A program made the position numbers and the translations under genes. The notes under the pieces were generated by a model that had not been told where the DNA came from, made no database searches, and was given only the letters and a program-made list of their open reading frames with translations. From assembly GCF_026151205.1 (NCBI RefSeq), contig NC_087073.1, forward strand, positions 10,982,411 to 11,046,410: DNA of 64,000 nucleotides, in the 5' to 3' direction. Of the stretch, positions 1-64,000 are shown in pieces. The number at the start of each line of letters is the position of its first letter. Position 1 is the first letter of the stretch. This DNA is from Bolinopsis microptera. Lineage: Eukaryota; Ctenophora; Tentaculata; Lobata; Bolinopsidae.

Positions 1-1200
1 ACTTTATTAGCACTTATATTACTTTATTAGTAATAAAGTAACATCATTACTACATTATTGGTGTGCAGCAGTTTTAATTTATAATATGAACAGTGAATAT
101 CTCAGATGTACCCAGTACCCAAAAATAATCCCGCGTGCAAATGAACATTATTATGTTAATAACATTATTATGTTACATAACAATGTAACATTGATTACAT
201 TATTATGTTAATAACATTATTATGTTAATTACATTATTATGTTAATTACCCCTCTTGATAATGTATCTGGCTAGATGTTAAGACACGTGACTGAGATTGG
301 TAATGCTGGAAGCTGATTGGTTAATCAATGACTCAATCTGTTTACCGCGTCTATATCTCTCCCAAGAGTGTTACCATGGTAACGCTACCATATAAGGTAA
401 TATTATGGTGGTATCCAGATCTCAGAGTTGAGTCTGCTTTTATTTGGATCTATCGGCAACTTATTTCCCTTTTTGTCGATATGATATATCTATAATACTA
501 TGAACATACCAATTATTTTGGTTAATTTGACCTGGGTACAACGCTTGCACCTTCTGAAATTCATCCATCTATCCATCGATAGAAATCAAACTTATCTCTA
601 TAAATTTACCTTACGTTTGTTATGTCGCTTTTCTCCACGATTCTAATGTATTTACCAATTGTATGTTCGTGATATGAGTGAACAGTGAATGTTACTGCTT
701 TATTGTTGGTGTATACTGTGTATATTCAGTTGAATACTACTACTTTTCTAACTGTATCTGAGCATATGTTACAGACTCGTTATTTATACGTTTTACTTGT
801 GTTTGATTACTGAGTTTGTCTGAATAATGCCCCCCCCCCCTGAAAATTATCTTTTAAAACTTCAGTTTTAATCAGTGTTCAATTGTAAAGATCTTTCTAA
901 TTTCTAATATACATTATACTGCAGTATAGTCAATAGTTTTATTATTTTATTCTAACAGTGAAATCATTTAACAATATGTGATATGTCTAGAAGATCAGAT
1001 GATATCAGATACAAGACAGAGATCAGATCTGATCAACTAAAACAGCGTTTCTGCACGTGCGAAGAAATATCTGGTGAAGTGGTAAGTTAAAAAGGTGCAA
1101 AATGATTTTTGTGAGATTAATTCTTTAAATCTACTTTTTAATAACCATCTGATTGTGTCTTATATTAAACATGTATTAATGAATTTCAATTCAAATATTG
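1..1200. other. AT-rich non-coding DNA with short ATTATGTTA repeats
   Basis: No convincing gene. Around 140-245 the motif ATTATGTTAATAACATT recurs as a short, partly palindromic microsatellite. A 10-nt C run lies near 831-840. The only open frame near the end (from 1,095) runs into the 43-bp array and stops there, so it is not credible as a gene. Confidence 0.6.
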
Positions 1201-1209
1201 ATCTCCTTA

Positions 1210-4200
1210 GTGACTGGGTAATGTATACACTACTTGTTGCAGTGTTAGCAATACTTCTGGGTAATGTATACACTACTTGTTGCAGTGTTAGCACTACTTC
1301 TGGGTAATGTATACACTACTTGTTGCAGTGTTAGCATTACTTCTGGGTAATGTATACACTACTTGTTGCAGTGTTAGCATTACTTCTGGGTAATGTATAC
1401 ACTACTTGTTGCAGTGTTAGCATTACTTCTGGGTAATGTATACACTACTTGTTGCAGTGTTAGCACTACTTCTGGGTAATGTATACACTACTTGTTGCAG
1501 TGTTAGCATTACTTCTGGGTAATGTATACACTACTTGTTGCAGTGTTAGCATTACTTCTGGGTAATGTATACACTACTTGTTGCAGTGTTAGCATTACTT
1601 CTGGGTAAGTAATGTATACACTACTTGTTGCAGTGTTAGCATTACTTCTGGGTAATGTATACACTACTTGTTGCAGTGTTAGCATTACTTCTGGGTAATG
1701 TATACACTACTTGTTGCAGTGTTAGCACTACTTCTGGGTAATGTATACACTACTTGTTGCAGTGTTAGCATTACTTCTGGGTAATGTATACACTACTTGT
1801 TGCAGTGTTAGCATTACTTCTGGGTAATGTATACACTACTTGTTGCAGTGTTAGCATTACTTCTGGGTAATGTATACACTACTTGTTGCAGTGTTAGCAC
1901 TACTTCTGGGTAATGTATACACTACTTGTTGCAGTGTTAGCACTACTTCTGGGTAATGTATACACTACTTGTTGCAGTGTTAGCACTACTTCTGGGTAAT
2001 GTATACACTACTTGTTGCAGTGTTAGCACTACTTCTGGGTAATGTATACACTACTTGTTGCAGTGTTAGCACTACTTCTGGGTAATGTATACACTACTTG
2101 TTGCAGTATTAGCATTACTTCTAGGTAATGTATACACTACTTGTTGCAGTGTTAGCATTACTTCTAGGTAATGTATACACTACTTGTTGCAGTGTTAGCA
2201 TTACTTCTGGGTAATGTATACACTACTTGTTGCAGTGTTAGCATTACTTCTGGGTAATGTATACACTACTTGTTGCAGTGTTAGCATTACTTCTGGGTAA
2301 TGTATACACTACTTGTTGCAGTGTAAGCACTACTTCTGGGTAATGTATACACTACTTGTTGCAGTGTTAGCATTACTTCTGGGTAATGTATACACTACTT
2401 GTTGCAGTGTTAGCATTACTTCTGGGTAATGTATACACTACTTGTTGCAGTGTTAGCACTACTTCTGGGTAATGTATACACTACTTGTTGTAGTGTTAGC
2501 ATTACTTGTTGCAGTGTTAGCATTACTTCTGGGTAATGTATACACTACTTGTTGCAGTGTTAGCACTACTTCTGGGTAATGTATACACTACTTGTTGCAG
2601 TGTTAGCATTACTTCTGGGTAATGTATACACTACTTGTTGCAGTGTTAGCATTACTTCTGGGTAATGTATACACTACTTGTTGCAGTGTTAGCATTACTT
2701 CTGGGTAATGTATACACTACTTGTTGCAGTGTTAGCATTACTTCTGGGTAATGTATACACTACTTGTTGCAGTGTTAGCATTACTTCTGGGTAATGTATA
2801 CACTACTTGTTGCAGTGTTAGCACTACTTCTGGGTAATGTATACACTACTTGTTGCAGTGTTAGCACTACTTCTGGGTAATGTATACACTACTTGTTGCA
2901 GTGTTAGCATTACTTCTGGGTAATGTATACACTACTTGTTGCAGTGTTAGCATTACTTCTGGGTAATGTATACACTACTTGTTGCAGTGTTAGCACTACT
3001 TCTGGGTAATGTATACACTACTTGTTGCAGTGTTAGCATTACTTCTGGGTAATGTATACACTACTTGTTGCAGTGTTAGCACTACTTCTGGGTAATGTAT
3101 ACACTACTTGTTGCAGTGTTAGCACTACTTCTGGGTAATGTATACACTACTTGTTGCAGTGTTAGCATTACTTCTGGGTAATGTATACACTACTTGTTGC
3201 AGTGTTAGCATTACTTCTGGGTAATGTATACACTACTTGTTGCAGTGTTAGCACTACTTCTGGGTAATGTATACACTACTTGTTGCAGTGTTAGCATTAC
3301 TTCTGGGTAATGTATACACTACTTGTTGCAGTGTTAGCACTACTTCTGGGTAATGTATACACTACTTGTTGCAGTGTTAGCATTACTTCTGGGTAATGTA
3401 TACACTACTTGTTGCAGTGTTAGCATTACTTCTGGGTAATGTATACACTACTTGTTGCAGTGTTAGCATTACTTCTGGGTAATGTATACACTACTTGTTG
3501 CAGTGTTAGCATTACTTCTGGGTAATGTATACACTACTTGTTGCAGTGTTAGCATTACTTCTGGGTAATGTATACACTACTTGTTGCAGTGTTAGCATTA
3601 CTTCTGGGTAATGTATACACTACTTGTTGCAGTGTTAGCATTACTTCTGGGTAATGTATACACTACTTGTTGCAGTGTTAGCATTACTTCTGGGTAATGT
3701 ATACACTACTTGTTGCAGTGTTAGCACTACTTCTGGGTAATGTATACACTACTTGTTGCAGTGTTAGCATTACTTCTGGGTAATGTATACACTACTTGTT
3801 GCAGTGTTAGCATTACTTCTGGGTAATGTATACACTACTTGTTGCAGTGTTAGCATTACTTCTGGGTAATGTATACACTACTTGTTGCAGTGTTAGCACT
3901 ACTTCTGGGTAATGTATACACTACTTGTTGCAGTGTTAGCACTACTTCTGGGTAATGTATACACTACTTGTTGCAGTGTTAGCATTACTTCTGGGTAATG
4001 TATACACTACTTGTTGCAGTGTTAGCATTACTTCTGGGTAATGTATACACTACTTGTTGCAGTGTTAGCATTACTTCTGGGTAATGTATACACTACTTGT
4101 TGCAGTGTTAGCATTACTTCTGGGTAATGTATACACTACTTGTTGCAGTGTTAGCATTACTTCTGGGTAATGTATACACTACTTGTTGCAGTGTTAGCAT

Positions 4201-6122
4201 TACTTCTGGGTAATGTATACACTACTTGTTGCAGTGTTAGCACTACTTCTGGGTAATGTATACACTACTTGTTGCAGTGTTAGCATTACTTCTGGGTAAT
4301 GTATACACTACTTGTTGCAGTGTTAGCATTACTTCTGGGTAATGTATACACTACTTGTTGCAGTGTTAGCACTACTTCTGGGTAATGTATACACTACTTG
4401 TTGTAGTGTTAGCATTACTTGTTGCAGTGTTAGCATTACTTCTGGGTAATGTATACACTACTTTTTGCAGTGTTAGCACTACTTCTGGGTAATGTATACA
4501 CTACTTGTTGCAGTGTTAACATTACTTCTGGGTAATGTATACACTACTTAATGCAGTGTTAGCATTACTTCTGGGTAATGTATACACTACTTGTTGCAGT
4601 GTTAGCATTACTTCTGGGTAATGTATACACTACTTGTTGCAGTGTTAGCATTACTTCTGGGTAATGTATACACTACTTGTTGCAGTGTTAGCATTACTTC
4701 TGGGTAATGTATACATTATTTGTTGCAGTGTTAGCACTACTTCTGGGTAATGTATACACTACTTGGTGCAGGGTTAGCACTACTTCTGGGTAATGTATAC
4801 ACTACTTGTTGCTGTGTTAGCATTACTTCTGGGTAATGTATACACTACTTGTTGCAGTGTTAGCATTACTTCTGGGTAATGTATACACTACTTTTTGCAG
4901 TGTTAGCACTACTTCTGGGTAATGTATACACTACTTGTTGCAGTTTTAACATTACTTCTGGGTAATGTATACACTACTTGTTGCAGTGTTAGCACTACTT
5001 CTGGGTAATGTATACACCACTTGTTGCAGTGTTAGCACTACTTCTGGGTAATGTATACACTACTTGTTGCAGTGTTAGCATTACTTCTGGGTAATGTATA
5101 CACTACTTGTTGCAGTGTTAGCATTACTTCTGGGTAATGTATACACTACTTGTTGCAGTGTTAGCACTACTTCTGGGTAATGTATACACTACTTGTTGCA
5201 GTGTTAGCATTACTTCTGGGTAATGTATACACTACTTGTAGCAGTGTTAGCACTACTTCTGGGTAATGTATACACTACTTGTTGTAGTGTTAGCATTACT
5301 TCTGGGTAATGTATACACTACTTGTTGCAGTGTTAGCATTACTTCTGGGTAATGTATACACTACTTGTTGCAGTGTTAGCATTACTTCTGGGTAATGTAT
5401 ACACTACTTGTTGCAGTGTTAGCATTACTTTTGGGTAATGTATACACTACTTGTTGCAGTGTTAGCATTACTTTTGGGTAATGTATACACTACTTGTTGC
5501 AGTGTTAGCATTACTTCTGGGTAATGTATACACTACTTGTTGCAGTGTTAGCATTACTTCTGGGTAATGTATACACTACTTGTTGCAGTGTTAGCATTAC
5601 TTCTGGGTAATGTATACACTACTTGTTGCAGTGTTAGCACTACTTCTGGGTAATGTATACACTACTTGTTGCAGTGTTAACATTACTTCTGGGTAATGTA
5701 TACACTACTTGTTGCAGTGTTAGCATTACTTCTGGGTAATGTATACACTACTTGTTGCAGTGTTAGCATTACTTCTGGGTAATGTATACACTACGTGTTG
5801 CAGTGTTAGCACTACTTCTGGGTAATGTATACACTACTTGTTGCAGTGTTAGCACTACTTCTGGGTAATGTATACACTACTTGTTGCAGTGTTAGCATTA
5901 CTTCTGGGTAATGTATACACTACTTGTTGCAGTGTTAGCATTACTTCTGGGTAATGTATACACTACTTGTTGCAGTGTTAGCATTACTTCTGGGTAATGT
6001 ATACACTACTTGTTGCAGTGTTAGCATTACTTCTGGGTAATGTATACACTACTTGTTGCAGTGTTAGCATTACTTCTGGGTAATGTATACACTACTTGTT
6101 GCAGTGTTAGCATTACTTCTGG
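1210..6122 (+). repeat. 43-bp minisatellite array, about 114 copies
   Basis: A nearly homogeneous tandem array with a 43-bp period. Each unit reads GGGTAATGTATACACTACTT, then GTTGCAGTGTTAGC, then (A/C)TTACTTCT. The main polymorphism is ATTACTT versus ACTACTT. Odd units: a 4-bp insertion that creates GTAAGTAATG near 1,603, and an identical truncated extra unit (about 21 bp, with TTGTAGTG) near 2,491 and near 4,404, which points to a larger internal duplication. Between 4,450 and 5,280 units are more diverged. On the + strand every unit has an acceptor-like TTGTTGCAG and a donor-like GG|GTAATG, with 25 nt from GTAATG to TTGCAG and 18 nt in the remaining part. 43 is not a multiple of 3 and the frame closes after a few units, so it is not coding. 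Confidence 0.97.
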
Positions 6123-7060
6123 TATGTTTCAGTCCAAATAGATGGATTAGGACTAAATTAGACGCTGGAGACTAAATTATACTAGTATGTTTAGTTCACG
6201 CAATGTTAAATAACATCCGAACTGCTAATGTTCTAAATTATATTATATGTAGATTTAACTGTTCTACTAACAACAACAACAATGGCGAACCTAGCAAGCT
6301 AGGATCGATATCCTTTTCTTTTGCGGTGCGGCCACGGTCCTTTCGGTGCAGATTTCCCTTCAGCATAGACGGGACGCAACCCCAGGCATTGAGGCACTCG
6401 TGTTATTTTCGCACTCGTGTTCTACTAACACTACATACTATTTCAGAGTCTAGCGAATACTGGAAAGGGTGTTAAATTGTCATACGTTGTATCCCCCCCC
6501 CCCCTGTATCGTAGAAACTCTACATAGTGAAACGACCGTGGGGGTCACCACGTGATACAAGTGTTAACGCAGTCCACTTTACAGACAAAATGGTTTATTT
6601 ATCTAATTTAAATGCAATTGTTTAAATAAAATTGTATTTATCTGTATACCTATAAAATACGGTTTACAATACTTTATAATTATATTTAATTTTTCAGACC
6701 AAAAATCATGATTTACGTAACTTCCCGCCAAGTCATAACGACAATATTAAAAGCTTAGTTTTTAAATGTCTTATATTTAATATTAACTATATAGTATATA
6801 CTATATATTTATAAAGATCAAACATAACTCTGTAACAGCAATAAATTCAGACAGCAACTATTTCAGTTTGGCAACTCTGTGGATAAGAAAAGTTTATCAG
6901 AAGAAATGTTAGGAAGGTGCCAGGATACAGAATCTCAGAACCAACTAACAATTAAGAAGTAGAACCTTGACAGTATAACGGGGAACATGAACAATATTTA
7001 AATACGATTATCCGAACACTTCCAGAGTGCTTGATATTTCAGTGACTTATTATATTATAT
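6123..7060. other. AT-rich intergenic DNA with a dispersed-repeat terminus
   Basis: No gene recognised. A 12-nt C run lies near 6,492-6,504. The segment around 6,530-6,565 (GACCGTGGGGGTCACCACGT) recurs in inverted form near 34,465-34,505 and more loosely near 28,745-28,770, so it belongs to a dispersed repeat family, probably the end of a transposable element. Confidence 0.5.
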
Positions 7061-7063
7061 TAT

Positions 7064-7385
7064 ATTTTGAATGCGAATAAATATTTTGAATGCGATTAAA
7101 TATTTTGAATACGGTTAAATATTTTGAATGCGATTAAATATACGGTTAGATATTTTGAATTCGAATAAATATTTTGAATACGATTAAATATTTTGAATGC
7201 GATTAAATATTTTGAATACGGTTAAATATTTTGAATTCGAATAAATATTTTGAATTCGATTAAATATTTTGCATGCGATTGAATACTTTGAATACGATTA
7301 AATATTTTGAATACGATTAAATATTTTGAATACGTTTAAATGTTTGAATGCGATTGAATATTTTGAATACGATTACATTTTTTTA
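7064..7385. repeat. 19-bp AT-rich minisatellite
   Basis: About 17 imperfect copies of a 19-bp unit of the form GAATRCGATTAAATATTTT. Variants GAATTCGAATAAAT, GAATACGGTT and GCATGCGATTG alternate. There is no long open frame. Confidence 0.9.
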
Positions 7386-8602
7386 ATCGGTTTATTTATG
7401 AAAATTACAATTTTTCTTATTTAAATTTATAGTTTAAATTTGTATATCACTATGATCTGCTTCCAATATTTGTTTGAAATAATTTACATATTCCATACTG
7501 TTTATTTGGATGTGCTTTCTGTAGATAATAATAATCTCCACTGCACTAATATCCACTGGAGATATAGCGGAGATACGAGCGAACATGTTGCTCAAATAAC
7601 AGTCTTAAAGCTAGGTGGGGCTGAAACTTACAAATGTTTCGTTGAATAGTGCTATTCACTATTGCTGTATTGTTCGCTTACATTTCTACTTAATGAACAA
7701 AGAACAGTAAAATAATTGTAATGTTTCGGTAGATTCCAATGAAATGTAACTGAAATACAACAATATAAATATAAACACAGTCCAGGTAAAGCAGAATACA
7801 TTGCGACTAAAAATATAGTCTTAAAGATACAAACAAAAGGTGCAGGATTTAAAATGCTGCTCTAAGGATTTGAGATATTAACCAATCAGAGCACAGTATT
7901 CACACCACGTGACACAAACTTATCAACGTCAGTACATAATTTCAAACGTTCATATCTCATAATAAACTGAGAAGTACTGATGATTGTTTTCATTAGCACA
8001 TTTTTTATTAAAGTCAACGGCATTACCATCAACTAGGGGAAACGTAGGATAACTAAAAAATAACAAACAATTAAAAAAATTGTGACTTAAAAGCTGGGTC
8101 GTTTAAAATTTACAAAGAAGAAAGCTTTGAATCTAAATTTACCGATTAAAAGTATTAATTTTGTATTAAATATAAGACACACGTAGATTGATACCGCGTG
8201 AGCACAATTAACTATAACAAATAATTAATACCAGTATATATTACTTTTACTTTGTATCACGAGCACACACCACATAACAGGAACACTCGATACATAAGGT
8301 TGTAAATGTAAGGCTGCTTTGCAAAGTGTACTATAATATTAAACAAGATAAAGTTAGCAAGTCAGGACTCAGTCATGTACACACTTATAGTCATTAAGCC
8401 GCGCACTGAACTTGATACGCAGTTTTAATAATCCGTAACCATGGTCATGGTAACACCACCTTAGTTCTCAACTTGACAATTTGCTTAATTTAAACTTAGA
8501 AGAAGCTTCTTGAATAGCACCTGTTTAAAAAGTAAGTTTTACAGATCCTCATCACGAAAATAAAAAAGTAAGTACGTTTCACATCACCAGTCACCATGGT
8601 AA
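7386..8602. other. Non-coding region 3' of SMC2 with one dispersed 41-bp monomer
   Basis: No coding feature recognised. At about 7,880-7,920 there is a single copy of the CCAATCAGAGCACAGTATTC / CACCACGTGACACAAACT unit that forms the array inside the last SMC2 intron. The stretch just below 8,603 is the probable SMC2 3' UTR; a possible ATTAAA signal on the minus strand lies near 8,433-8,438. Confidence 0.4.
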
Positions 8603-8729
8603 CTAAACCTTTTGTTTTTTGTTTTTCTTCGCGATCGGCTGAATATTCTCCTTCTCAGAAAGAGCAGGTTTTGTGGAGGAATGTTGAGTGTGTCGTGTAA
8701 CAGCTGATACTCCGTCAACAAACTTCGTC
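8603..8729 (-). CDS. SMC2: SMC2 terminal exon
   Basis: Acceptor CTATCAG|G completes the Arg codon; then [17 protein letters not shown] and a basic tail ending KKNKKQKV followed by TAG (8,603-8,605). TKFVDGVS is the conserved SMC2 end of the head domain. The basic tail is typical of family C-termini, though poorly conserved in sequence. Confidence 0.92.
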
Positions 8730-11700
8730 CTGATAGGATGAGGGTCTTATTATAACCAATCAGAGCACAGTACTCACACCACGTGACACAAACCAACCAA
8801 TCAGAGCACAGTACTCACACCACGTGACACAAACTAACCAATCAGAGCACAGTACTCACACCACGTGACACAAAGTAACCAATCAGAGCACAGTACTCAC
8901 ACCACGTGACACAAACTAACCAATCAGAGCACAGTACTCACACCACGTGACACAAAGTAACCAATCAGAGCACAGTACTCACACCACGTGACACAAAGTA
9001 ACCAATCAGATCACAGTACTCACACCACGTGACACAAACTAACCAATCAGAGCACAGTACTCACACCACGTGACACAAACTAACCAATCAGAGCACAGTA
9101 CTCACACCACGTGACACAAAGTAACCAATCAGAGCACAGTATTCACACCACGTGACACAAACTAACCAATCAGAGCACAGTACTCACACCACGTGACACA
9201 AACTAACCAATCAGAGCATAGTATTAACACCACGTGACATAAACTAACCAATCAGAGCACAGTACTCACACCACGTGACACAAACTAACCAATCAGAGCA
9301 CAGTACTCACACCACGTGACACAAAGTAACCAATCAGAGCACAGTATTCACACCACGTGACACAAAGTAACCAATCAGAGCACAGTACTCACACCATGTG
9401 ACACAAACCAACCAATCAGAGCACAGTATTCACACCACGTGACATAAACTAACCAATCAGAGCCCAGTACTCACACCACGTGACACAAACTAACCAATCA
9501 GAGCACAGTATTCACAAAAAAATATTCAATTAACCTGAAGAGAACGTTAGCATTCTGGAACATGCCATCTTTGAGGGAGACCACGACGAATTGAGAATGT
9601 TTGAAGTGAGCCCTCAACATCTGTCCGATGTTCTGAGTGTGGGACAAGTCTAGCGCTGCGTCCACCTGGAGAGAAACACGTGTCAGTATTCCCTAACAGA
9701 TACGTTTTAGTATTTCCTAACAGAAACGTTTTAGTATTCCCTAACAGAAACGTTTTAGTATTCTCCTAACAGAACATTTCAGTATTCCCTAACAGAAACT
9801 TTTTAGTATTTCCTAACAGAAACATTTTAGCATTTCCTAACAGAAACGTTTTAGTATTCTCTAACAGAAACGTTTTAGTATTCCCTAACAAAAACGTTTT
9901 AGTATTCCCTAACATAAACGTTTTAGTATTTCCTAACAGAGGAGGATAATTAGTATAATTAGTATAATTAGTATAATTAGTATAATTACCTCGTCCAGAA
10001 TGTATAGAGGAGCGGGTTTGAAGAGAAGAAGAGATAAGATAAGAGAGAGAGCCACTAAAGATCTCTGCCCCCCGCTCAGTTCTGTTAATGACTCTTTCCA
10101 TACCTCACCAAACCCAACCTGCAATTATAAACTTTAAAGTAGACCAAGACAAAGCTACTTGTCTATGTTACTGAAGGAAGTTGGGACAAACTCTAAAGAG
10201 GAACTGCGAACCCTGATGCGGGACAGGGATATATTGAGGGGGGTTTCTGGCGTAGATCGGACTAAGCTCCGACATAGTAGTAGTAAAGTAAGGTAGTATA
10301 GGTTTACAAAGTAAGATATGTTTAGTGACAGGTCTCCCCTCCAAAGATATAAACATTAGCACTTACCTTGACTTCTAAACCATCAGTAACAGGTCTCCCC
10401 TCCAAAGATATAAACATTAGCACTTACCTTGACTTCTAAACCATCAGTAACAGGTCTCCCCTCTAAAGATATAAATATTAGCACTTACCTTGACTTCTAA
10501 ACCATCAGTAACAGGTCCCCCCTCCAAAGATATAAACATTAGCACTTACCTTGACTTCTAAACCATCAGTAACAGGTCTCCCCTCCAAAGATATAAACAT
10601 TAGCACTTACCTTGACTTCTAAACCATCAGTAACAAGTTTCCCCTCCAAAGATATAAACATTAGCACTTACCTTGACTTCTAAACCATCAGTAACAGGTC
10701 TCCCCTCCAAAGATATAAACATTAGCACTTACCTTGACTTCTAAACCATCAGTAACAGGACTCCCCTCCAAAGATATAAACATTAGCACTTACCTTGACT
10801 TCTAAACCATCAGTAACAGGTCCCCCCTCCAAAGGTATAAACATTAGCACTTACCTTGACTTCTGAACCATCAGTAACAGGTCTCCCCTCCAAACATATA
10901 AACATTAGCACTTACCTTGACTTCTAAACCATCAGTAACAGGTCTCCCCTCCAAAGATATAAACATTAGCACTTACCTTGACTTCTAAACCATCAGTAAC
11001 AGGTCTCCCCTCCAAAGATATAAACATTAGCACTTACCTTGACTTCTAAACCATCAGTAACAGGTCTCCCCTCCAAAGATATAAACATTAGCACTTACCT
11101 TGACTTCTAAACCATCAGTAACAGGTCTCCCCGCCAAAGATATAAACATTAGCACTTACCTTGACTTCTAAACCATCAGTAACAGGTCTCCCCTCCAAAG
11201 ATATAAACATTAGCACTTACCTTGACTTCTAAACCATCAGTAACAGGACTCCCCTCCAAAGATATAAACATTAGCACTTACCTTGACTTCTAAACCATCA
11301 GTAACAGGTCTCCCCTCCAAAGATATAAACATTAGCACTTACCTTGACTTCTAAACCATCAGTAACAGGTCTCCCCTCCAAAGATATAAACATTAGCACT
11401 TACCTTGACTTCTAAACCATCAGTAACAGGTCTCCCCTCTAAAGATATAAACATTAGCACTTACCTTGACTTCTAAACCATCAGTAACAGGTCCCCCCTA
11501 CAAAGATATAAACATTAGCACTTACCTTGACTTCTAAACCATCAGTAACAGGACTCCCCTCCAAAGATATAAACATTAGCACTTACCTTGACTTCTAAAC
11601 CATCAGTAACAGGTCTCCCCTCCAAAGATATAAACATTAGCACTTACCTTGACTTCTAAACCATCAGTAACAGGTCTCCCCTCCAAAGATATAAACATTA

Positions 11701-14700
11701 GCACTTACCTTGACTTCTAAACCATCAGTAACAGGTCTCCCCTCCAAAGATATAAACATTAGCACTTACCTTGACTTCTAAACCATCAGTAACAGGTCTC
11801 CCCTCCAAACATATAAACATTAGCACTTACCTTGACTTCTAAACCATCAGTAACAGGTCTCCCCTCCAAAGATATAAACATTAGCACTTACCTTGACTTC
11901 TAAACCATCAGTAACAGGTCTCCCCTCCAAAGATATAAACATTAGCACTTACCTTGACTTCTAAACCATCAGTAACAGGTCTCCCCTCCAAAGATATAAA
12001 CATTAGCACTTACCTTGACTTCTAAACCATCAGTAACAGGTCTCCCCGCCAAAGATATAAACATTAGCACTTACCTTGACTTCTAAACCATCAGTAACAG
12101 GTCTCCCCTCCAAAGATATAAACATTAGCACTTACCTTGACTTCTAAACCATCAGTAACAGGACTCCCCTCCAAAGATATAAACATTAGCACTTACCTTG
12201 ACTTCTAAACCATCAGTAACAGGTCTCCCCTCCAAAGATATAAACATTAGCACTTACCTTGACTTCTAAACCATCAGTAACAGGTCTCCCCTCCAAAGAT
12301 ATAAACATTAGCACTTACCTTGACTTCTAAACCATCAGTAACAGGTCTCCCCTCTAAAGATATAAACATTAGCACTTACCTTGACTTCTAAACCATCAGT
12401 AACAGGTCCCCCCTACAAAGATATAAACATTAGCACTTACCTTGACTTCTAAACCATCAGTAACAGGACTCCCCTCCAAAGATATAAACATTAGCACTTA
12501 CCTTGACTTCTAAACCATCAGTAACAGGTCTCCCCTCCAAAGATATAAACATTAGCACTTACCTTGACTTCTAAACCATCAGTAACAGGTCTCCCCTCCA
12601 AAGATATAAACATTAGCACTTACCTTGACTTCTAAACCATCAGTAACAGGTCTCCCCTCCAAAGATATAAACATTAGCACTTACCTTGACTTCTAAACCA
12701 TCAGTAACAGGTCTCCCCTCCAAAGATATAAACATTAGCACTTACCTTGACTTCTAAACCATCAGTAACAGGTCTCCCCTCCAAAGATATAAACATTAGC
12801 ACTTACCTTGACTTCTAAACCATCAGTAACAGGTCTCCCCTCCAAAGATATAAACATTAGCACTTACCTTGACTTCTAAACCATCAGTAACAGGTCTCCC
12901 CTCCAAAGATATAAACATTAGCACTTACCTTGACTTCTAAACCATCAGTAACAGGTCTCCCCTCCAAAGATATAAACATTAGCACTTACCTTGACTTCTA
13001 AACCATCAGTAACAGGTCTCCCCTCCAAAGATATAAACATTAGCACTTACCTTGACTTCTAAACCATCAGTAACAGGTCTCCCCTCCAAAGATATAAACA
13101 TTAGCACTTACCTTGACTTCTAAACCATCAGTAACAGGTCTCCCCTCCAAATATATAAACATTAGCACTTACCTTGACTTCTAAACCATTAGTAACAGGT
13201 CTCCCCTCCAAAGATATAAACATTAGCACTTACCTTGACTTCTAAACCATCAGTAACAGGTCCCCCCTCCAAAGATATAAACATTAGCACTTACCTTGAC
13301 TTCTAAACCATCAGTAACAGGTCTCCCCTCCAAAGATATAAACATTAGCACTTACCTTGACTTCTAGACCATCAGTAACAGGTCTCCCCTCCAAAGATAT
13401 AAACATTAGCACTTACCTTGACTTCTAAACCATCAGTAACAGGTCTCCCCTCCAAAGATATAAACATTAGCACTTACCTTGACTTCTAAACCATCAGTAA
13501 CAGGTCTCCCCTCCAAAGATATAAACATTAGCACTTACCTTGACTTCTAAACCATCAGTAACAGGTCTCCCCTCCAAAGATATAAACATTAGCACTTACC
13601 TTGACTTCTAAACCATCAGTAACAGGTCTCCCCTCCAAAGATATAAACATTAGCACTTACCTTGACTTCTAAACCATCAGTAACAGGTCTCCCCTCCAAA
13701 GATATAAACATTAGCACTTACCTTGACTTCTAAACCATCAGTAACAGGTCTCCCCTCCAAAGATATAAACATTAGCACTTACCTTGACTTCTAAACCATC
13801 AGTAACAGGTCTCCCCTCCAAAGATATAAACATTAGCACTTACCTTGACTTCTAAACCATCAGTAACAGGTCTCCCCTCCAAAGATATAAACATTAGCAC
13901 TTACCTTGACTTCTAAACCATCAGTAACAGGTCTCCCCTCCAAAGATATAAACATTAGCACTTACCTTGACTTCTAAACCATCAGTAACAGGTCTCCCCT
14001 CCAAAGATATAAACATTAGCACTTACCTTGACTTCTAAACCATCAGTAACAGGTCTCCCCTCCAAAGATATAAACATTAGCACTTACCTTGACTTCTAAA
14101 CCATCAGTAACAGGTCTCCCCTCCAAAGATATAAACATTAGCACTTACCTTGACTTCTAAACCATCAGTAACAGGTCTCCCCTCCAAAGATATAAACATT
14201 AGCACTTACCTTGACTTCTAAACCATCAGTAACAGGTCTCCCCTCCAAAGATATAAACATTAGCACTTACCTTGACTTCTAAACCATCAGTAACAGGTCC
14301 CCCCTCCAAAGATATTAACATTAGCACTTACCTTGACTTCTAAACCATCAGTAACAGGTCTCCCCTCCAAAGATATAAACATTAGCACTCACCTTGACTT
14401 CTTAACCATCAGTAACAGGTCTCCCCTCCAAAGATATAAACATTAGCACTTACCTTGACTTCTAAACCATCAGTAACAGGTCTCCCCTCCAAAGATATAA
14501 ACATTAGCACTTACCTTGACTTCTAAACCATCAGTAACAGGTCTCCCCTCCAAAGATATAAACATTAGCACTTACCTTGACTTCTAAACCATCAGTAACA
14601 GGTCTCCCCTCCAAAGATATAAACATTAGCACTCACCTTGACTTCTTAACCATCAGTAACAGGTCTCCCCTCCAAAGATATAAACATTAGCACTTACCTT

Positions 14701-16768
14701 GACTTCTAAACCATCAGTAACAGGTCTCCCCTCCAAAGATATAAACATTAGCACTTACCTTGACTTCTAAACCATCAGTAACAGGTCTCCCCTCCAAAGA
14801 TATAAACATTAGCACTTACCTTGACTTCTAAACCATCAGTAACAGGTCTCCCCTCCAAAGATATAAACATTAGCACTTACCTTGACTTCTAAACCATCAG
14901 TAACAGGTCTCCCCTCCAAAGATATAAACATTAGCACTTACCTTGACTTCTTAACCATCAGTAACAGGTCTCCCCTCCAAAGATATAAACATTAGCACTT
15001 ACCTTGACTTCTAAACCATCAGTAACAGGTCTCCCCTCCAAAGATATAAACATTAGCACTTACCTTGACTTCTAAACCATCAGTAACAGGTCTCCCCTCC
15101 AAAGATATAAACATTAGCACTTACCTTGACTTCTAAACCATCAGTAACAGGTCTCCCCTCCAAAGATATAAACATTAGCACTTACCTTGACTTCTAAACC
15201 ATCAGTAACAGGTCTCCCCTCCAAAGATATAAACATTAGCACTTACCTTGACTTCTAAACCATCAGTAACAGGTCTCCCATCCAAAGATATAAACATTAG
15301 CACTTACCTTGACTTCTAAACCATCAGTAACAGGTCTCCCCTCCAAAGATATAAACATTAGCACTTACCTTGACTTCTAAACCATCAGTAACAGGTCTCC
15401 CCTCCAAAGATATAAACATTAGCACTTACCTTGACTTCTAGACCATCAGTAACAGGTCTCCCCTCCAAAGTCTGCAGTTTAACCCTCGCTCCAGGAAGCA
15501 GCGTAGAGAATATAGAGCCGAAATCCTTGTTCACCTGCTCCCAGGCTCTCCTGACTGCTCTGTTCTTCTTCTCGTCCAGCTCCTTGATCACCTTGTTTAT
15601 CTTGTGCTTGTCGTTAGTCACAATGTCCTTCCTTTTCACCAGGTCGATGTACCGTTTCTCCGCTTCTCCTAGCAGGTGCATTGCTCTCATGTTCACATTC
15701 TTGGACAGTTTATCTTTACTTGCCTTCAGACGCTCCAACTTCTTATCACTTTCTTTCAGGTCCTGTTTCTCAAAGTCGTAGGCAGTGTCCCTCTGTCCGA
15801 AGTACTGCTTCTCAGAAGCAATCCACTCATAGTTGTTGAGGTAATACTGGACCTGCTGCTTTGCTTCGCTCGCTTCCTTGTTCAGTTTACTCAGCTTGTG
15901 AGTCAGCTCCTTCAGCTTTATCCCGCAGCTACTTATCAGCTTCTCCGCTGCTTTCTGCTCCTTCACAAAGTTCTCTATCTCAGCAGAACACTGTTGTATC
16001 AGTTCACGCTGAGCCCCAAGTTCAGCAGCCAGTGTCTCCCTCACCGCCGCGCACTCAGTTAGCTTTAACTGGGCTCCCTCCACAAGCTCCTGAGCAGCAG
16101 CTATAGCCTCCTCGCATTTAGGCAGCTGCTCTCGCAGACCCTCCACTCCTTAGCTAGTTCACTGCTCACCTCCAACTCTAGTTCTTTCAACTTGTTCACC
16201 TTTGCTTTCGCCTCCTTCGAACACTTGTTTAATTTACTCTTTGCGTCTAATATCCTCCTCTCCGACTTCTTCAGTTCTTTCTCTTGTTCAGATTTGAAGT
16301 TCTTCATCTTAGCTTCCACTTCCGCGCACTTCTTTAAGAGACTCTTTTCTTTGTCGTTAAAATTATCTACAATTTCCTTTTGCTTTGCAAGGTCCTCCTT
16401 AGTCCTCCTCAACTCCTCTATGTCTTTGTAGTGAGAGGTCTGCTTCAATCTTTCTTCTAATAAATCACGCTCGTGCTTCTTCAACCTCAGCTGTCCTGTC
16501 AGTTCCTCCCACTGGTGAACAACTCTTTCCATTTTACTCAACTCTCCCTCTACCTGTCTGTACTGCTCTTTGTACTAAGTGAGATCAGATCTGGACTGTT
16601 TGCAGGCAGAGAGTTCTTTAAGAACACATCTAGAAGTGTTCCTGGACCCTCCCGTTAGAGTACCTGCCGGATCGTATACATCTCCCTCCAGAGTAATAAC
16701 CTTCCTCTTCACTGACTTGTCGAATGCTACTTTCTTAGCTTGCTCCTTAGTTTTACAGATGAGAACTC
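8603..16768 (-). CDS. SMC2: SMC2, condensin ATPase subunit: C-terminal half only, coding frame disrupted
   Basis: SMC2 is one of the two ATPase arms of condensin, which compacts mitotic chromosomes in the nucleus. Visible, from N to C on the minus strand: the end of the hinge ([21 protein letters not shown]), the returning coiled coil, [26 protein letters not shown], the ABC signature [19 protein letters not shown], Walker [21 protein letters not shown], and the tail [12 protein letters not shown]. Four exons join in frame by GT-AG introns: 16,768-15,430, 10,118-9,990, 9,665-9,535 and 8,729-8,603. The largest exon has an in-frame TAG (16,575-16,577) and a frame change near 16,150 that looks like one missing base. 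It begins at a GGA microsatellite that replaces upstream hinge sequence. The head N-terminus (Walker A) is absent from the other 46 kb. This is therefore a truncated pseudogene or a damaged assembly of a real gene; the splice sites and 3' exons look functional. Identity is near certain; integrity is doubtful. Confidence 0.93.
8752..9520. repeat. 41-bp array filling the last SMC2 intron (about 19 copies)
   Basis: Nineteen units of 41 bp, each with CCAATCAG (CCAAT box), AGCACAGTACTCACAC and CACGTGACACAAA (E-box CACGTG). They occupy almost all of the 805-bp intron between 9,534 and 8,730, starting ~22 bp from the acceptor and ending ~17 bp from the donor. On the SMC2 sense strand each unit contains GTGAGTAC, a donor-like hexamer in every copy. 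Related single copies lie at about 7,880 and 17,852. Confidence 0.95.
9535..9665 (-). CDS. SMC2: SMC2 exon: D-loop, switch region and end of the head
   Basis: A 131-nt exon reading [43 protein letters not shown] and the first two bases of an Arg codon. The DAALD (D-loop) and the FVVVSLK strand with its switch-type residue are intact. The acceptor is TTTCTCTCCAG|GTGGAC with a strong upstream branch-point match, TACTGAC. The donor is CTTCAG|GTTAAT (phase 2). Confidence 0.95.
9680..9945 (-). repeat. 24-bp array next to an SMC2 acceptor (about 10-11 copies)
   Basis: Imperfect 24-bp units, which on the SMC2 sense strand read AATACTAAAACGTTTCTGTT then AGGG. Each holds a branch-point-like TACTAAAA followed by a pyrimidine-rich TTTCTGTTAG. 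The genuine acceptor directly downstream reads GAATACTGACACGTG then TTTCTCTCCAG and aligns with the unit with a 2-nt gap, so the array looks like duplicates of that 3' splice-site region. Confidence 0.88.
9946..9989 (-). repeat. 10-bp array starting at an SMC2 donor
   Basis: Four to five copies of ATTATACTAA begin directly at the donor GAG|GTAATTATACTAATT. Together with the 24-bp array they make up nearly the entire 324-bp intron (9,666-9,989). Confidence 0.85.
9990..10118 (-). CDS. SMC2: SMC2 exon: ABC signature motif and Walker B
   Basis: A 129-nt exon (43 codons) reading [13 protein letters not shown], then [30 protein letters not shown]. It holds the ABC signature (LSGGQ) and most of Walker B. 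The acceptor is TTGCAG|GTTGGG and the donor GACGAG|GTAATT; both sides are phase 0. The frame joins EVK (previous exon) to VDAALD (next exon), as in other SMC2 proteins. No lesion is seen. Confidence 0.95.
10119..10329 (-). other. Unique part of the large SMC2 intron (acceptor side)
   Basis: About 210 bp of non-repetitive intron between the TTGCAG acceptor at 10,119 and the 61-bp array. No other feature seen. Open frames here are shadows. Confidence 0.6.
10330..15472 (-). repeat. 61-bp array made from an SMC2 exon/intron boundary, about 84 copies
   Basis: Each 61-bp unit, on the SMC2 sense strand, holds 40 nt of exon (TTTGGAGGGGAGACCTGTTA ... GAAGTCAAG, encoding [13 protein letters not shown]) followed by the donor GTAAGTGC and 21 nt of intron (to TTTATATC). 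The unit nearest the exon body is the genuine exon end (15,430); the others lie downstream as the 5.3-kb intron. Variants (TCCCC, GGACTCC, CTCTAAAG, CCTACAAAG, AAACATAT, CCCCGCC) recur with a 915-bp (15-unit) spacing between about 10.9 and 12.7 kb, a higher-order duplication. 61 is not a multiple of 3: reading into the second unit meets a TGA within 20 codons. Confidence 0.97.
15430..16768 (-). CDS. SMC2: SMC2 exon: hinge end, C-terminal coiled coil and D-loop-side head start
   Basis: Read from 16,768 down. The first readable residues [18 protein letters not shown] match the end of the SMC2 hinge; [18 protein letters not shown] follows. At 16,575-16,577 a TAG interrupts the frame (SRSDLT[14 protein letters not shown]), with SMC2-like sequence continuing in the same frame after it. 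A Lys/Glu-rich coiled coil runs to [11 protein letters not shown]. Near 16,150 the homology moves to another frame ([17 protein letters not shown]), consistent with a single missing base. The rest, through [16 protein letters not shown]-like sequence (the usual W-I-x-x-E-x-x-x-F-G block) and [10 protein letters not shown], is clean. It ends EVKVG across the junction, at donor AAG|GTAAGT (15,429-15,428), phase 0. Confidence 0.92.
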
Positions 16769-17545
16769 CTCCTCCTCCTCCTCCTCCTCCTCCCCCTCCT
16801 CCTCCTCCTCCTCCTCCTCCTCCTCCTCCTCCTCCTCCTCCTCCTCCTCCTCCCCTCCTCCTCCTCCTCCTCCTCCTCCTCCTCCTCCTCCTCCTCCTCC
16901 TCCTCCTCCTCCTCCTCCTCCTCCTCCTCCTCCTCCTCTCCTCCTCCTCCTCCTCCTCCTCCTCCTCCTCCTCCTCCTCCTCCTCCTCCTCCTCCTCCTC
17001 CTCCTCCTCCTCCTCCTCCTCCTCCTCCTCCTCTCCTCCTCCTCCTCCTCCTCCTCCTCCTCCTCCTCCTCCTCCTCCTCCTCCGTCCTCCTCCTCCTCC
17101 TCCTCCTCCTCCTCCTCCTCCTCCTCCTCCTCCTCCTCCTCCTCCTCCTCCTCCTCCTCCTCCTCCTCCTCCTCCTCCTCCTCCTCCTCCTCCTCCTCCT
17201 CCTCCTCCTCCTCCTCCTCCTCCTCCTCCTCCTCCTCCTCCTCCTCCTCCTCCTCCTCCTCCTCCTCCTCCTCCTCCTCCTCCTCCTCCTCCTCCTCCTC
17301 CTCCTCCTCCTCCTCCTCCTCCTCCTCCTCCTCCTCCTCCTCCTCCTCCTCCTCCTCCTCCTCCTCCTCCTCCTCCTCCTCCTCCTCCTCCTCCTCCTCC
17401 CTCCTCCTCCTCCTCCTCCTCCTCCTCCTCCTCCTCCTCCTCCTCCTCCTCCTCCTCCTCCTCCTCCTCCTCCTCCTCCTCCTCCTCCTCCTCCTCCTCC
17501 TCCTCCTCCTCCTCCTCCTCCTCCTCCTCCTCCTCCTCCTCCTCC
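16769..17545. repeat. (CTC/GGA)n microsatellite, about 775 bp
   Basis: An almost pure CTC repeat on the + strand (GAG/GGA on the minus strand) with a few interruptions (CCCCC, CTCTCC twice, CCGTCC, TCCCTCC) that shift phase. All three minus-strand frames stay open as poly-Glu, poly-Arg or poly-Gly, which yields long spurious open frames. It abuts the SMC2 hinge coding sequence at GVLIC. A purine/pyrimidine mirror tract of this length can form triplex (H-) DNA. Confidence 0.98.
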
Positions 17546-17900
17546 TTTTGGTGCCGTCACAAGTTTCCCACTGCATTTTGTTACTATTTTATTTTGAGTA
17601 ATTAGATCGTGATAGTGTCTTGGTAGCTAAATCTAATTTGCACCGTAATTATAAATTTTTACAAAATAATATCCGAAAACTTTGTCGGTTCATTAGATCA
17701 TTGATCTCGAGCAAAATAAATCCAATTACACATATTATAAAGCAGATCAAGGTCGCCGCAATTTATCGAAGACCGGAATTTTTCAAACAACTCTACAACT
17801 CAAAAGCTGTCAACTTTCGTCTGAAGACGAAATTGTCACGCGTATTATATTAACCAATCAGAGCACAGTATTCACACCACGCGTATTAAATTAACCTAAG
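17546..17900. other. Non-coding spacer with one dispersed 41-bp monomer
   Basis: AT-rich sequence without a recognised gene. At 17,852-17,882 there is one copy of the CCAATCAGAGCACAGTATTC unit that forms the array in the last SMC2 intron, here ending in CACGCG rather than CACGTG. No N-terminal SMC2 exon is visible. Confidence 0.5.
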
Positions 17901-18420
17901 TACATATTTGGAGGAGATTCTCAAAGACTGGAACCTCCAAGTAAGTTATTTTAAAACTGGACTCAGTACCTTCTACCTGGCGAAAAAAATCCGATAAAGA
18001 CACAAACGGACAGCCATCAGCTAATAACGAACCATGGCGAAGTAATAAGTCACTAGGTTCCTTACTGTGTACTGAGAAGGACATTCAAAGAAGGAGAATC
18101 CTAGCTGAGATTGCTTTTAAGAACTTTGAAAAAGTATGGTTGTCCGGTAAGAAAATTTCCTTTGAAAGAAAGCTGAGGTTTTATGATGCTCAAGTTGTAT
18201 CTGTATTGGATTATAACTCAAATAGTTGGAGTCCTAAGAAAGCAACCATGGAGAAAATGGACACACTTCATCGTAGACACCTCAGGTCCACTTTAAACAT
18301 CAAATGGCCTAAAGGTATGATCAGCAACAAAGCATTGTATGTAAGGGGGGGGGGGGGGGGGTTTATCCAAGCGTATTGAACACCAGCGTGGAAAATGTTT
18401 GACACATTCTCAGAGTATGG
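17900..18420 (+). pseudogene. LINE reverse transcriptase C-terminal fragment
   Basis: The + strand reads LGSLLCTEKDIQRRRILAEI and then KISFERKLRFYDAQVVSVLDY, NSNSWSPKKATMEKMDTLHR, RHLRSTLNIKWPK. This is the post-RT region (thumb and 'Y-x-S-E-x-W ... R-R-x-L-R-x-x-L-x-I-x-W' block) common in animal non-LTR retrotransposons. The frame ends at a 17-nt G run (18,345-18,361); weak similarity may continue after it. It is a 5'-truncated, decayed copy. Confidence 0.75.
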
Positions 18421-19030
18421 AAAACAACCCACCCAAACGGCTCTCTCATTTGCTTTGAATCAGATAATTTTATTCATTGGAAGATTGGGGAACCTAGAAT
18501 GAACTTTGTTATCGGTTTTAAGAATGATTTAAATAGTAGAAGTTTGCAAATGGACATCTTGTATGAATTGGAACGAAATTAAAGATATAGCTGCAATGCA
18601 ACAGATGTTGAAATCTTGTTCAAGGTACAGTTTTACCGCATTAAGAATTTTTAAGAATCATTTTTGTTTCGTAAGATCCTGTTTTATCATAATAATAATA
18701 GATGAAATTCTGACAAAAATAAAATGCATGGAAATCAAGATCAAAATATGTCCTGAACATCTGAAGTTGGTTTTGTTCACCACGTACCGCCGTTACAGTG
18801 ACCTTTGGATTCAAATAAACCTAGACTGGAACTGGAAGAAAAACATAAACAGTGAACTAATAGTAACGCAATTCTGCTAAATTGCCAAGTAATGAGGGCC
18901 GGGTGCGTGATATATAAAATTCTATATTTGTCAAGATTTTTCGATTCCATTTTCCAAAAACAACCGTTAAAACTCTGACATCATAAATTCAAATTTGCGA
19001 TGCCTATTCGCATAAATCAGATGAATTGGA
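18421..19030. other. AT-rich non-coding stretch
   Basis: No recognisable gene or repeat. A 105-codon frame from 18,563 has no identifiable motif and ordinary AT-rich composition; I do not support it as a gene. Confidence 0.4.
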
Positions 19031-19032
19031 TA

Positions 19033-19852
19033 ACCCACCTTACTCGGGAAATTATACGGGTTAATTATGACTGGGAAAATTAATACCCGGAAAATATGGC
19101 GGACTTTCCCAAAACCCGCCAAATTATCCCCGGTCATGGTATTTACCGGTGGCCGACCTTTCAATTTTTTTTTTCAGAGGTCAACAAATTTTCAACCGTA
19201 ATTTCTGTTTTGTGTTACTTGTTAAAGAAGTTATTTCAATTTACAGTTACTGAGATATACTCGAAATAGAAAAAAAGACACGTCTATATTACAGGAAAAT
19301 AAATCATAACAATAATAAGTCAAATCTTCAGTAACGTTTCTCATTCTCATTTCGGCTAATGTCCCCCTCCATTAATCATTATTGGATATCCCCCTGCTGC
19401 TGACCGTCAAATTCGAAGTTGTATTGTTGTGTTCAAGAGCTTTCATTTTGTCCGCTAATGGGGCTACTGCTCCTGAAGTCAGCTCGAGCTTTTAATTTCC
19501 TGCCCACCGCTTGGTAAATGGGGAACGTCTTGCTTTGCATCTCAACTGCTCCCGTGAATCAATCCACCGTGGGACCATGAAATAGCTGGCACAGGTTTTA
19601 CTCACTTCATGGGCAAGAAAAGTGAAATCACGGTCACCCAAAATCTGATTTCCCCTGCGTTCAAAAGTCTTCTCTACACATTAGACTTCAGTAAAATATG
19701 ATGATCACCACCCCCTTTGGAACCCATAATCTGATCGACGGTTTTTTTTAATTCGGTAAAATTTTTGACCGGGAAAAATAGGGCGGAATCTTCCAAAACC
19801 CGCCACTTTATCCCGGGTATAATTATCCCGAGTAAGGTAGTCACTAGTTCCA
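19033..19852. mobile_element. TIR element, about 0.8 kb, non-autonomous
   Basis: The left end ACCTTACTCGGGAAATTATA is matched in inverted form by the right end (TAATTATCCCGAGTAAGGTA). Subterminal GGCGGxxTTTxCCAAAACCCGCC segments are also mirrored at both ends. There is no transposase frame inside, so this is a MITE-like DNA transposon copy. The target duplication is not clear, so the superfamily is unassigned. Confidence 0.65.
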
Positions 19853-20180
19853 CTGAATCTATTTCGAGACGTTGCTTCTACCTGAGTTAGATATGGTGGG
19901 AAATCTGTATCGGGATGGTCTAGGAGAGTTCTTGGATCGTGACAGGAGCAGCTTCATACTCATCACCTTCTCTTCTCTGTTGGGTTGTGGTCGAAGGACT
20001 TATGCACGAAGAGGTGCCGGAAATTGGGGACCGCCCTAACAAACATTTCCATCGAATGACTTAAAATTTTACTTCTGATAACGGATCAAAATTAAAAATC
20101 CGTCTAATAATAATATCAGATGCTTTGTTTTATACGTATAGCGTTTCACCGGCCCTTCCTGTTTTCACAGACTCTTATCG
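19853..20180. other. Spacer without a recognised feature
   Basis: Nothing recognisable in either strand between the TIR element and the ~600-bp tandem repeat. Confidence 0.4.
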
Positions 20181-20561
20181 ACCATTTGTTTAATTCTTAT
20201 CTACAGGATCGGACGTTGAGACAAGAGCGAATGATTTTTTAAATTAAATCCAATACAATTATCAATTGGGTATGTGTGCACTGTGCCGTGCACCTCTAAT
20301 TTTTTTTAGTCATGAGCACACGTGGGTCAATGGAAGAGGGGTCTACATTTGTAATCGTGTAAATTCATTGACTGACTTGTCCCTTTTCTCCTTGCACCTG
20401 GCCTTGATTATATGTGCCGACTTTTAAACAAAAAGCTTAGTTTTGGAACTGGCATGTCAAGACTCAAGAAATACTGCCCAGGATTTAGACGCCATGTCGT
20501 AGCAAAGCAAACGATATAGCAATTAACCTATAATTCTTGCGGTGTGTTTATGAAATACGGT

Positions 20562-20603
<42 letters not shown>

Positions 20604-21990
20604 GCTTTGTTTCCAGGAAAGTATGTACTATTCAAGTATCAACGGCCCCTTTCTGGCCCTAATTGTCAAATGTTAGAATTCTATAAAAATTTTGACTTTT
20701 CGTAAAAGAAGCCAATCATTGAATACTTTATACCATAGTATTGTGTATTGGCATTGCGGACTTCACAGCAAATAAATAAAAACTCATACAAATCCATAAT
20801 TTAAATTAATTGGCCCCATTTGTCAATTCTTATCTACAGGATTGGACGGTGAGATAATGAGTTTATTTAAATTAAATCTTAATACACTTATCATATGGGG
20901 TACGTTTGGCACTGTGCCTGCACCTCTAATTAGTCTAGCACGTTGTCTATTGAAGAGGGCTACATTTGTAATCGGTAAATCATGACTGGACTGGTCCTCT
21001 TTTCTCCTTGCACCTTGCCCTTGATTAGATGTGCCGACTTAAAAACAAAATTGGCTTAGTTTTGAACTGCATTGTCAAGACACAAGAAATACTGCCCAGG
21101 ATTTTAGACGCCAGTCAGAGCAACGAATATAGCAATTAACCTATAATTCCTGCGTGTGTCTATAGTAAAATACGGTTGAGTTGTTCCAGGATAGTATGTA
21201 TATTCAAGTTATCAACGGCCCCTTTTTCTGGCCCCTAATGTCAAATGTTAGAATGTCCAAAAAAATTTACTTTTCGTAAAAGAAAAGCCAATCAATTGAA
21301 TAAGTTATAACATAGTATTGTTGTATTGGCATTGCCGGACTTCACAGCAAATTATAAAAACGCGTCCATAACAATTCATTAATTTGATTCAATTGCCCAT
21401 TTGTCAATTCTTATCTACAGGATCGGACGTTGAGAATAATGAGTATTTTAAATTAAATCTTAATACAATTATCAAATGGTACGTGTGCAACTGTGCCTGC
21501 AACCTCTAATTATTCTAGCACGTGGTCTATGGAAGAGGGTCTAAATTGTAATCGTGTAAATTCATGACTGGACTGGTCCTCTTTTTTCCCTTGCACCTTG
21601 CCTTGAGTATATGTGCCGACTTTAAAAACAAAAGGCTTAGTTTGGAACTGGCGATGTCAAGAAATACTGCCCCAGATTTTAGACGGCCAGGTCGGAGCAA
21701 CGAGATACATATAATAGCAATTGACCTATAATTCTTGCGGTGTGGTTTATGAAAATACGGTTTGATTTGTTCCAGGAAAGTAATGTACTAAAACTATTCA
21801 AGTATCAACAGCCCCTTTCCTGCCCTAAGTGTCAAATGTAAGAAATGTCAATATTTTTTTTTTTCGTAAAAAAACAATCATTGAATATTTATAACATACT
21901 CATAGAAGTGTGTATTTATTAATTGTGTATTTATTTAATTGGCATTGCGGGACTTCACAGCAAGTAATAAAAAACGACATACAAATCATA
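20181..21990. repeat. Tandem triplication of a ~600-bp unit
   Basis: Three imperfect copies start near 20,190, 20,823 and 21,404 with AATTCTTATCTACAGGATYG. Shared blocks follow in the same order: CTGCACCTCTAAT, TTTCTCCTTGCACC, ATGTGCCGACTT, ACTGCCCAGGATTT, CCTATAATTCTTGCGG, TATCAACGGCCCC, GGCATTGCGGACTTCACAGC. Copies differ mainly by scattered single-base insertions and deletions, which looks more like uncorrected read error than normal divergence. Copy 1 holds a 40-nt G run (20,562-20,601). There is no coding capacity. Confidence 0.9.
20562..20601. repeat. 40-nt G homopolymer
   Basis: An uninterrupted run of G at a point where the other two copies of the ~600-bp repeat have none (compare AATACGGTTGAGTTGTTCCA and AATACGGTTTGATTTGTTCC). 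It is either a recent slippage expansion or an assembly artefact. Confidence 0.9.
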
Positions 21991-22029
21991 ATTTAAATTT
22001 CTCAAATTTCGTCGCCATTCTCGAGTAAA

Positions 22030-23690
22030 GAAATCGAGCGTCCTATAACGCCACAACTTCCACTAACTGCTACTAACTGCCACTAACTGCTACAATCGCG
22101 CCCACGCACTGGCGCGCGCCGATTGCAGCAGTTAGTGGCAGTTTTGTAGCAGTTAGCTGGCAGTTTTAGTGGCAGTTTAGTGGCAGTTTGTAGCATTAGT
22201 GGCAGTTTTCAGCAGTTTGCGCCGCGCCTTTTTAGCAATTTTCTTTGGCGCCTTACATGCCACATGACTTCTTGACATTGTATTGGACTTAAAACCAATT
22301 TTATATTATTAGAAAATATATGAATTTAGGACAAATAATTTATCCATCGAAGGAAATAATAATACTTTTTGACCAAGAAAAAGCATTACGAACTTGAGTT
22401 ACACAACACTGCATGGCAATAACGAAACAAATTGTTTAAATTGTTAAATCCGGGTTATCGCTATTATTGTTTTCTATTTGTGCAAAAATTAACAATATCT
22501 TATGCCTATGGCAATCGTATCATTGCAATTTGGAAAGACCCATCTGGCTGATATGTAACGACCCTTATTGCTTAAATTAACTTGGAATGTATCAAACCGC
22601 GTGATGTTTAATGATCATCAGTTCGATAGGACGATAGTTTATAGAAAAGCTACAAAACTACATTTCCATAATATATATAACCAGTTTTAGAACTAAACGC
22701 TTGAAGTGACGTTCAGAACTTTATTTGAAATAACGGGCCTCCCACGGATTAAGACAGTTTTGTGCGGAGAAAGTAGTGAAGAGAGTCGAAGCCAAAGAAG
22801 TTCCTCCGACAATTGTTCGCAGCAAGCCTCAACCGCAGCAACGCCAACAGCAACAGGACTTATCCATGCAACCTTTACAACGCTGACCAAGAAGGACATG
22901 CCACGTACCACTAATAATATTTGCTTCTATTCTCCGTGATAGCACAAGCAGTAGCAGAATTTGCTGCTTGTAATTCCTGGGCGTTGCCTGAACCTGGTCC
23001 ATTCCGCCCTATCTGCTATAGGCATATTTTTAATCGCCATAATATGTTCAATGTTAAATCAATGTGTTTAAACTTAATAAATACAAAAGCCTGAGCGAGT
23101 ACCGTTCCCAGGTAAATCATCTTTGCCAGTTGGAATTTGTCGCGTTTCTGAAAACCACTCTCTGCACTGTAATTGTATATTAAAAGGGAACAACAAAATG
23201 ATGTACGTGACCAAAATTAATTCCCCGCGCGACGGCAATTAGATTCACTTTTCAGAATTAAGTTTCAGTTTCTGGTAATTCGCGCGTAAATCAATTTGTC
23301 ACGTGTGCGTTCCATGTTCTCAGAATAGCCAACGTTAAGTTAATCTGAACTTAACTGTTTTTTGAAACAGGTGCTGTTATTTCATGCTGGGAATCCCAAA
23401 AGTCTTGATCGCCCAGTTCATAATTGTGTCTTGCTAAATACATTGGTTATTTCATTATGCTTCGACTAACAATCATCACTGTTGGATTGGGGGATGTATT
23501 CAACTGTTGAGGGCCTACTGTAACTGCAGCATTGATACGCTTATTAATTTATCAGACAGCAACTAACTGATATCCCAATGGGTCTCACGCCATAGAACAA
23601 TACAGGCTCAACGGTGGCTCGGAAAGTATAATCTTCATGGTCGTATAATGATTTAGGTCTATTAAGAACGAGTTTTGAAGCCAAGATCAC
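22030..23690 (+). repeat. Left arm of a large inverted repeat (about 1.65 kb)
   Basis: This arm is repeated in inverted orientation at 31,430-33,880. Matching landmarks include CCAGTTTTAGAACTAAACG, ATCAGTTCGATAGGACGATA, the Gln-codon-rich CAGCAACGCCAACAGCA, CATGCCACGTACC, AATTCCCCGCGCGA, CAGGTGCTGTTATTTCAT, CAACAGTTG and GGTGGCTCGG. By eye identity is around 75-80 percent with many small indels. The outer edge (22,040-22,215) is a cluster of CACTAACTGC / GCAGTTAGTGGCAG motifs arranged as a hairpin around a GC-rich core. Confidence 0.85.
22040..22215. repeat. Palindromic CACTAACTGC cluster (outer end of the left arm)
   Basis: Several CACTAACTGCTACTAACTGC repeats, then a GC-rich centre (CGCGCCCACGCACTGGCGCG), then the inverted GCAGTTAGTGGCAGTTTTG repeats. 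The same structure sits at 33,655-33,880 at the outer end of the right arm. Subterminal repeats of this kind are common at the ends of DNA transposons. Confidence 0.8.
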
Positions 23691-24180
23691 GACTTCTATG
23701 ACTTTTGCATAGCAACAGCTTCAATATAAGGTAATGACAAACAGGGTAGTCGTATTCTCCTTGCATACTCCTGCACGAATGCATTTTTCCATAGTGTCGA
23801 ATCAAGCCTAACTTATGGGCTTGAATACCTAAACGGATACCGTAAGGCATCTGTCAGTATGTTTCATCATGAATACCCCGACGGGTCTCTCTCAACTGAT
23901 AAAGGATCATGCGGTTGAGGAGTTTGCTGACAATTGAGAGGGTATCCATATAATTTAGTTGTCAGCCTCGGTGAGATTTCCTATTGGAAATGGGAACAAT
24001 ATTAGATAATCCGCCATGCATGATGGGCGGGAGCATCTCCAATCTCCATCACCACAATACTAATAAGCAGTAGCACGGTTAAACAATTAAAGATTATATT
24101 GCCAATATCTACTCTTTTTAGTATATCGGGTTCCACACAGTTGATGTCATTGTCAAAGAGTCAAAGTTAATGAGTATTTA
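23691..24180. other. Inner DNA of the large inverted-repeat structure
   Basis: No recognised gene. Sequence here has no match on the other arm, so the inverted homology ends near 23,690. Confidence 0.4.
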
Positions 24181-24888
24181 CTTTGAAGACTATCCCGCTT
24201 AGTTGTAGTGAACGTAACGGAACGCTCACTAAAAATAGTTTTGTGAACGCGTTCGCTAAAAGATTTAACGTTCGTAACATATATTAAAGGAACGTTAATC
24301 AGATTTAAATATAAACACGTCGACACTCCATCGTTTACACCGCAGTTTTTTTTTTTATTTTACATGTTCTAGATGAGCTAAAAGAGTTTTAGCGCGCATG
24401 CATGCACTTTTTCAGGCCCTAAAACTCCGCCAAGTGTTTTCGGATAGAAGTCGACTATTATGCTCAATTCTCGAGCCGATAATAGTCTTGCTTAAATTTT
24501 CAGACAATAGTCTTAAGATTCCTGTCTTGGTTTCATCGGTTAAGTTTTACCAAATATTATCTGTTCACCTTAAAAGTTAGCAAATTTTGCTTTCGCACTT
24601 GAAACTATAAAAGCGATATGGTAGTCCTTGCCAATCAAAAGTGGCTCCGAGCTCCATTCCCCCCTACATTCAGTAGGGTTTAGTGGTTCACCCGGCTTAA
24701 GATCAGGGATATGACAACACACGAATCGGATGTCTGGAAGGAGTTTTCTAGATGTCATGGCACGTGTTGTGACGGCGCAACGAAAGAAGAAGATACTTTC
24801 GCCATACTACGATCTACGACAGAAAAGAGGCTGTAATTCTCTACTGACGCTGCCTCAAAGTTTAGCCCGATTCTGACGGTCCAGTCTC

Positions 24889-25101
24889 TTGGTGGAGCAA
24901 CTTCGGTTGGCGAGGTACCCAACTCGCATTACAAAGATGTTTGCAATGAAAGCGCTGTCGCATTCGACATCAGCCTCACCCTGTGAGACGAATTGGAGCT
25001 TGACGAATGGACGAATACAAAAAAAAACCGCCTCAACAGTTAACAAGCAGCGAGCCTTATTTATGTTAACGCAATTTGCGTCTTACGAAAAATTCACGAA
25101 T
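24889..25101 (+). pseudogene. hAT transposase C-terminal (dimerisation domain) remnant
   Basis: The + strand reads MVEQLRLARYPTRITKMFAM then KALSHSTSASPCETNWSLTN and IQKKTAS...FMLTQFASYEKF. The spacing A-x-x-x-L-S-x-S-x-S-A-S-x-C-E-x-N-W-S, followed by a K-K block, matches the hAT-family dimerisation region as I know it. No other part of the transposase is readable nearby, and the domain is short of its full length. A decayed fragment; assignment moderate. Confidence 0.5.
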
Positions 25102-25589
25102 TAAGAGCACTAATTTCATTATTAATTTTGCTTATTGCCTAACTATAAGTGACTTATTTTTATTCATTATTGTCTTTTTTACTGCTAAGTCCGTAACAAT
25201 AGTTTCTATCTCATTTATCAATTTATAGTTAAAAACGGACATCAAAAATGAAACGCCGGAGCCCGGAGCATTCAAACGTTACGTACGGGCGTTGAACTTG
25301 AACGTAAATGGCAGACTATTTAAGGTTAACGGATATTAATATATGTACTCTATGCCCTAGCCTGGGGGCCTCTTCTCAGACTCTCAAGCGTTCAATCGAA
25401 ATTTTGGTGTCCAAATCAAAATTAAATTAAATAAAGTTCAATAAGATAAAGTTAAACTTATCATTGCTGGGTTTGATTTGGACCTGTCTCTAGACCTAGT
25501 AATTTTTTGGATCCTAAGTTATGTGCGGAATAGCTTCCCAGTCCCGCTCAAAGTGATTTATAGATTACCCTTATTTTACGGAATCGCTA

Positions 25590-26895
25590 GGTACCTTATC
25601 GGACTTATTTGGACGGACATTACTTGCACGCTGGAGGCCCCTACGTTCATCTAAATGTCCTTCAAATAAAGTCCGTTCAATTAATGTCCGACAAGTTTAA
25701 GTCCGTTGAAGATTTTTTCAAAAATGTTTTCCATTTCGAACTATTAGTCCAGAATATGACAAACTTTTGAGAACTTTAATTGTGCCGTAAGTTAACGACG
25801 GAAAGGTTGCTCCTTGGTCGCCCGGAGCACAGAAAAATATACTAGTATATGGAGCGGCCAGGTAGCGCAGTTGGTTACCACTTTGCAATCGTGAGGTTGG
25901 TCTAGCCAGCTTTGCAATTCGTGAGGTTGCGGTTCAAATCCCACTGCCTGCCTGGTCGTGGGGTGGAGGTCGTTGACATTCAGCTAAGGAATCGTGAGTG
26001 GTCTATGCAGCCCCGCCGGTGAACTCCAGCCGAATACTCGAGAAATCGGGTGTGAGGGTTAATGAGAGCTGCACATTGCAGCAAAGTCTCGGGCGAAAAA
26101 GTATGGTACACACTACCTTAAACCGTCACTGGCTAAAATCAAATCCTTCGGCTTCCTGTAATTGGCTGGTTGCCTTGTAGTAACAATATGCTGTTGGAAT
26201 AGCTCTCCGAAGTAAATAATGTCTATATAGAGTAAAAAAAGGGTCACTTGGCGGGAAAAAAAGTCACGAAAATTCTATGACTCAACAACAAAGTTCATGA
26301 CTAGTCCCCGCCAACCATGACAACTTTCTCCAGCCTCTAGATATCTACGGTAAATCGTGTTGCCATGGACATGTCCGACTTTGTATCGTTATATTACCTC
26401 GGGCGGCAATGAAACCATGCTAGGAAAGCTCCACGTGGGATTTTAAGGTTAACCTTAAGTTGTCTATAGATATAACCACTTCACGCCGAATAGCTTGTAA
26501 AAGGTTAATAGTAACACGAATTGCAGGACCGGGGTAGTTGATTTTTAAAAAAGGTTTCCATAAAGCTAAAATCACTGATGATTTAAGCAGGACTTATTTC
26601 ATTGCACGAAAACTCATTTAATTTTATTGATGAATATGATATGTGATATTAGACAAATCCATGTACAAATAATTTAACATTTTTACTGCTTAATGACTGC
26701 TTTCTTACTTACTGTATAAAAAAAATGGATTAAAAATCATTTGCCTGAATTTAAAAAAACGTTGAAAAAAATATTGAACAAATTCGATTTTTTGATGGTT
26801 TTGAATGCCTTCGAGCGTTCAATGTAATGTCCGTTCATAATTGTGTCCGTTCAAATGTAATGTCCGTCCAAATAAGGTCCATAAGTTATTCGTAA
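25590..26895. mobile_element. Inverted-repeat DNA element carrying a SINE
   Basis: GGACTTATTTGGACGGACAT near 25,600 is mirrored by ATGTCCGTCCAAATAAGGTCC near 26,855-26,880. Both ends have further GTCCGTTCAA repeats in the appropriate orientation. There is no transposase frame. A tRNA-derived SINE (25,853-26,220) lies inside. Probably a MITE-like copy; exact ends and target duplication are not resolved. Confidence 0.6.
25853..26220 (+). mobile_element. tRNA-derived SINE (about 370 bp)
   Basis: The 5' part is tRNA-like: an A box in GGTAGCGCAGTTGGTTA and a B box in GGTTCAAATCCC, the two internal RNA polymerase III promoter elements. An internal duplication (CTTTGCAATCGTGAGGTTG and CTTTGCAATTCGTGAGGTTG) lengthens the tRNA-like head, so it could not fold as a normal tRNA. 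A tRNA-unrelated body (GTCGTGGGGTGGAGGTCGTT ... CCTTGTAGTAACAATATGCT) follows. A tRNA gene is excluded by the extra loop and by the lack of an acceptor stem. Confidence 0.8.
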
Positions 26896-27160
26896 TACTT
26901 ATAAATAGTTTTACTATTTACACGTACGTGACCAACATTATTCCCCGCGCGATGTAAATTACAAATTAGATTCCTTTCACTTTCAGTTTATCATTATTTC
27001 AAAAACAGATTCGCGCGTTAAATAAATTCAGTTTGCGCGCTTTTGGTATTCCCCAAAAGTACGTCAAATGCAACTTTAAATTGCATTATTATAAATTTAT
27101 AGTCATACTAATAGGCTCCATGTCATTGTCCACCAGGACTGGTCACCGTTAACCTTATTT
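26896..27160. repeat. Extra partial copy of the large inverted-repeat arm
   Basis: ACGTGACCAACATTATTCCC CGCGCGATG, then TTTCACTTTCAGTTT and ATTCGCGCGTTAAAT, match 23,205-23,310 in the left arm and, inverted, 31,830-31,910 in the right arm. So this family has at least three copies here. Confidence 0.6.
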
Positions 27161-28440
27161 CATAGTTGGTCAGTACGCACTGTACGAACTTTTAAAAGGT
27201 GTCCGAACTGGTAATACGAATTTTAAAAAGCTGCTGAGGACTTTTTACCGAATTTTAAAACCACGTTACCACCGAACCGAATTGAAACCTTAATCCTTTG
27301 GCTTCGCAGAGTATTTTGTCGCACTATTTGGGCACTATACAACCGACAGACACTAACAGACCACACACACATCTATTGAGATACTTAGTATATATATTGG
27401 TTATAATATGATATAGATCGTTCGTTAAATATACTGTACGCGATTAATAGCGAGGAAGAAGTCAATTAGCAGCGAATATATTTATATAGACTGCACATAG
27501 TTTTTTCCCAGCCCAAAACATTTCCAAGTTCAGTGATGTTCAGTCTGGATGTAGTGAACAGTGTTTCTTGTCACGGGAGGGAGGCATTCTTGCTTGTAAA
27601 TTTCATTATCGGAGCGAACCCTGATGTACAGTGGTAATAAAAAGTCAGTCATCAAACTGAAGCCGACTATTTGGAGTATAAAATAAAATAAAAATCTCTG
27701 TTATGTAAAACTCGTTATATAGCACCACGCAGGAGAAAATATCGCGTCTAGACCATCGTAAGGTTTGACGCAGTTAAACTGATGGCAAGAATATACCCTC
27801 TCACAGGTTGAGATGTATCGGGAGTGGGAGTATATATGTCATTAAAAATCTCTTTACAAAGATTGTCGAATCTCTTTTAAATTCACGTTCATGCATAAAG
27901 TTCAGCACTGAATTTTTCTCTACTTTTTTCGATGTGCTGTGCACCTATGGAACGGTTGTTTTAGAAACACTTTTCTATTCAATTAAATAACTTTAAAAAC
28001 TGTTTTAAAAATGCAATCGTTTAATGAGTGCTGTAGCATCAATCTATCTCTATGATAAATTAGTAAGGATATCCGCAAAGAAATCCAATTAAAATCATGA
28101 TATTGCCGTCAAATGACAAATTATTTTTAGTGGTGTCGCTTCTTTGAACAAAATTCTAAATGATTTAAACCATAAAATAAATCTTGACCCATATCTGATA
28201 TCGTGATAATGGTACTGGTAAGATAAAGAGTATTTTACCTCCGCTAAAAGCACCGGTCGTTGAAAAGTACTTATCTATCAAAGGCCTGACATCTGAGTTA
28301 ATTTAAGTTCTTTCGATTTAAATCAAAGTTCGAAAATTTATGAGGCGAATTTTTCCCCGAACTAATCCCGAACTGAAAAAATGTGGCCGAACTGTACGAA
28401 TTTTTTTACGACTTTTGTACGAACTGACCAAGTATGCCTT
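27160..28440. mobile_element. Inverted-repeat element (about 1.3 kb), non-autonomous
   Basis: TTGGTCAGTACGCACTGTAC near 27,168 is mirrored by GTACGAACTGACCAAG near 28,415. Subterminal CGAATTTTxxAAA and GTCCGAACTG/CAGTTCGG motifs occur at both ends. The interior is AT-rich with no supported frame. Superfamily not assigned. Confidence 0.5.
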
Positions 28441-29238
28441 ATTTAACTTAAACTGTTGGAAAACCGGATGTGTTATGAAAAATAATGTTTATCGCTTTGC
28501 CATTCGGCCGTAAAGATTAGATCAGAAAAACCCGCGATACCGAAAGACGGATAAAACAGTTATCGAATTTTATAAAACCTTTCCTAAGGCTAATGTAAAT
28601 GCAACGCTAAGGAATACCTTATCAGAAAGAAGTAAGAAACTTTTGCATTTGGCAGTCTAACAACTCACGGAAATTTCAGCGACATCAACGCTAAAAACCG
28701 AAAAGATTTTCACTTCAAGATCTACTAAGAAAAGTAATGACATGTCGGTGGGGATCGCGACGTGATACAAATAGTATAGTATGTATCTAACCTTAAGTTA
28801 ATGGAGCTGCTGAAGGTAATTCTTTAGAAGGCTTACATCTCGATCCCGTGTGCGGATAGAAGAAAAACATTATTTGTAGTATCTGGGACACTTAGTAACA
28901 AGCTGATAGCACAGACTACGTATTGTAAGAAAGAATAAGGTCCGCAGGAAACCATTGTAAACTGAGAACACAAAGAGGGCAGTCCAGAAATAAATTTTAT
29001 TCTGTCATGTACGAGTATATAATATAGGAGAAACAATATTGTATAGAGAATATGGTTATAGAAAGATTATATTTCAAAATTGTTACAATGTACATAAAGG
29101 TAAGTATACTTATTGGTAGTTGTGGGAACACAACAAGAAATTGGAGATAACCTTTGTGCGTGGGTAAGGGACCCAATGTCCGTTTTCTAACCCAAATACA
29201 CCTTATAAAGGGAGGCTTCTCAACAGTACCGCACCTCC
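28441..29238. other. Non-coding DNA
   Basis: No gene recognised. GGTGGGGATCGCGACGTGAT (28,746-28,765) is a third, diverged member of the family also seen near 6,535 and 34,470. Confidence 0.4.
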
Positions 29239-29348
29239 TTACTCAGTTCTCTGAACTGGAATTCTATGGGCTTCCAGACGCCAGACACGAGTAGTACCAT
29301 CACATCCTTCTAGAGTTCCATCACAAGTAGCACCCACCTTGAAGATCT
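29239..29348 (-). pseudogene. Possible WD40-repeat-like fragment
   Basis: The minus strand reads KIFKVGATCDGTLEGCDGTT then RVWRLEAHRIPVQ before a stop. The C-D-G-T-T-R-V-W pattern resembles a WD40 blade. It is a single blade without splice-site support, and could be chance or a captured scrap of a gene. Confidence 0.2.
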
Positions 29349-31040
29349 TTGACACCCAGACACACCCCATTGGCGAACAAACTCTTGATATATCTTACAT
29401 GCTCCCCGAAGGAATCCCGGTTTATGGTCTTTTCTCAACGCACCAGCACTTTCGCTAGAGTCACCAGCCCTTTCACTGGAGTCATCAGCCCATCACTGAT
29501 GTGTATAGAAGAAAGTTGTGTAATTAGATCAAATTTTCTAAATCTAATTGGTCCTAACATTTAAAAACTAATTCGTGCGTAAAATCAATTCGCCGTGTGC
29601 AACTTTTTTTTGGTAAAAATAAAATGCTAAACACGTTTTTTTCTTGTCACGTACCGTAACTTTAGCTTTAACTTAGACTGGTTAGAAAATAGATGTGTAC
29701 ATGAAATATAGTACCGTAGAATGGGGAACGTCGCCTTGTATTTACAGGATATTTCATGTTATTTAGAAATATCGACACGAAGTAACTTGAAAAAAGTTAT
29801 TATATAGCTTCATATGAACAGGATTGGTAAAGCAAATGTTTTCGTATGAACCACACAGCAGCATGAATAGTCCAGCTAGCATTGGTTCACTGAAATCAGG
29901 GCGAAGTTACCCTGCAATCGGGGTAACTTCGCCATTCTTGAAACTATACCATATTCGTGCTAAGCACCATAAGCCACTTGAAACTCAATTATATTCCCTG
30001 AAATACCTGCCAATTTTACTTATCTAGCTCTAGCCTGCGTTTACAATGGGCATTTGGTCGCCTGGGGTAACACGCCATGCTGGTGGGTAACATCGCCGGG
30101 ATGAAGTAGAAATGTAGTCGAAACTTCGCCAATACACGTGCGTGACTTTGCCAGCCCGCGCGCGAATTTCCGCCAAACTTCGCCAAACAAATGGATCAGA
30201 AGATCAGGGTATTTCGTTCGCCAACACAACAAATTTGAAAACTTTAAATAATCATTTGTGTGCATCTGATGCACACAACTGATATTATAAAGTTCAGAAA
30301 TTTAGTTAGCCATGATGCCGCATTCATGGCTAACTAAATTCTCAAGTATGAGTCGGACTCTGACCTCCACCTCGGTTACTTGGGAGTCAAAAGATACTGA
30401 CCCATCACCATATGTAGAGGTAATAACCTGGGCGAAGAGGAGCAAAGTGCCCCAGCTACTCCAGCAACAAGTTTTCGAGCATCGTAACCACAAAGCTCAA
30501 AGAGGAAACCCTCGGTGGAGGTAAAGAACGAAGGCAGAGAAATTCTCCTACCTTCATCATTTCAACCAAGGCAACACATAGGAAGAAACTGTGCAGGATC
30601 GGGCAAAGACTTCATCAAGCAAGAATGGGGATTCTGGCAATTCAGCAAATTGAGATGCAGCAATGCCAAACAGCAGGCTGAAAGGCACGAACTTTGGTTG
30701 GAGATTCTAAGGGTCCACAGGGACAACCTGGTACCAACAGCCACCACTACCGATCTGCTCTCGGCTGGCCTCTCGCGGAGCTGAGAATGGGAGACATAAC
30801 GGATTATTCGTAATTTTTTATTATTTTAATTAAGATTGATTTTAAAACACTACTACTACTTTTACTCTGAAACCACTATGTTTTCTTTGTTCCACACGGC
30901 ACTAGTATAAAATAAATAATAAACTTCAGATTTTAACGATTACCATTTACTCTTCAACTATTTAAAATTTTTTGAGGTCAAAAGATCAAAACTCGTGTCG
31001 GAAATATCAAACTCCTGATGTATATGTGTGACGCTACGTA
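29349..31040. other. Decayed repeat DNA with a perfect 13-bp hairpin
   Basis: At about 29,899-29,934 GGCGAAGTTACCC and GGGGTAACTTCGCC form a short perfect hairpin. Further GGGTAAC / TTCGCC motifs are scattered over 29,720-30,190. I infer remnants of a TIR DNA transposon. Between 30,310 and 30,784 longer frames exist on both strands without a recognised domain. Confidence 0.4.
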
Positions 31041-31059
31041 TGATAACTGTGAAAGTAAT

Positions 31060-31345
31060 ATTTTAAGTAGGAGTTCTTAGTTTAAGGTTGATATAGGTTA
31101 CCCTTAAAAATATCCCGTTTTAAGAAGTGTGAGTTTAAGTACCAACTTAAGCGTGAGTTTATTTGGTGAATACCAAACATAAAGGGATTTTAAGTGTCCA
31201 CCCTAAAAATTAAGGTGACACTTAAATCGTGAAATTTGGTGAATCCATTTTTAAGTTGCCACTTAAAACCCCTTTTTAAAGTGCGACCCCATACCTTAAA
31301 ACGCTGTTTAAGTATGACCTAAAGGTGTGCATACGGGCCTAAGAC
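31060..31345. repeat. Hairpin-rich CTTAAG/TTTAAGTG repeat, MITE-like
   Basis: Repeated inverted TTAAGTG / CACTTAA motifs (GGGATTTTAAGTGTCCACCC facing AAGGTGACACTTAAA; ATTTGGTGAATACCAAAC as a small palindrome). This suggests a short foldback element. Ends are not resolved. Confidence 0.4.
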
Positions 31346-31429
31346 ATAAATATCGAAAAAGTCCAGTTTCACGAACAGAAGTATTATATATATTAGTACA
31401 TCATCTCTGGAGGATATATTTCACTTTAA

Positions 31430-33880
31430 TACTCGTTCAATAGACCAAAATCATATATACGACCCATGAAATTAACTTTTCCGAGCCACCGTTGAGCCCT
31501 GTAATTGTTCTAAATCCCTAAGGCTGAGAACCCCATTGGATATCAGTTAGTTGCTGTCTGATGACTATAACGTATCAATGGCTGCAGTTACAGTAGCCCT
31601 CCAACAGTTGAATACCATCCCATCCAACAGTGATGATTAGTCGAAGCATCATGAAACTAACCAAGTATTTAGCAAGACAAAGTTATGAACTGGCCGATCA
31701 AGCACTTTTTTTGGGATTCCCATCATGAAATAACAGCACCTGTTTCACAACATTAAAGTTCAAATTAAACTTACCGTTGCCTATTTCTGAAGAACATGGA
31801 ACGCACACGTGCAAATATGATTTACCGCGCGAATACCCGAAACTGAAACTTAATTCTGAAAGAGAATCTAATTGCTCTCGCGCGGGGAATAATTTGGTCA
31901 CGTACAATCATTTTTGTTCCCTTTTTAAATACAAATTACCAGTGCAGAGAAGTGGTTTCAAACGAAAATTTCAACTTGCAAAGATGAATTTACCTGGGAA
32001 CGGTACCCTCGCTCAGCTTTTGTATTTTAGTAAGTTAAACACTTTGATTTAACATTGAACATATTATGCGATTAAAAATATGCCTATGAGCAGATAGGGC
32101 GGAATGACAGGTTTCAGCACGCCCAGGAATTACAAGCATCAAATTCTGCTACTGCTAGTGCTATCACGGAAATCGAAGCAACTATTAAGAGGGTACCGTG
32201 GCATGTCCATTCTTGGGTCCCAGCGGTTGTATAGGTTGCCATGGATAATACCCTGCTTGCTGTTGGCGTTGCTGCGGAGAGGCTAGCCTGGAACAATTGC
32301 GAGAACTCTGTTGGCTCGACTCTCTCACTTCTTCTCCGCACAAAACTGTTTAATCCGTGGGAGGGGCCCTGATATTCAAATTGGAAAGTTCTGAACCGTC
32401 AATCACGTTTAGTTCTAAAACTGGTTTATGGAAATTGTAGTTTGACTTTCTTTTCTCATAACTATCGTCATATCGAACTGATGATTCAATAAACATCACG
32501 CGTTGCTATAATCAAGTTAATATAGGTCGTTTACATATCAGCAGAGGGGTCTTCCAAATTGCAAATGATTACGATTGACCATAATAATATTGGTAATGTT
32601 TGGCACAATAGCACAATACTAATAGCGATACGACCCTGTAATTTAACCTTTAAACAATTTGTAATCGTATTGCATGCAGGTGTTTGTGTAACTGTAGTGT
32701 GTATTAGTAATCGCTTTCATAAAAATTAATAGTTTATTTCCTCGATAGTAAATTATTTTGTCCCAAATTCATATATTTTCTAATAATTAATATCTACTTT
32801 TACTTTTTTAGTGCTGACTTCGCTTCAATCATATCACCGCGCACTGTTAACATACTCATAGTTTGGACAGCACCCTTCTCAATCCAAAAGTGTTTATACT
32901 TTAGTGAAAATATTTGGTAGAATTTCGGTCCCAGGACAAGCTATTACATATTAAATTTTTTGCTCGCTCCGTCCTATCACAGCAGTTTACCCTTATACCG
33001 ATAGAGAAGTTTTTTTAATTACAAATAAAACACATACTAGACTCCTAGCCTGATACGAACTAAATTAAAAATGCTCATAACGAACATTATCATCTTATCA
33101 TAAAAAAAAATACATGCTGTAACGTGAGCTTTTGCTGGTCCCCATGAATAAAATTCTAATTCAATGGATTTGTTTAAATATTCATATACTTGCACCTTTA
33201 CGAGTTTTTCTGAATCTATTACACAATACACGACCTTCTCATCATAATTCAATAAAACATTATCTACTCATGCGAGATACAAATATTTTAATGGCGAAAC
33301 TAGACAGGTCTTGAACAACAAGCATCAATAAATTGACGTGTTGTAAAACGGCCGACCGTTTACTACAAGATAAAGTTTAATCAAATCAAAACATAGTTTT
33401 TTAAAAAACGTACACGCTATCTAGCAACATTTGACATCTAGCGTAAACGTGCACACTTTGGGTTTAGTCAACAATGTGACCTGGGGACCTCAGTCTAGCA
33501 TGTTCAGTAATTAATAGAGATTCGGCCGCGGAATGACTGGCTGAGCTGTGAGCGCGGCCCAGTAATTCAACAATTGCAGCTCTAAAACGCTGCGGACTTG
33601 CTATTATAAAATTTGATGAGCGCTCGATTTGAAATCCCGACGCGCATAAAAAACTGCCACTAACTGCTACTAACTAAACGGCCACTAACTGCCACTAAAC
33701 CTGCCACTAAACGCTACGGTCGCGCCAAAATGCGTGGGCGCGATGTAGCAGTTAGTGGCAGTTATGGCAGTTAGTGCAGTTATAGCAGTTAGTGGCAGTT
33801 TGTGGCAGTTTATGGCAGTTTGGAGGCAGTTAGTGGCAGTTAGTGCAGTTAAGGCAGTTAGAGCAGTATGGGCGTTGCTT
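31430..33880 (-). repeat. Right arm of the large inverted repeat, with an ~830-bp insertion
   Basis: Inverted counterpart of 22,030-23,690. Homology runs from GGCTCGG near 31,490 to the AAAATATATGAATTTGGGAC equivalent near 32,760-32,790, is interrupted by about 32,815-33,650, and resumes as the CACTAACTGC palindromic cluster. The reverse complement near 32,200-32,340 reads PQQRQQQAGYYPWQPIQPLG, a short Gln-rich frame also partly readable in the left arm. That suggests the arms once encoded part of a protein, now decayed. Confidence 0.8.
33655..33880. repeat. Palindromic CACTAACTGC cluster (outer end of the right arm)
   Basis: CACTAACTGCTACTAACTAA and similar repeats face GCAGTTAGTGGCAGTTATGG repeats across a GC-rich core (GGTCGCGCCAAAATGCGTGG). 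Same organisation as 22,040-22,215. Confidence 0.8.
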
Positions 33881-36715
33881 TGCACTTAGCTCCTCCGGTT
33901 TGACCCGGCGTGCGTTCCGCATTGCGCAGTGAAGACACGCTTATAAATATATAGAACTACTGAGCCCACCGCGCATATTCTTATCTCGTAATCAGCGAAA
34001 TGCACCACGGCCTCGCCGAGCTCAGAGCTAGGGAAGGATTGGAAATCGAGAATCAAACAACTGCTGCCACTGTTTATGTTGCTCACTGCTGCTCACTGCT
34101 GCTCACTACTGCTATGGGCGCGCCGCGCGACAGCAGCAGCTGAGCATCATTATATGTTGTAGGTTTTACAACCTACCAGGACGACGCGCCGTTTGGACTC
34201 GGCGACGGTCCCTGGAATATATGGAACCTAGATATCCTGGAATATATGGAACAGATATTTTTACGAGATCTATCATCACCCGTTATGCCTTAAGTTTTTA
34301 TGCAGCAGTTTCTTTGCACTTTGCCTTACCCCTCTTGTGATCAAATACAAATAATAGACCACAATTATGGCGGTCTTACGTTTTTCTAGTAACTGACTGG
34401 AGAATGGTAAAGTGAAACCTCCCACAATCCGCCCCCACCTCCGCCTTTAAGTTCCCCAATTCCCGCTTTGTATCACGTCGTGACCCCCACGGGTCGTTCC
34501 ATTATCGTTCTTTACGATACATGAGGGGAGCCGCGCAACGTCAGACATGCGCGGCAGGTCATACATAACGTATAACCAATCCCACCCGACTTCCGAGATC
34601 GCCTTGCAATCATAAAAAATTACTTTTTCAAAAGTTTAGTTTGAAAATCATCAAAATGTTTCTTTGTCGGGGCAAATACAAAGAATTCAATTAAAATTGA
34701 GGGCTACTTCATACTTTAAACATTTTGAATTGCATCTTCTTTTGAATTTAATGAACTACTGCAGACCTTCACATTTTATAGTATATGCCATTAATTTTGT
34801 TCCGTTTTAAACTATTCCATTTTGACTAGAGGCTAAATTAATTTTTTTTTTTTTTTGGGGGGGGGAATAAAAAAAAACCTTATTTTACTACATTTTTGAG
34901 AAATTTTTGACATTTTTCAAACTAACCATTGATATTCTCAGATTAGGTGACTGATAAATTCTGAAGATAAAAGCAATAGAATTCAATTTGCTAAGATTAG
35001 AGTTTGCGTTTCATTGCTCGAGCTCCACAGCTGTTCGAAGGATCAAATTTAAGATTAGCTACTTTTAACATTTAATGTTTTGATATTTAATAAAACAAAA
35101 TTTAAAATTTTTTATTAATCGACCGATTTCAAATTGATCGTTTAGTTGACGGAAGTTTACTCGTCTAAATTGAATTTTGATCATCTTTTCCTACTTCGGG
35201 CGAGCTTTAACGGTGATACTCCGTAAAATACTGTCCATATATGGACCGTCGACGAATCCAACCTCGGTGCGCGTCCTGGTAGGCTTAAAACCTCTAAGGC
35301 GAGGCCCAGTGGTGCATCCTCGCCGATCAACCGAGAATATGCGCGGCGCCGGACCAGTAGTGCATCTCGCTACAATCGTCTAAATTTCTTCGAATAGCGC
35401 GCGCCGCTTTCTTCTCGATGGCAATGCTGCGAAGTAGCGCTCCGCTGGGCCAAACCAGTAAACAACGGTCGAAAATTCATCGCAGCTCGGCGGAGGCACA
35501 GTAGCGCATTCGCTGATCGAGAAGCATAATTGAGTGCACATAATTGAGTGCACAAAATTGAGTGGTCGCGGCACAAGTAAACGCATTCGTGCTACAAAAA
35601 TTATACTACACGATACCCAAACCGGCGATCCAAATAACGTCCATGTTTTGGAAAGTTCATCCTAAATAATGGAACATCTGTGCATATATTTTTATTACAT
35701 TGCTATGGTGATGTGTTGTTCCGTTATATTTTTTCTTTTTAGTTAGTTGTCATCCGGGCCAAACATTAAGAAACTTATATGCAGTAACCATTTTATTATT
35801 TATGTATCAAAATATGTCGTTGTAATTTTGCATGGCTGAAATGTAACGCTTGATTTTATATATAGATAATTAATTGAATTTTCTAATACAACAAGAATGC
35901 GCCGCTTTCTTTTGTGGATGGCCGCTCAATTTCCCGATCCGTGATGGCGTATTTATCATATTCCATACAACCTGGGACGAACCCTTCTTTTACTGTTTAT
36001 ATAAACATGCAAATATGCGAAGAGACAAAGCCGACTGCGAGCGCCACCCAGTTAATATAATTCTATATTGAATTTGAAAATCGTGTATACTTCATGTAAC
36101 CATAGTGTTTATTGTTTACGCAACCTGACACGGATCTGTGCAAAATAGTAATACAACCTCAAAAATAAAATAATATGCTATCAATAGAGCCTATGGGATA
36201 CGCACATGGATGAAATTAATAAGTACTTGTTGGTTTAGAGTAGCGCACGCGGGCGCCCAACAATTATATAAATCAGATTATCACGCAAAATAACTTATGC
36301 GCAGGTAGTCACGTGGGCGATAACAGGCTCGCAGGCACGTACGGATCCCACGCTCGCAGGCACACGGTCGCCAACTACCATATAAAAAAACCTATGGGGG
36401 GGATCTGCTAACACCTGTCCTTGACTCTGTCCGTGCCTTCGCACCTTTGCTTTTGGTTTCATGGATCGTGAAAAAATTGTGTATGAATTGTGATAAATAA
36501 TAAAATTGTCTTAATATTGTTTTGGTTCCGTCATCTTGAAGATCCGCTATGTAATTACCCAAGTAAATACACTGGCCAGTGTGTCACACCATACTCTACA
36601 CAATTTCACGAGAGTTTGTCACACACGGGCTGTGTAGTGTGTGGATGGTCCGGCGTGTCTCTAATTTTGCGATATGACACCAGGGATATTATTTATGTTT
36701 CCAATGTGTTTAGTG
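33881..36715. other. Repeat-derived non-coding DNA
   Basis: No gene recognised. Contents: CTGCTCACTGCTGCTCACT repeats near 34,080-34,110; an inverted copy of the 6,535 repeat at 34,465-34,505; a small duplication of CTGGAATATATGGAAC near 34,212 and 34,237; and AGCGCGCGCCGCTTTCTTCT (35,396-35,415), which recurs near 58,744 with flanking similarity. These are probably dispersed transposon pieces. Confidence 0.45.
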
Positions 36716-36719
36716 GAGT

Positions 36720-37047
36720 AAGTACTTACAGTGTACTTACAGTGTATTTACAGTTTACTTACAGTGTACTTACAGTGTACTTACAGTTTACTTACAGTGT
36801 ACTTACAGTTTACTTCTAGTGTAAGTACAGTGTACTTACAGTGTACTTACAGTATACTTACACTGTACTTACACTGTACTTACAGTTTACTTACAGTGTA
36901 TTTACAGTATACTTACACTGTACTTACAGTTTACTTACAGTTTACTTACACTGTACTTACACTGTACTTACACTGTACTTACAGCGTACTTACACTGTAC
37001 TTACACTGTACTTAGACTGTACTTACACTGTACTTACACTGTATTGA
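36720..37047 (+). repeat. 11-bp minisatellite (CTTACAGTGTA / CTTACACTGTA)
   Basis: About 30 copies of an 11-bp unit. Because 33 bp is 11 codons, all three frames stay open and translate into Leu/Thr/Tyr/Val-rich repeats (TVYLQCTYS-like). These frames are by-products. The first copies start from AGTAAGTACTTACAG. Confidence 0.93.
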
Positions 37048-37875
37048 CATGATATGATGCACAGTGTATTGAAACAGGATTCAGGATTGGTTCACTGAAT
37101 TACGCTATCACGTGACATATATTACGATTTGCCACATGCCTCATTTTCTGATAATAATTCGAATACCAATATTATGCTATATAAGCTATGCTATGTACAA
37201 TATTATGCTAAAGATGTCCGTGTTGTCCAATTATCGCTACTAACTAGAAAATGGGCCCAAAGATCACCTTGAAATTATGGTTAAGGCTAATGATGACAAC
37301 TGCTAATGATGATAACTTACTAGAAAGTTTCGTAAGGCCCAATGACCATGACGTCCCATTTGAAGAGATCGCTATCATCCACTAGTCCGGCTGAGAACCC
37401 CTCTGTACTGGATTTCTGCAACTCTGAAATATCTCTGATAAGTACCATTTACATTTTATTTTGTTCCAGAAGTTTGTTATTCTATTCTCAGCGGGGGGGG
37501 GGGGGGGGGGGGTCAATTTAAATCGCCTTAGTTAAAATGTTGCCGCAAAATCAATGGGTCATGGTCTAGAATTATATTGTTGATGGCTCCGTAATAGTAT
37601 TAAGTAATTGAAAGTTTAACTTTACCTAAAAGTTACTAAGTAATAATATGAAGTAATTAATTATTCAATAATTACCACCTACAAGTTACTAAGTAATAAT
37701 ATTAAGTAATTAATTAATTAATAATTACCTACAAGCTGTTTCTTCAGAAGCAGCGCTGCTGCTGATTCCATTACCTTCTAACTTTTCTAAATAGAGACAA
37801 TTCATCAAAATAAATACATCACGCAGCAGAATTGGAGGGATCCTTTACACTTTTTACAAGTTATTTTTTGTCATA
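37048..37875. other. Non-coding DNA with a 20-nt G run
   Basis: No gene seen. G run at 37,493-37,512; a local duplication of AAGTTACTAAGTAATAAT near 37,630 and 37,684. Confidence 0.45.
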
Positions 37876-37876
37876 A

Positions 37877-38442
37877 AATGTTAAGGGGGCAGGGGGGGGT
37901 CTTTATGAAATTTCTCTCGAAATTGATTTTATAGTTGTTTCTGATAGAGGGGAGTGATATCTATCTGCTGCTTTTGGTCCCATGGAAAAATATTGTTCCT
38001 AGCCGAATTTATTGCCGGTCAAAGGTCAGCATTCATGTGTAATTGTATTGCGCGAGCGATTTTCAATCGCGCGCCCTGAAAATCGAGTCTAAAATTCTAT
38101 CTTCTCCTACATTTTTTGAGCAATCACCTTGAAACTTTCAGGATATGTTCTAAGGACCATTTAGAAGATTGCATTCGATCAGAATTTTAAGATAGGCCTT
38201 AGAAAATTTTTTATTCGATTTTGAAAATTTTGGACCTGGAAAAATCGTCAAAAAACGAGGTCCAAGATTTTCAAAATCGAATAAAAAATTTTCTAAGGCC
38301 TATCTTAAAATTCTGATCGAATGCAATCTTCTAAATGGTCCTTAGAACATATCCTAAGATATTACTCCCCTCTATCAGAAACAACTATAAAATCAATTTC
38401 GAGAGAAATTTCATAAAGACCCCCCCCTGCCCCCTTAACATA
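37877..38442. mobile_element. Foldback MITE (about 565 bp)
   Basis: The ends ATGTTAAGGGGGCAGG and its inverse CCTGCCCCCTTAACAT are followed by long inverted arms (GGGTCTTTATGAAATTTCTC and TGATTTTATAGTTGTTTCTG at both ends, and a second mirrored block around GGACCATTTAGAAGATTGCA). The centre is GACCTGGAAAAATCGTC/AAAAAACGAGGTCC. The left half has an extra ~180 bp not mirrored on the right. A related fragment lies at 45,670-45,830, inside intron 2 of the upstream phosphatase gene. Confidence 0.8.
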
Positions 38443-38514
38443 ACTTTGAAAATGTAATAAGTATGATAAAATAGTTGTATTAATTTAGTACGTATAGCTA
38501 AAGAAACGGAATTA

Positions 38515-39800
38515 TTATATACTAGTGTAACCCGGCCTTCGGCCGGGATTTCACTGCCGCAGTTAAAAAGGGTAGAAGTAATTACCCGCTGAGTCAAAAC
38601 CCGCATTAGGTGACCCAATAGTTTCTTAAACAATAATCTCGTAATCAGTTATTTCTTGTGTATAATTGAGTCATTATTAGCCATGAGGCACCACATTCCA
38701 TGATCATAAGGTCTGAACACCGACTATTACACCTCATCACTCCCGTCTTGAACCGCTTTCCATTTTTATTTAAATCGTTATAGAAATTAACCCTTGTTAA
38801 CTCCGCACCACACCCGCCTATTATATTTGAAAACACACATAACATTGTCGTATGAACTCTCTCTCTCTCTCTGCAGTCCAAACAGACCCCAAACACTAAC
38901 AGTCCCCCCTCCCCTAATAAGTTTATGGTATAACATTACAACGCATCTTCCCGGGCTAACCCAATTATGACGCTACTTAAATGCAGCTACATATTATACA
39001 GTAATGAGAAAGAGAGAGAGCAAGCCCCGTAACTCTTGCCGTTCTGCTCAAGCCATTTTATGCAACATTTGTGGTACACAACCATCAATTAAGAAAGTTC
39101 ATTTTCTACCAGTTAGATTTAGAATAGATTTTAAGATTGCCCTACTTGCCTACAAGTGTTTAAATAATATAGCTCCTCCTTACTTAAAAGAGTTGATATC
39201 TCCTAGGCAGCAAAGTTTTAAAAATGTACGTCTTGATAATGATTATTTTTACCTTAGTTTTCCGCCCTCTCCTAACTATGTAAACACAGAGAAAGCTTTT
39301 AGTCACTGTGCAGTTAAAGTATTTAATTCCTTGCCATACGACATAAGATCAGCTGAGTCAGTTACATCTTTCAAGACCAAACTTAAAACATACTTCTTTT
39401 CTCTAGCATTTGATTGATTTTGCATTTACATAGGTAAAATGAACTTGTCATGTCTAATTTTCAATTAAACTAAGCTCAGTTAATCTAAGAGCCGCTTTAG
39501 AAAGCACTGGAGTTTATCTCCAGGATTAAATTATATCGAGTTATATGATTTAGCTATAAGGCGGTTTATAAATGTTGTATTTATTATTATTATTAATTAA
39601 ACCACTTACCACCCGCCGATTTAAAAAAAATTTACCATTTGACTTCCTCATAGTTTTGTCGGCACTATACCGAAAAAACCGGCCCCGTTACTCTTACCGT
39701 TTTCTTGATTAAGCCGCTCGGAAATTACACACGCACAGACACACACATCTTGGCTTTATTAGTATTGATTATGATTCTTTAGAAACATCGCTAGAAAATT
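38515..39800. mobile_element. Element with CCCGGCCTTCGGCCGGG hairpin, split by a LINE 3' end
   Basis: A perfect hairpin (ACCCGGCCTTCGGCCGGG) lies at 38,528-38,545. Related blocks CCCCGTAACTCTTGCCGTTC (39,027) and CCCCGTTACTCTTACCGTTT (39,684) lie on the two sides of the inserted LINE end. The element seems to end near CTTGGCTTTATTAGTATTGA (39,749-39,768). Family not known to me; moderate support. Confidence 0.4.
39092..39598 (+). pseudogene. 5'-truncated CR1-like LINE, 3' end
   Basis: Encodes KKVHFLPVRFRIDFKIALLA then YKCLNNIAPPYLKEL, ... AFSHCAVKVFNSLPYDIRSA and a stop at 39,417. This is the usual C-terminal end of CR1-like LINE proteins (L-P-V-x-x-R-I-x-F-K, W/F-N-x-L-P-x-x-I-R). A 3' UTR and a (TTA)n tail follow. 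It is almost identical to 51,918-52,390. The ATG at 39,004 and first ~30 codons of the open frame belong to the flanking element, so the apparent 137-codon frame is chimeric. Confidence 0.85.
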
Positions 39801-39992
39801 TTAGTGTAATGTACAGGGTGGGTGACGTAATGTCTCTGGTAGAGAGTGGGGGTATTAATAATAATGTATTTTTGATTAGTAATAAGTATACAATACTCAT
39901 CACAATCAAAACCACTATGTAGTATGTACCTACTAGGGTTAGGTTTGGGGGGGGGGGGGGGGGGGGTCCAGTGTGTATATTAGACATAAATA

Positions 39993-40278
39993 CAGGGTGG
40001 GCCATAAGTCAGTGTGCAAACGTTTGAGCTTATTTCTCAGTCATTGAGTGCCCGATTGAGATCATTTTTTCTGCTATGACTTGCTATCATCATGTCAGTC
40101 ATCAGTTATTCGAGGAATATATCAAATCGAGTTATAATTATGTTCAGTTTTTAGATATTTTGAATGATTGGATTAAATAAAATTGTAATGCATTGTCTCA
40201 AGTCTCAAACGTGAAAAATGGCTACTTTATAAGCCCAAACGTTTCCACATTGACTAATGACTTTAATGGCCCACCCTG
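39993..40278. mobile_element. mariner-like MITE, 286 bp
   Basis: Terminal repeats CAGGGTGGGCCATAAGTCA and (inverted) TGACTTTAATGGCCCACCCTG, flanked by TA on both sides (39,991-39,992 and 40,279-40,280). TA target sites and TIRs of this kind are typical of the Tc1/mariner group. Subterminal AAACGTTTGAGCTTA / TAAGCCCAAACGTTT are also mirrored. There is no transposase. A similar terminus, ACAGGGTGGGTGACGTAATG, lies at about 39,811. Confidence 0.85.
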
Positions 40279-40282
40279 TATA

Positions 40283-40705
40283 TATAATGTATTATCTATG
40301 TATTATATAGCGTGCTTTTATCAGATTCAGTAATGAAACAGTTATCTTAAGAAGTGACTTTATAAAAGTAAGCTCAGTAGAAAAGCATAAAAACAGCTCA
40401 TGAGTTGCTGATAATGTACGCCAGCATTCGTTACGTCACTTCGAGTGCGTTTCACTCCAAAAAGGTCGGCAAAATATTAGCTAACAGCTGATATAATGTA
40501 GCGGACCGATTTGAAGTTGGCTCCTCAGATTATTAAAAGCTATATCATCTCTTCGATCTCAGGTGTCAACTTCAAATGAGTTCACTACAAAAGACATCGC
40601 ATCAGTAACAGTTACTTTAAAGAAAGAAGCTTCTATCAAATTGATCCAAAATGCACTTCAACCTCGAAATAAATATCAGGACAGAAGTTGCGTACTACCC
40701 TGTTC
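40283..40705. other. Spacer 3' of the MRPS12 gene
   Basis: Presumed 3' UTR and flank of the minus-strand ribosomal protein gene. No other feature recognised. Confidence 0.4.
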
Positions 40706-40710
40706 CCAGT

Positions 40711-41334
40711 TCAGTACTGAGCATCCAGCTGGCCCCTAACTATAACCCACTTGACGGTAGGTAGGTTCCTGGCCCTACAATACTGCACCAGGACCCTGTG
40801 GTGCTGCTGCAAAGTGTTATTCTCCCCCTGTATCCGCGCAGTAATGACCCTCTGTTGGCCGTGTTTTGTTATCTGAACCTTCGCTACTTTCCTGTTTCCA
40901 GAGTTGGGTTTCTTAGGTTTCCTCGTCTGGAGGTCCACTACAACACCCTCAATAAACCTGGGCAGGGCAGGTCGCCACTCTCGACCCTTTTTATTTACCA
41001 GCCACATAGGGCACTCAGCCTCAAAGTCTAATCTCTTATCAATCAGAATGTCTCTGTTACTCCTATGCCAGAAGCCCTTGTCCTCTTCCTCGCGCCACTC
41101 TGAAGTAAACACGTCTCCTTGCCTTCTCTTGCTGTACAAGATACCAAAGTCTTTATCTGCATTTAGAGAGGGGTAGTTTGAAAGAGAGTTGTGCTGTTCA
41201 GAATCATGGTTCAGCAGAGGAGTGGGGATGTAGGATGTAGGATAGGGGATGTAGGATTGGAGTATTGATGTTATCCTCCTTTCAGCAGCTGCATTCAATA
41301 TTCGTAATGAGTTTTGTAATAAATTCCTTGCCAT
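40711..41334 (-). CDS. MRPS12: Mitochondrial small ribosomal subunit protein uS12m, long N-terminal form
   Basis: uS12m sits near the decoding centre of the mitochondrial small ribosomal subunit and helps fidelity of tRNA selection. 207 codons. Residues ~126-207 match the S12 family: FIEGVVVDLQTRKPKKPNSG, NRKVAKVQITK, IQGENNTLQQHHRVLVQYCR, LPTVKWVIVRGQLDAQY. KKPNS is the decoding loop found in all S12 proteins. The N-terminal ~125 residues are not recognisable S12; the first ~30 (MARNLLQNSLRILNAAAERR) are basic and amphipathic, as expected for a mitochondrial import signal. A 5'-UTR intron is suggested by TGTTTCAG|GTCATATAC just before the ATG. Human MRPS12 is about 138 residues, so this protein is much longer. 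The coding exon is uninterrupted. Identity confident; N-terminal region unexplained. Confidence 0.88.
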   Translation of the reverse strand: MARNLLQNSLRILNAAAERRITSILQSYIPYPTSYIPTPLLNHDSEQHNSLSNYPSLNADKDFGILYSKRRQGDVFTSEWREEEDKGFWHRSNRDILIDKRLDFEAECPMWLVNKKGREWRPALPRFIEGVVVDLQTRKPKKPNSGNRKVAKVQITKHGQQRVITARIQGENNTLQQHHRVLVQYCRARNLPTVKWVIVRGQLDAQY

Positions 41335-41344
41335 GTATATTGTA

Positions 41345-41362
41345 TATGACCTGAAACATGAA
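41345..41362 (-). promoter_or_regulatory. Probable 3' splice site of a 5'-UTR intron of MRPS12
   Basis: On the minus strand AATATTTCATGTTTCAG|GTCAT lies ~15 nt before the ATG. The upstream exon and promoter are not identified in the following AT-rich region. Confidence 0.5.
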
Positions 41363-43953
41363 ATATTGTGTTAAAATTTGTTTAACCAACGAATGCACTC
41401 AAACATGGTATTAAATCAATACTCAATAGTATTAATACTATTAATACTTTGAATACATTTTACAATCTTTAGAGACAACTTTCCTATTTGAGGATATGCG
41501 CAGTAGAAGTGAAACAACCCTCAAAGTTTACAATATTATGTTAGGTTTAGTAAATTAAATGAACAATTTGACTGCAAGTATAGGTCTATGAATTGCTATT
41601 AAAAATGAAATTATGTAACAGACTATAGTAACTATAGTAACGCACGTGACTATCCTTTACGGCGTTCCATTTAGGTCCATAAAAGAGAATACGTTTATAT
41701 TTAACGAGATTTCTAAATAATCGTACAGTTGTCAGATGAAGAGGGCGCCTGAAATTGTAATCCTCTTTTTAATAGCCATTACCTGCTACATTAGGTCTGC
41801 CTTGATCTGAATACAGTGACTCGATCGGCTAGTTTAAAATTGGTTACTGATAAAGTTATGGCCAAGAGATTTTTCGACAATTACCAGGACTTGAAGGGGA
41901 TGTATTCATAAGAAATTATTGTACTTAAATTTATGATCATGATTTGCTTCTATTTGGTAAATTTGGCACCCTGAACATGGGCTAATCTCGAAACATTTGC
42001 CCAGAGATCAAAATCATGCTGACAGAAACTATGCTGACACAAATTATGTATATTTAATTTTGAAGGAGCTGCAAAACTAATTTCCTGAGCCAAGATTACC
42101 GACCAATATCACGATCATGCAAAATTAATGCAGTTTTAACGTTTGGGAGGAGTATTAAATTTGGATTGCGTTACAGGTTAAAAAACAATAACGTTTTGCA
42201 AAGTTAGTTTAAAAGTATTTATGCCAAAATCAATGATCATATCCATCTATCCATGTATCAGATCAAGGCAGAATTGTAAATACAATTCAGTTAACTTTAA
42301 GTTTGGCATACGAAAATAACAAATAAGTAGGTCGCTAATAGAATTAATAATTCTACAGATTGTATTTAAATTAGAAATTATTGTAAGACTGAAAAAATTT
42401 TAGTAATCGTATTCTATTTTCAATTAATACGTCGTTACGAAAATTTGATCAAAAAGCCACCAAATAATAGTTTTTACTAACTTTGATAAATTCCTTCAAT
42501 AGAAATATTCAAAAATCAATGATCTTAAACTAAAATATAATTATAATGTTTATTATATTATATATAAATACAAGGGTTCACCTCTTTAGGTCACATTTTT
42601 ATGGGTGTAGATCACACTTCAAAGATAGCCAATATCATGAATTTTTAATAGAGGGAGCCTGCCCTAATAAATATGAACATTAAAAGATTAATGCGGCAAT
42701 TATTTAATCCCTAAGTAAGATACATAGAGGTGAACTGGTGTTATGACATTTAATAGCTGCTCATAAGGTAATAGCACACAGGTACTAACATATATATCTT
42801 CATTACAAAAAGAACACTGAAGCTCAGTACAGATAGTAATTATTGACACAAACGTCTAAAAATGACTTAAATAACTTTTAAACCAGATATTTTAACTTTC
42901 CTCGATAAAATCTCTCCGATAATTATGTATCATACTACTTGTTAGCTTTAGTTCAGTTAACAATAAGATAAAACAAAGTCAATCCATAATAAAAGTATTG
43001 TTGTAATTTAATTGTTGTAAATAATAAAAGGTTCGGGCTCTACAAATTCCATTCCACACCACGTGCTATCTAATCGATAAATTTAGAAATTATAATAAGT
43101 TTCGCTTCTGTAGTGTATTTAAAACATTTAGAGAACTGATTCAAAGAATAAATTATTAAAGTTAATACCAAGTGAACAAAGGATAACTAAACAGCCCGTT
43201 GTAATATTTAATACATAATAACATATATATCATCACTTGTATCATCTATTTAATTTTAAAACTACATCACCAGTTATACCAATTTACCCTACTTAGTAAA
43301 GAAATTTGATCTCTAAGAACTACAAAGATATTGTTTGTGAACCATAGAGCCATAGGTTAATGTAAACTAATCCCACTAATTGACAAACCCAAAGGTGAGT
43401 TTATTAGTTTTTATCCAAAAATCTTTTGAAAATGGCACAGAATATCATTATTTAATATGCCGCATTCATTGATTTGCGCTTGAACGAAGAACAAAACATT
43501 GAAATTACATTTATAACGTATATTAATTATACATGTTAATTTTAGTACTACTAAATACTAATCGCGAATCTCATAAAACGATTAAATTTAAAACTATGAT
43601 AAAGAATAAATTCAAAACTATGATAGAGATTCAAAGTAAGTGCTCAAAAACATTGCTTTAGAACAGTGCAGGAATTACTATTATATTGTACAATAAATTT
43701 GTGTTTAGTTATTTCAACTTTAAATCAGCCTATTTAATAACATAAGAATGCAATGTAATATATATAAATTAGGAAAAGATTTTAATTTCAGTGTTGAATG
43801 ATAACCTTCAACGGTACAAAACTTGAAAAATGAATCCAAACGGAATATGAGTTCATATTAAAATCCTCTGAATATAAAAGAAATATTCCAGATAATAAAT
43901 AAACATTAGGTAGCAACAAATTCTGGAAAAATAAAAATGTGTAACCTCCCAAA
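41363..43953. other. AT-rich intergenic DNA between MRPS12 and the phosphatase genes
   Basis: Two and a half kilobases without a supported frame on either strand. A first (non-coding) exon and promoter of MRPS12 probably lie here. A small palindromic patch, AATAGTATTAATACTATT, is at about 41,426. ATTAAA on the minus strand at 43,781-43,786 could serve as the polyadenylation signal of the next gene. Confidence 0.45.
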
Positions 43954-44930
43954 TCAGCAAGACCGTTGCAAATGCTTGCAGTCAAATACTTTAACAACAT
44001 CACAATTAACTATTTCAGCATCAGAGACTTCCAACTCGAACACTGATATGCTATTGTTGCCAATACCACAGTGCGCGAGGTTCAGTCCCAGGGGTCGGGA
44101 CGAGAATTGCAGCAGGTGTTTTGTTATCACTCGTATCATACCTCCGTGGGTGACTATGAGGGCGTTGTTTTCTGGTGTACTGTCCTTGAAATTCTTTATC
44201 ATTTCATAAAGAAATTCACTCCATCTGATGAGATGTATAGTTTTTTTAAAGGAATGTGTTTTCATTTTGGGGGCATGTTCGCAGTTCAGATCAACAATTA
44301 TTAGCTAGACCTCAGTATATAATTAAAAACAGTATATTTTCATAACATTTATTTTTGACCAAACTAAAAACAATTCATTCAATAAATAAGTTAAAATAAT
44401 TCCATTTTATAAAACCTTTTCTGTAATTTATCATCCGTCTCGACACCAGGAAGATGGTGGTATTCAGTAGACTCCCCATTATTGCACTTGGTTGCATTCT
44501 TGTACTCTTTCCAGGGTTTCCCTGACCAGGACCCATAATCACGCTCCCGCAACCTCTTGTCAAACTTGTCTGGAGTTTTGTAGCCGATTTGACAGAGAGT
44601 GTCTTGAGCCCTCCCCAGATCACTGCTGAATACCTGGTCGTTGAAAATTCTATTAAAAAAGCAGCTAAACCAAGGCCAAGGTTATTCAATTGTCTTTCAT
44701 CGACAGATTCAGCAGATTCTATTTAACATAGGTTTAGACCTGGTGAAAAAAATGGTTTTCATTGCAATTAATCTTACCACACTGAAATTTATTTCTTGTA
44801 GAGCTTTCCCTGTGTTTGCTGAACTTTGGACTCCTAGAGCAGTGAGAGGAGAATCTTGATGTCCTTGAAGAACACCTCTAGCATTAGCATGTGTTTGGCC
44901 ATGACGCACAACATATAAACTAACTTTCAT
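43954..44930 (-). CDS. TIGAR-like histidine phosphatase A (three exons, 213 aa)
   Basis: Member of the histidine phosphatase (phosphoglycerate mutase) superfamily, closest in layout to TIGAR-type fructose-2,6-bisphosphatases, which lower fructose-2,6-bisphosphate and favour the pentose phosphate route. Exons: 44,930-44,778, 44,633-44,416, 44,224-43,954. Catalytic set complete: R9-H10-G11 (VVRHGQTHAN), R59 (VFSSDLGRAQ), E81 (RLRERDYGSW), H150 (ALIVTHGGMI). The C-terminus GNNSISVFELEV resembles the TIGAR end more than that of glycolytic mutases. Introns are 144 and 191 bp, phases 0 and 2. The start is the ATG at 44,930; no in-frame ATG lies just upstream. It lies ~300 bp downstream of a paralogue of the same structure. 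The substrate is inferred from the family only. Confidence 0.88.
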
Positions 44931-45162
44931 CACTGGAATAATTATTCATCATAATTTAGCATACTGCAGTAAATTGTGAGAATTTTGCTTTAGTACTGTA
45001 GTACAGAGAATGGGATGTGGCTATGGTATACTTAGATGGTGGTTAATTAACTGATGCTTAATCAATCGTTTGTGACTTTTTGCGGATTCGAATTGTAATA
45101 CAGATTTAGAAAAAAAGTTGCAGGAAGGTTACAAACATTGTTCAATAATTGCTCTAAAAATA

Positions 45163-45169
45163 ATTTATT
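45163..45169 (-). terminator. Candidate polyadenylation signal of phosphatase B
   Basis: AATAAA on the minus strand (TTTATT on +, 45,164-45,169), about 75 nt past the stop codon of the upstream phosphatase gene. The distance is reasonable for a compact 3' UTR. Confidence 0.45.
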
Positions 45170-45243
45170 GTGACGATAAAACGTGTATAAATAGTATTAA
45201 GCTAGAAACATAACAACACAAAAAATATGGAAAGAAGTCAATC

Positions 45244-46517
45244 TCAGATCAAATGACTGCAGTCGAAAAGCTTCAATACTTTACAGTTTTGTATTGTTTT
45301 ATCACTTATTTCTAATTCAAAATGTGACACACAATTGTAGCCTATTGGACAATTAGTTGATTGTACATTATGAGCATCATAACTGGAGTTTTTAAGTAGA
45401 AGACAAACAAGTGCTCTTATCGTTCCTTTATGAGATACAATGAGAACATTCTCATTATGGGGACTCTTTTCATGCATATTCACTAGATCAGCCAAGAAGT
45501 CTTTTAGCCTGAAAAACAAGTATAATTGATTATGTACATGTATTATGCAACAGTATCAGTATATCAATCAACGGTACCAAGAGCAAACTAATATTGTCTA
45601 TTTCCTTTGAACAGTTTCGGGAAAAAGAATGAATCACTATACACTTGAGGCAGAGTTGAATCTTAACAAAAATGAAGGTATTTTCAAAATCGAATAAAAA
45701 GATTCTTAAGGTTAATTTCAAAATTTTGGAATATATCCTGAAAGTTTCAGGATGATTACTCAAAAAATGTAGGAAAAGATAGATTTTTTGACATGATTTT
45801 CAGGGCACGATTTTAGACCCTGTCTGGTGGTTCACCTTATGTTCATTTCTTCATTGGATTCAACTCCAGGCAAATCATGCAGAAAAATACCATCTTTCAT
45901 ATCTTTGCTGGCATCAATATATTCTGACCAAAGTTTCCCAGACCAAACTCCAAAATCACGCTCTCTCAAGCGCTTATCAAAGGTTGCACTAGTATGGCCG
46001 ATGTTAAGAAGAGTGTCTTTTGTCCTCCCAAGGTCACTACAGTGTATCTAAAAAGTATAATTTATGTAATTTTAGTATTGTGATCCACAACCTCACAATT
46101 TCAAGAAAATTATATGCTGACTTTCCTGAAATTTTATGATTTGCGAAAAAAACAATGTGAGGGTTGGCTGAAGGACTGCATCAACAATAATGTATACTAT
46201 TATGCAGTGTGAAAATTTCTCATCTGTACAAAATACCTTTTTTACTTACCAATTAATGATTTTGACTCCAAAAGGAAGCAGTGGTGAGCACATGCTGTTA
46301 TTTGGGACAACTTATTGGTTTGAGAGGCAGGATTCATTTTAAGTTAAATTATTATGATGAGAAGCTTTACCTTGTTAAAAGTTGTCCTATTCAACAACTG
46401 TCCAGTCCTGACAGAGTTATCTACCCCCATCTCAGTAAGAGGAAAATCTTGGTGGCCTGCAATAAGCCGTTCAACATTGGCAAGGGTTTGTCCATGTCTC
46501 ACAATGTATATGTGCAT
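45244..46517 (-). CDS. TIGAR-like histidine phosphatase B (three exons, 207 aa)
   Basis: Tandem paralogue of gene A, on the same strand. Exons: 46,517-46,371, 46,047-45,836, 45,508-45,244; introns 323 and 327 bp with the same phases (0, 2) as in gene A, so both descend from one duplicated gene. Catalytic residues: R7-H8-G9 (IVRHGQTLAN), R57 (HCSDLGRTKD), E78 (RLRERDFGVW), H146 (VLIVSHKGTI). Odd point: the second catalytic His is followed by Lys-Gly, where most relatives, including gene A, have Gly-Gly or Gly-x. Intron 2 contains a fragment of the foldback MITE at 37,877. The start is the first ATG giving the usual 6-residue lead before RHG; the codon before the two preceding residues is GTG. 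Role probably fructose-2,6-bisphosphatase or a related sugar phosphatase, inferred only from family. Confidence 0.88.
45670..45830. repeat. MITE fragment in intron 2 of phosphatase B
   Basis: TTTTCAAAATCGAATAAAAA, ATATCCTGAAAGTTTCAGGA and CAAAAAATGTAGGAAAAGAT match, inverted, the 38,075-38,225 part of the foldback MITE. The copy is partial and diverged. Confidence 0.7.
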
Positions 46518-46559
46518 GTTGTGCACTCAACACCTTAACTATTTATCAATTATTTAGAA

Positions 46560-46955
46560 TATATATTCCCATATATCCACACTATATTTACATTACACGT
46601 TCAACGTGATATCATTATCAGTGCAGTGTGTACAACACCAACTACACCGATCAATTGCCAATCTGCGAAACATTTAATTATTATTATCACTTCGAGATGG
46701 CAGGGCCTACGCCCTACTCTCATGCTGTCTATAGGTGATGATTAATTCTGAAAAACTAGGGACAATGATCCCCATAACATCATCACAAGTGTCTACATAA
46801 TATCATTGCACTAAATAAAAAAATAATTTAAATAAATATATTTTTTCATCAACATTAATAATTTATCAAATTCAATTTCATTAATTAATAAAATCTAATA
46901 CATTATCTATAAATTATTCATTAATACTTCCCAGTGGAATAAAGATTTATAAAAC
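46560..46955. other. Upstream flank of phosphatase B
   Basis: AT-rich, no frame. It should contain the promoter of phosphatase B, but no TATA or initiator can be pointed to with confidence. Confidence 0.4.
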
Positions 46956-47730
46956 GCTTCTTTGCCACAAAAGGATGAAATCAAAGATATTCATTATGTC
47001 TCTCATTATGACACCCAGCTGTATTTCACTCTTGATTCTGATGACCCATCACAGCTAGAGCACAATATGAAACACTGTATGTCTGATATCAAGAAATGGA
47101 TGACAAAAAATTTCCTTCAACTGAATTCTTCTAAGACTGAAGTCATCGTTATATCCTCTAAATTTGACTCAAAAAATATTCCAGCCTCTCTACAGATTGT
47201 TAAGGATCAAGAGCCACATGTTGTTAGTGGAACTGTGAAGAGTCTTGGGCTGTATTTGGACAGTTATCTTTCAATGAGTGATCAGATTACGTCAGTGGTT
47301 CAAGCATGTAATATTCAGATCAGAAATTTGTGGTTTATTGCATCAAAACTGTCTTTTAACCTTAAGATTCAGCTTGTTCATGCTCTAGTACTCTCTAGAA
47401 TTGATTATTGCAATAGCGTATATTTTGGACTGAGCTCTTATGATTTAAGTCGTTTACAGAAGGTGCAAAATTCTGCTGTAAGATTTATTTTCGGGAGAGG
47501 AAGAAAGGCACACACTACTCCACTACTTAAGAAAGTTCATTTTCTACCAGTTAGATAATATAATAATAATAATAACGCTTTATTTGTATACCGCTTAGGC
47601 CGTATAAGCGACCAAAGTCCAAAAAATGGAGTTGATACTGGCCAACAAAGCGGTGCAGATAAATTTACCTTAGTACTTTAGTAGTCCCTTTTCTAATCAA
47701 AAATTCAAATTTATAAATTGTAGATTGATC

Positions 47731-50700
47731 TTAAAGTCCTGCGTCCATGACTACTGAATCACCAAAAATACTGTTCGCACATACAGGATAGGCTTGATGA
47801 AATAGATGGGTCTTGAGAGCCTTCTTGAAAACATCTAGTCGAGAGATGGAGCGTAGTGAGTAGGGAAGTGTATTCCAGATTTTAGGAGCAGTGTGAGAGA
47901 AAGCACCAGCTGTAGCCCTCAGCCTTGATAAAGGAGGGCGTTCCAGTAGGAAGAAGTCATGGTCCATTCTGACATGATGTTTACTAGTGTCCCTAATTTT
48001 GACCATTGTCCTTAGATATTCAGGAGCACAATCGTTTAGGCACTTGAAAACCAGTAACGCTATCTTGAATTTGATTCGCATTGCTACAGGTAAGAAGTGT
48101 AATTCAATCATATAGGGTGTGATGGGCTCCTGTCTCAACTTCCCATGAAGTCCGAATATGAATCTCACAGCAGTATTCTGCACTTTTTGAAGTTTCTGGA
48201 GAAGTCGTTCAGAAAGGGCACCATAAGTAGCATTTCCATTGTCCAGAATGGAATGAATTGAAGCATGTACCATTTGGATTTTGAGCTCCTTACTCAGTTT
48301 GGAACCTATTCTGCCAAGATTTCGCTGATTTACATAGCAAACTCTGACAACGTTGTTGATCTGTGCCTCTAAATTGAGATGGTTGTCAAAAATGAATCCC
48401 AGATTCTTTGCTGACTTGGTAGGTTTAATGGAGCATATGCTGTCAAGATTGAATTCAACTTGTTTTGGAGCTTTGGAGTTTGTAGAGATCTCGATTATCT
48501 CACTTTTATTGTCGTTGAGTTTCAGGTAGTTCTCACTCATCCATGATTTGATGTGCTCGAAACATTCTTTCAATTTGCTCTTCATAGATTCAATGTCCAT
48601 GTCTTTCTTAGGATCAAATGAGAAGTATATCTGAGTATCATCAGCATATAGATGGATTTGGAGACCATGCATACTTGCAATATCTTGTAGCTGTTTAGTG
48701 TAAAGGATGAAAAATATAGGACCAAGAATTGAGCCCTGAGGAACTCCAATCTCGAGGTCACAGAGAGAGGAATATTCACCCTTAACACCAACGATAAAGG
48801 ATCGATTTGACAGGTAGCTTGCAACCCATTGAAGAATAATACCACTAAATCCATAGCTATATTCGAGTCGTCTCAAAAGTCTTTTGTGATTGATGGTATC
48901 AAATGCAGCTGACAAGTCAAGAAGAAGAAGAACAGTATGACTCTTCTTGTCAACTTGGAGGAGTATATCATTATGTACCTTGAGCACTGCAGTTTCACAG
49001 CTCATGTTTTTCCGGTAACCTGATTGATTTGCTGCGAAAAGATTGTTCTTATTTAGGTACTCGGAAAACTGTGAGTGGGCACACTTTTCTATAACCTTGG
49101 AAATAAAACTGAGGTTACTCACAGGTCTATAGCTTTTCAAGTCGTCTGCATCTAGAGAGGCTTTCTTTAGGACTGGTCGTACTATAGCAGACTTCAGAGC
49201 ATGTGGAAAATAGCCCTCTTGGAGGGATAGGTTAACTATGAGGGTGATATGAGGGAGCAATTCATCGAGACAGTGCTTGAGGAGCCATGTTGGAAGAGGA
49301 TCGAGTTCACACGACTTATTATTCATCGTCTTAGTAATCAGGGAAAGAACCTCTGATCGAGTAACTAATCTGAAAGCTGTAGCAGAGCATGGTAGAGAAC
49401 TATGTGTATCATTAGGCATCTCTAACTCTTTTACACAAGGTTTGTCGTCAGATTGACTATCAGCACTGGACAGGCTTTCCTCTGAGATAGACCCATAAAT
49501 CTTCTTTACTTTATCGTCAAAGTAGTTTTTGAGACTTTCTGCAACTGCTTGATGCGTGGGCCCAGAAGGGGACTTCTGAGAAAGATCTTTATCCAGAAGG
49601 TTATTTATAATTCTGTATGTAGCTTTTGGATCTCCTTTAGCATCTGTAAGTCGTTTCTCATAATAGCGATTCCGTTCTCTAGAGATGATTAAGGTAGTAT
49701 CTACACAAGCTTCCCTATAGATTTCTCTATAATCTTGAGCATCAGCCATACTTTTATGCTTCTTCCAGAGTCTTTCAGCAGCTCTGCGCTTTTTACGGGC
49801 ATCATTGCAGTTTTCATTCCACCAGTCACTACGACCAGGTATAAAATAGATGTTCTTAGCTGGTGCATGCTTATTAAGAACTGAGGATATAACAGAATCG
49901 TATTTGTCGACTGCGTCATCTAAACTAGTTAGCTGGGATGGAGATGGCATGTGGAGTACAATGTCAGCTTTGAAAGCATCAATATCAATTTTGCTAAACT
50001 CACGAACTGTTTTTTGTTCCTTACTTGGCTGCTTTGATGACACATCAATCTCGGGTGCACTAAACTTAACCAGGAAGTGATCTGACGTTGTGCCCGTGTC
50101 TTCCACAATTTCAAGCTCTGTGATGTTTAAGTTGTCAGCCGGTGATTCCAATGTTAGCACTAGGTCCAGTGTGCCGCCAGAGATGTGTGTTGGTGAGGAA
50201 ACATGCTGCTTCAAGCCTTTTGAATGACAGAGTGCCATGAATTGTATAGCCCAATAGTCTGGATCCTCTACATGAAAGTTGAAATCCCCTGCTAATATAG
50301 GAATACCAGATTTAGTTATCAAGGTATCCATGTAATCAGAAAACTGTTCAAGAAACAATTTCTTTCGGGTTTCTTGATATTTCTTATGAGAAGAAACTTG
50401 AGTTGATCGATAAAGGACACAAAATCTGATCAAGTGAGATTTTGCTCTGAAGACAGTTTCCAAAACCTCAAAGGAACTAAACTTCACACTGTTTCTTGTC
50501 AGAGAGACAACCTTTGGGTCATAGATGAAGGCAACACCGCCACCTCTCCCACGTCTTGGAGCACTAATAATATCATATTTGTGGTCTTTCACCTCAGCGA
50601 TTTTGGCCTTATCATCAACTCTCAGCCAAGTCTCTGTCAGGAAGCATATATCCACGTTCTCTTCTCTCAGTAGCTCTAGTACAGATACCGTTTTGTTGCA

Positions 50701-50775
50701 AATGGATCTTGCATTAAAGGTTGCCATTTTCAGAGCATGGATATGGGGTGGACTGTGATGGTGTCCTGGTGTCAC
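47731..50775 (-). CDS. LINE ORF2: AP-like endonuclease and reverse transcriptase
   Basis: An open frame of 1,014 codons whose first ATG is residue 17 (MATFNARSICNK). Exonuclease-endonuclease-phosphatase domain ~17-240: N21, E48 (FLTETWLR), D164-x-N166 (LAGDFNFH), D204 (GGTLDLVLT), D232-H233 (TTSDHFLV). Reverse transcriptase ~480-760: LDPLPTWLLKHCL, PVLKKASLDADDLKSYRPVS, LLLLDLSAAFDTINHKRLL (first Asp), GVPQGSILGPIFF, HLYADDTQIYFSF (Y-A-D-D, ~710-713). The C-terminus is AVRFIFGLHGK, HFLPVAMRIKFKIALLVFKC, WNTLPYSLRSI. It nicks target DNA and copies the element RNA from the 3' end. Translation probably follows ORF1 by reinitiation, since ORF1 stops within the open upstream part. All catalytic residues are present. 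Confidence 0.92.
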   Translation of the reverse strand: MTPGHHHSPPHIHALKMATFNARSICNKTVSVLELLREENVDICFLTETWLRVDDKAKIAEVKDHKYDIISAPRRGRGGGVAFIYDPKVVSLTRNSVKFSSFEVLETVFRAKSHLIRFCVLYRSTQVSSHKKYQETRKKLFLEQFSDYMDTLITKSGIPILAGDFNFHVEDPDYWAIQFMALCHSKGLKQHVSSPTHISGGTLDLVLTLESPADNLNITELEIVEDTGTTSDHFLVKFSAPEIDVSSKQPSKEQKTVREFSKIDIDAFKADIVLHMPSPSQLTSLDDAVDKYDSVISSVLNKHAPAKNIYFIPGRSDWWNENCNDARKKRRAAERLWKKHKSMADAQDYREIYREACVDTTLIISRERNRYYEKRLTDAKGDPKATYRIINNLLDKDLSQKSPSGPTHQAVAESLKNYFDDKVKKIYGSISEESLSSADSQSDDKPCVKELEMPNDTHSSLPCSATAFRLVTRSEVLSLITKTMNNKSCELDPLPTWLLKHCLDELLPHITLIVNLSLQEGYFPHALKSAIVRPVLKKASLDADDLKSYRPVSNLSFISKVIEKCAHSQFSEYLNKNNLFAANQSGYRKNMSCETAVLKVHNDILLQVDKKSHTVLLLLDLSAAFDTINHKRLLRRLEYSYGFSGIILQWVASYLSNRSFIVGVKGEYSSLCDLEIGVPQGSILGPIFFILYTKQLQDIASMHGLQIHLYADDTQIYFSFDPKKDMDIESMKSKLKECFEHIKSWMSENYLKLNDNKSEIIEISTNSKAPKQVEFNLDSICSIKPTKSAKNLGFIFDNHLNLEAQINNVVRVCYVNQRNLGRIGSKLSKELKIQMVHASIHSILDNGNATYGALSERLLQKLQKVQNTAVRFIFGLHGKLRQEPITPYMIELHFLPVAMRIKFKIALLVFKCLNDCAPEYLRTMVKIRDTSKHHVRMDHDFFLLERPPLSRLRATAGAFSHTAPKIWNTLPYSLRSISRLDVFKKALKTHLFHQAYPVCANSIFGDSVVMDAGL

Positions 50776-51863
50776 ATCATGTTTTTTGAGTCATATTCTG
50801 TATTCATCATTAGCCTCTGCATCTCTCTGGCAATGATTGGACACTCCATTGATGCTGCATTATGGGACTTGTGCTGTGCTTTATCACTGGGATTCTTCGA
50901 GTTTTTGCACCTGGCACAGCACTTTGCTTCACTTTTGGACTTGTTACTGCAATCTTTAGACAGGTGGTTTCCTGAGCAGCGGAAGCAAGTTGGATCATCA
51001 ACCTTGGTAGGACAGTTTGTAGAAGTGTGACCAATTCCTTGACAATGGTAACAAGAAACAACATGAACTCGATCGGACACAGGATGGCAGGTATTTCCAA
51101 AATAAAGAGCTCTTCCTTGGTCATTCATGATGCAAGATCGGATAGCAGGAGAGACTTTAAGTGCAAATGTGAAATACTTGCTATTTTCAGTAAAACGTGA
51201 CATGTACACAACCTCCAATTTGTGACCAGCATCCACAAGCTTGCGTACTCCGTCATTTTTGGCCAAGATGGACGGTTTCAGTAGCGATCTGCACTTATCT
51301 CTTAGTTTATCATCATCGTCTGCTGTAAGTCTGCGGAAGGCATCGTCCCTATGGACGTTCTCTATTGTTAACTTTGGATACATCTTCTTTGCTTCACGCA
51401 AAGTATATCCCTTTGAAGAATCTTCATCAATCAACTGAGTAGCATTTTGCCTTGCCTCTGAATCAGGAAAACCAATAGCGATAGAGTTATTGGATTTGTT
51501 AACCTTTACAAAGTCCGTTTGTACTGATGACAATTTCTCACATACATTATTGCAAACGGACTCAGCGGACTCAGATGTGACATCTTCAGGGGGAGATAAT
51601 ATAAGCACTGAACTCTTGGACTGGATCCTAGGACGAGGTGCCAATTGCTGCATCTGTGGAGGACTGCCCATGGTAGATGCCTGGAATACCTCCTGCTGTC
51701 TTTCCTGCGACTTGTTAGTAAATAGATCGGACATAAGGAATTTTTGAGAGTTAGAACTTTGGGGCCCTGATGGACCAAGCTTAGCATCAATAGCATCATG
51801 AACACTTTTAAGGATATCAACTTTGAAATCTTTCATTTCACTTCTGAACTGATCACTGTCCAT
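50772..51863 (-). CDS. LINE ORF1: nucleic-acid-binding protein with CCHC knuckles
   Basis: 363 codons. ORF1 proteins coat the element RNA and chaperone its integration. Two CCHC-type zinc knuckles: C271-x2-C274-x4-H279-x4-C284 and C293-x2-C296-x3-H300-x4-C305, followed by a Cys-rich CCARCKN ... MEC segment. The middle (about 85-250: SSVLILSPPEDVTSE, AIGFPDSEARQNATQ) looks like the RRM-like fold common in CR1-group ORF1s. It ends NMM-TGA, overlapping the open frame of ORF2 by a few bases. The chosen ATG is the first; the frame stays open upstream to the insertion boundary. Confidence 0.85.
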   Translation of the reverse strand: MDSDQFRSEMKDFKVDILKSVHDAIDAKLGPSGPQSSNSQKFLMSDLFTNKSQERQQEVFQASTMGSPPQMQQLAPRPRIQSKSSVLILSPPEDVTSESAESVCNNVCEKLSSVQTDFVKVNKSNNSIAIGFPDSEARQNATQLIDEDSSKGYTLREAKKMYPKLTIENVHRDDAFRRLTADDDDKLRDKCRSLLKPSILAKNDGVRKLVDAGHKLEVVYMSRFTENSKYFTFALKVSPAIRSCIMNDQGRALYFGNTCHPVSDRVHVVSCYHCQGIGHTSTNCPTKVDDPTCFRCSGNHLSKDCSNKSKSEAKCCARCKNSKNPSDKAQHKSHNAASMECPIIAREMQRLMMNTEYDSKNMM

Positions 51864-52419
51864 ACCACCCGATCCAACCTGTTCAGAGTCTGCGTCATTA
51901 CCCGTCTCAAAGGAGATTTAGAATAGATTTTAAGATTGCCCTACTTGCCTACAAGTGTTTAAATAATATAGCTCCTCCTTACTTAAAAGAGTTGATATCT
52001 CCTAGGCAGCAAAGTTTTAAAAATGTACGTCTTGATAATGATTATTTTTACCTTAGTTTTCCGCCCTCTCCTAACTATGTAAACACAGAGAAAGCTTTTA
52101 GTCACTGTGCAGTTAAAGTATTTAATTCCTTGCCATACGACATAAGATCAGCTGAGTCAGTTACATCTTTCAAGACCAAACTTAAAACATACTTCTTTTC
52201 TCTAGCATTTGATTGATTTTGCATTTACATAGGTAAAATGAACTTGTCATGTCCAATTTTCAATTAAACTAAGCTCAGTTATTGTAAGAGCCGCTTTAGA
52301 AAGCACTGGAGTTTATCTCCAGGATTAAATTATATCGAGTTATATGATTTAGCTATAAGGCGGTTTATAAATGTTGTATTTATTTATTTATTATTGCTTA
52401 AATAACTGGGTCCTTCTAT

Positions 52420-53600
52420 TTTCCCTAAAACTTCATTCTAAACATTCCAAAAATAAAAATCATTTACACTGTTTTTAGAAATCATTTCTTTCTTAAATCC
52501 TTCCAATCTAACTTTAAAGCTTAAAACTGTCGAGCAGTTCTTGACATCTGAAGGGAGTTTGTTCCAGTAAGGAATGACTTGCTCCGGAAGAAAAGAAGAC
52601 TGGAGACTCTTAACTTTAGTTACGCTCTAGCTCTTATTACACCTATTGGTTGAAACTAGGTGTTACTTTAAAAGCTTCGATAAGGTCCCCACGTCAGTGG
52701 CGTAACGTTGCCTGTTGGCGCCCCCCCCCCCCCCCCCCCCCCCCCGCCGAAAAGGCGCCCCCCTGTTGACACCCTCTCCCCTTTTGGTGCCCCTCCCTAA
52801 AATTGAACAAATTAGTTGATTTTAGAGGATACGCCGGTAAAATCTCTAAAAAAGTGTGTATCTAGAGCAAAACGCGCAGTTTTGCTAGTACTTTAGTTAA
52901 GTTTTCGAAATTGTCCCACATTCTAACGACGATTTGGCGCCCCCCTAAGACGGCACCCCCCTGCACAGCGGGGTCAGCGGGGCCCTTCGTTACGCCACTG
53001 CCCCACGTATTCGCCGCTCTGCCAGAATTGTCAAATGTCAAATTGAGGATATCTAGTCTACGGCTGTATAGAAGAGTACCCACCTCATCAATAAGACGGG
53101 TAAACCGCCTCTGGACGCTCTCCAGCTCCAAAACAGTCCCCCAACTTCCATGAGCCGCAACTGGATTCCACAATTGGACACAATACTCAAGATGAGGTCT
53201 TATCAAAGCTTTATAAATAGCTATCATTACAACCTTTTCTCTAATAACTAAGTTCCCTACAATCCAGCAGATCATACGATTTGCTTTAGAAATACATGCT
53301 TTTATCTGTTCATTCCAAAGCAAGGAGCTATGAGTAATAACACCCAAATCTTTTTCCTGTGCAGATACTTCTAGTTCTACTCCATTTACAATATAATTCG
53401 AGTTAGGATTATTATTCAGATTAATATGGACTACTTTACACTTGGCAGGGTTGAAGTTTAAGTGCCAAATACTCTCCCAAATTTCGAGTTCTAAAATATC
53501 ATCAGATTTTTTTTTCACCCATTTTGAACATTTGAACATTTAAAATATAATTTGAAACATTACAGTAACGTTATTCAAATCTCAAACAGAAACAGTATAT
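52420..53600 (-). pseudogene. CR1/Jockey-type LINE RT C-terminal fragment, split by a hAT MITE
   Basis: The minus strand reads WHLNFNPAKCKVVHINLNNN, EKDLGVITHSSLLWNEQIKA, KALIRPHLEYCVQLWNPVAA and VLELESVQRRFTRLIDEVG, the usual region after the RT palm. The hAT MITE (52,695-53,000) interrupts it. Beyond the MITE the same element continues as RGDLIEAFKVTP and, further, LPEQVIPYWNKLPSDVKNCS, the standard end of these proteins, with frame shifts. The last ~50 codons of the 225-codon open frame are MITE sequence. Confidence 0.85.
52695..53000. mobile_element. hAT-type MITE, 306 bp
   Basis: Perfect 13-bp terminal inverted repeats, CAGTGGCGTAACG and CGTTACGCCACTG, flanked by an 8-bp target duplication CCCCACGT (52,687-52,694 and 53,001-53,008). 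The 8-bp duplication and CAGTGGCGTA-type ends fit hAT. It contains a 25-nt C run (52,721-52,745) and repeats of GGCGCCCCCCT. No transposase. Confidence 0.93.
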
Positions 53601-54437
53601 AACAAAGTTTTGTGTTTTGATCATATGATCGTGGATGTATAGTGATTGATTGCATAATTTTGAATTTGATTGATGGTGATTGTGAGTGAGAAGATGTTTG
53701 GAGTGCCAGCCAGTAACTCTGTCAAATGAACAGCCCATTGAAGAGCGAATGAGCGCAATTGCGCAGGAACAGCAGAGAGGGTGGCACAAAACGGCACACA
53801 CGGAAAGGACGAAACAAAAAAGAAAAAACGCCGTGCGCGGTAAGCTTGCCTATGTCTGAGAGCTGGTGTTACCTGGCAAGAGGCCTCGAAGGAGGTGCCG
53901 TGGTGGAGTGTGAAGGGAAAGTTCGAGAGCACGGCAGCTCTAACTGATGATGATGATTGAAGAAGGAGGTCGAGCGGGAAGCTCAGAAAAAGCTAAACAG
54001 GAAGGATCCAGCTGAGGTCTGACTCATGTCAGGAAGTGATGAAAAACTCACAGACAAAATCATCAGTGGCTGTCTACCCCGTACGTAGGCAGTGTCCAAG
54101 ATTTCAGGCATCAGGATACACTGGAGCAGTGCAGAGCTGATTACGACCAGGGTCCTCACGGATACCCTGTCTTGGAGGTCGAGCCAATGCCCTGCGTTCG
54201 GTAATTGTGTCTACTGATATAGCCTTCATACTTTCCCTACTAACAGTCACTGTAACTCTATCACTCGGAAGGCCCCACGGCTCCTACATGGACGCACGGC
54301 CGGGAGCCCATGTAGGGATAAAAGTGACCGCAAGAAATCCATCACATCCGTCACAGATCCAAAGCTGGAAAAGAAAAAAAGGCGGAAAGAAAAAGGGGAA
54401 AAAAAGAAAGGAAGAAAGGAAGGACTGAAAGAGGAAG
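53601..54437. other. Spacer with purine-rich tract and a small hairpin
   Basis: No gene recognised; short frames near 53,621-53,947 lack known motifs. GGCTCCTACATGGACGCACG and CGGGAGCCCATGTAGGG (54,280-54,316) form a short hairpin. 54,370-54,425 is A/G-rich and adjoins the 3' end of the next LINE, so it may be its tail. Confidence 0.45.
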
Positions 54438-57400
54438 CTAGTTATCTACATTTAGACTTTCTTTGAAGTTGAGGGTTAGTCTGTAGATTTTATTAATGGT
54501 GCTGGTCGAGAGTTTGATCAAACTTACGTCCTCATCGCTGAGTTTGTCCATGCAATCGGGTTGCGAGATAAACGTGGAGGCAAGATTGAAGCTACCATTT
54601 CCGTCAATGCTGACTAGATTTCCACTGAGGCTTTGAAATCTGTCCCTTGGAACTTTCCCTAGGGGGCAGGAATGGAGCATATGGTTCTCGTCTTCGATGA
54701 TTAGCTGGTTGATGTTCAGCTCGCAATAGTTACAGGTCCTTTCATCAAGTGGAGTTTTGTCGTACCTCCCCCTTTCAATTCTAAGGTGATGAGAACTGGA
54801 CCGAATCTGTGTGGTTGCCCTTCTGTCCTGGAAAGACCTAGCGTGGTTTAGATATGGCTCCCATCCAAATTCTTTTTTGACTTCACTGTAGAATGATAGC
54901 TTTCTAGAATCTTTCACAAGAGAACCCCAGGAATCACGGAATAGTTTTCGCAGGTTCTCTGTCATCAATTCAGGGCTGCAGGAGTCCGCGAGGAAGGTTG
55001 CGCTGAGCAACGATGATGAATTCCTGTCAGGAAGGTCGATGTTGTTAAATGACTTGATAACTGATTCGATGCCTACAAACCATGACAATTTGAGGTTAAT
55101 CTGCTCAGTCATTGCAGCTTTGACCAGTTGTGTTGAGGGAAGGCTCATAACTCTTTTGAAGTATTTAGTACTCAGTTTCAACATCTCAATTATAATTGGG
55201 TATGAGCCAGTTTCTCCCCAGGCTGTAGCATTGACTGCCCTTCTGTTAATACCAAGAAGGTATTTGAGGTGACGTAGGTGCACTTGCTCCAGTTTCTGTT
55301 TTGCGATGTGGGAGACTGCATGATCAAGGTTGTGAAACTTGCTGAAGCAAGAGAGGACCTTACTGACGGTGGGTAGAACTGGGGCCCAAACTTGACAACC
55401 GTATAGTAGAATAGGCTTGACAAGGGTGTCAAATAGTTTGTTAAGGCATGATGCGTCAATGTATCTCCGGTCTATGGTGCTTCTCAAGCTAAAGTAAGCT
55501 CCGAGTCCCTTACGGTAGAGAGAGTCAGTTGCCTGCCGAAATTTCCCTGTGCTGCTTATAATGATTCCAAGATAGCAGTAGCTGGAGACCATCTCTATAT
55601 CTCTGTCATGAATAGAAGGACGCCAGTTTGGAATGTCAGGTCCTTTACCGTTGAAGACCATGAATTTGGTTTTGGAGATGTTGATTTCCAGACCCCATTC
55701 GATACAGTAGTCCCCAATGATCGAAAGCAACTTTTGGAGTGATTCAGGATCTAGGGCGAGGATTACTAGATCATCAGCCCACGCTAGGTGAGTCACTGAG
55801 ATACCAGCGAGAGTTGGGCAGTTCACAACGGCTTCATTGAGGAGGTCAGAAAGCTTTTTAAAGTAGACTTTGAAAAACTCGGGGCTGAGTGGATGTCCTT
55901 GTTCAGTCCCTTTGAGGATCTTGAATGCTTCACTGATTTTACCATTCATCTTGATATGACCCTCTGATTTACTGTACATGTCTTTGATGATGTCGTAGTA
56001 GCCGCCGTTGACGCCATAGCAGGCTAGTTTGAACAGGAGGGCTTGTCTGCACACTAGATCAAACGCTTTTCGGAGATCAATGAACACTGCATATATTTTA
56101 CTTTTCACTTTCTTGTATTTTTCGATTGTGGACATCAGCGTGAATATATGGTCATTACATTGACTTCCTTTGGTAAAGCCTGCTTGATTAGGTGGATCTG
56201 GATGAGAGATTTGGCGGTGAGTGACAAGCCGAGATAGCAGCATCGTGGAGAGCAGTTTCCCAATACAGCTACATACTGCTATTGCTCTATAGTTGTCAGG
56301 GTTCCTGATGCACCCTTTTTTGTGAATCGGTGTGATCACACTTTTGCTCCAGAGGTAGGTTCCTGTCTCAAGGCACAGATTGAAGAGTTTAAGGAGGAGG
56401 GACCTCATTTTCACGTTCAAACCCTTGAGCATTTCATTGCTTATGTGGTCAAAAGCAGATGCTTTGCCGGATTTTAGTTTGCCTAGTGCAGCGTTCAGCT
56501 CACCCAGTGTAAATGCGCTGTTCAGCGACTCATTGGGGGCAGATCCCTCGGCTAGGGTGTTGGCTTCTTCGAGGAGAGCTCTTTTGGTGAGAGAGTCTAC
56601 AGTTGGATGAGTGTCAGAGTAGAGCTCAGCGTAGAACTGATGGAAGGTTTTAAGTTGCTCTGAGTCAGTTTGGACTTCTTCCTTCTTGTAGCTCTTAAGC
56701 TTTTTGAAGTCTCTCCAGGATATGGTTTTACCGTTTTTAATCTTTTTGTTAAGACTATTGGAGAAGTCATCCCGTTTCTTATTGACAATCTTTCGATATC
56801 CTCTGCAGTTAGCACGGTGTCGAGCTTTGATCCTTTGATTGTCAGGGTTATTATCGACAATCTTTATTGACCGCTTGAAGAGGCGTCGTGCGGTGTGACA
56901 CTTGCCGTCAAACCATGAATCGAACTTGGGTTTTGGATTCTGGGTCTGTTTAGAGATTTCAAGCTCATTTTTAGCGGCATCATTTATAAGTTCTGTAATG
57001 TGCCTATTCAGTGCTTCGACTGCCTCATGGGTTTTTGGGGCGGATTCGGCATCTTTGGTTAGCTGGGAGATTCTTTGGATGAACTCAGGCTGTTCAAAGG
57101 AGTGTGTGAAGTTGACTAGACTGTCTTCTGTGATCCGGTAACGAAAAGGAGCTTCCTGATAATTGCTATTGGGAGCTCGACTATTCCTTTGAGGGGCTCC
57201 ATGCCAGAGACTGAGTAGAACAGGATTGTGGTCGGAGAACAGAGTATGCTCGCCCACTGAGAGGGACTTGACACGGTGAAGAAAGGATGTTGATGCAATG
57301 AAGTAGTCCACCACGCTGTTTCCGTTCCATTTGAAGCATGTGTATTTTCCGGCAGAGTCACCAATGGTATGTCCATTAAGGATCAAGAGGTTTTGCGATC

Positions 57401-57554
57401 CACAAAGGTCAAGCAAAAGATTTTTATGTCTATTGGTGATTTTGTCCTGGCTGTTCCTATTTTGAGATATAGGTGCCACATCTGGTATAACCATGAAGTC
57501 GGAGGGCCTGCCAGTTTCTGGAAAGAGCTCGAATTCATCGAATTCATGATACAC
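54438..57554 (-). CDS. LINE ORF: partial endonuclease, reverse transcriptase, C-terminal Cys/His motif
   Basis: An open frame of 1,038 codons, no stop; the displayed first residue is a GTG, and the first true Met is residue 21, so there is no natural start. Residues 1-120 are the second half of the endonuclease domain (NLLLDLCGSQNLLILNGHTI, GKYTCFKWNGNSVVDYFIAS, LFSDHNPVLL); the catalytic N-terminal half is lost. RT ~355-660: LKSGKASAFDHISNEMLKGL, KSVITPIHKKG, NYRAIAVCSCIGKL, YAVFIDLRKAFDLV (first Asp ~493), KGTEQGHPLSPEFF, LAWADDLVILA (A-D-D ~593-595). A C-terminal CNYCEL ... ENHMLHSCPL zinc-binding-like motif is common in this type of LINE. The protein cannot support its own integration without the missing endonuclease half. 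Confidence 0.88.
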   Translation of the reverse strand: MYHEFDEFELFPETGRPSDFMVIPDVAPISQNRNSQDKITNRHKNLLLDLCGSQNLLILNGHTIGDSAGKYTCFKWNGNSVVDYFIASTSFLHRVKSLSVGEHTLFSDHNPVLLSLWHGAPQRNSRAPNSNYQEAPFRYRITEDSLVNFTHSFEQPEFIQRISQLTKDAESAPKTHEAVEALNRHITELINDAAKNELEISKQTQNPKPKFDSWFDGKCHTARRLFKRSIKIVDNNPDNQRIKARHRANCRGYRKIVNKKRDDFSNSLNKKIKNGKTISWRDFKKLKSYKKEEVQTDSEQLKTFHQFYAELYSDTHPTVDSLTKRALLEEANTLAEGSAPNESLNSAFTLGELNAALGKLKSGKASAFDHISNEMLKGLNVKMRSLLLKLFNLCLETGTYLWSKSVITPIHKKGCIRNPDNYRAIAVCSCIGKLLSTMLLSRLVTHRQISHPDPPNQAGFTKGSQCNDHIFTLMSTIEKYKKVKSKIYAVFIDLRKAFDLVCRQALLFKLACYGVNGGYYDIIKDMYSKSEGHIKMNGKISEAFKILKGTEQGHPLSPEFFKVYFKKLSDLLNEAVVNCPTLAGISVTHLAWADDLVILALDPESLQKLLSIIGDYCIEWGLEINISKTKFMVFNGKGPDIPNWRPSIHDRDIEMVSSYCYLGIIISSTGKFRQATDSLYRKGLGAYFSLRSTIDRRYIDASCLNKLFDTLVKPILLYGCQVWAPVLPTVSKVLSCFSKFHNLDHAVSHIAKQKLEQVHLRHLKYLLGINRRAVNATAWGETGSYPIIIEMLKLSTKYFKRVMSLPSTQLVKAAMTEQINLKLSWFVGIESVIKSFNNIDLPDRNSSSLLSATFLADSCSPELMTENLRKLFRDSWGSLVKDSRKLSFYSEVKKEFGWEPYLNHARSFQDRRATTQIRSSSHHLRIERGRYDKTPLDERTCNYCELNINQLIIEDENHMLHSCPLGKVPRDRFQSLSGNLVSIDGNGSFNLASTFISQPDCMDKLSDEDVSLIKLSTSTINKIYRLTLNFKESLNVDN

Positions 57555-57562
57555 ATGGTGTA
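54438..57562 (-). mobile_element. 5'-truncated non-LTR retrotransposon with a long intact RT frame
   Basis: The element is cut off inside the endonuclease domain and ends just after the stop at 54,438, with a pyrimidine-rich 3' part on the minus strand. Truncation at the 5' end is the usual outcome of incomplete target-primed reverse transcription. No target duplication could be recognised. It is a different lineage from the nested CR1-like element: the RT motifs and C-terminal Cys/His region differ. Confidence 0.85.
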
Positions 57563-57920
57563 GAATTATTCAAACAATATACACATAATATAGCATTGAC
57601 CCTATATAAAAATTCAATATGAAATAATTTGTTTCAAACTGTATACACATAATGTCACAATGACCCTATATAAAAATAACCCTTCAAAAACTCAATATTT
57701 TGAAAATCACCCTTGGCCTTGCAGCTCCAAGTTCAAAATATCATCAGATACACTTCTATGGTTAGCTGCATTACAAACTAACTGTATGGGTTTGATAGGC
57801 AAATAATTTGCACACAGTAATCGATACGGTGGTGTCGGGCAGGTTCAGGACTGCAGCCACTTGAGTTTAGATTAGGATACACAAACACAAACAGAAACTT
57901 GGTTGCGGGACTACAAAATG
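57563..57920. other. AT-rich spacer with an ~80-bp direct duplication
   Basis: ACAATATACACATAATATAG...TGACCCTATATAAAAA (57,573-57,615) is repeated as ACTGTATACACATAATGTCA...TGACCCTATATAAAAA (57,637-57,676). No gene. Confidence 0.6.
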
Positions 57921-58590
57921 CAATTATAATACAATAATACCTTGGCTGCTTCGGGCCGCTCGTGATAATTCCCGACAGCTTGCTGGAGGGAATTTGCGGC
58001 CCGAAGCAGCCAAGATATTATTTCTTATAATACCTTCCGGGAATTATATCCACTAAAAGTCTCCGACACTGAGAGCTGATAATTTGCCGATATATCCCGC
58101 AAGGGAAGCCAAGGTATTATCAGCATAGACCTCAGACTGGCTGGCGGCAAGTTGTAAAACAAATAACACTGGCGTTCTATATATTAGACACTATATTGTA
58201 TCATGCGCACGTATCGGATTACACCCCTTCCAATTAGGAACCGGAAAATATTATAAGAAATAATATCTTGGCTGCTTCGGGCCGCAAATTCCCTCCAGCA
58301 AGCTGTCGGGAATTATCACGAGCGGCCCGAAGCAGCCAAGGTATTATTGTATTATAATATTTTCCGGTTCCTAATTGGAAGGGGTGTAATCCGATACGTG
58401 CGCATGATACAATATAGTGTCTAATATATAGAACGCCAGTGTTATTTGTTTTACAACTTGCCGCCAGCCAGTCTGAGGTCTATGCTGATAATACCTTGGC
58501 TTCCCTTGCGGGATATGTCGGCAAATTATCAGCTCTCAGTGTCGGAGACTTTTAGTGGATATAATTCCCGGAAGGTATTATAATATCGAT
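57921..58590. repeat. Double palindrome: C'-B-C-B' arrangement with ~260-bp arms
   Basis: 58,025-58,583 is a near-perfect palindrome centred near 58,303, with arms of about 260 bp and a ~36-bp loop; I found only one clear mismatch (GATATATCCC against GGGATATGTC). The central ~105-bp block C (with inner hairpin GGCTGCTTCGGGCCGC / GCGGCCCGAAGCAGCC) recurs inverted just outside the left arm (57,925-58,030). The order is C' B C B', whose reverse complement is the same order rotated. There is no coding capacity. The most likely source is a foldback-type DNA element. Confidence 0.92.
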
Positions 58591-59930
58591 TACGATCACA
58601 CCGACTATATTATTTTAATGGGAAAAATTTAATAAGTGAGCACAATCGAGCAACAATTTTTTTAGCTAAAAAATTTGAGTGAATCAAAAAAATTCGGGAA
58701 AATTTTATTTGACGGATGTTACTCGTCTAAATTTCTTCGAAGTAGCGCGCGCCGCTTTCTTCTCGATGGCAAGTGCTACCAAGTAGCGCGCGCCGGGCCA
58801 GATCATTAACAATGGTCAAAAATATTTAAGTGAAAATTTGCCCATGGAACTAGATAAGAGGGTAAGCAATTTAATTGTATCGAAAAAGAGATCAAAGTTG
58901 TAGCGTGATGCGTTACTGGGCCACGCCGCGCACTCAATAATCCTTATCGCAACCACACCTTTATGCTTCTCGCACGTACCACACCTCACTAGATCGGCAA
59001 AATGCGCTACTGGGCCTCGACGAGCTAGCTGCGATGAATTGACATCGTCAATTAAGGATCGAAGACGAAAACGAGATCCGCAAAGCAACGATATGGAAGG
59101 GTTGACACCGTTAATCAATATTTTGTCATAAGGAAGTATTGTCAAGCATCATGCATCAGATAAAAGGGGTTAAAGCGTAATATTATAACAAAATCATGAA
59201 TATGGATTATTACTACGTGATCCGAGAAGCAGTAATATAAATTATATTGCTCTAACCAGAGCCCTCTTGCTTGCAGTAGCAAGCACCAGGACTGCAGCTG
59301 GAGAGAGAAACATGAAGTAAACATCATTGTAAAATTTATATCGTCTGAACCAAAACTCGGTGTAAAACCATATAACAATGTTGCCGAAAAAAATAGTTGG
59401 TATGTGGTTTTGGACCGAAGATTGGTCGGAGTACGATTTCCTAAAATTTATTGAGAGCTATTTACTAGGTAAACAGAAAATTTTTTTTTATTATTTAATC
59501 AAATAAACTGTCAATAGGTTACACAAATAGCAATACATCATTTATTGCAAAGAAAAGTATCGCCGAATGACTTACATGCCTTGACAAGACCGAGTGTAAA
59601 CAAATAATGGACACCGATACACAGTTGACCATAAACTCTGATCAAAAGCATTTACATCGGACATCGGGCCGGCCTTAAATGCCCTATAATGAAACGATGC
59701 GCATCCAAGGCATGCTAGGTTTATTCATGGAACGAATAAGGTTACAGCCGAAAAAATAAATATAATAAATACAATGTACCATAAATCATAAGATAAAACA
59801 CACTCTATTAACATATTTTTATTAATTAATACTCGATGATCAAGTTATTTTACTATATAGTTACAGAAGGTAAATGGTTTAACTGTCAGAGGATGTGATA
59901 TGTCGTTTGAACTTCCAAGTACTTAATTTA
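58591..59930. other. Non-coding DNA with a dispersed GCGCGCGCCG repeat
   Basis: AGTAGCGCGCGCCGCTTTCT and its downstream GGGCCAGATCATTAACAATG resemble 35,395-35,470, including the preceding ACTCGTCTAAATTT. Thus two dispersed copies of one family. No gene seen. Confidence 0.5.
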
Positions 59931-59939
59931 AATGGGTTT

Positions 59940-60665
59940 TAAACACGGGATGGCCTTGAGATTTCCCTTAATTCATAAGAGTTTATTCCAAAGAATGTGT
60001 GCTCTGTAAAAAGTAAGACTTAGATAGCCTGAACATCTGGTCTGGCTTGACGTAAGTTTTGTGGATCTTGAGGAGAAATGATCACTAATCATACGATATC
60101 GTCCTGATGTGACGCCTTAACCAACGTCCCTTGAACGTCGTAAGTAAGTGGCATGTCAACCTATCTACATGTCAGAAAAAATATAATGAAAAGATAATAT
60201 ATCCTTTGTAATCAAACCTTACCGAATATATGAGTGGAAGGATATAGTTCCCTTACACGCTATGAAATACCTTTTTTGTCCCTAAGGCTCAAGTAAATAA
60301 CATAAGGATCCACGTGATACCTTTTTTTTGTATCGATTCAAGTTTCTCTCCCACCGAGGTTTCTGAATGAGGCCGCCAACAATTGTGCAGTGGTCGAAAT
60401 GGAACTTCTAAACCTGAGATAGATAGAGGCCCGACGTTTATTTAGTGTTCCTTGGTGATGTAACATGTTCTTTTTAGGAAGGCCTAAACCTCTGACTATC
60501 CTTAGAGTATACATATCACAGTTATGTGACCAATCTAACTTACTATTGGATATTACGCACCAAGATCTTTTTCAATGTCTGTGTATTCGATAGGCCGGTT
60601 CATTTCATTGGTAACATTCAAAAATAACACTACGATTCATAGAATATCTCGGGTAATAGAAAGAA
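59940..60665 (-). pseudogene. Strongly decayed LINE reverse transcriptase remnant
   Basis: On the minus strand, in several frames, residues such as IEYTDIEKDLG, SNSKLDWSHNCDM, ESIQKKGITWIL and PDQMFRLSKSYFLQSTHSLE match the order of motifs in the C-terminal part of LINE RT proteins. There are many stops and frame changes. An old copy. Confidence 0.6.
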
Positions 60666-62130
60666 CGTACTTTTTGAGGGTGAAACACCATCATATTAGG
60701 ATGAGCCCAATTTTTGAAGACGTTTGGGGGTTAATATCCTTTTTTTGATTTTTCAAAATTTTCCAAAAAAAGAGTCCAAAAAATTGCCAAAATTGCAAAA
60801 AGTTGCTACGACACCCCCAACATACTGGTTAAAAAATTGCTCCGTTCAAATTATTGACTTTCACGGATCGAGTATTAACTTTAGAAAAGGTCGCAATATG
60901 TTGAAGGTCTGGTCACAATCTCTCGTTAGTTAATAAAAAAAGAAATATGTTTGGCCAAGAATTGTCGAAAACCCAGCAATGCTCTAATATGAATTTGGAA
61001 TTCTTATTCCCATCATGTACTTTTTTCTAATTTTAACATTGGTGTTTTTTTTCGTCTACCTCGCCCTATCTGTAAGTGCGTAAGTTACCATCATTCTTTT
61101 TTATCGTGAAAATGATACTGACAATATATTGCAAAATAATCGACCCAGAACTGAATTGAAGCTAACTTATAGTTAGACTTTGTCCTATTATGAACATGTA
61201 ATATTATTTGTATCTCTTTCGATTATCTAACCCGTCATACCAAACAGAAATTATAGCACCATGGGAACTGAAAGACATCGCATCGTTGTAAGAAGGACTA
61301 GTGGGAAATATTCTACGTAAACAGAGCTTGATAACTACAAGAATAACCAGGACGATGTTGGTCAGTATAAGTATCATTGATTAATATATTGTTTTTCGAT
61401 AGTTACACGTTCAGCCAATTAAAAATTGAAAATTCAATTATCGCTTGTCACTGTCAAAATTAATATGTTTCCACTTCTCTAATACTGAGAATAACATAAA
61501 ATTATCCTTTGTTTTCGGCTACAAGTAGAACTGTAAAAGAATGCAGTATTATATTACGATTAGAAAACCCGGGTACTGGGAGGAAGGCTAATAGTATTTT
61601 TTGTTTAGTACGTGTAGATCGCGTCAAAAAATACTCCCCCACCGAAGATACAAGCCTATGAAAATGGTGCTCCCCCCGGGTACTAAAAACAGCGTAATAT
61701 CAACAAAACATATAAAAAATGACGTTAAAACTTAAACGATCATTGCACGAGCGACGTGCGTGTAACAATCCTCCGGTACTATGGTTACTACGCAACTTCC
61801 TATTTCTCGTCTGATTTTTGCTACCTGGCGGTCGACATGTTCAAACATGTTACAAAAAGGAATTCTCTGAGTTATAATGTAAGATGTATTATGGGGCTTT
61901 CACATGGCAATTTTTACCCCGCCCCCCCACCCCCTCCGTAAATAACGGCCGTAATCCAAAACCGAACCCCCCCCCCGCCCCCGGCCGCCCCCCCCTAAAT
62001 ATTACGTAATCAAGGTTTGACCCCCCCCCCCCCCCCCCCCCCCCTCCCCCCGTCATCAGGACCCAACCCCCTCCTATATTACGTAAATCAAGATTATTAA
62101 AAGCGTTCACAACGGATTAATGAATAAATA
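60666..62130. other. Non-coding DNA with C-rich, ATTACGTAA-containing patches
   Basis: No gene recognised. 61,915-62,090 contains several C-runs (24 nt at 62,021-62,044) between TATTACGTAATC and TATTACGTAAATC motifs, resembling 63,745-63,870 (GATTACGTAATCAC ... CTGATTACGTATTATG). These are probably remnants of one short element family. A direct GGGTACT repeat lies at 61,570 and 61,678. Confidence 0.5.
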
Positions 62131-62137
62131 AGCGCTA

Positions 62138-63665
62138 AAGCACTACGGGGTACGGCCTTACAAAATGACAGTCCCCACAAAATGTCAGCCCACAATACCA
62201 TGCTGGTAAGCTTAGTTCCCTATACATTGAAACCCTAATCCTTTACTGTATAAAGAAAAAAGCATATAATTATACACTTCCAAGGAATGATAATGACATA
62301 GAATCGATATTTCTTAACATAAATATGGACGTTTTTTTGCTGTTCAGAGGTCATTGGCCCCGGACTACTGTTACCCAGAATGGACACAACATCAAATTTA
62401 GATTTAACCCAGAAATAACCATTACTCTCTACCATGACTTATGTCAATCAAAGACTACTCTGTTCAAATAAAAAACTGATTTAGTGCATTTTGGTAGTAG
62501 AAATGGACAAAAAAATGAGACCTAAGCCTCACAAAATACAGTGTTATGGCCTCACAAAATGACAGTTTTTATTTTATGATACAAAGATGGCATATTTATA
62601 ATTGGATCCCCTTGGCCTAATATATTGGTATTCTTAAACCCATAACTTATGACGAGCCTAAATGTGGTTTTGTTTGATCTCAATTTTTTGATCAAGAATG
62701 TCCCTCACAAAATACACTGAAAAGCCTTACACAATGACAATGTCTTCAAGATGAATTACTTTCATCATCTAAAATGGATCAGAAACAGTCAATACAAGAA
62801 GGAGTTAAAAAGAATCATACTCGACAGTTAACCATCAAGTAGCATTAAAAGAGTGCAGTTCTGATTTCAAAACTTTTGATTTCAAACTCTTTGATTTCTA
62901 ACTCTGAGATCAAAACTCAACGAAATAAAGCTTCTATATTTGTGAAAGCAGAAGAGTAAAAACAACTCCTAAAACATGTCAAACGTTTAACTAAACACTG
63001 AAAAAGTGATCTATCACATAAAAGAAAATATCAAATATAACCAAATACAGTGTATCCAATATAAAACAAAAATTGATTTTAAACGCCTCAAAAATGACAT
63101 TTTTAAAATCTTTCAAAGTATAGCCAAGTTCCTTTTTTAATATATTTTTGGGTAAAAACAAACTGGTATCGATCTAAACAACATATAATATCTAACAGTA
63201 AACACGTGAAAAAAATGAAACTCTTTTCCCAAATCGATTTAGAGTGATGCCGTTTTGGTTGTCATTTTGGTAAGCACTATCTCACGCGATCATTTGCCCA
63301 ACTTTTTTTAATCATCCTTTTTCCTGTAAAAGCTATTCTAATCTCAATCTATTATATTTTATATCTAACTGTCCCTAGGTGAAATCAAATTTCTATAGGC
63401 TGCTGTTAAAAAATGACAGCCGTGACGAAATTGTCATTTATTGTAAGGCATTTTTTTTTGGAATGATTTCAAAGATGACAATTGTTTATCGCAAAATGTA
63501 ACGTTTTTTCATCAAATCAACCCCCGGGAAGAAAAAATATAACCTGTTAACTACCTATCGGATAATAAAACATGGAAACAAAACTCATTTTTGTGCATTC
63601 CACAGAGCAAGCTTCTTGATCTCCTTTTTTCGTGTCATTTTATAGTAAGGCCAATACCCGTACTA
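62138..63665. mobile_element. Possible TIR element with repeated ACAAAATGACA motifs
   Basis: GGGTACGGCCTTACAAAATGACA-like sequence near 62,147-62,170 is mirrored near 63,634-63,660 (GTGTCATTTTATAGTAAGGC then CAATACCCGTACT). Further CCTTACAAAATGACA-like motifs at 62,525, 62,700 and 63,425 are subterminal. No transposase frame. Ends and target duplication unresolved. Confidence 0.55.
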
Positions 63666-64000
63666 TACGAAAATGGTTTTTAAAAAACGAAAATTTTGAG
63701 TAACATAATTAACGAAATTGTCCACAATGGTAGAGTCCGAAAATCGGTAAAAAATTAAAATGTAGATTACGTAATCACAATCCCAAACCCCCCCCCCCCC
63801 CCCCACCCGTTGCACCGTAAGCATTTGAAACCCTCCCGGTCCCCTCGGCCTGATTACGTATTATGTGACGACCCCATAAAGTTAGTTATATATTATGTTT
63901 TTTGAGAAAAAAGTCATAACGCAGTAATTCTACAGAATGTGAGATTGTCTCAAATGGGGCCAATCAAATCAAAACTATGACAAAGCCTAGCTCTCAAACA
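63666..64000. other. Non-coding end of the window
   Basis: A C-rich patch with a 17-nt C run (63,788-63,804) between GATTACGTAATCAC and GATTACGTATTATG. No gene. Confidence 0.45.

Follow-up and report, generated by a model that had tools for sequence, protein, structure and literature searches.

Minisatellite arrays at exon/intron boundaries and in candidate new introns of the SMC2 gene family

The origin of new introns is a long-standing question for which there are few recent examples. The closest described relatives of the arrays reported here are the 'mirages' of amphioxus, tandem repeats lying over exon/intron boundaries, which are described for the Adh3, globin BflGb6 and BflGb9, and PGBD5 genes (PMC3087553, PMC3902484). 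The authors of the globin work proposed mirages as a source of introns (PMC3087553, PMC3902484). In the Rogers model an intron is gained by tandem duplication of an exon that contains AGGT, and a case was described in the potato RdRp gene (PMC4974935). The neointrons of Daphnia are attributed to the repair of staggered breaks, with direct repeats of 4-12 bp (PMC4202315). Introners are families resembling DNA transposons, some of which have target duplications of 3-9 bp and/or terminal inverted repeats (PMC9860276). In human segmental duplications, minisatellites modify genes, with 30-bp units repeated four times on average, half of them in coding exons (PMC2812944).

The window, i.e., the whole stretch of DNA that was analysed, comprises 64,000 nt, and the coordinates of the features are given as window positions in Table 1. 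The gene, read on the minus strand, was identified as SMC2 (top hit in the PDB: human SMC2 9f5w, E 2.4e-48). The initial annotation had described its three introns as made almost wholly of tandem repeats, and TRF recovered all four of the arrays lying within them. The scan of the window against Rfam gave no match at the gathering score.

Table 1. Features of the window copy of SMC2 (copy A), in the order of the gene, with array borders according to TRF.
Feature	Window position	Strand	Source or remark
(GGA)n array, gene sense GGA (CTC on the plus strand)	16766..17546	-	TRF
In-frame TAG; copies B, C, D and G have CAG	16575..16577	-	
Long SMC2 exon, 3' part (exon 5 of the composite gene), decayed by TAG and a 1-nt frameshift	15430..16768	-	last exon base 15430
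61-bp array, x84 (84.4 units); the coding exon supplies the exon part of the first unit (15430-15470)	10324..15470	-	TRF
Intron 1, 5311 nt in this copy; probably ~106 nt before expansion	10119..15429	-	
SMC2 exon between introns 1 and 2	9990..10118	-	
Intron 2, 324 nt	9666..9989	-	
9-bp array, x4.8 (TAATTATAC), starting at intron 2 base 2	9946..9988	-	TRF
24-bp array, x11, resembling the intron 2 3' end (branch point-like ATACTAA + TTTCTGTTAG)	9678..9940	-	TRF
SMC2 exon between introns 2 and 3	9535..9665	-	
Intron 3, 805 nt	8730..9534	-	
41-bp array, x18.6, of a repeat dispersed over the genome; no splice-site origin	8753..9516	-	TRF
Last SMC2 exon (TKFVDG..KKQKV stop)	8603..8729	-	

The window copy has lost its 5' exons, and 780 bp of (GGA)n stand in place of the upstream part of the long exon, which moreover carries the in-frame TAG and, at ~16145, the frameshift. 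Recoding of the TAG was dropped as an explanation because other copies carry CAG at that codon. Likewise, the possibility that the window copy is the functional gene was ruled out by the TAG, the frameshift and the lost 5' exons, together with the presence of a complete gene on contig C13. To judge from its sequence, this copy is a relic and belongs to a set of six partial copies. A (GGA)n tract also replaces the upstream exon part in copy D (L017, ~640 bp); in both copies it is joined to a common foreign upstream sequence, while the exon is cut at different places. Downstream of SMC2, the window contains a 43-bp x114 array (1214-6122), which was also found beside copies B, E and G. Two minus-strand open frames of more than 1000 aa (47731-50790 and 54438-57569) look like non-LTR reverse transcriptases.

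The genome (264.65 Mb, 232 contigs) was searched with the 61-bp unit and with the protein, and stretches of 10 kb around the matches were examined. SMC2 was found at seven places, two on contig C2, four on C9 and one on C13; the remaining matches of the protein search were weak (33-52% identity, on C8 and C11). Among prokaryote contigs, the search for relatives found none. The complete gene, copy C, occupies C13:10776535-10798361 and consists of 10 exons with a coding sequence of 3603 nt (1200 aa) free of stops, all introns being of the GT-AG type. Among the SMC2 copies, exons 1-3 were found on C13 only. The Pfam search found the SMC_N and SMC hinge domains in a composite protein that is near-identical to the C13 protein. 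The view that no SMC2 copy was whole, which came from an early composite ORF, was ruled out by the finding of exons 6-8 in copy C. Introns 1 to 9 of the C13 gene measure 1187, 707, 328, 256, 132, 134, 14343, 162 and 975 nt, respectively. Introns 3, 8 and 9 are largely a 21-bp array, the 9-bp array and the 41-bp array, respectively. The 61-bp array stands at the start of intron 7, with 27 donors AAGGTAAGT; two copies of the acceptor of this intron are present, both followed by the first 9 nt of the next exon.

The divergence of coding DNA among the six copies compared (C2, C9 and C13; L009-L028, L037) amounted to 1.2-3.2%, and dN/dS, including the values between partial copies, was 0.04-0.20 at a dS of 0.03-0.11 (copy E left out). 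Such low ratios would be unexpected for old pseudogenes and suggest recent truncation or conversion with working alleles. Copy E (L020-L021, C9:165-185k; L024 listed alongside) contains 1544 bases of poly-A, and its 61-bp repeats extend in degraded form over ~19 kb; copy F has a junk-like 5' end of low complexity. Both the poly-A with the degraded array of copy E and the 5' end of copy F are likely assembly errors.

The 61-bp unit (CTTTGG..GTCAAG|GTAAGTGCTAATGTTTATAT) comprises 41 bp of the exon end and 20 bp of the intron with its donor, and ends with TATAT. This composition, proposed in the initial annotation, was confirmed. Of the 68 units of the window array that were parsed with a strict pattern (TRF counts 84.4), 66 have the donor AAG|GTAAGT and two AAG|GTGAGT. 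The junction between the exon and the 61-bp array is common to the six copies in which exon 5 is legible and is therefore older than the copies; copy E has the unit, its exon 5 being illegible. The copy number is unstable between the paralogues, ranging from 15 to 84 units according to TRF (A 84, B 44, C 27, D 36, F 15 and G 26). The arrays also carry private unit variants, and blocks are repeated that comprise 15 units in A and 9 units in B, as established from variant maps covering the whole length in A, B and G and the first 12, 18 and 10 units only in C, D and F. The differing counts, the private variants and the block repeats therefore point to independent turnover between the copies.

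In copies B to G, the last unit is followed by un-amplified intron, which is complete to the acceptor in D, F and G and has there a length of ~106 nt (GTAAGTGCT..TATATCTTTATATAGG..TTGCAG). The break points of the unit share CTTT, the exon reading CAGA^CTTTGG and the intron TATAT^CTTTATATAGG (CTTTATA); thus, the first repeat would have arisen from a single short duplication between sites sharing 4 bp. At the acceptor of this intron, other copies have duplications with different break points, over 43 bp in B and C and 49 bp in E. Since minisatellites over exon/intron boundaries are known as amphioxus mirages, the 61-bp array is a mirage, and its kind is not new. The initial annotation knew of no described mechanism with such an outcome; mirages are the precedent (PMC3087553).

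The claims made for the other introns of the window fared less evenly. An array of 10 bp had been placed on the donor of intron 2; its position stands, with a start at the T of the donor GT, and its period was corrected to 9. At the other end of the same intron, the likeness reported between the 24-bp unit (CTGTTAGGGAATACTAAAACGTTT) and the true 3' end of the intron (GGGAATACTGACACGTGTTTCTCTCCAG) was found again, the array ending 12 nt before the acceptor. The 41-bp array of intron 3 had been said to contain GTGAGT in each unit. The motif is present in only 14 of 18 units, the donor of intron 3 is GTTAAT, and the array begins ~18 bp into the intron. Moreover, the 41-bp repeat has at least 258 matches in the genome, among those listed on C2, C4, C9, C10 and C13, and this dispersal rules out its derivation from the donor. 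Overall, the earlier observation on the SMC2 arrays stands in the main and is partly confirmed.

A second type of intron was found in the complete gene. Introns 5 and 6 on C13 consist of 21-bp repeats (GTAGTGTAACTATGGTAACTA), so that the intron body is a dispersed repeat and not an exon-derived duplicate, and the exon is duplicated at both ends of each, over 19 and 15 bp, respectively. Within the long exon, the sequence TCTAACTACACCCAG|GTA is doubled around the 21-bp minisatellite in copies C (intron 5) and G, and GTACGTCATGATA in copies C (intron 6), D and G. In copy B the exon is uninterrupted and open at both places; it matches the exon-5 reference perfectly by construction, because the reference was itself cut from this copy. 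A single gene family thus includes both an exon without these introns and an intact gene in which two minisatellite introns lie between exon duplications; the states before (copy B) and after (the C13 gene) an intron gain may therefore coexist in the genome. As opposed to never having had them, copy B could also have lost both adjacent introns through cDNA recombination.

If introns 5 and 6 are cut out at AG|GT, the exon is restored without any change; retention of either gives a stop in the C13 gene. The predicted open reading frame is intact only with both repeat introns removed, and these introns are presumably spliced out, as would be the 61-bp array from its first donor. Insertions of the 21-bp repeat occur also at other exon positions from which no precise GT-AG removal is possible, namely at site 3 (B and D) and site 4 (G); the complete gene has no insertions within exons other than the two exactly removable ones. 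The insertion patterns conflict among the copies, site 2 being occupied in C, D and G and site 3 in B and D. Gene conversion is therefore likely, and the polarity of the insertions proposed here is tentative.

Ten other loci (L030, L031, L033, L035, L036 and L046-L050) were brought in by the 21-bp repeat and may not be typical. In three of them (L036, L035 and L030), arrays of a different repeat touch a donor. L036 has a 46-bp x8 array, the unit of which combines 12 bp of the presumed exon end with 34 bp of intron including the donor; thus, units spanning an exon/intron boundary are present in both SMC2 (61 bp) and L036 (46 bp). The acceptor of L036 is duplicated as well, and the open frame just upstream of the junction matches Pfam L7Ae (1.2e-5); we take the gene to be SECISBP2-like. 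In L035, a kinesin exon (Pfam 1.1e-19, match to the last residue) is followed by a 13-bp array from the first intron base, and in L030 an exact 31-bp x2 duplication lies over the candidate donor of an unnamed exon. The Pfam search gave no match for the junction exons of L030 and L036; it also returned no name for the exon of L049, a result of little weight as the query started with a wrongly framed stretch.

Among the remaining loci, L033 has a candidate donor 8 nt upstream of the 21-bp array. In L049 (C12:4222754-4223597), the 21-bp array lies within a 22-bp duplication (one mismatch) of the acceptor-like CACATACAG, and an apparent donor further upstream is followed by a short AT-rich stretch of repeats. 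In L047 (C8:738633-739499), where no gene was recognised, a 64-bp array of the 21-bp repeat is flanked on both sides by a ~46-bp segment, 31 bp of which are identical.

The control sets were small. Arrays of at least 60 bp were found in none of the eight TCP1-chaperonin loci, which form six distinct stretches and total 31,455 bases including overlaps; two stretches are a single long open frame and hence have few introns. Of the two MCM control stretches, one, the MCM gene of L051 (C13:6787448-6790083), carries two small arrays with 15-bp and 9-bp units in a single intron, neither of which touches a junction. As donor arrays occur in L036, L035 and L030 and in none of the chaperonin and MCM controls, they are neither specific to SMC2 nor universal, and the three loci rule out SMC2 as a special gene.

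These arrangements are probably best explained by mirage-type duplications and by repeat-filled repair, the products of which were retained through a survival filter. For the duplication and the filler repair, as well as for the filter, we propose the following scheme. A short tandem duplication would arise across or beside an exon/intron boundary (units of 9-61 bp, with 0-4 bp shared at the legible break points). Because splicing could use the authentic exon-side donor, the extra copies would turn into intron and be neutral, and the arrays might then grow via unequal exchange or slippage of multi-unit blocks. DNA repair or duplication may also take filler from the dispersed 21-bp minisatellite and leave it between two copies of the target; a target with an AG|GT site would then become a spliceable new intron, as may have happened twice in the complete SMC2 gene. 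The tracking of splice sites would mostly reflect the survival filter: the duplications and the repeat-filled repair would take place widely, and within coding exons their products would be kept only if splicing removes them.

The initial annotation had suggested that duplication was repeatedly initiated, or tolerated, at the junctions, and this interpretation is partly supported: arrays do contain or touch junctions in independent cases, while the pattern does not by itself support preferred initiation at splice sites. Placed at random in SMC2 as it was before the array, a 61-bp segment would span a junction in 14% of cases, and selection would remove duplications inside the exons of a working gene; survival alone can thus explain the pattern. 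All exon insertions of the C13 gene are removable, and the non-removable ones are found in partial copies, which therefore favours the survival filter on the basis of few events. Three of about 12 founding events in SMC2 span a junction, too few to separate initiation from survival. In kinesin and in SMC2 intron 2, the arrays start at +0 or +1; a pure survival filter would not need them so near the junction, which leaves room for some initiation bias.

The reading in which splice junctions are themselves hot spots that start tandem duplication (e.g., through transcription-coupled structures or recurrent donor breaks), in line with the initial annotation, appears unlikely to us. It would account for the unrelated arrays at donors, namely the 61-bp and 9-bp arrays of SMC2, the 13-bp array exactly at +0 in kinesin, the 46-bp array of L036 and the 31-bp x2 duplication of L030 (candidate exon), as well as for the duplicated acceptors (B, C, E and L036; a candidate in L049). 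However, small introns force nearness to a junction, the ancestral intron 1 having probably measured ~106 nt, and the random expectation given above applies to the hot spots too. Repeat insertions also occur within the exons of partial copies and, in L047, without a recognised gene, and no junction array was seen in the eight TCP1 loci (six distinct stretches) or the two MCM stretches.

The distribution of the 21-bp repeat bears on the second part of the favoured explanation, the repeat-filled repair. This repeat has at least 111 matches, those listed lying on 13 contigs, 11 of which have matches at 90% identity or more. The flanks were compared at 20 distinct sites, with paralogues collapsed and with two arrays cut by the locus end, three matches of the 43-bp family, and L029, L032 and L034 (overlapping) left out. 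A shared flank word of at least 10 bp was present at 10 of the 20 sites (31, 25, 20, 20, 20, 15, 12, 12, 11 and 10 bp) and absent from the other 10; when flanks free of arrays were paired at random 3000 times, a word of 10 bp or more was shared in 27 pairs and the longest did not exceed 13 bp. Two or three of the shorter flank words could be decayed repeat units. Introns similar in sequence comprise the two in SMC2 and the repeat-bearing introns of other loci, within these 20 distinct sites only. We tentatively propose, at somewhat less than even confidence, that the 21-bp minisatellite actively makes spliceosomal introns: it would serve as a break filler between duplicated target ends, bring donor- and acceptor-like signals and give immediate introns at AG|GT in essential genes.

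The same distribution could be read as that of a mobile, introner-like element with target-site duplication, selected as spliceable, to which the mirages would be secondary. The wide spread over contigs, the flank duplications at half of the sites, the presence of GTAACT and TAACTAG in the unit and the two copies serving as whole introns in an intact gene are in agreement with such an element. We nevertheless hold it to be improbable, as the duplications range from 10 to ~46 bp, unlike the fixed target-site duplications of transposons and the short ones of introners, with less than 10 bp at the other half of the sites. In addition, neither terminal inverted repeats nor coding capacity were noticed in an unsystematic inspection, and in L035 the repeat is in antisense orientation to the kinesin gene. 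An assembly artefact, with arrays and copies arising from collapsed or mis-joined long reads, would fit the poly-A and the noisy 61-bp array of copy E and the 5' junk of copy F and is very improbable for the whole, given the identical exon/61-bp junction with private variants in the six legible copies, the exact unit boundaries common to arrays of differing length and the same design in unrelated genes.

If RNA confirms that the repeat introns are spliced, the models of intron gain by tandem duplication and by break repair could be tested directly in this genome by counting empty and filled sites. In the literature searched, no description of introns made of a dispersed minisatellite was found. 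The present arrays share with the amphioxus mirages the boundary-containing minisatellite units at donors and acceptors, the variable copy number and the overlapping unit lengths (10-72 bp in Adh3). They differ from them in reaching as many as 84 copies, in belonging to a set of gene copies with one complete member, and in the companion dispersed 21-bp repeat that makes whole introns, with one paralogue lacking them. The AGGT duplication model likewise places a new intron between two copies of an AG|GT exon segment, whereas the spacer here is the dispersed 21-bp minisatellite and not exon sequence. The Daphnia neointrons also have exon direct repeats at their flanks and repeats inside the new intron; here the direct repeats are longer (15-20 bp), and the filler comes from one repeat family. 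Introners resemble the present case in that several introns derive from one sequence family with target duplication in some cases, but the sequence here is a tandem repeat of variable length with longer and variable duplications. In human segmental duplications, exon-intron boundary minisatellites and novel introns were similarly found in recent gene duplicates, while the unit counts here are far higher and are accompanied by the dispersed repeat. The dispersed-repeat introns thus differ in part from each known system and are less well documented than the mirages.
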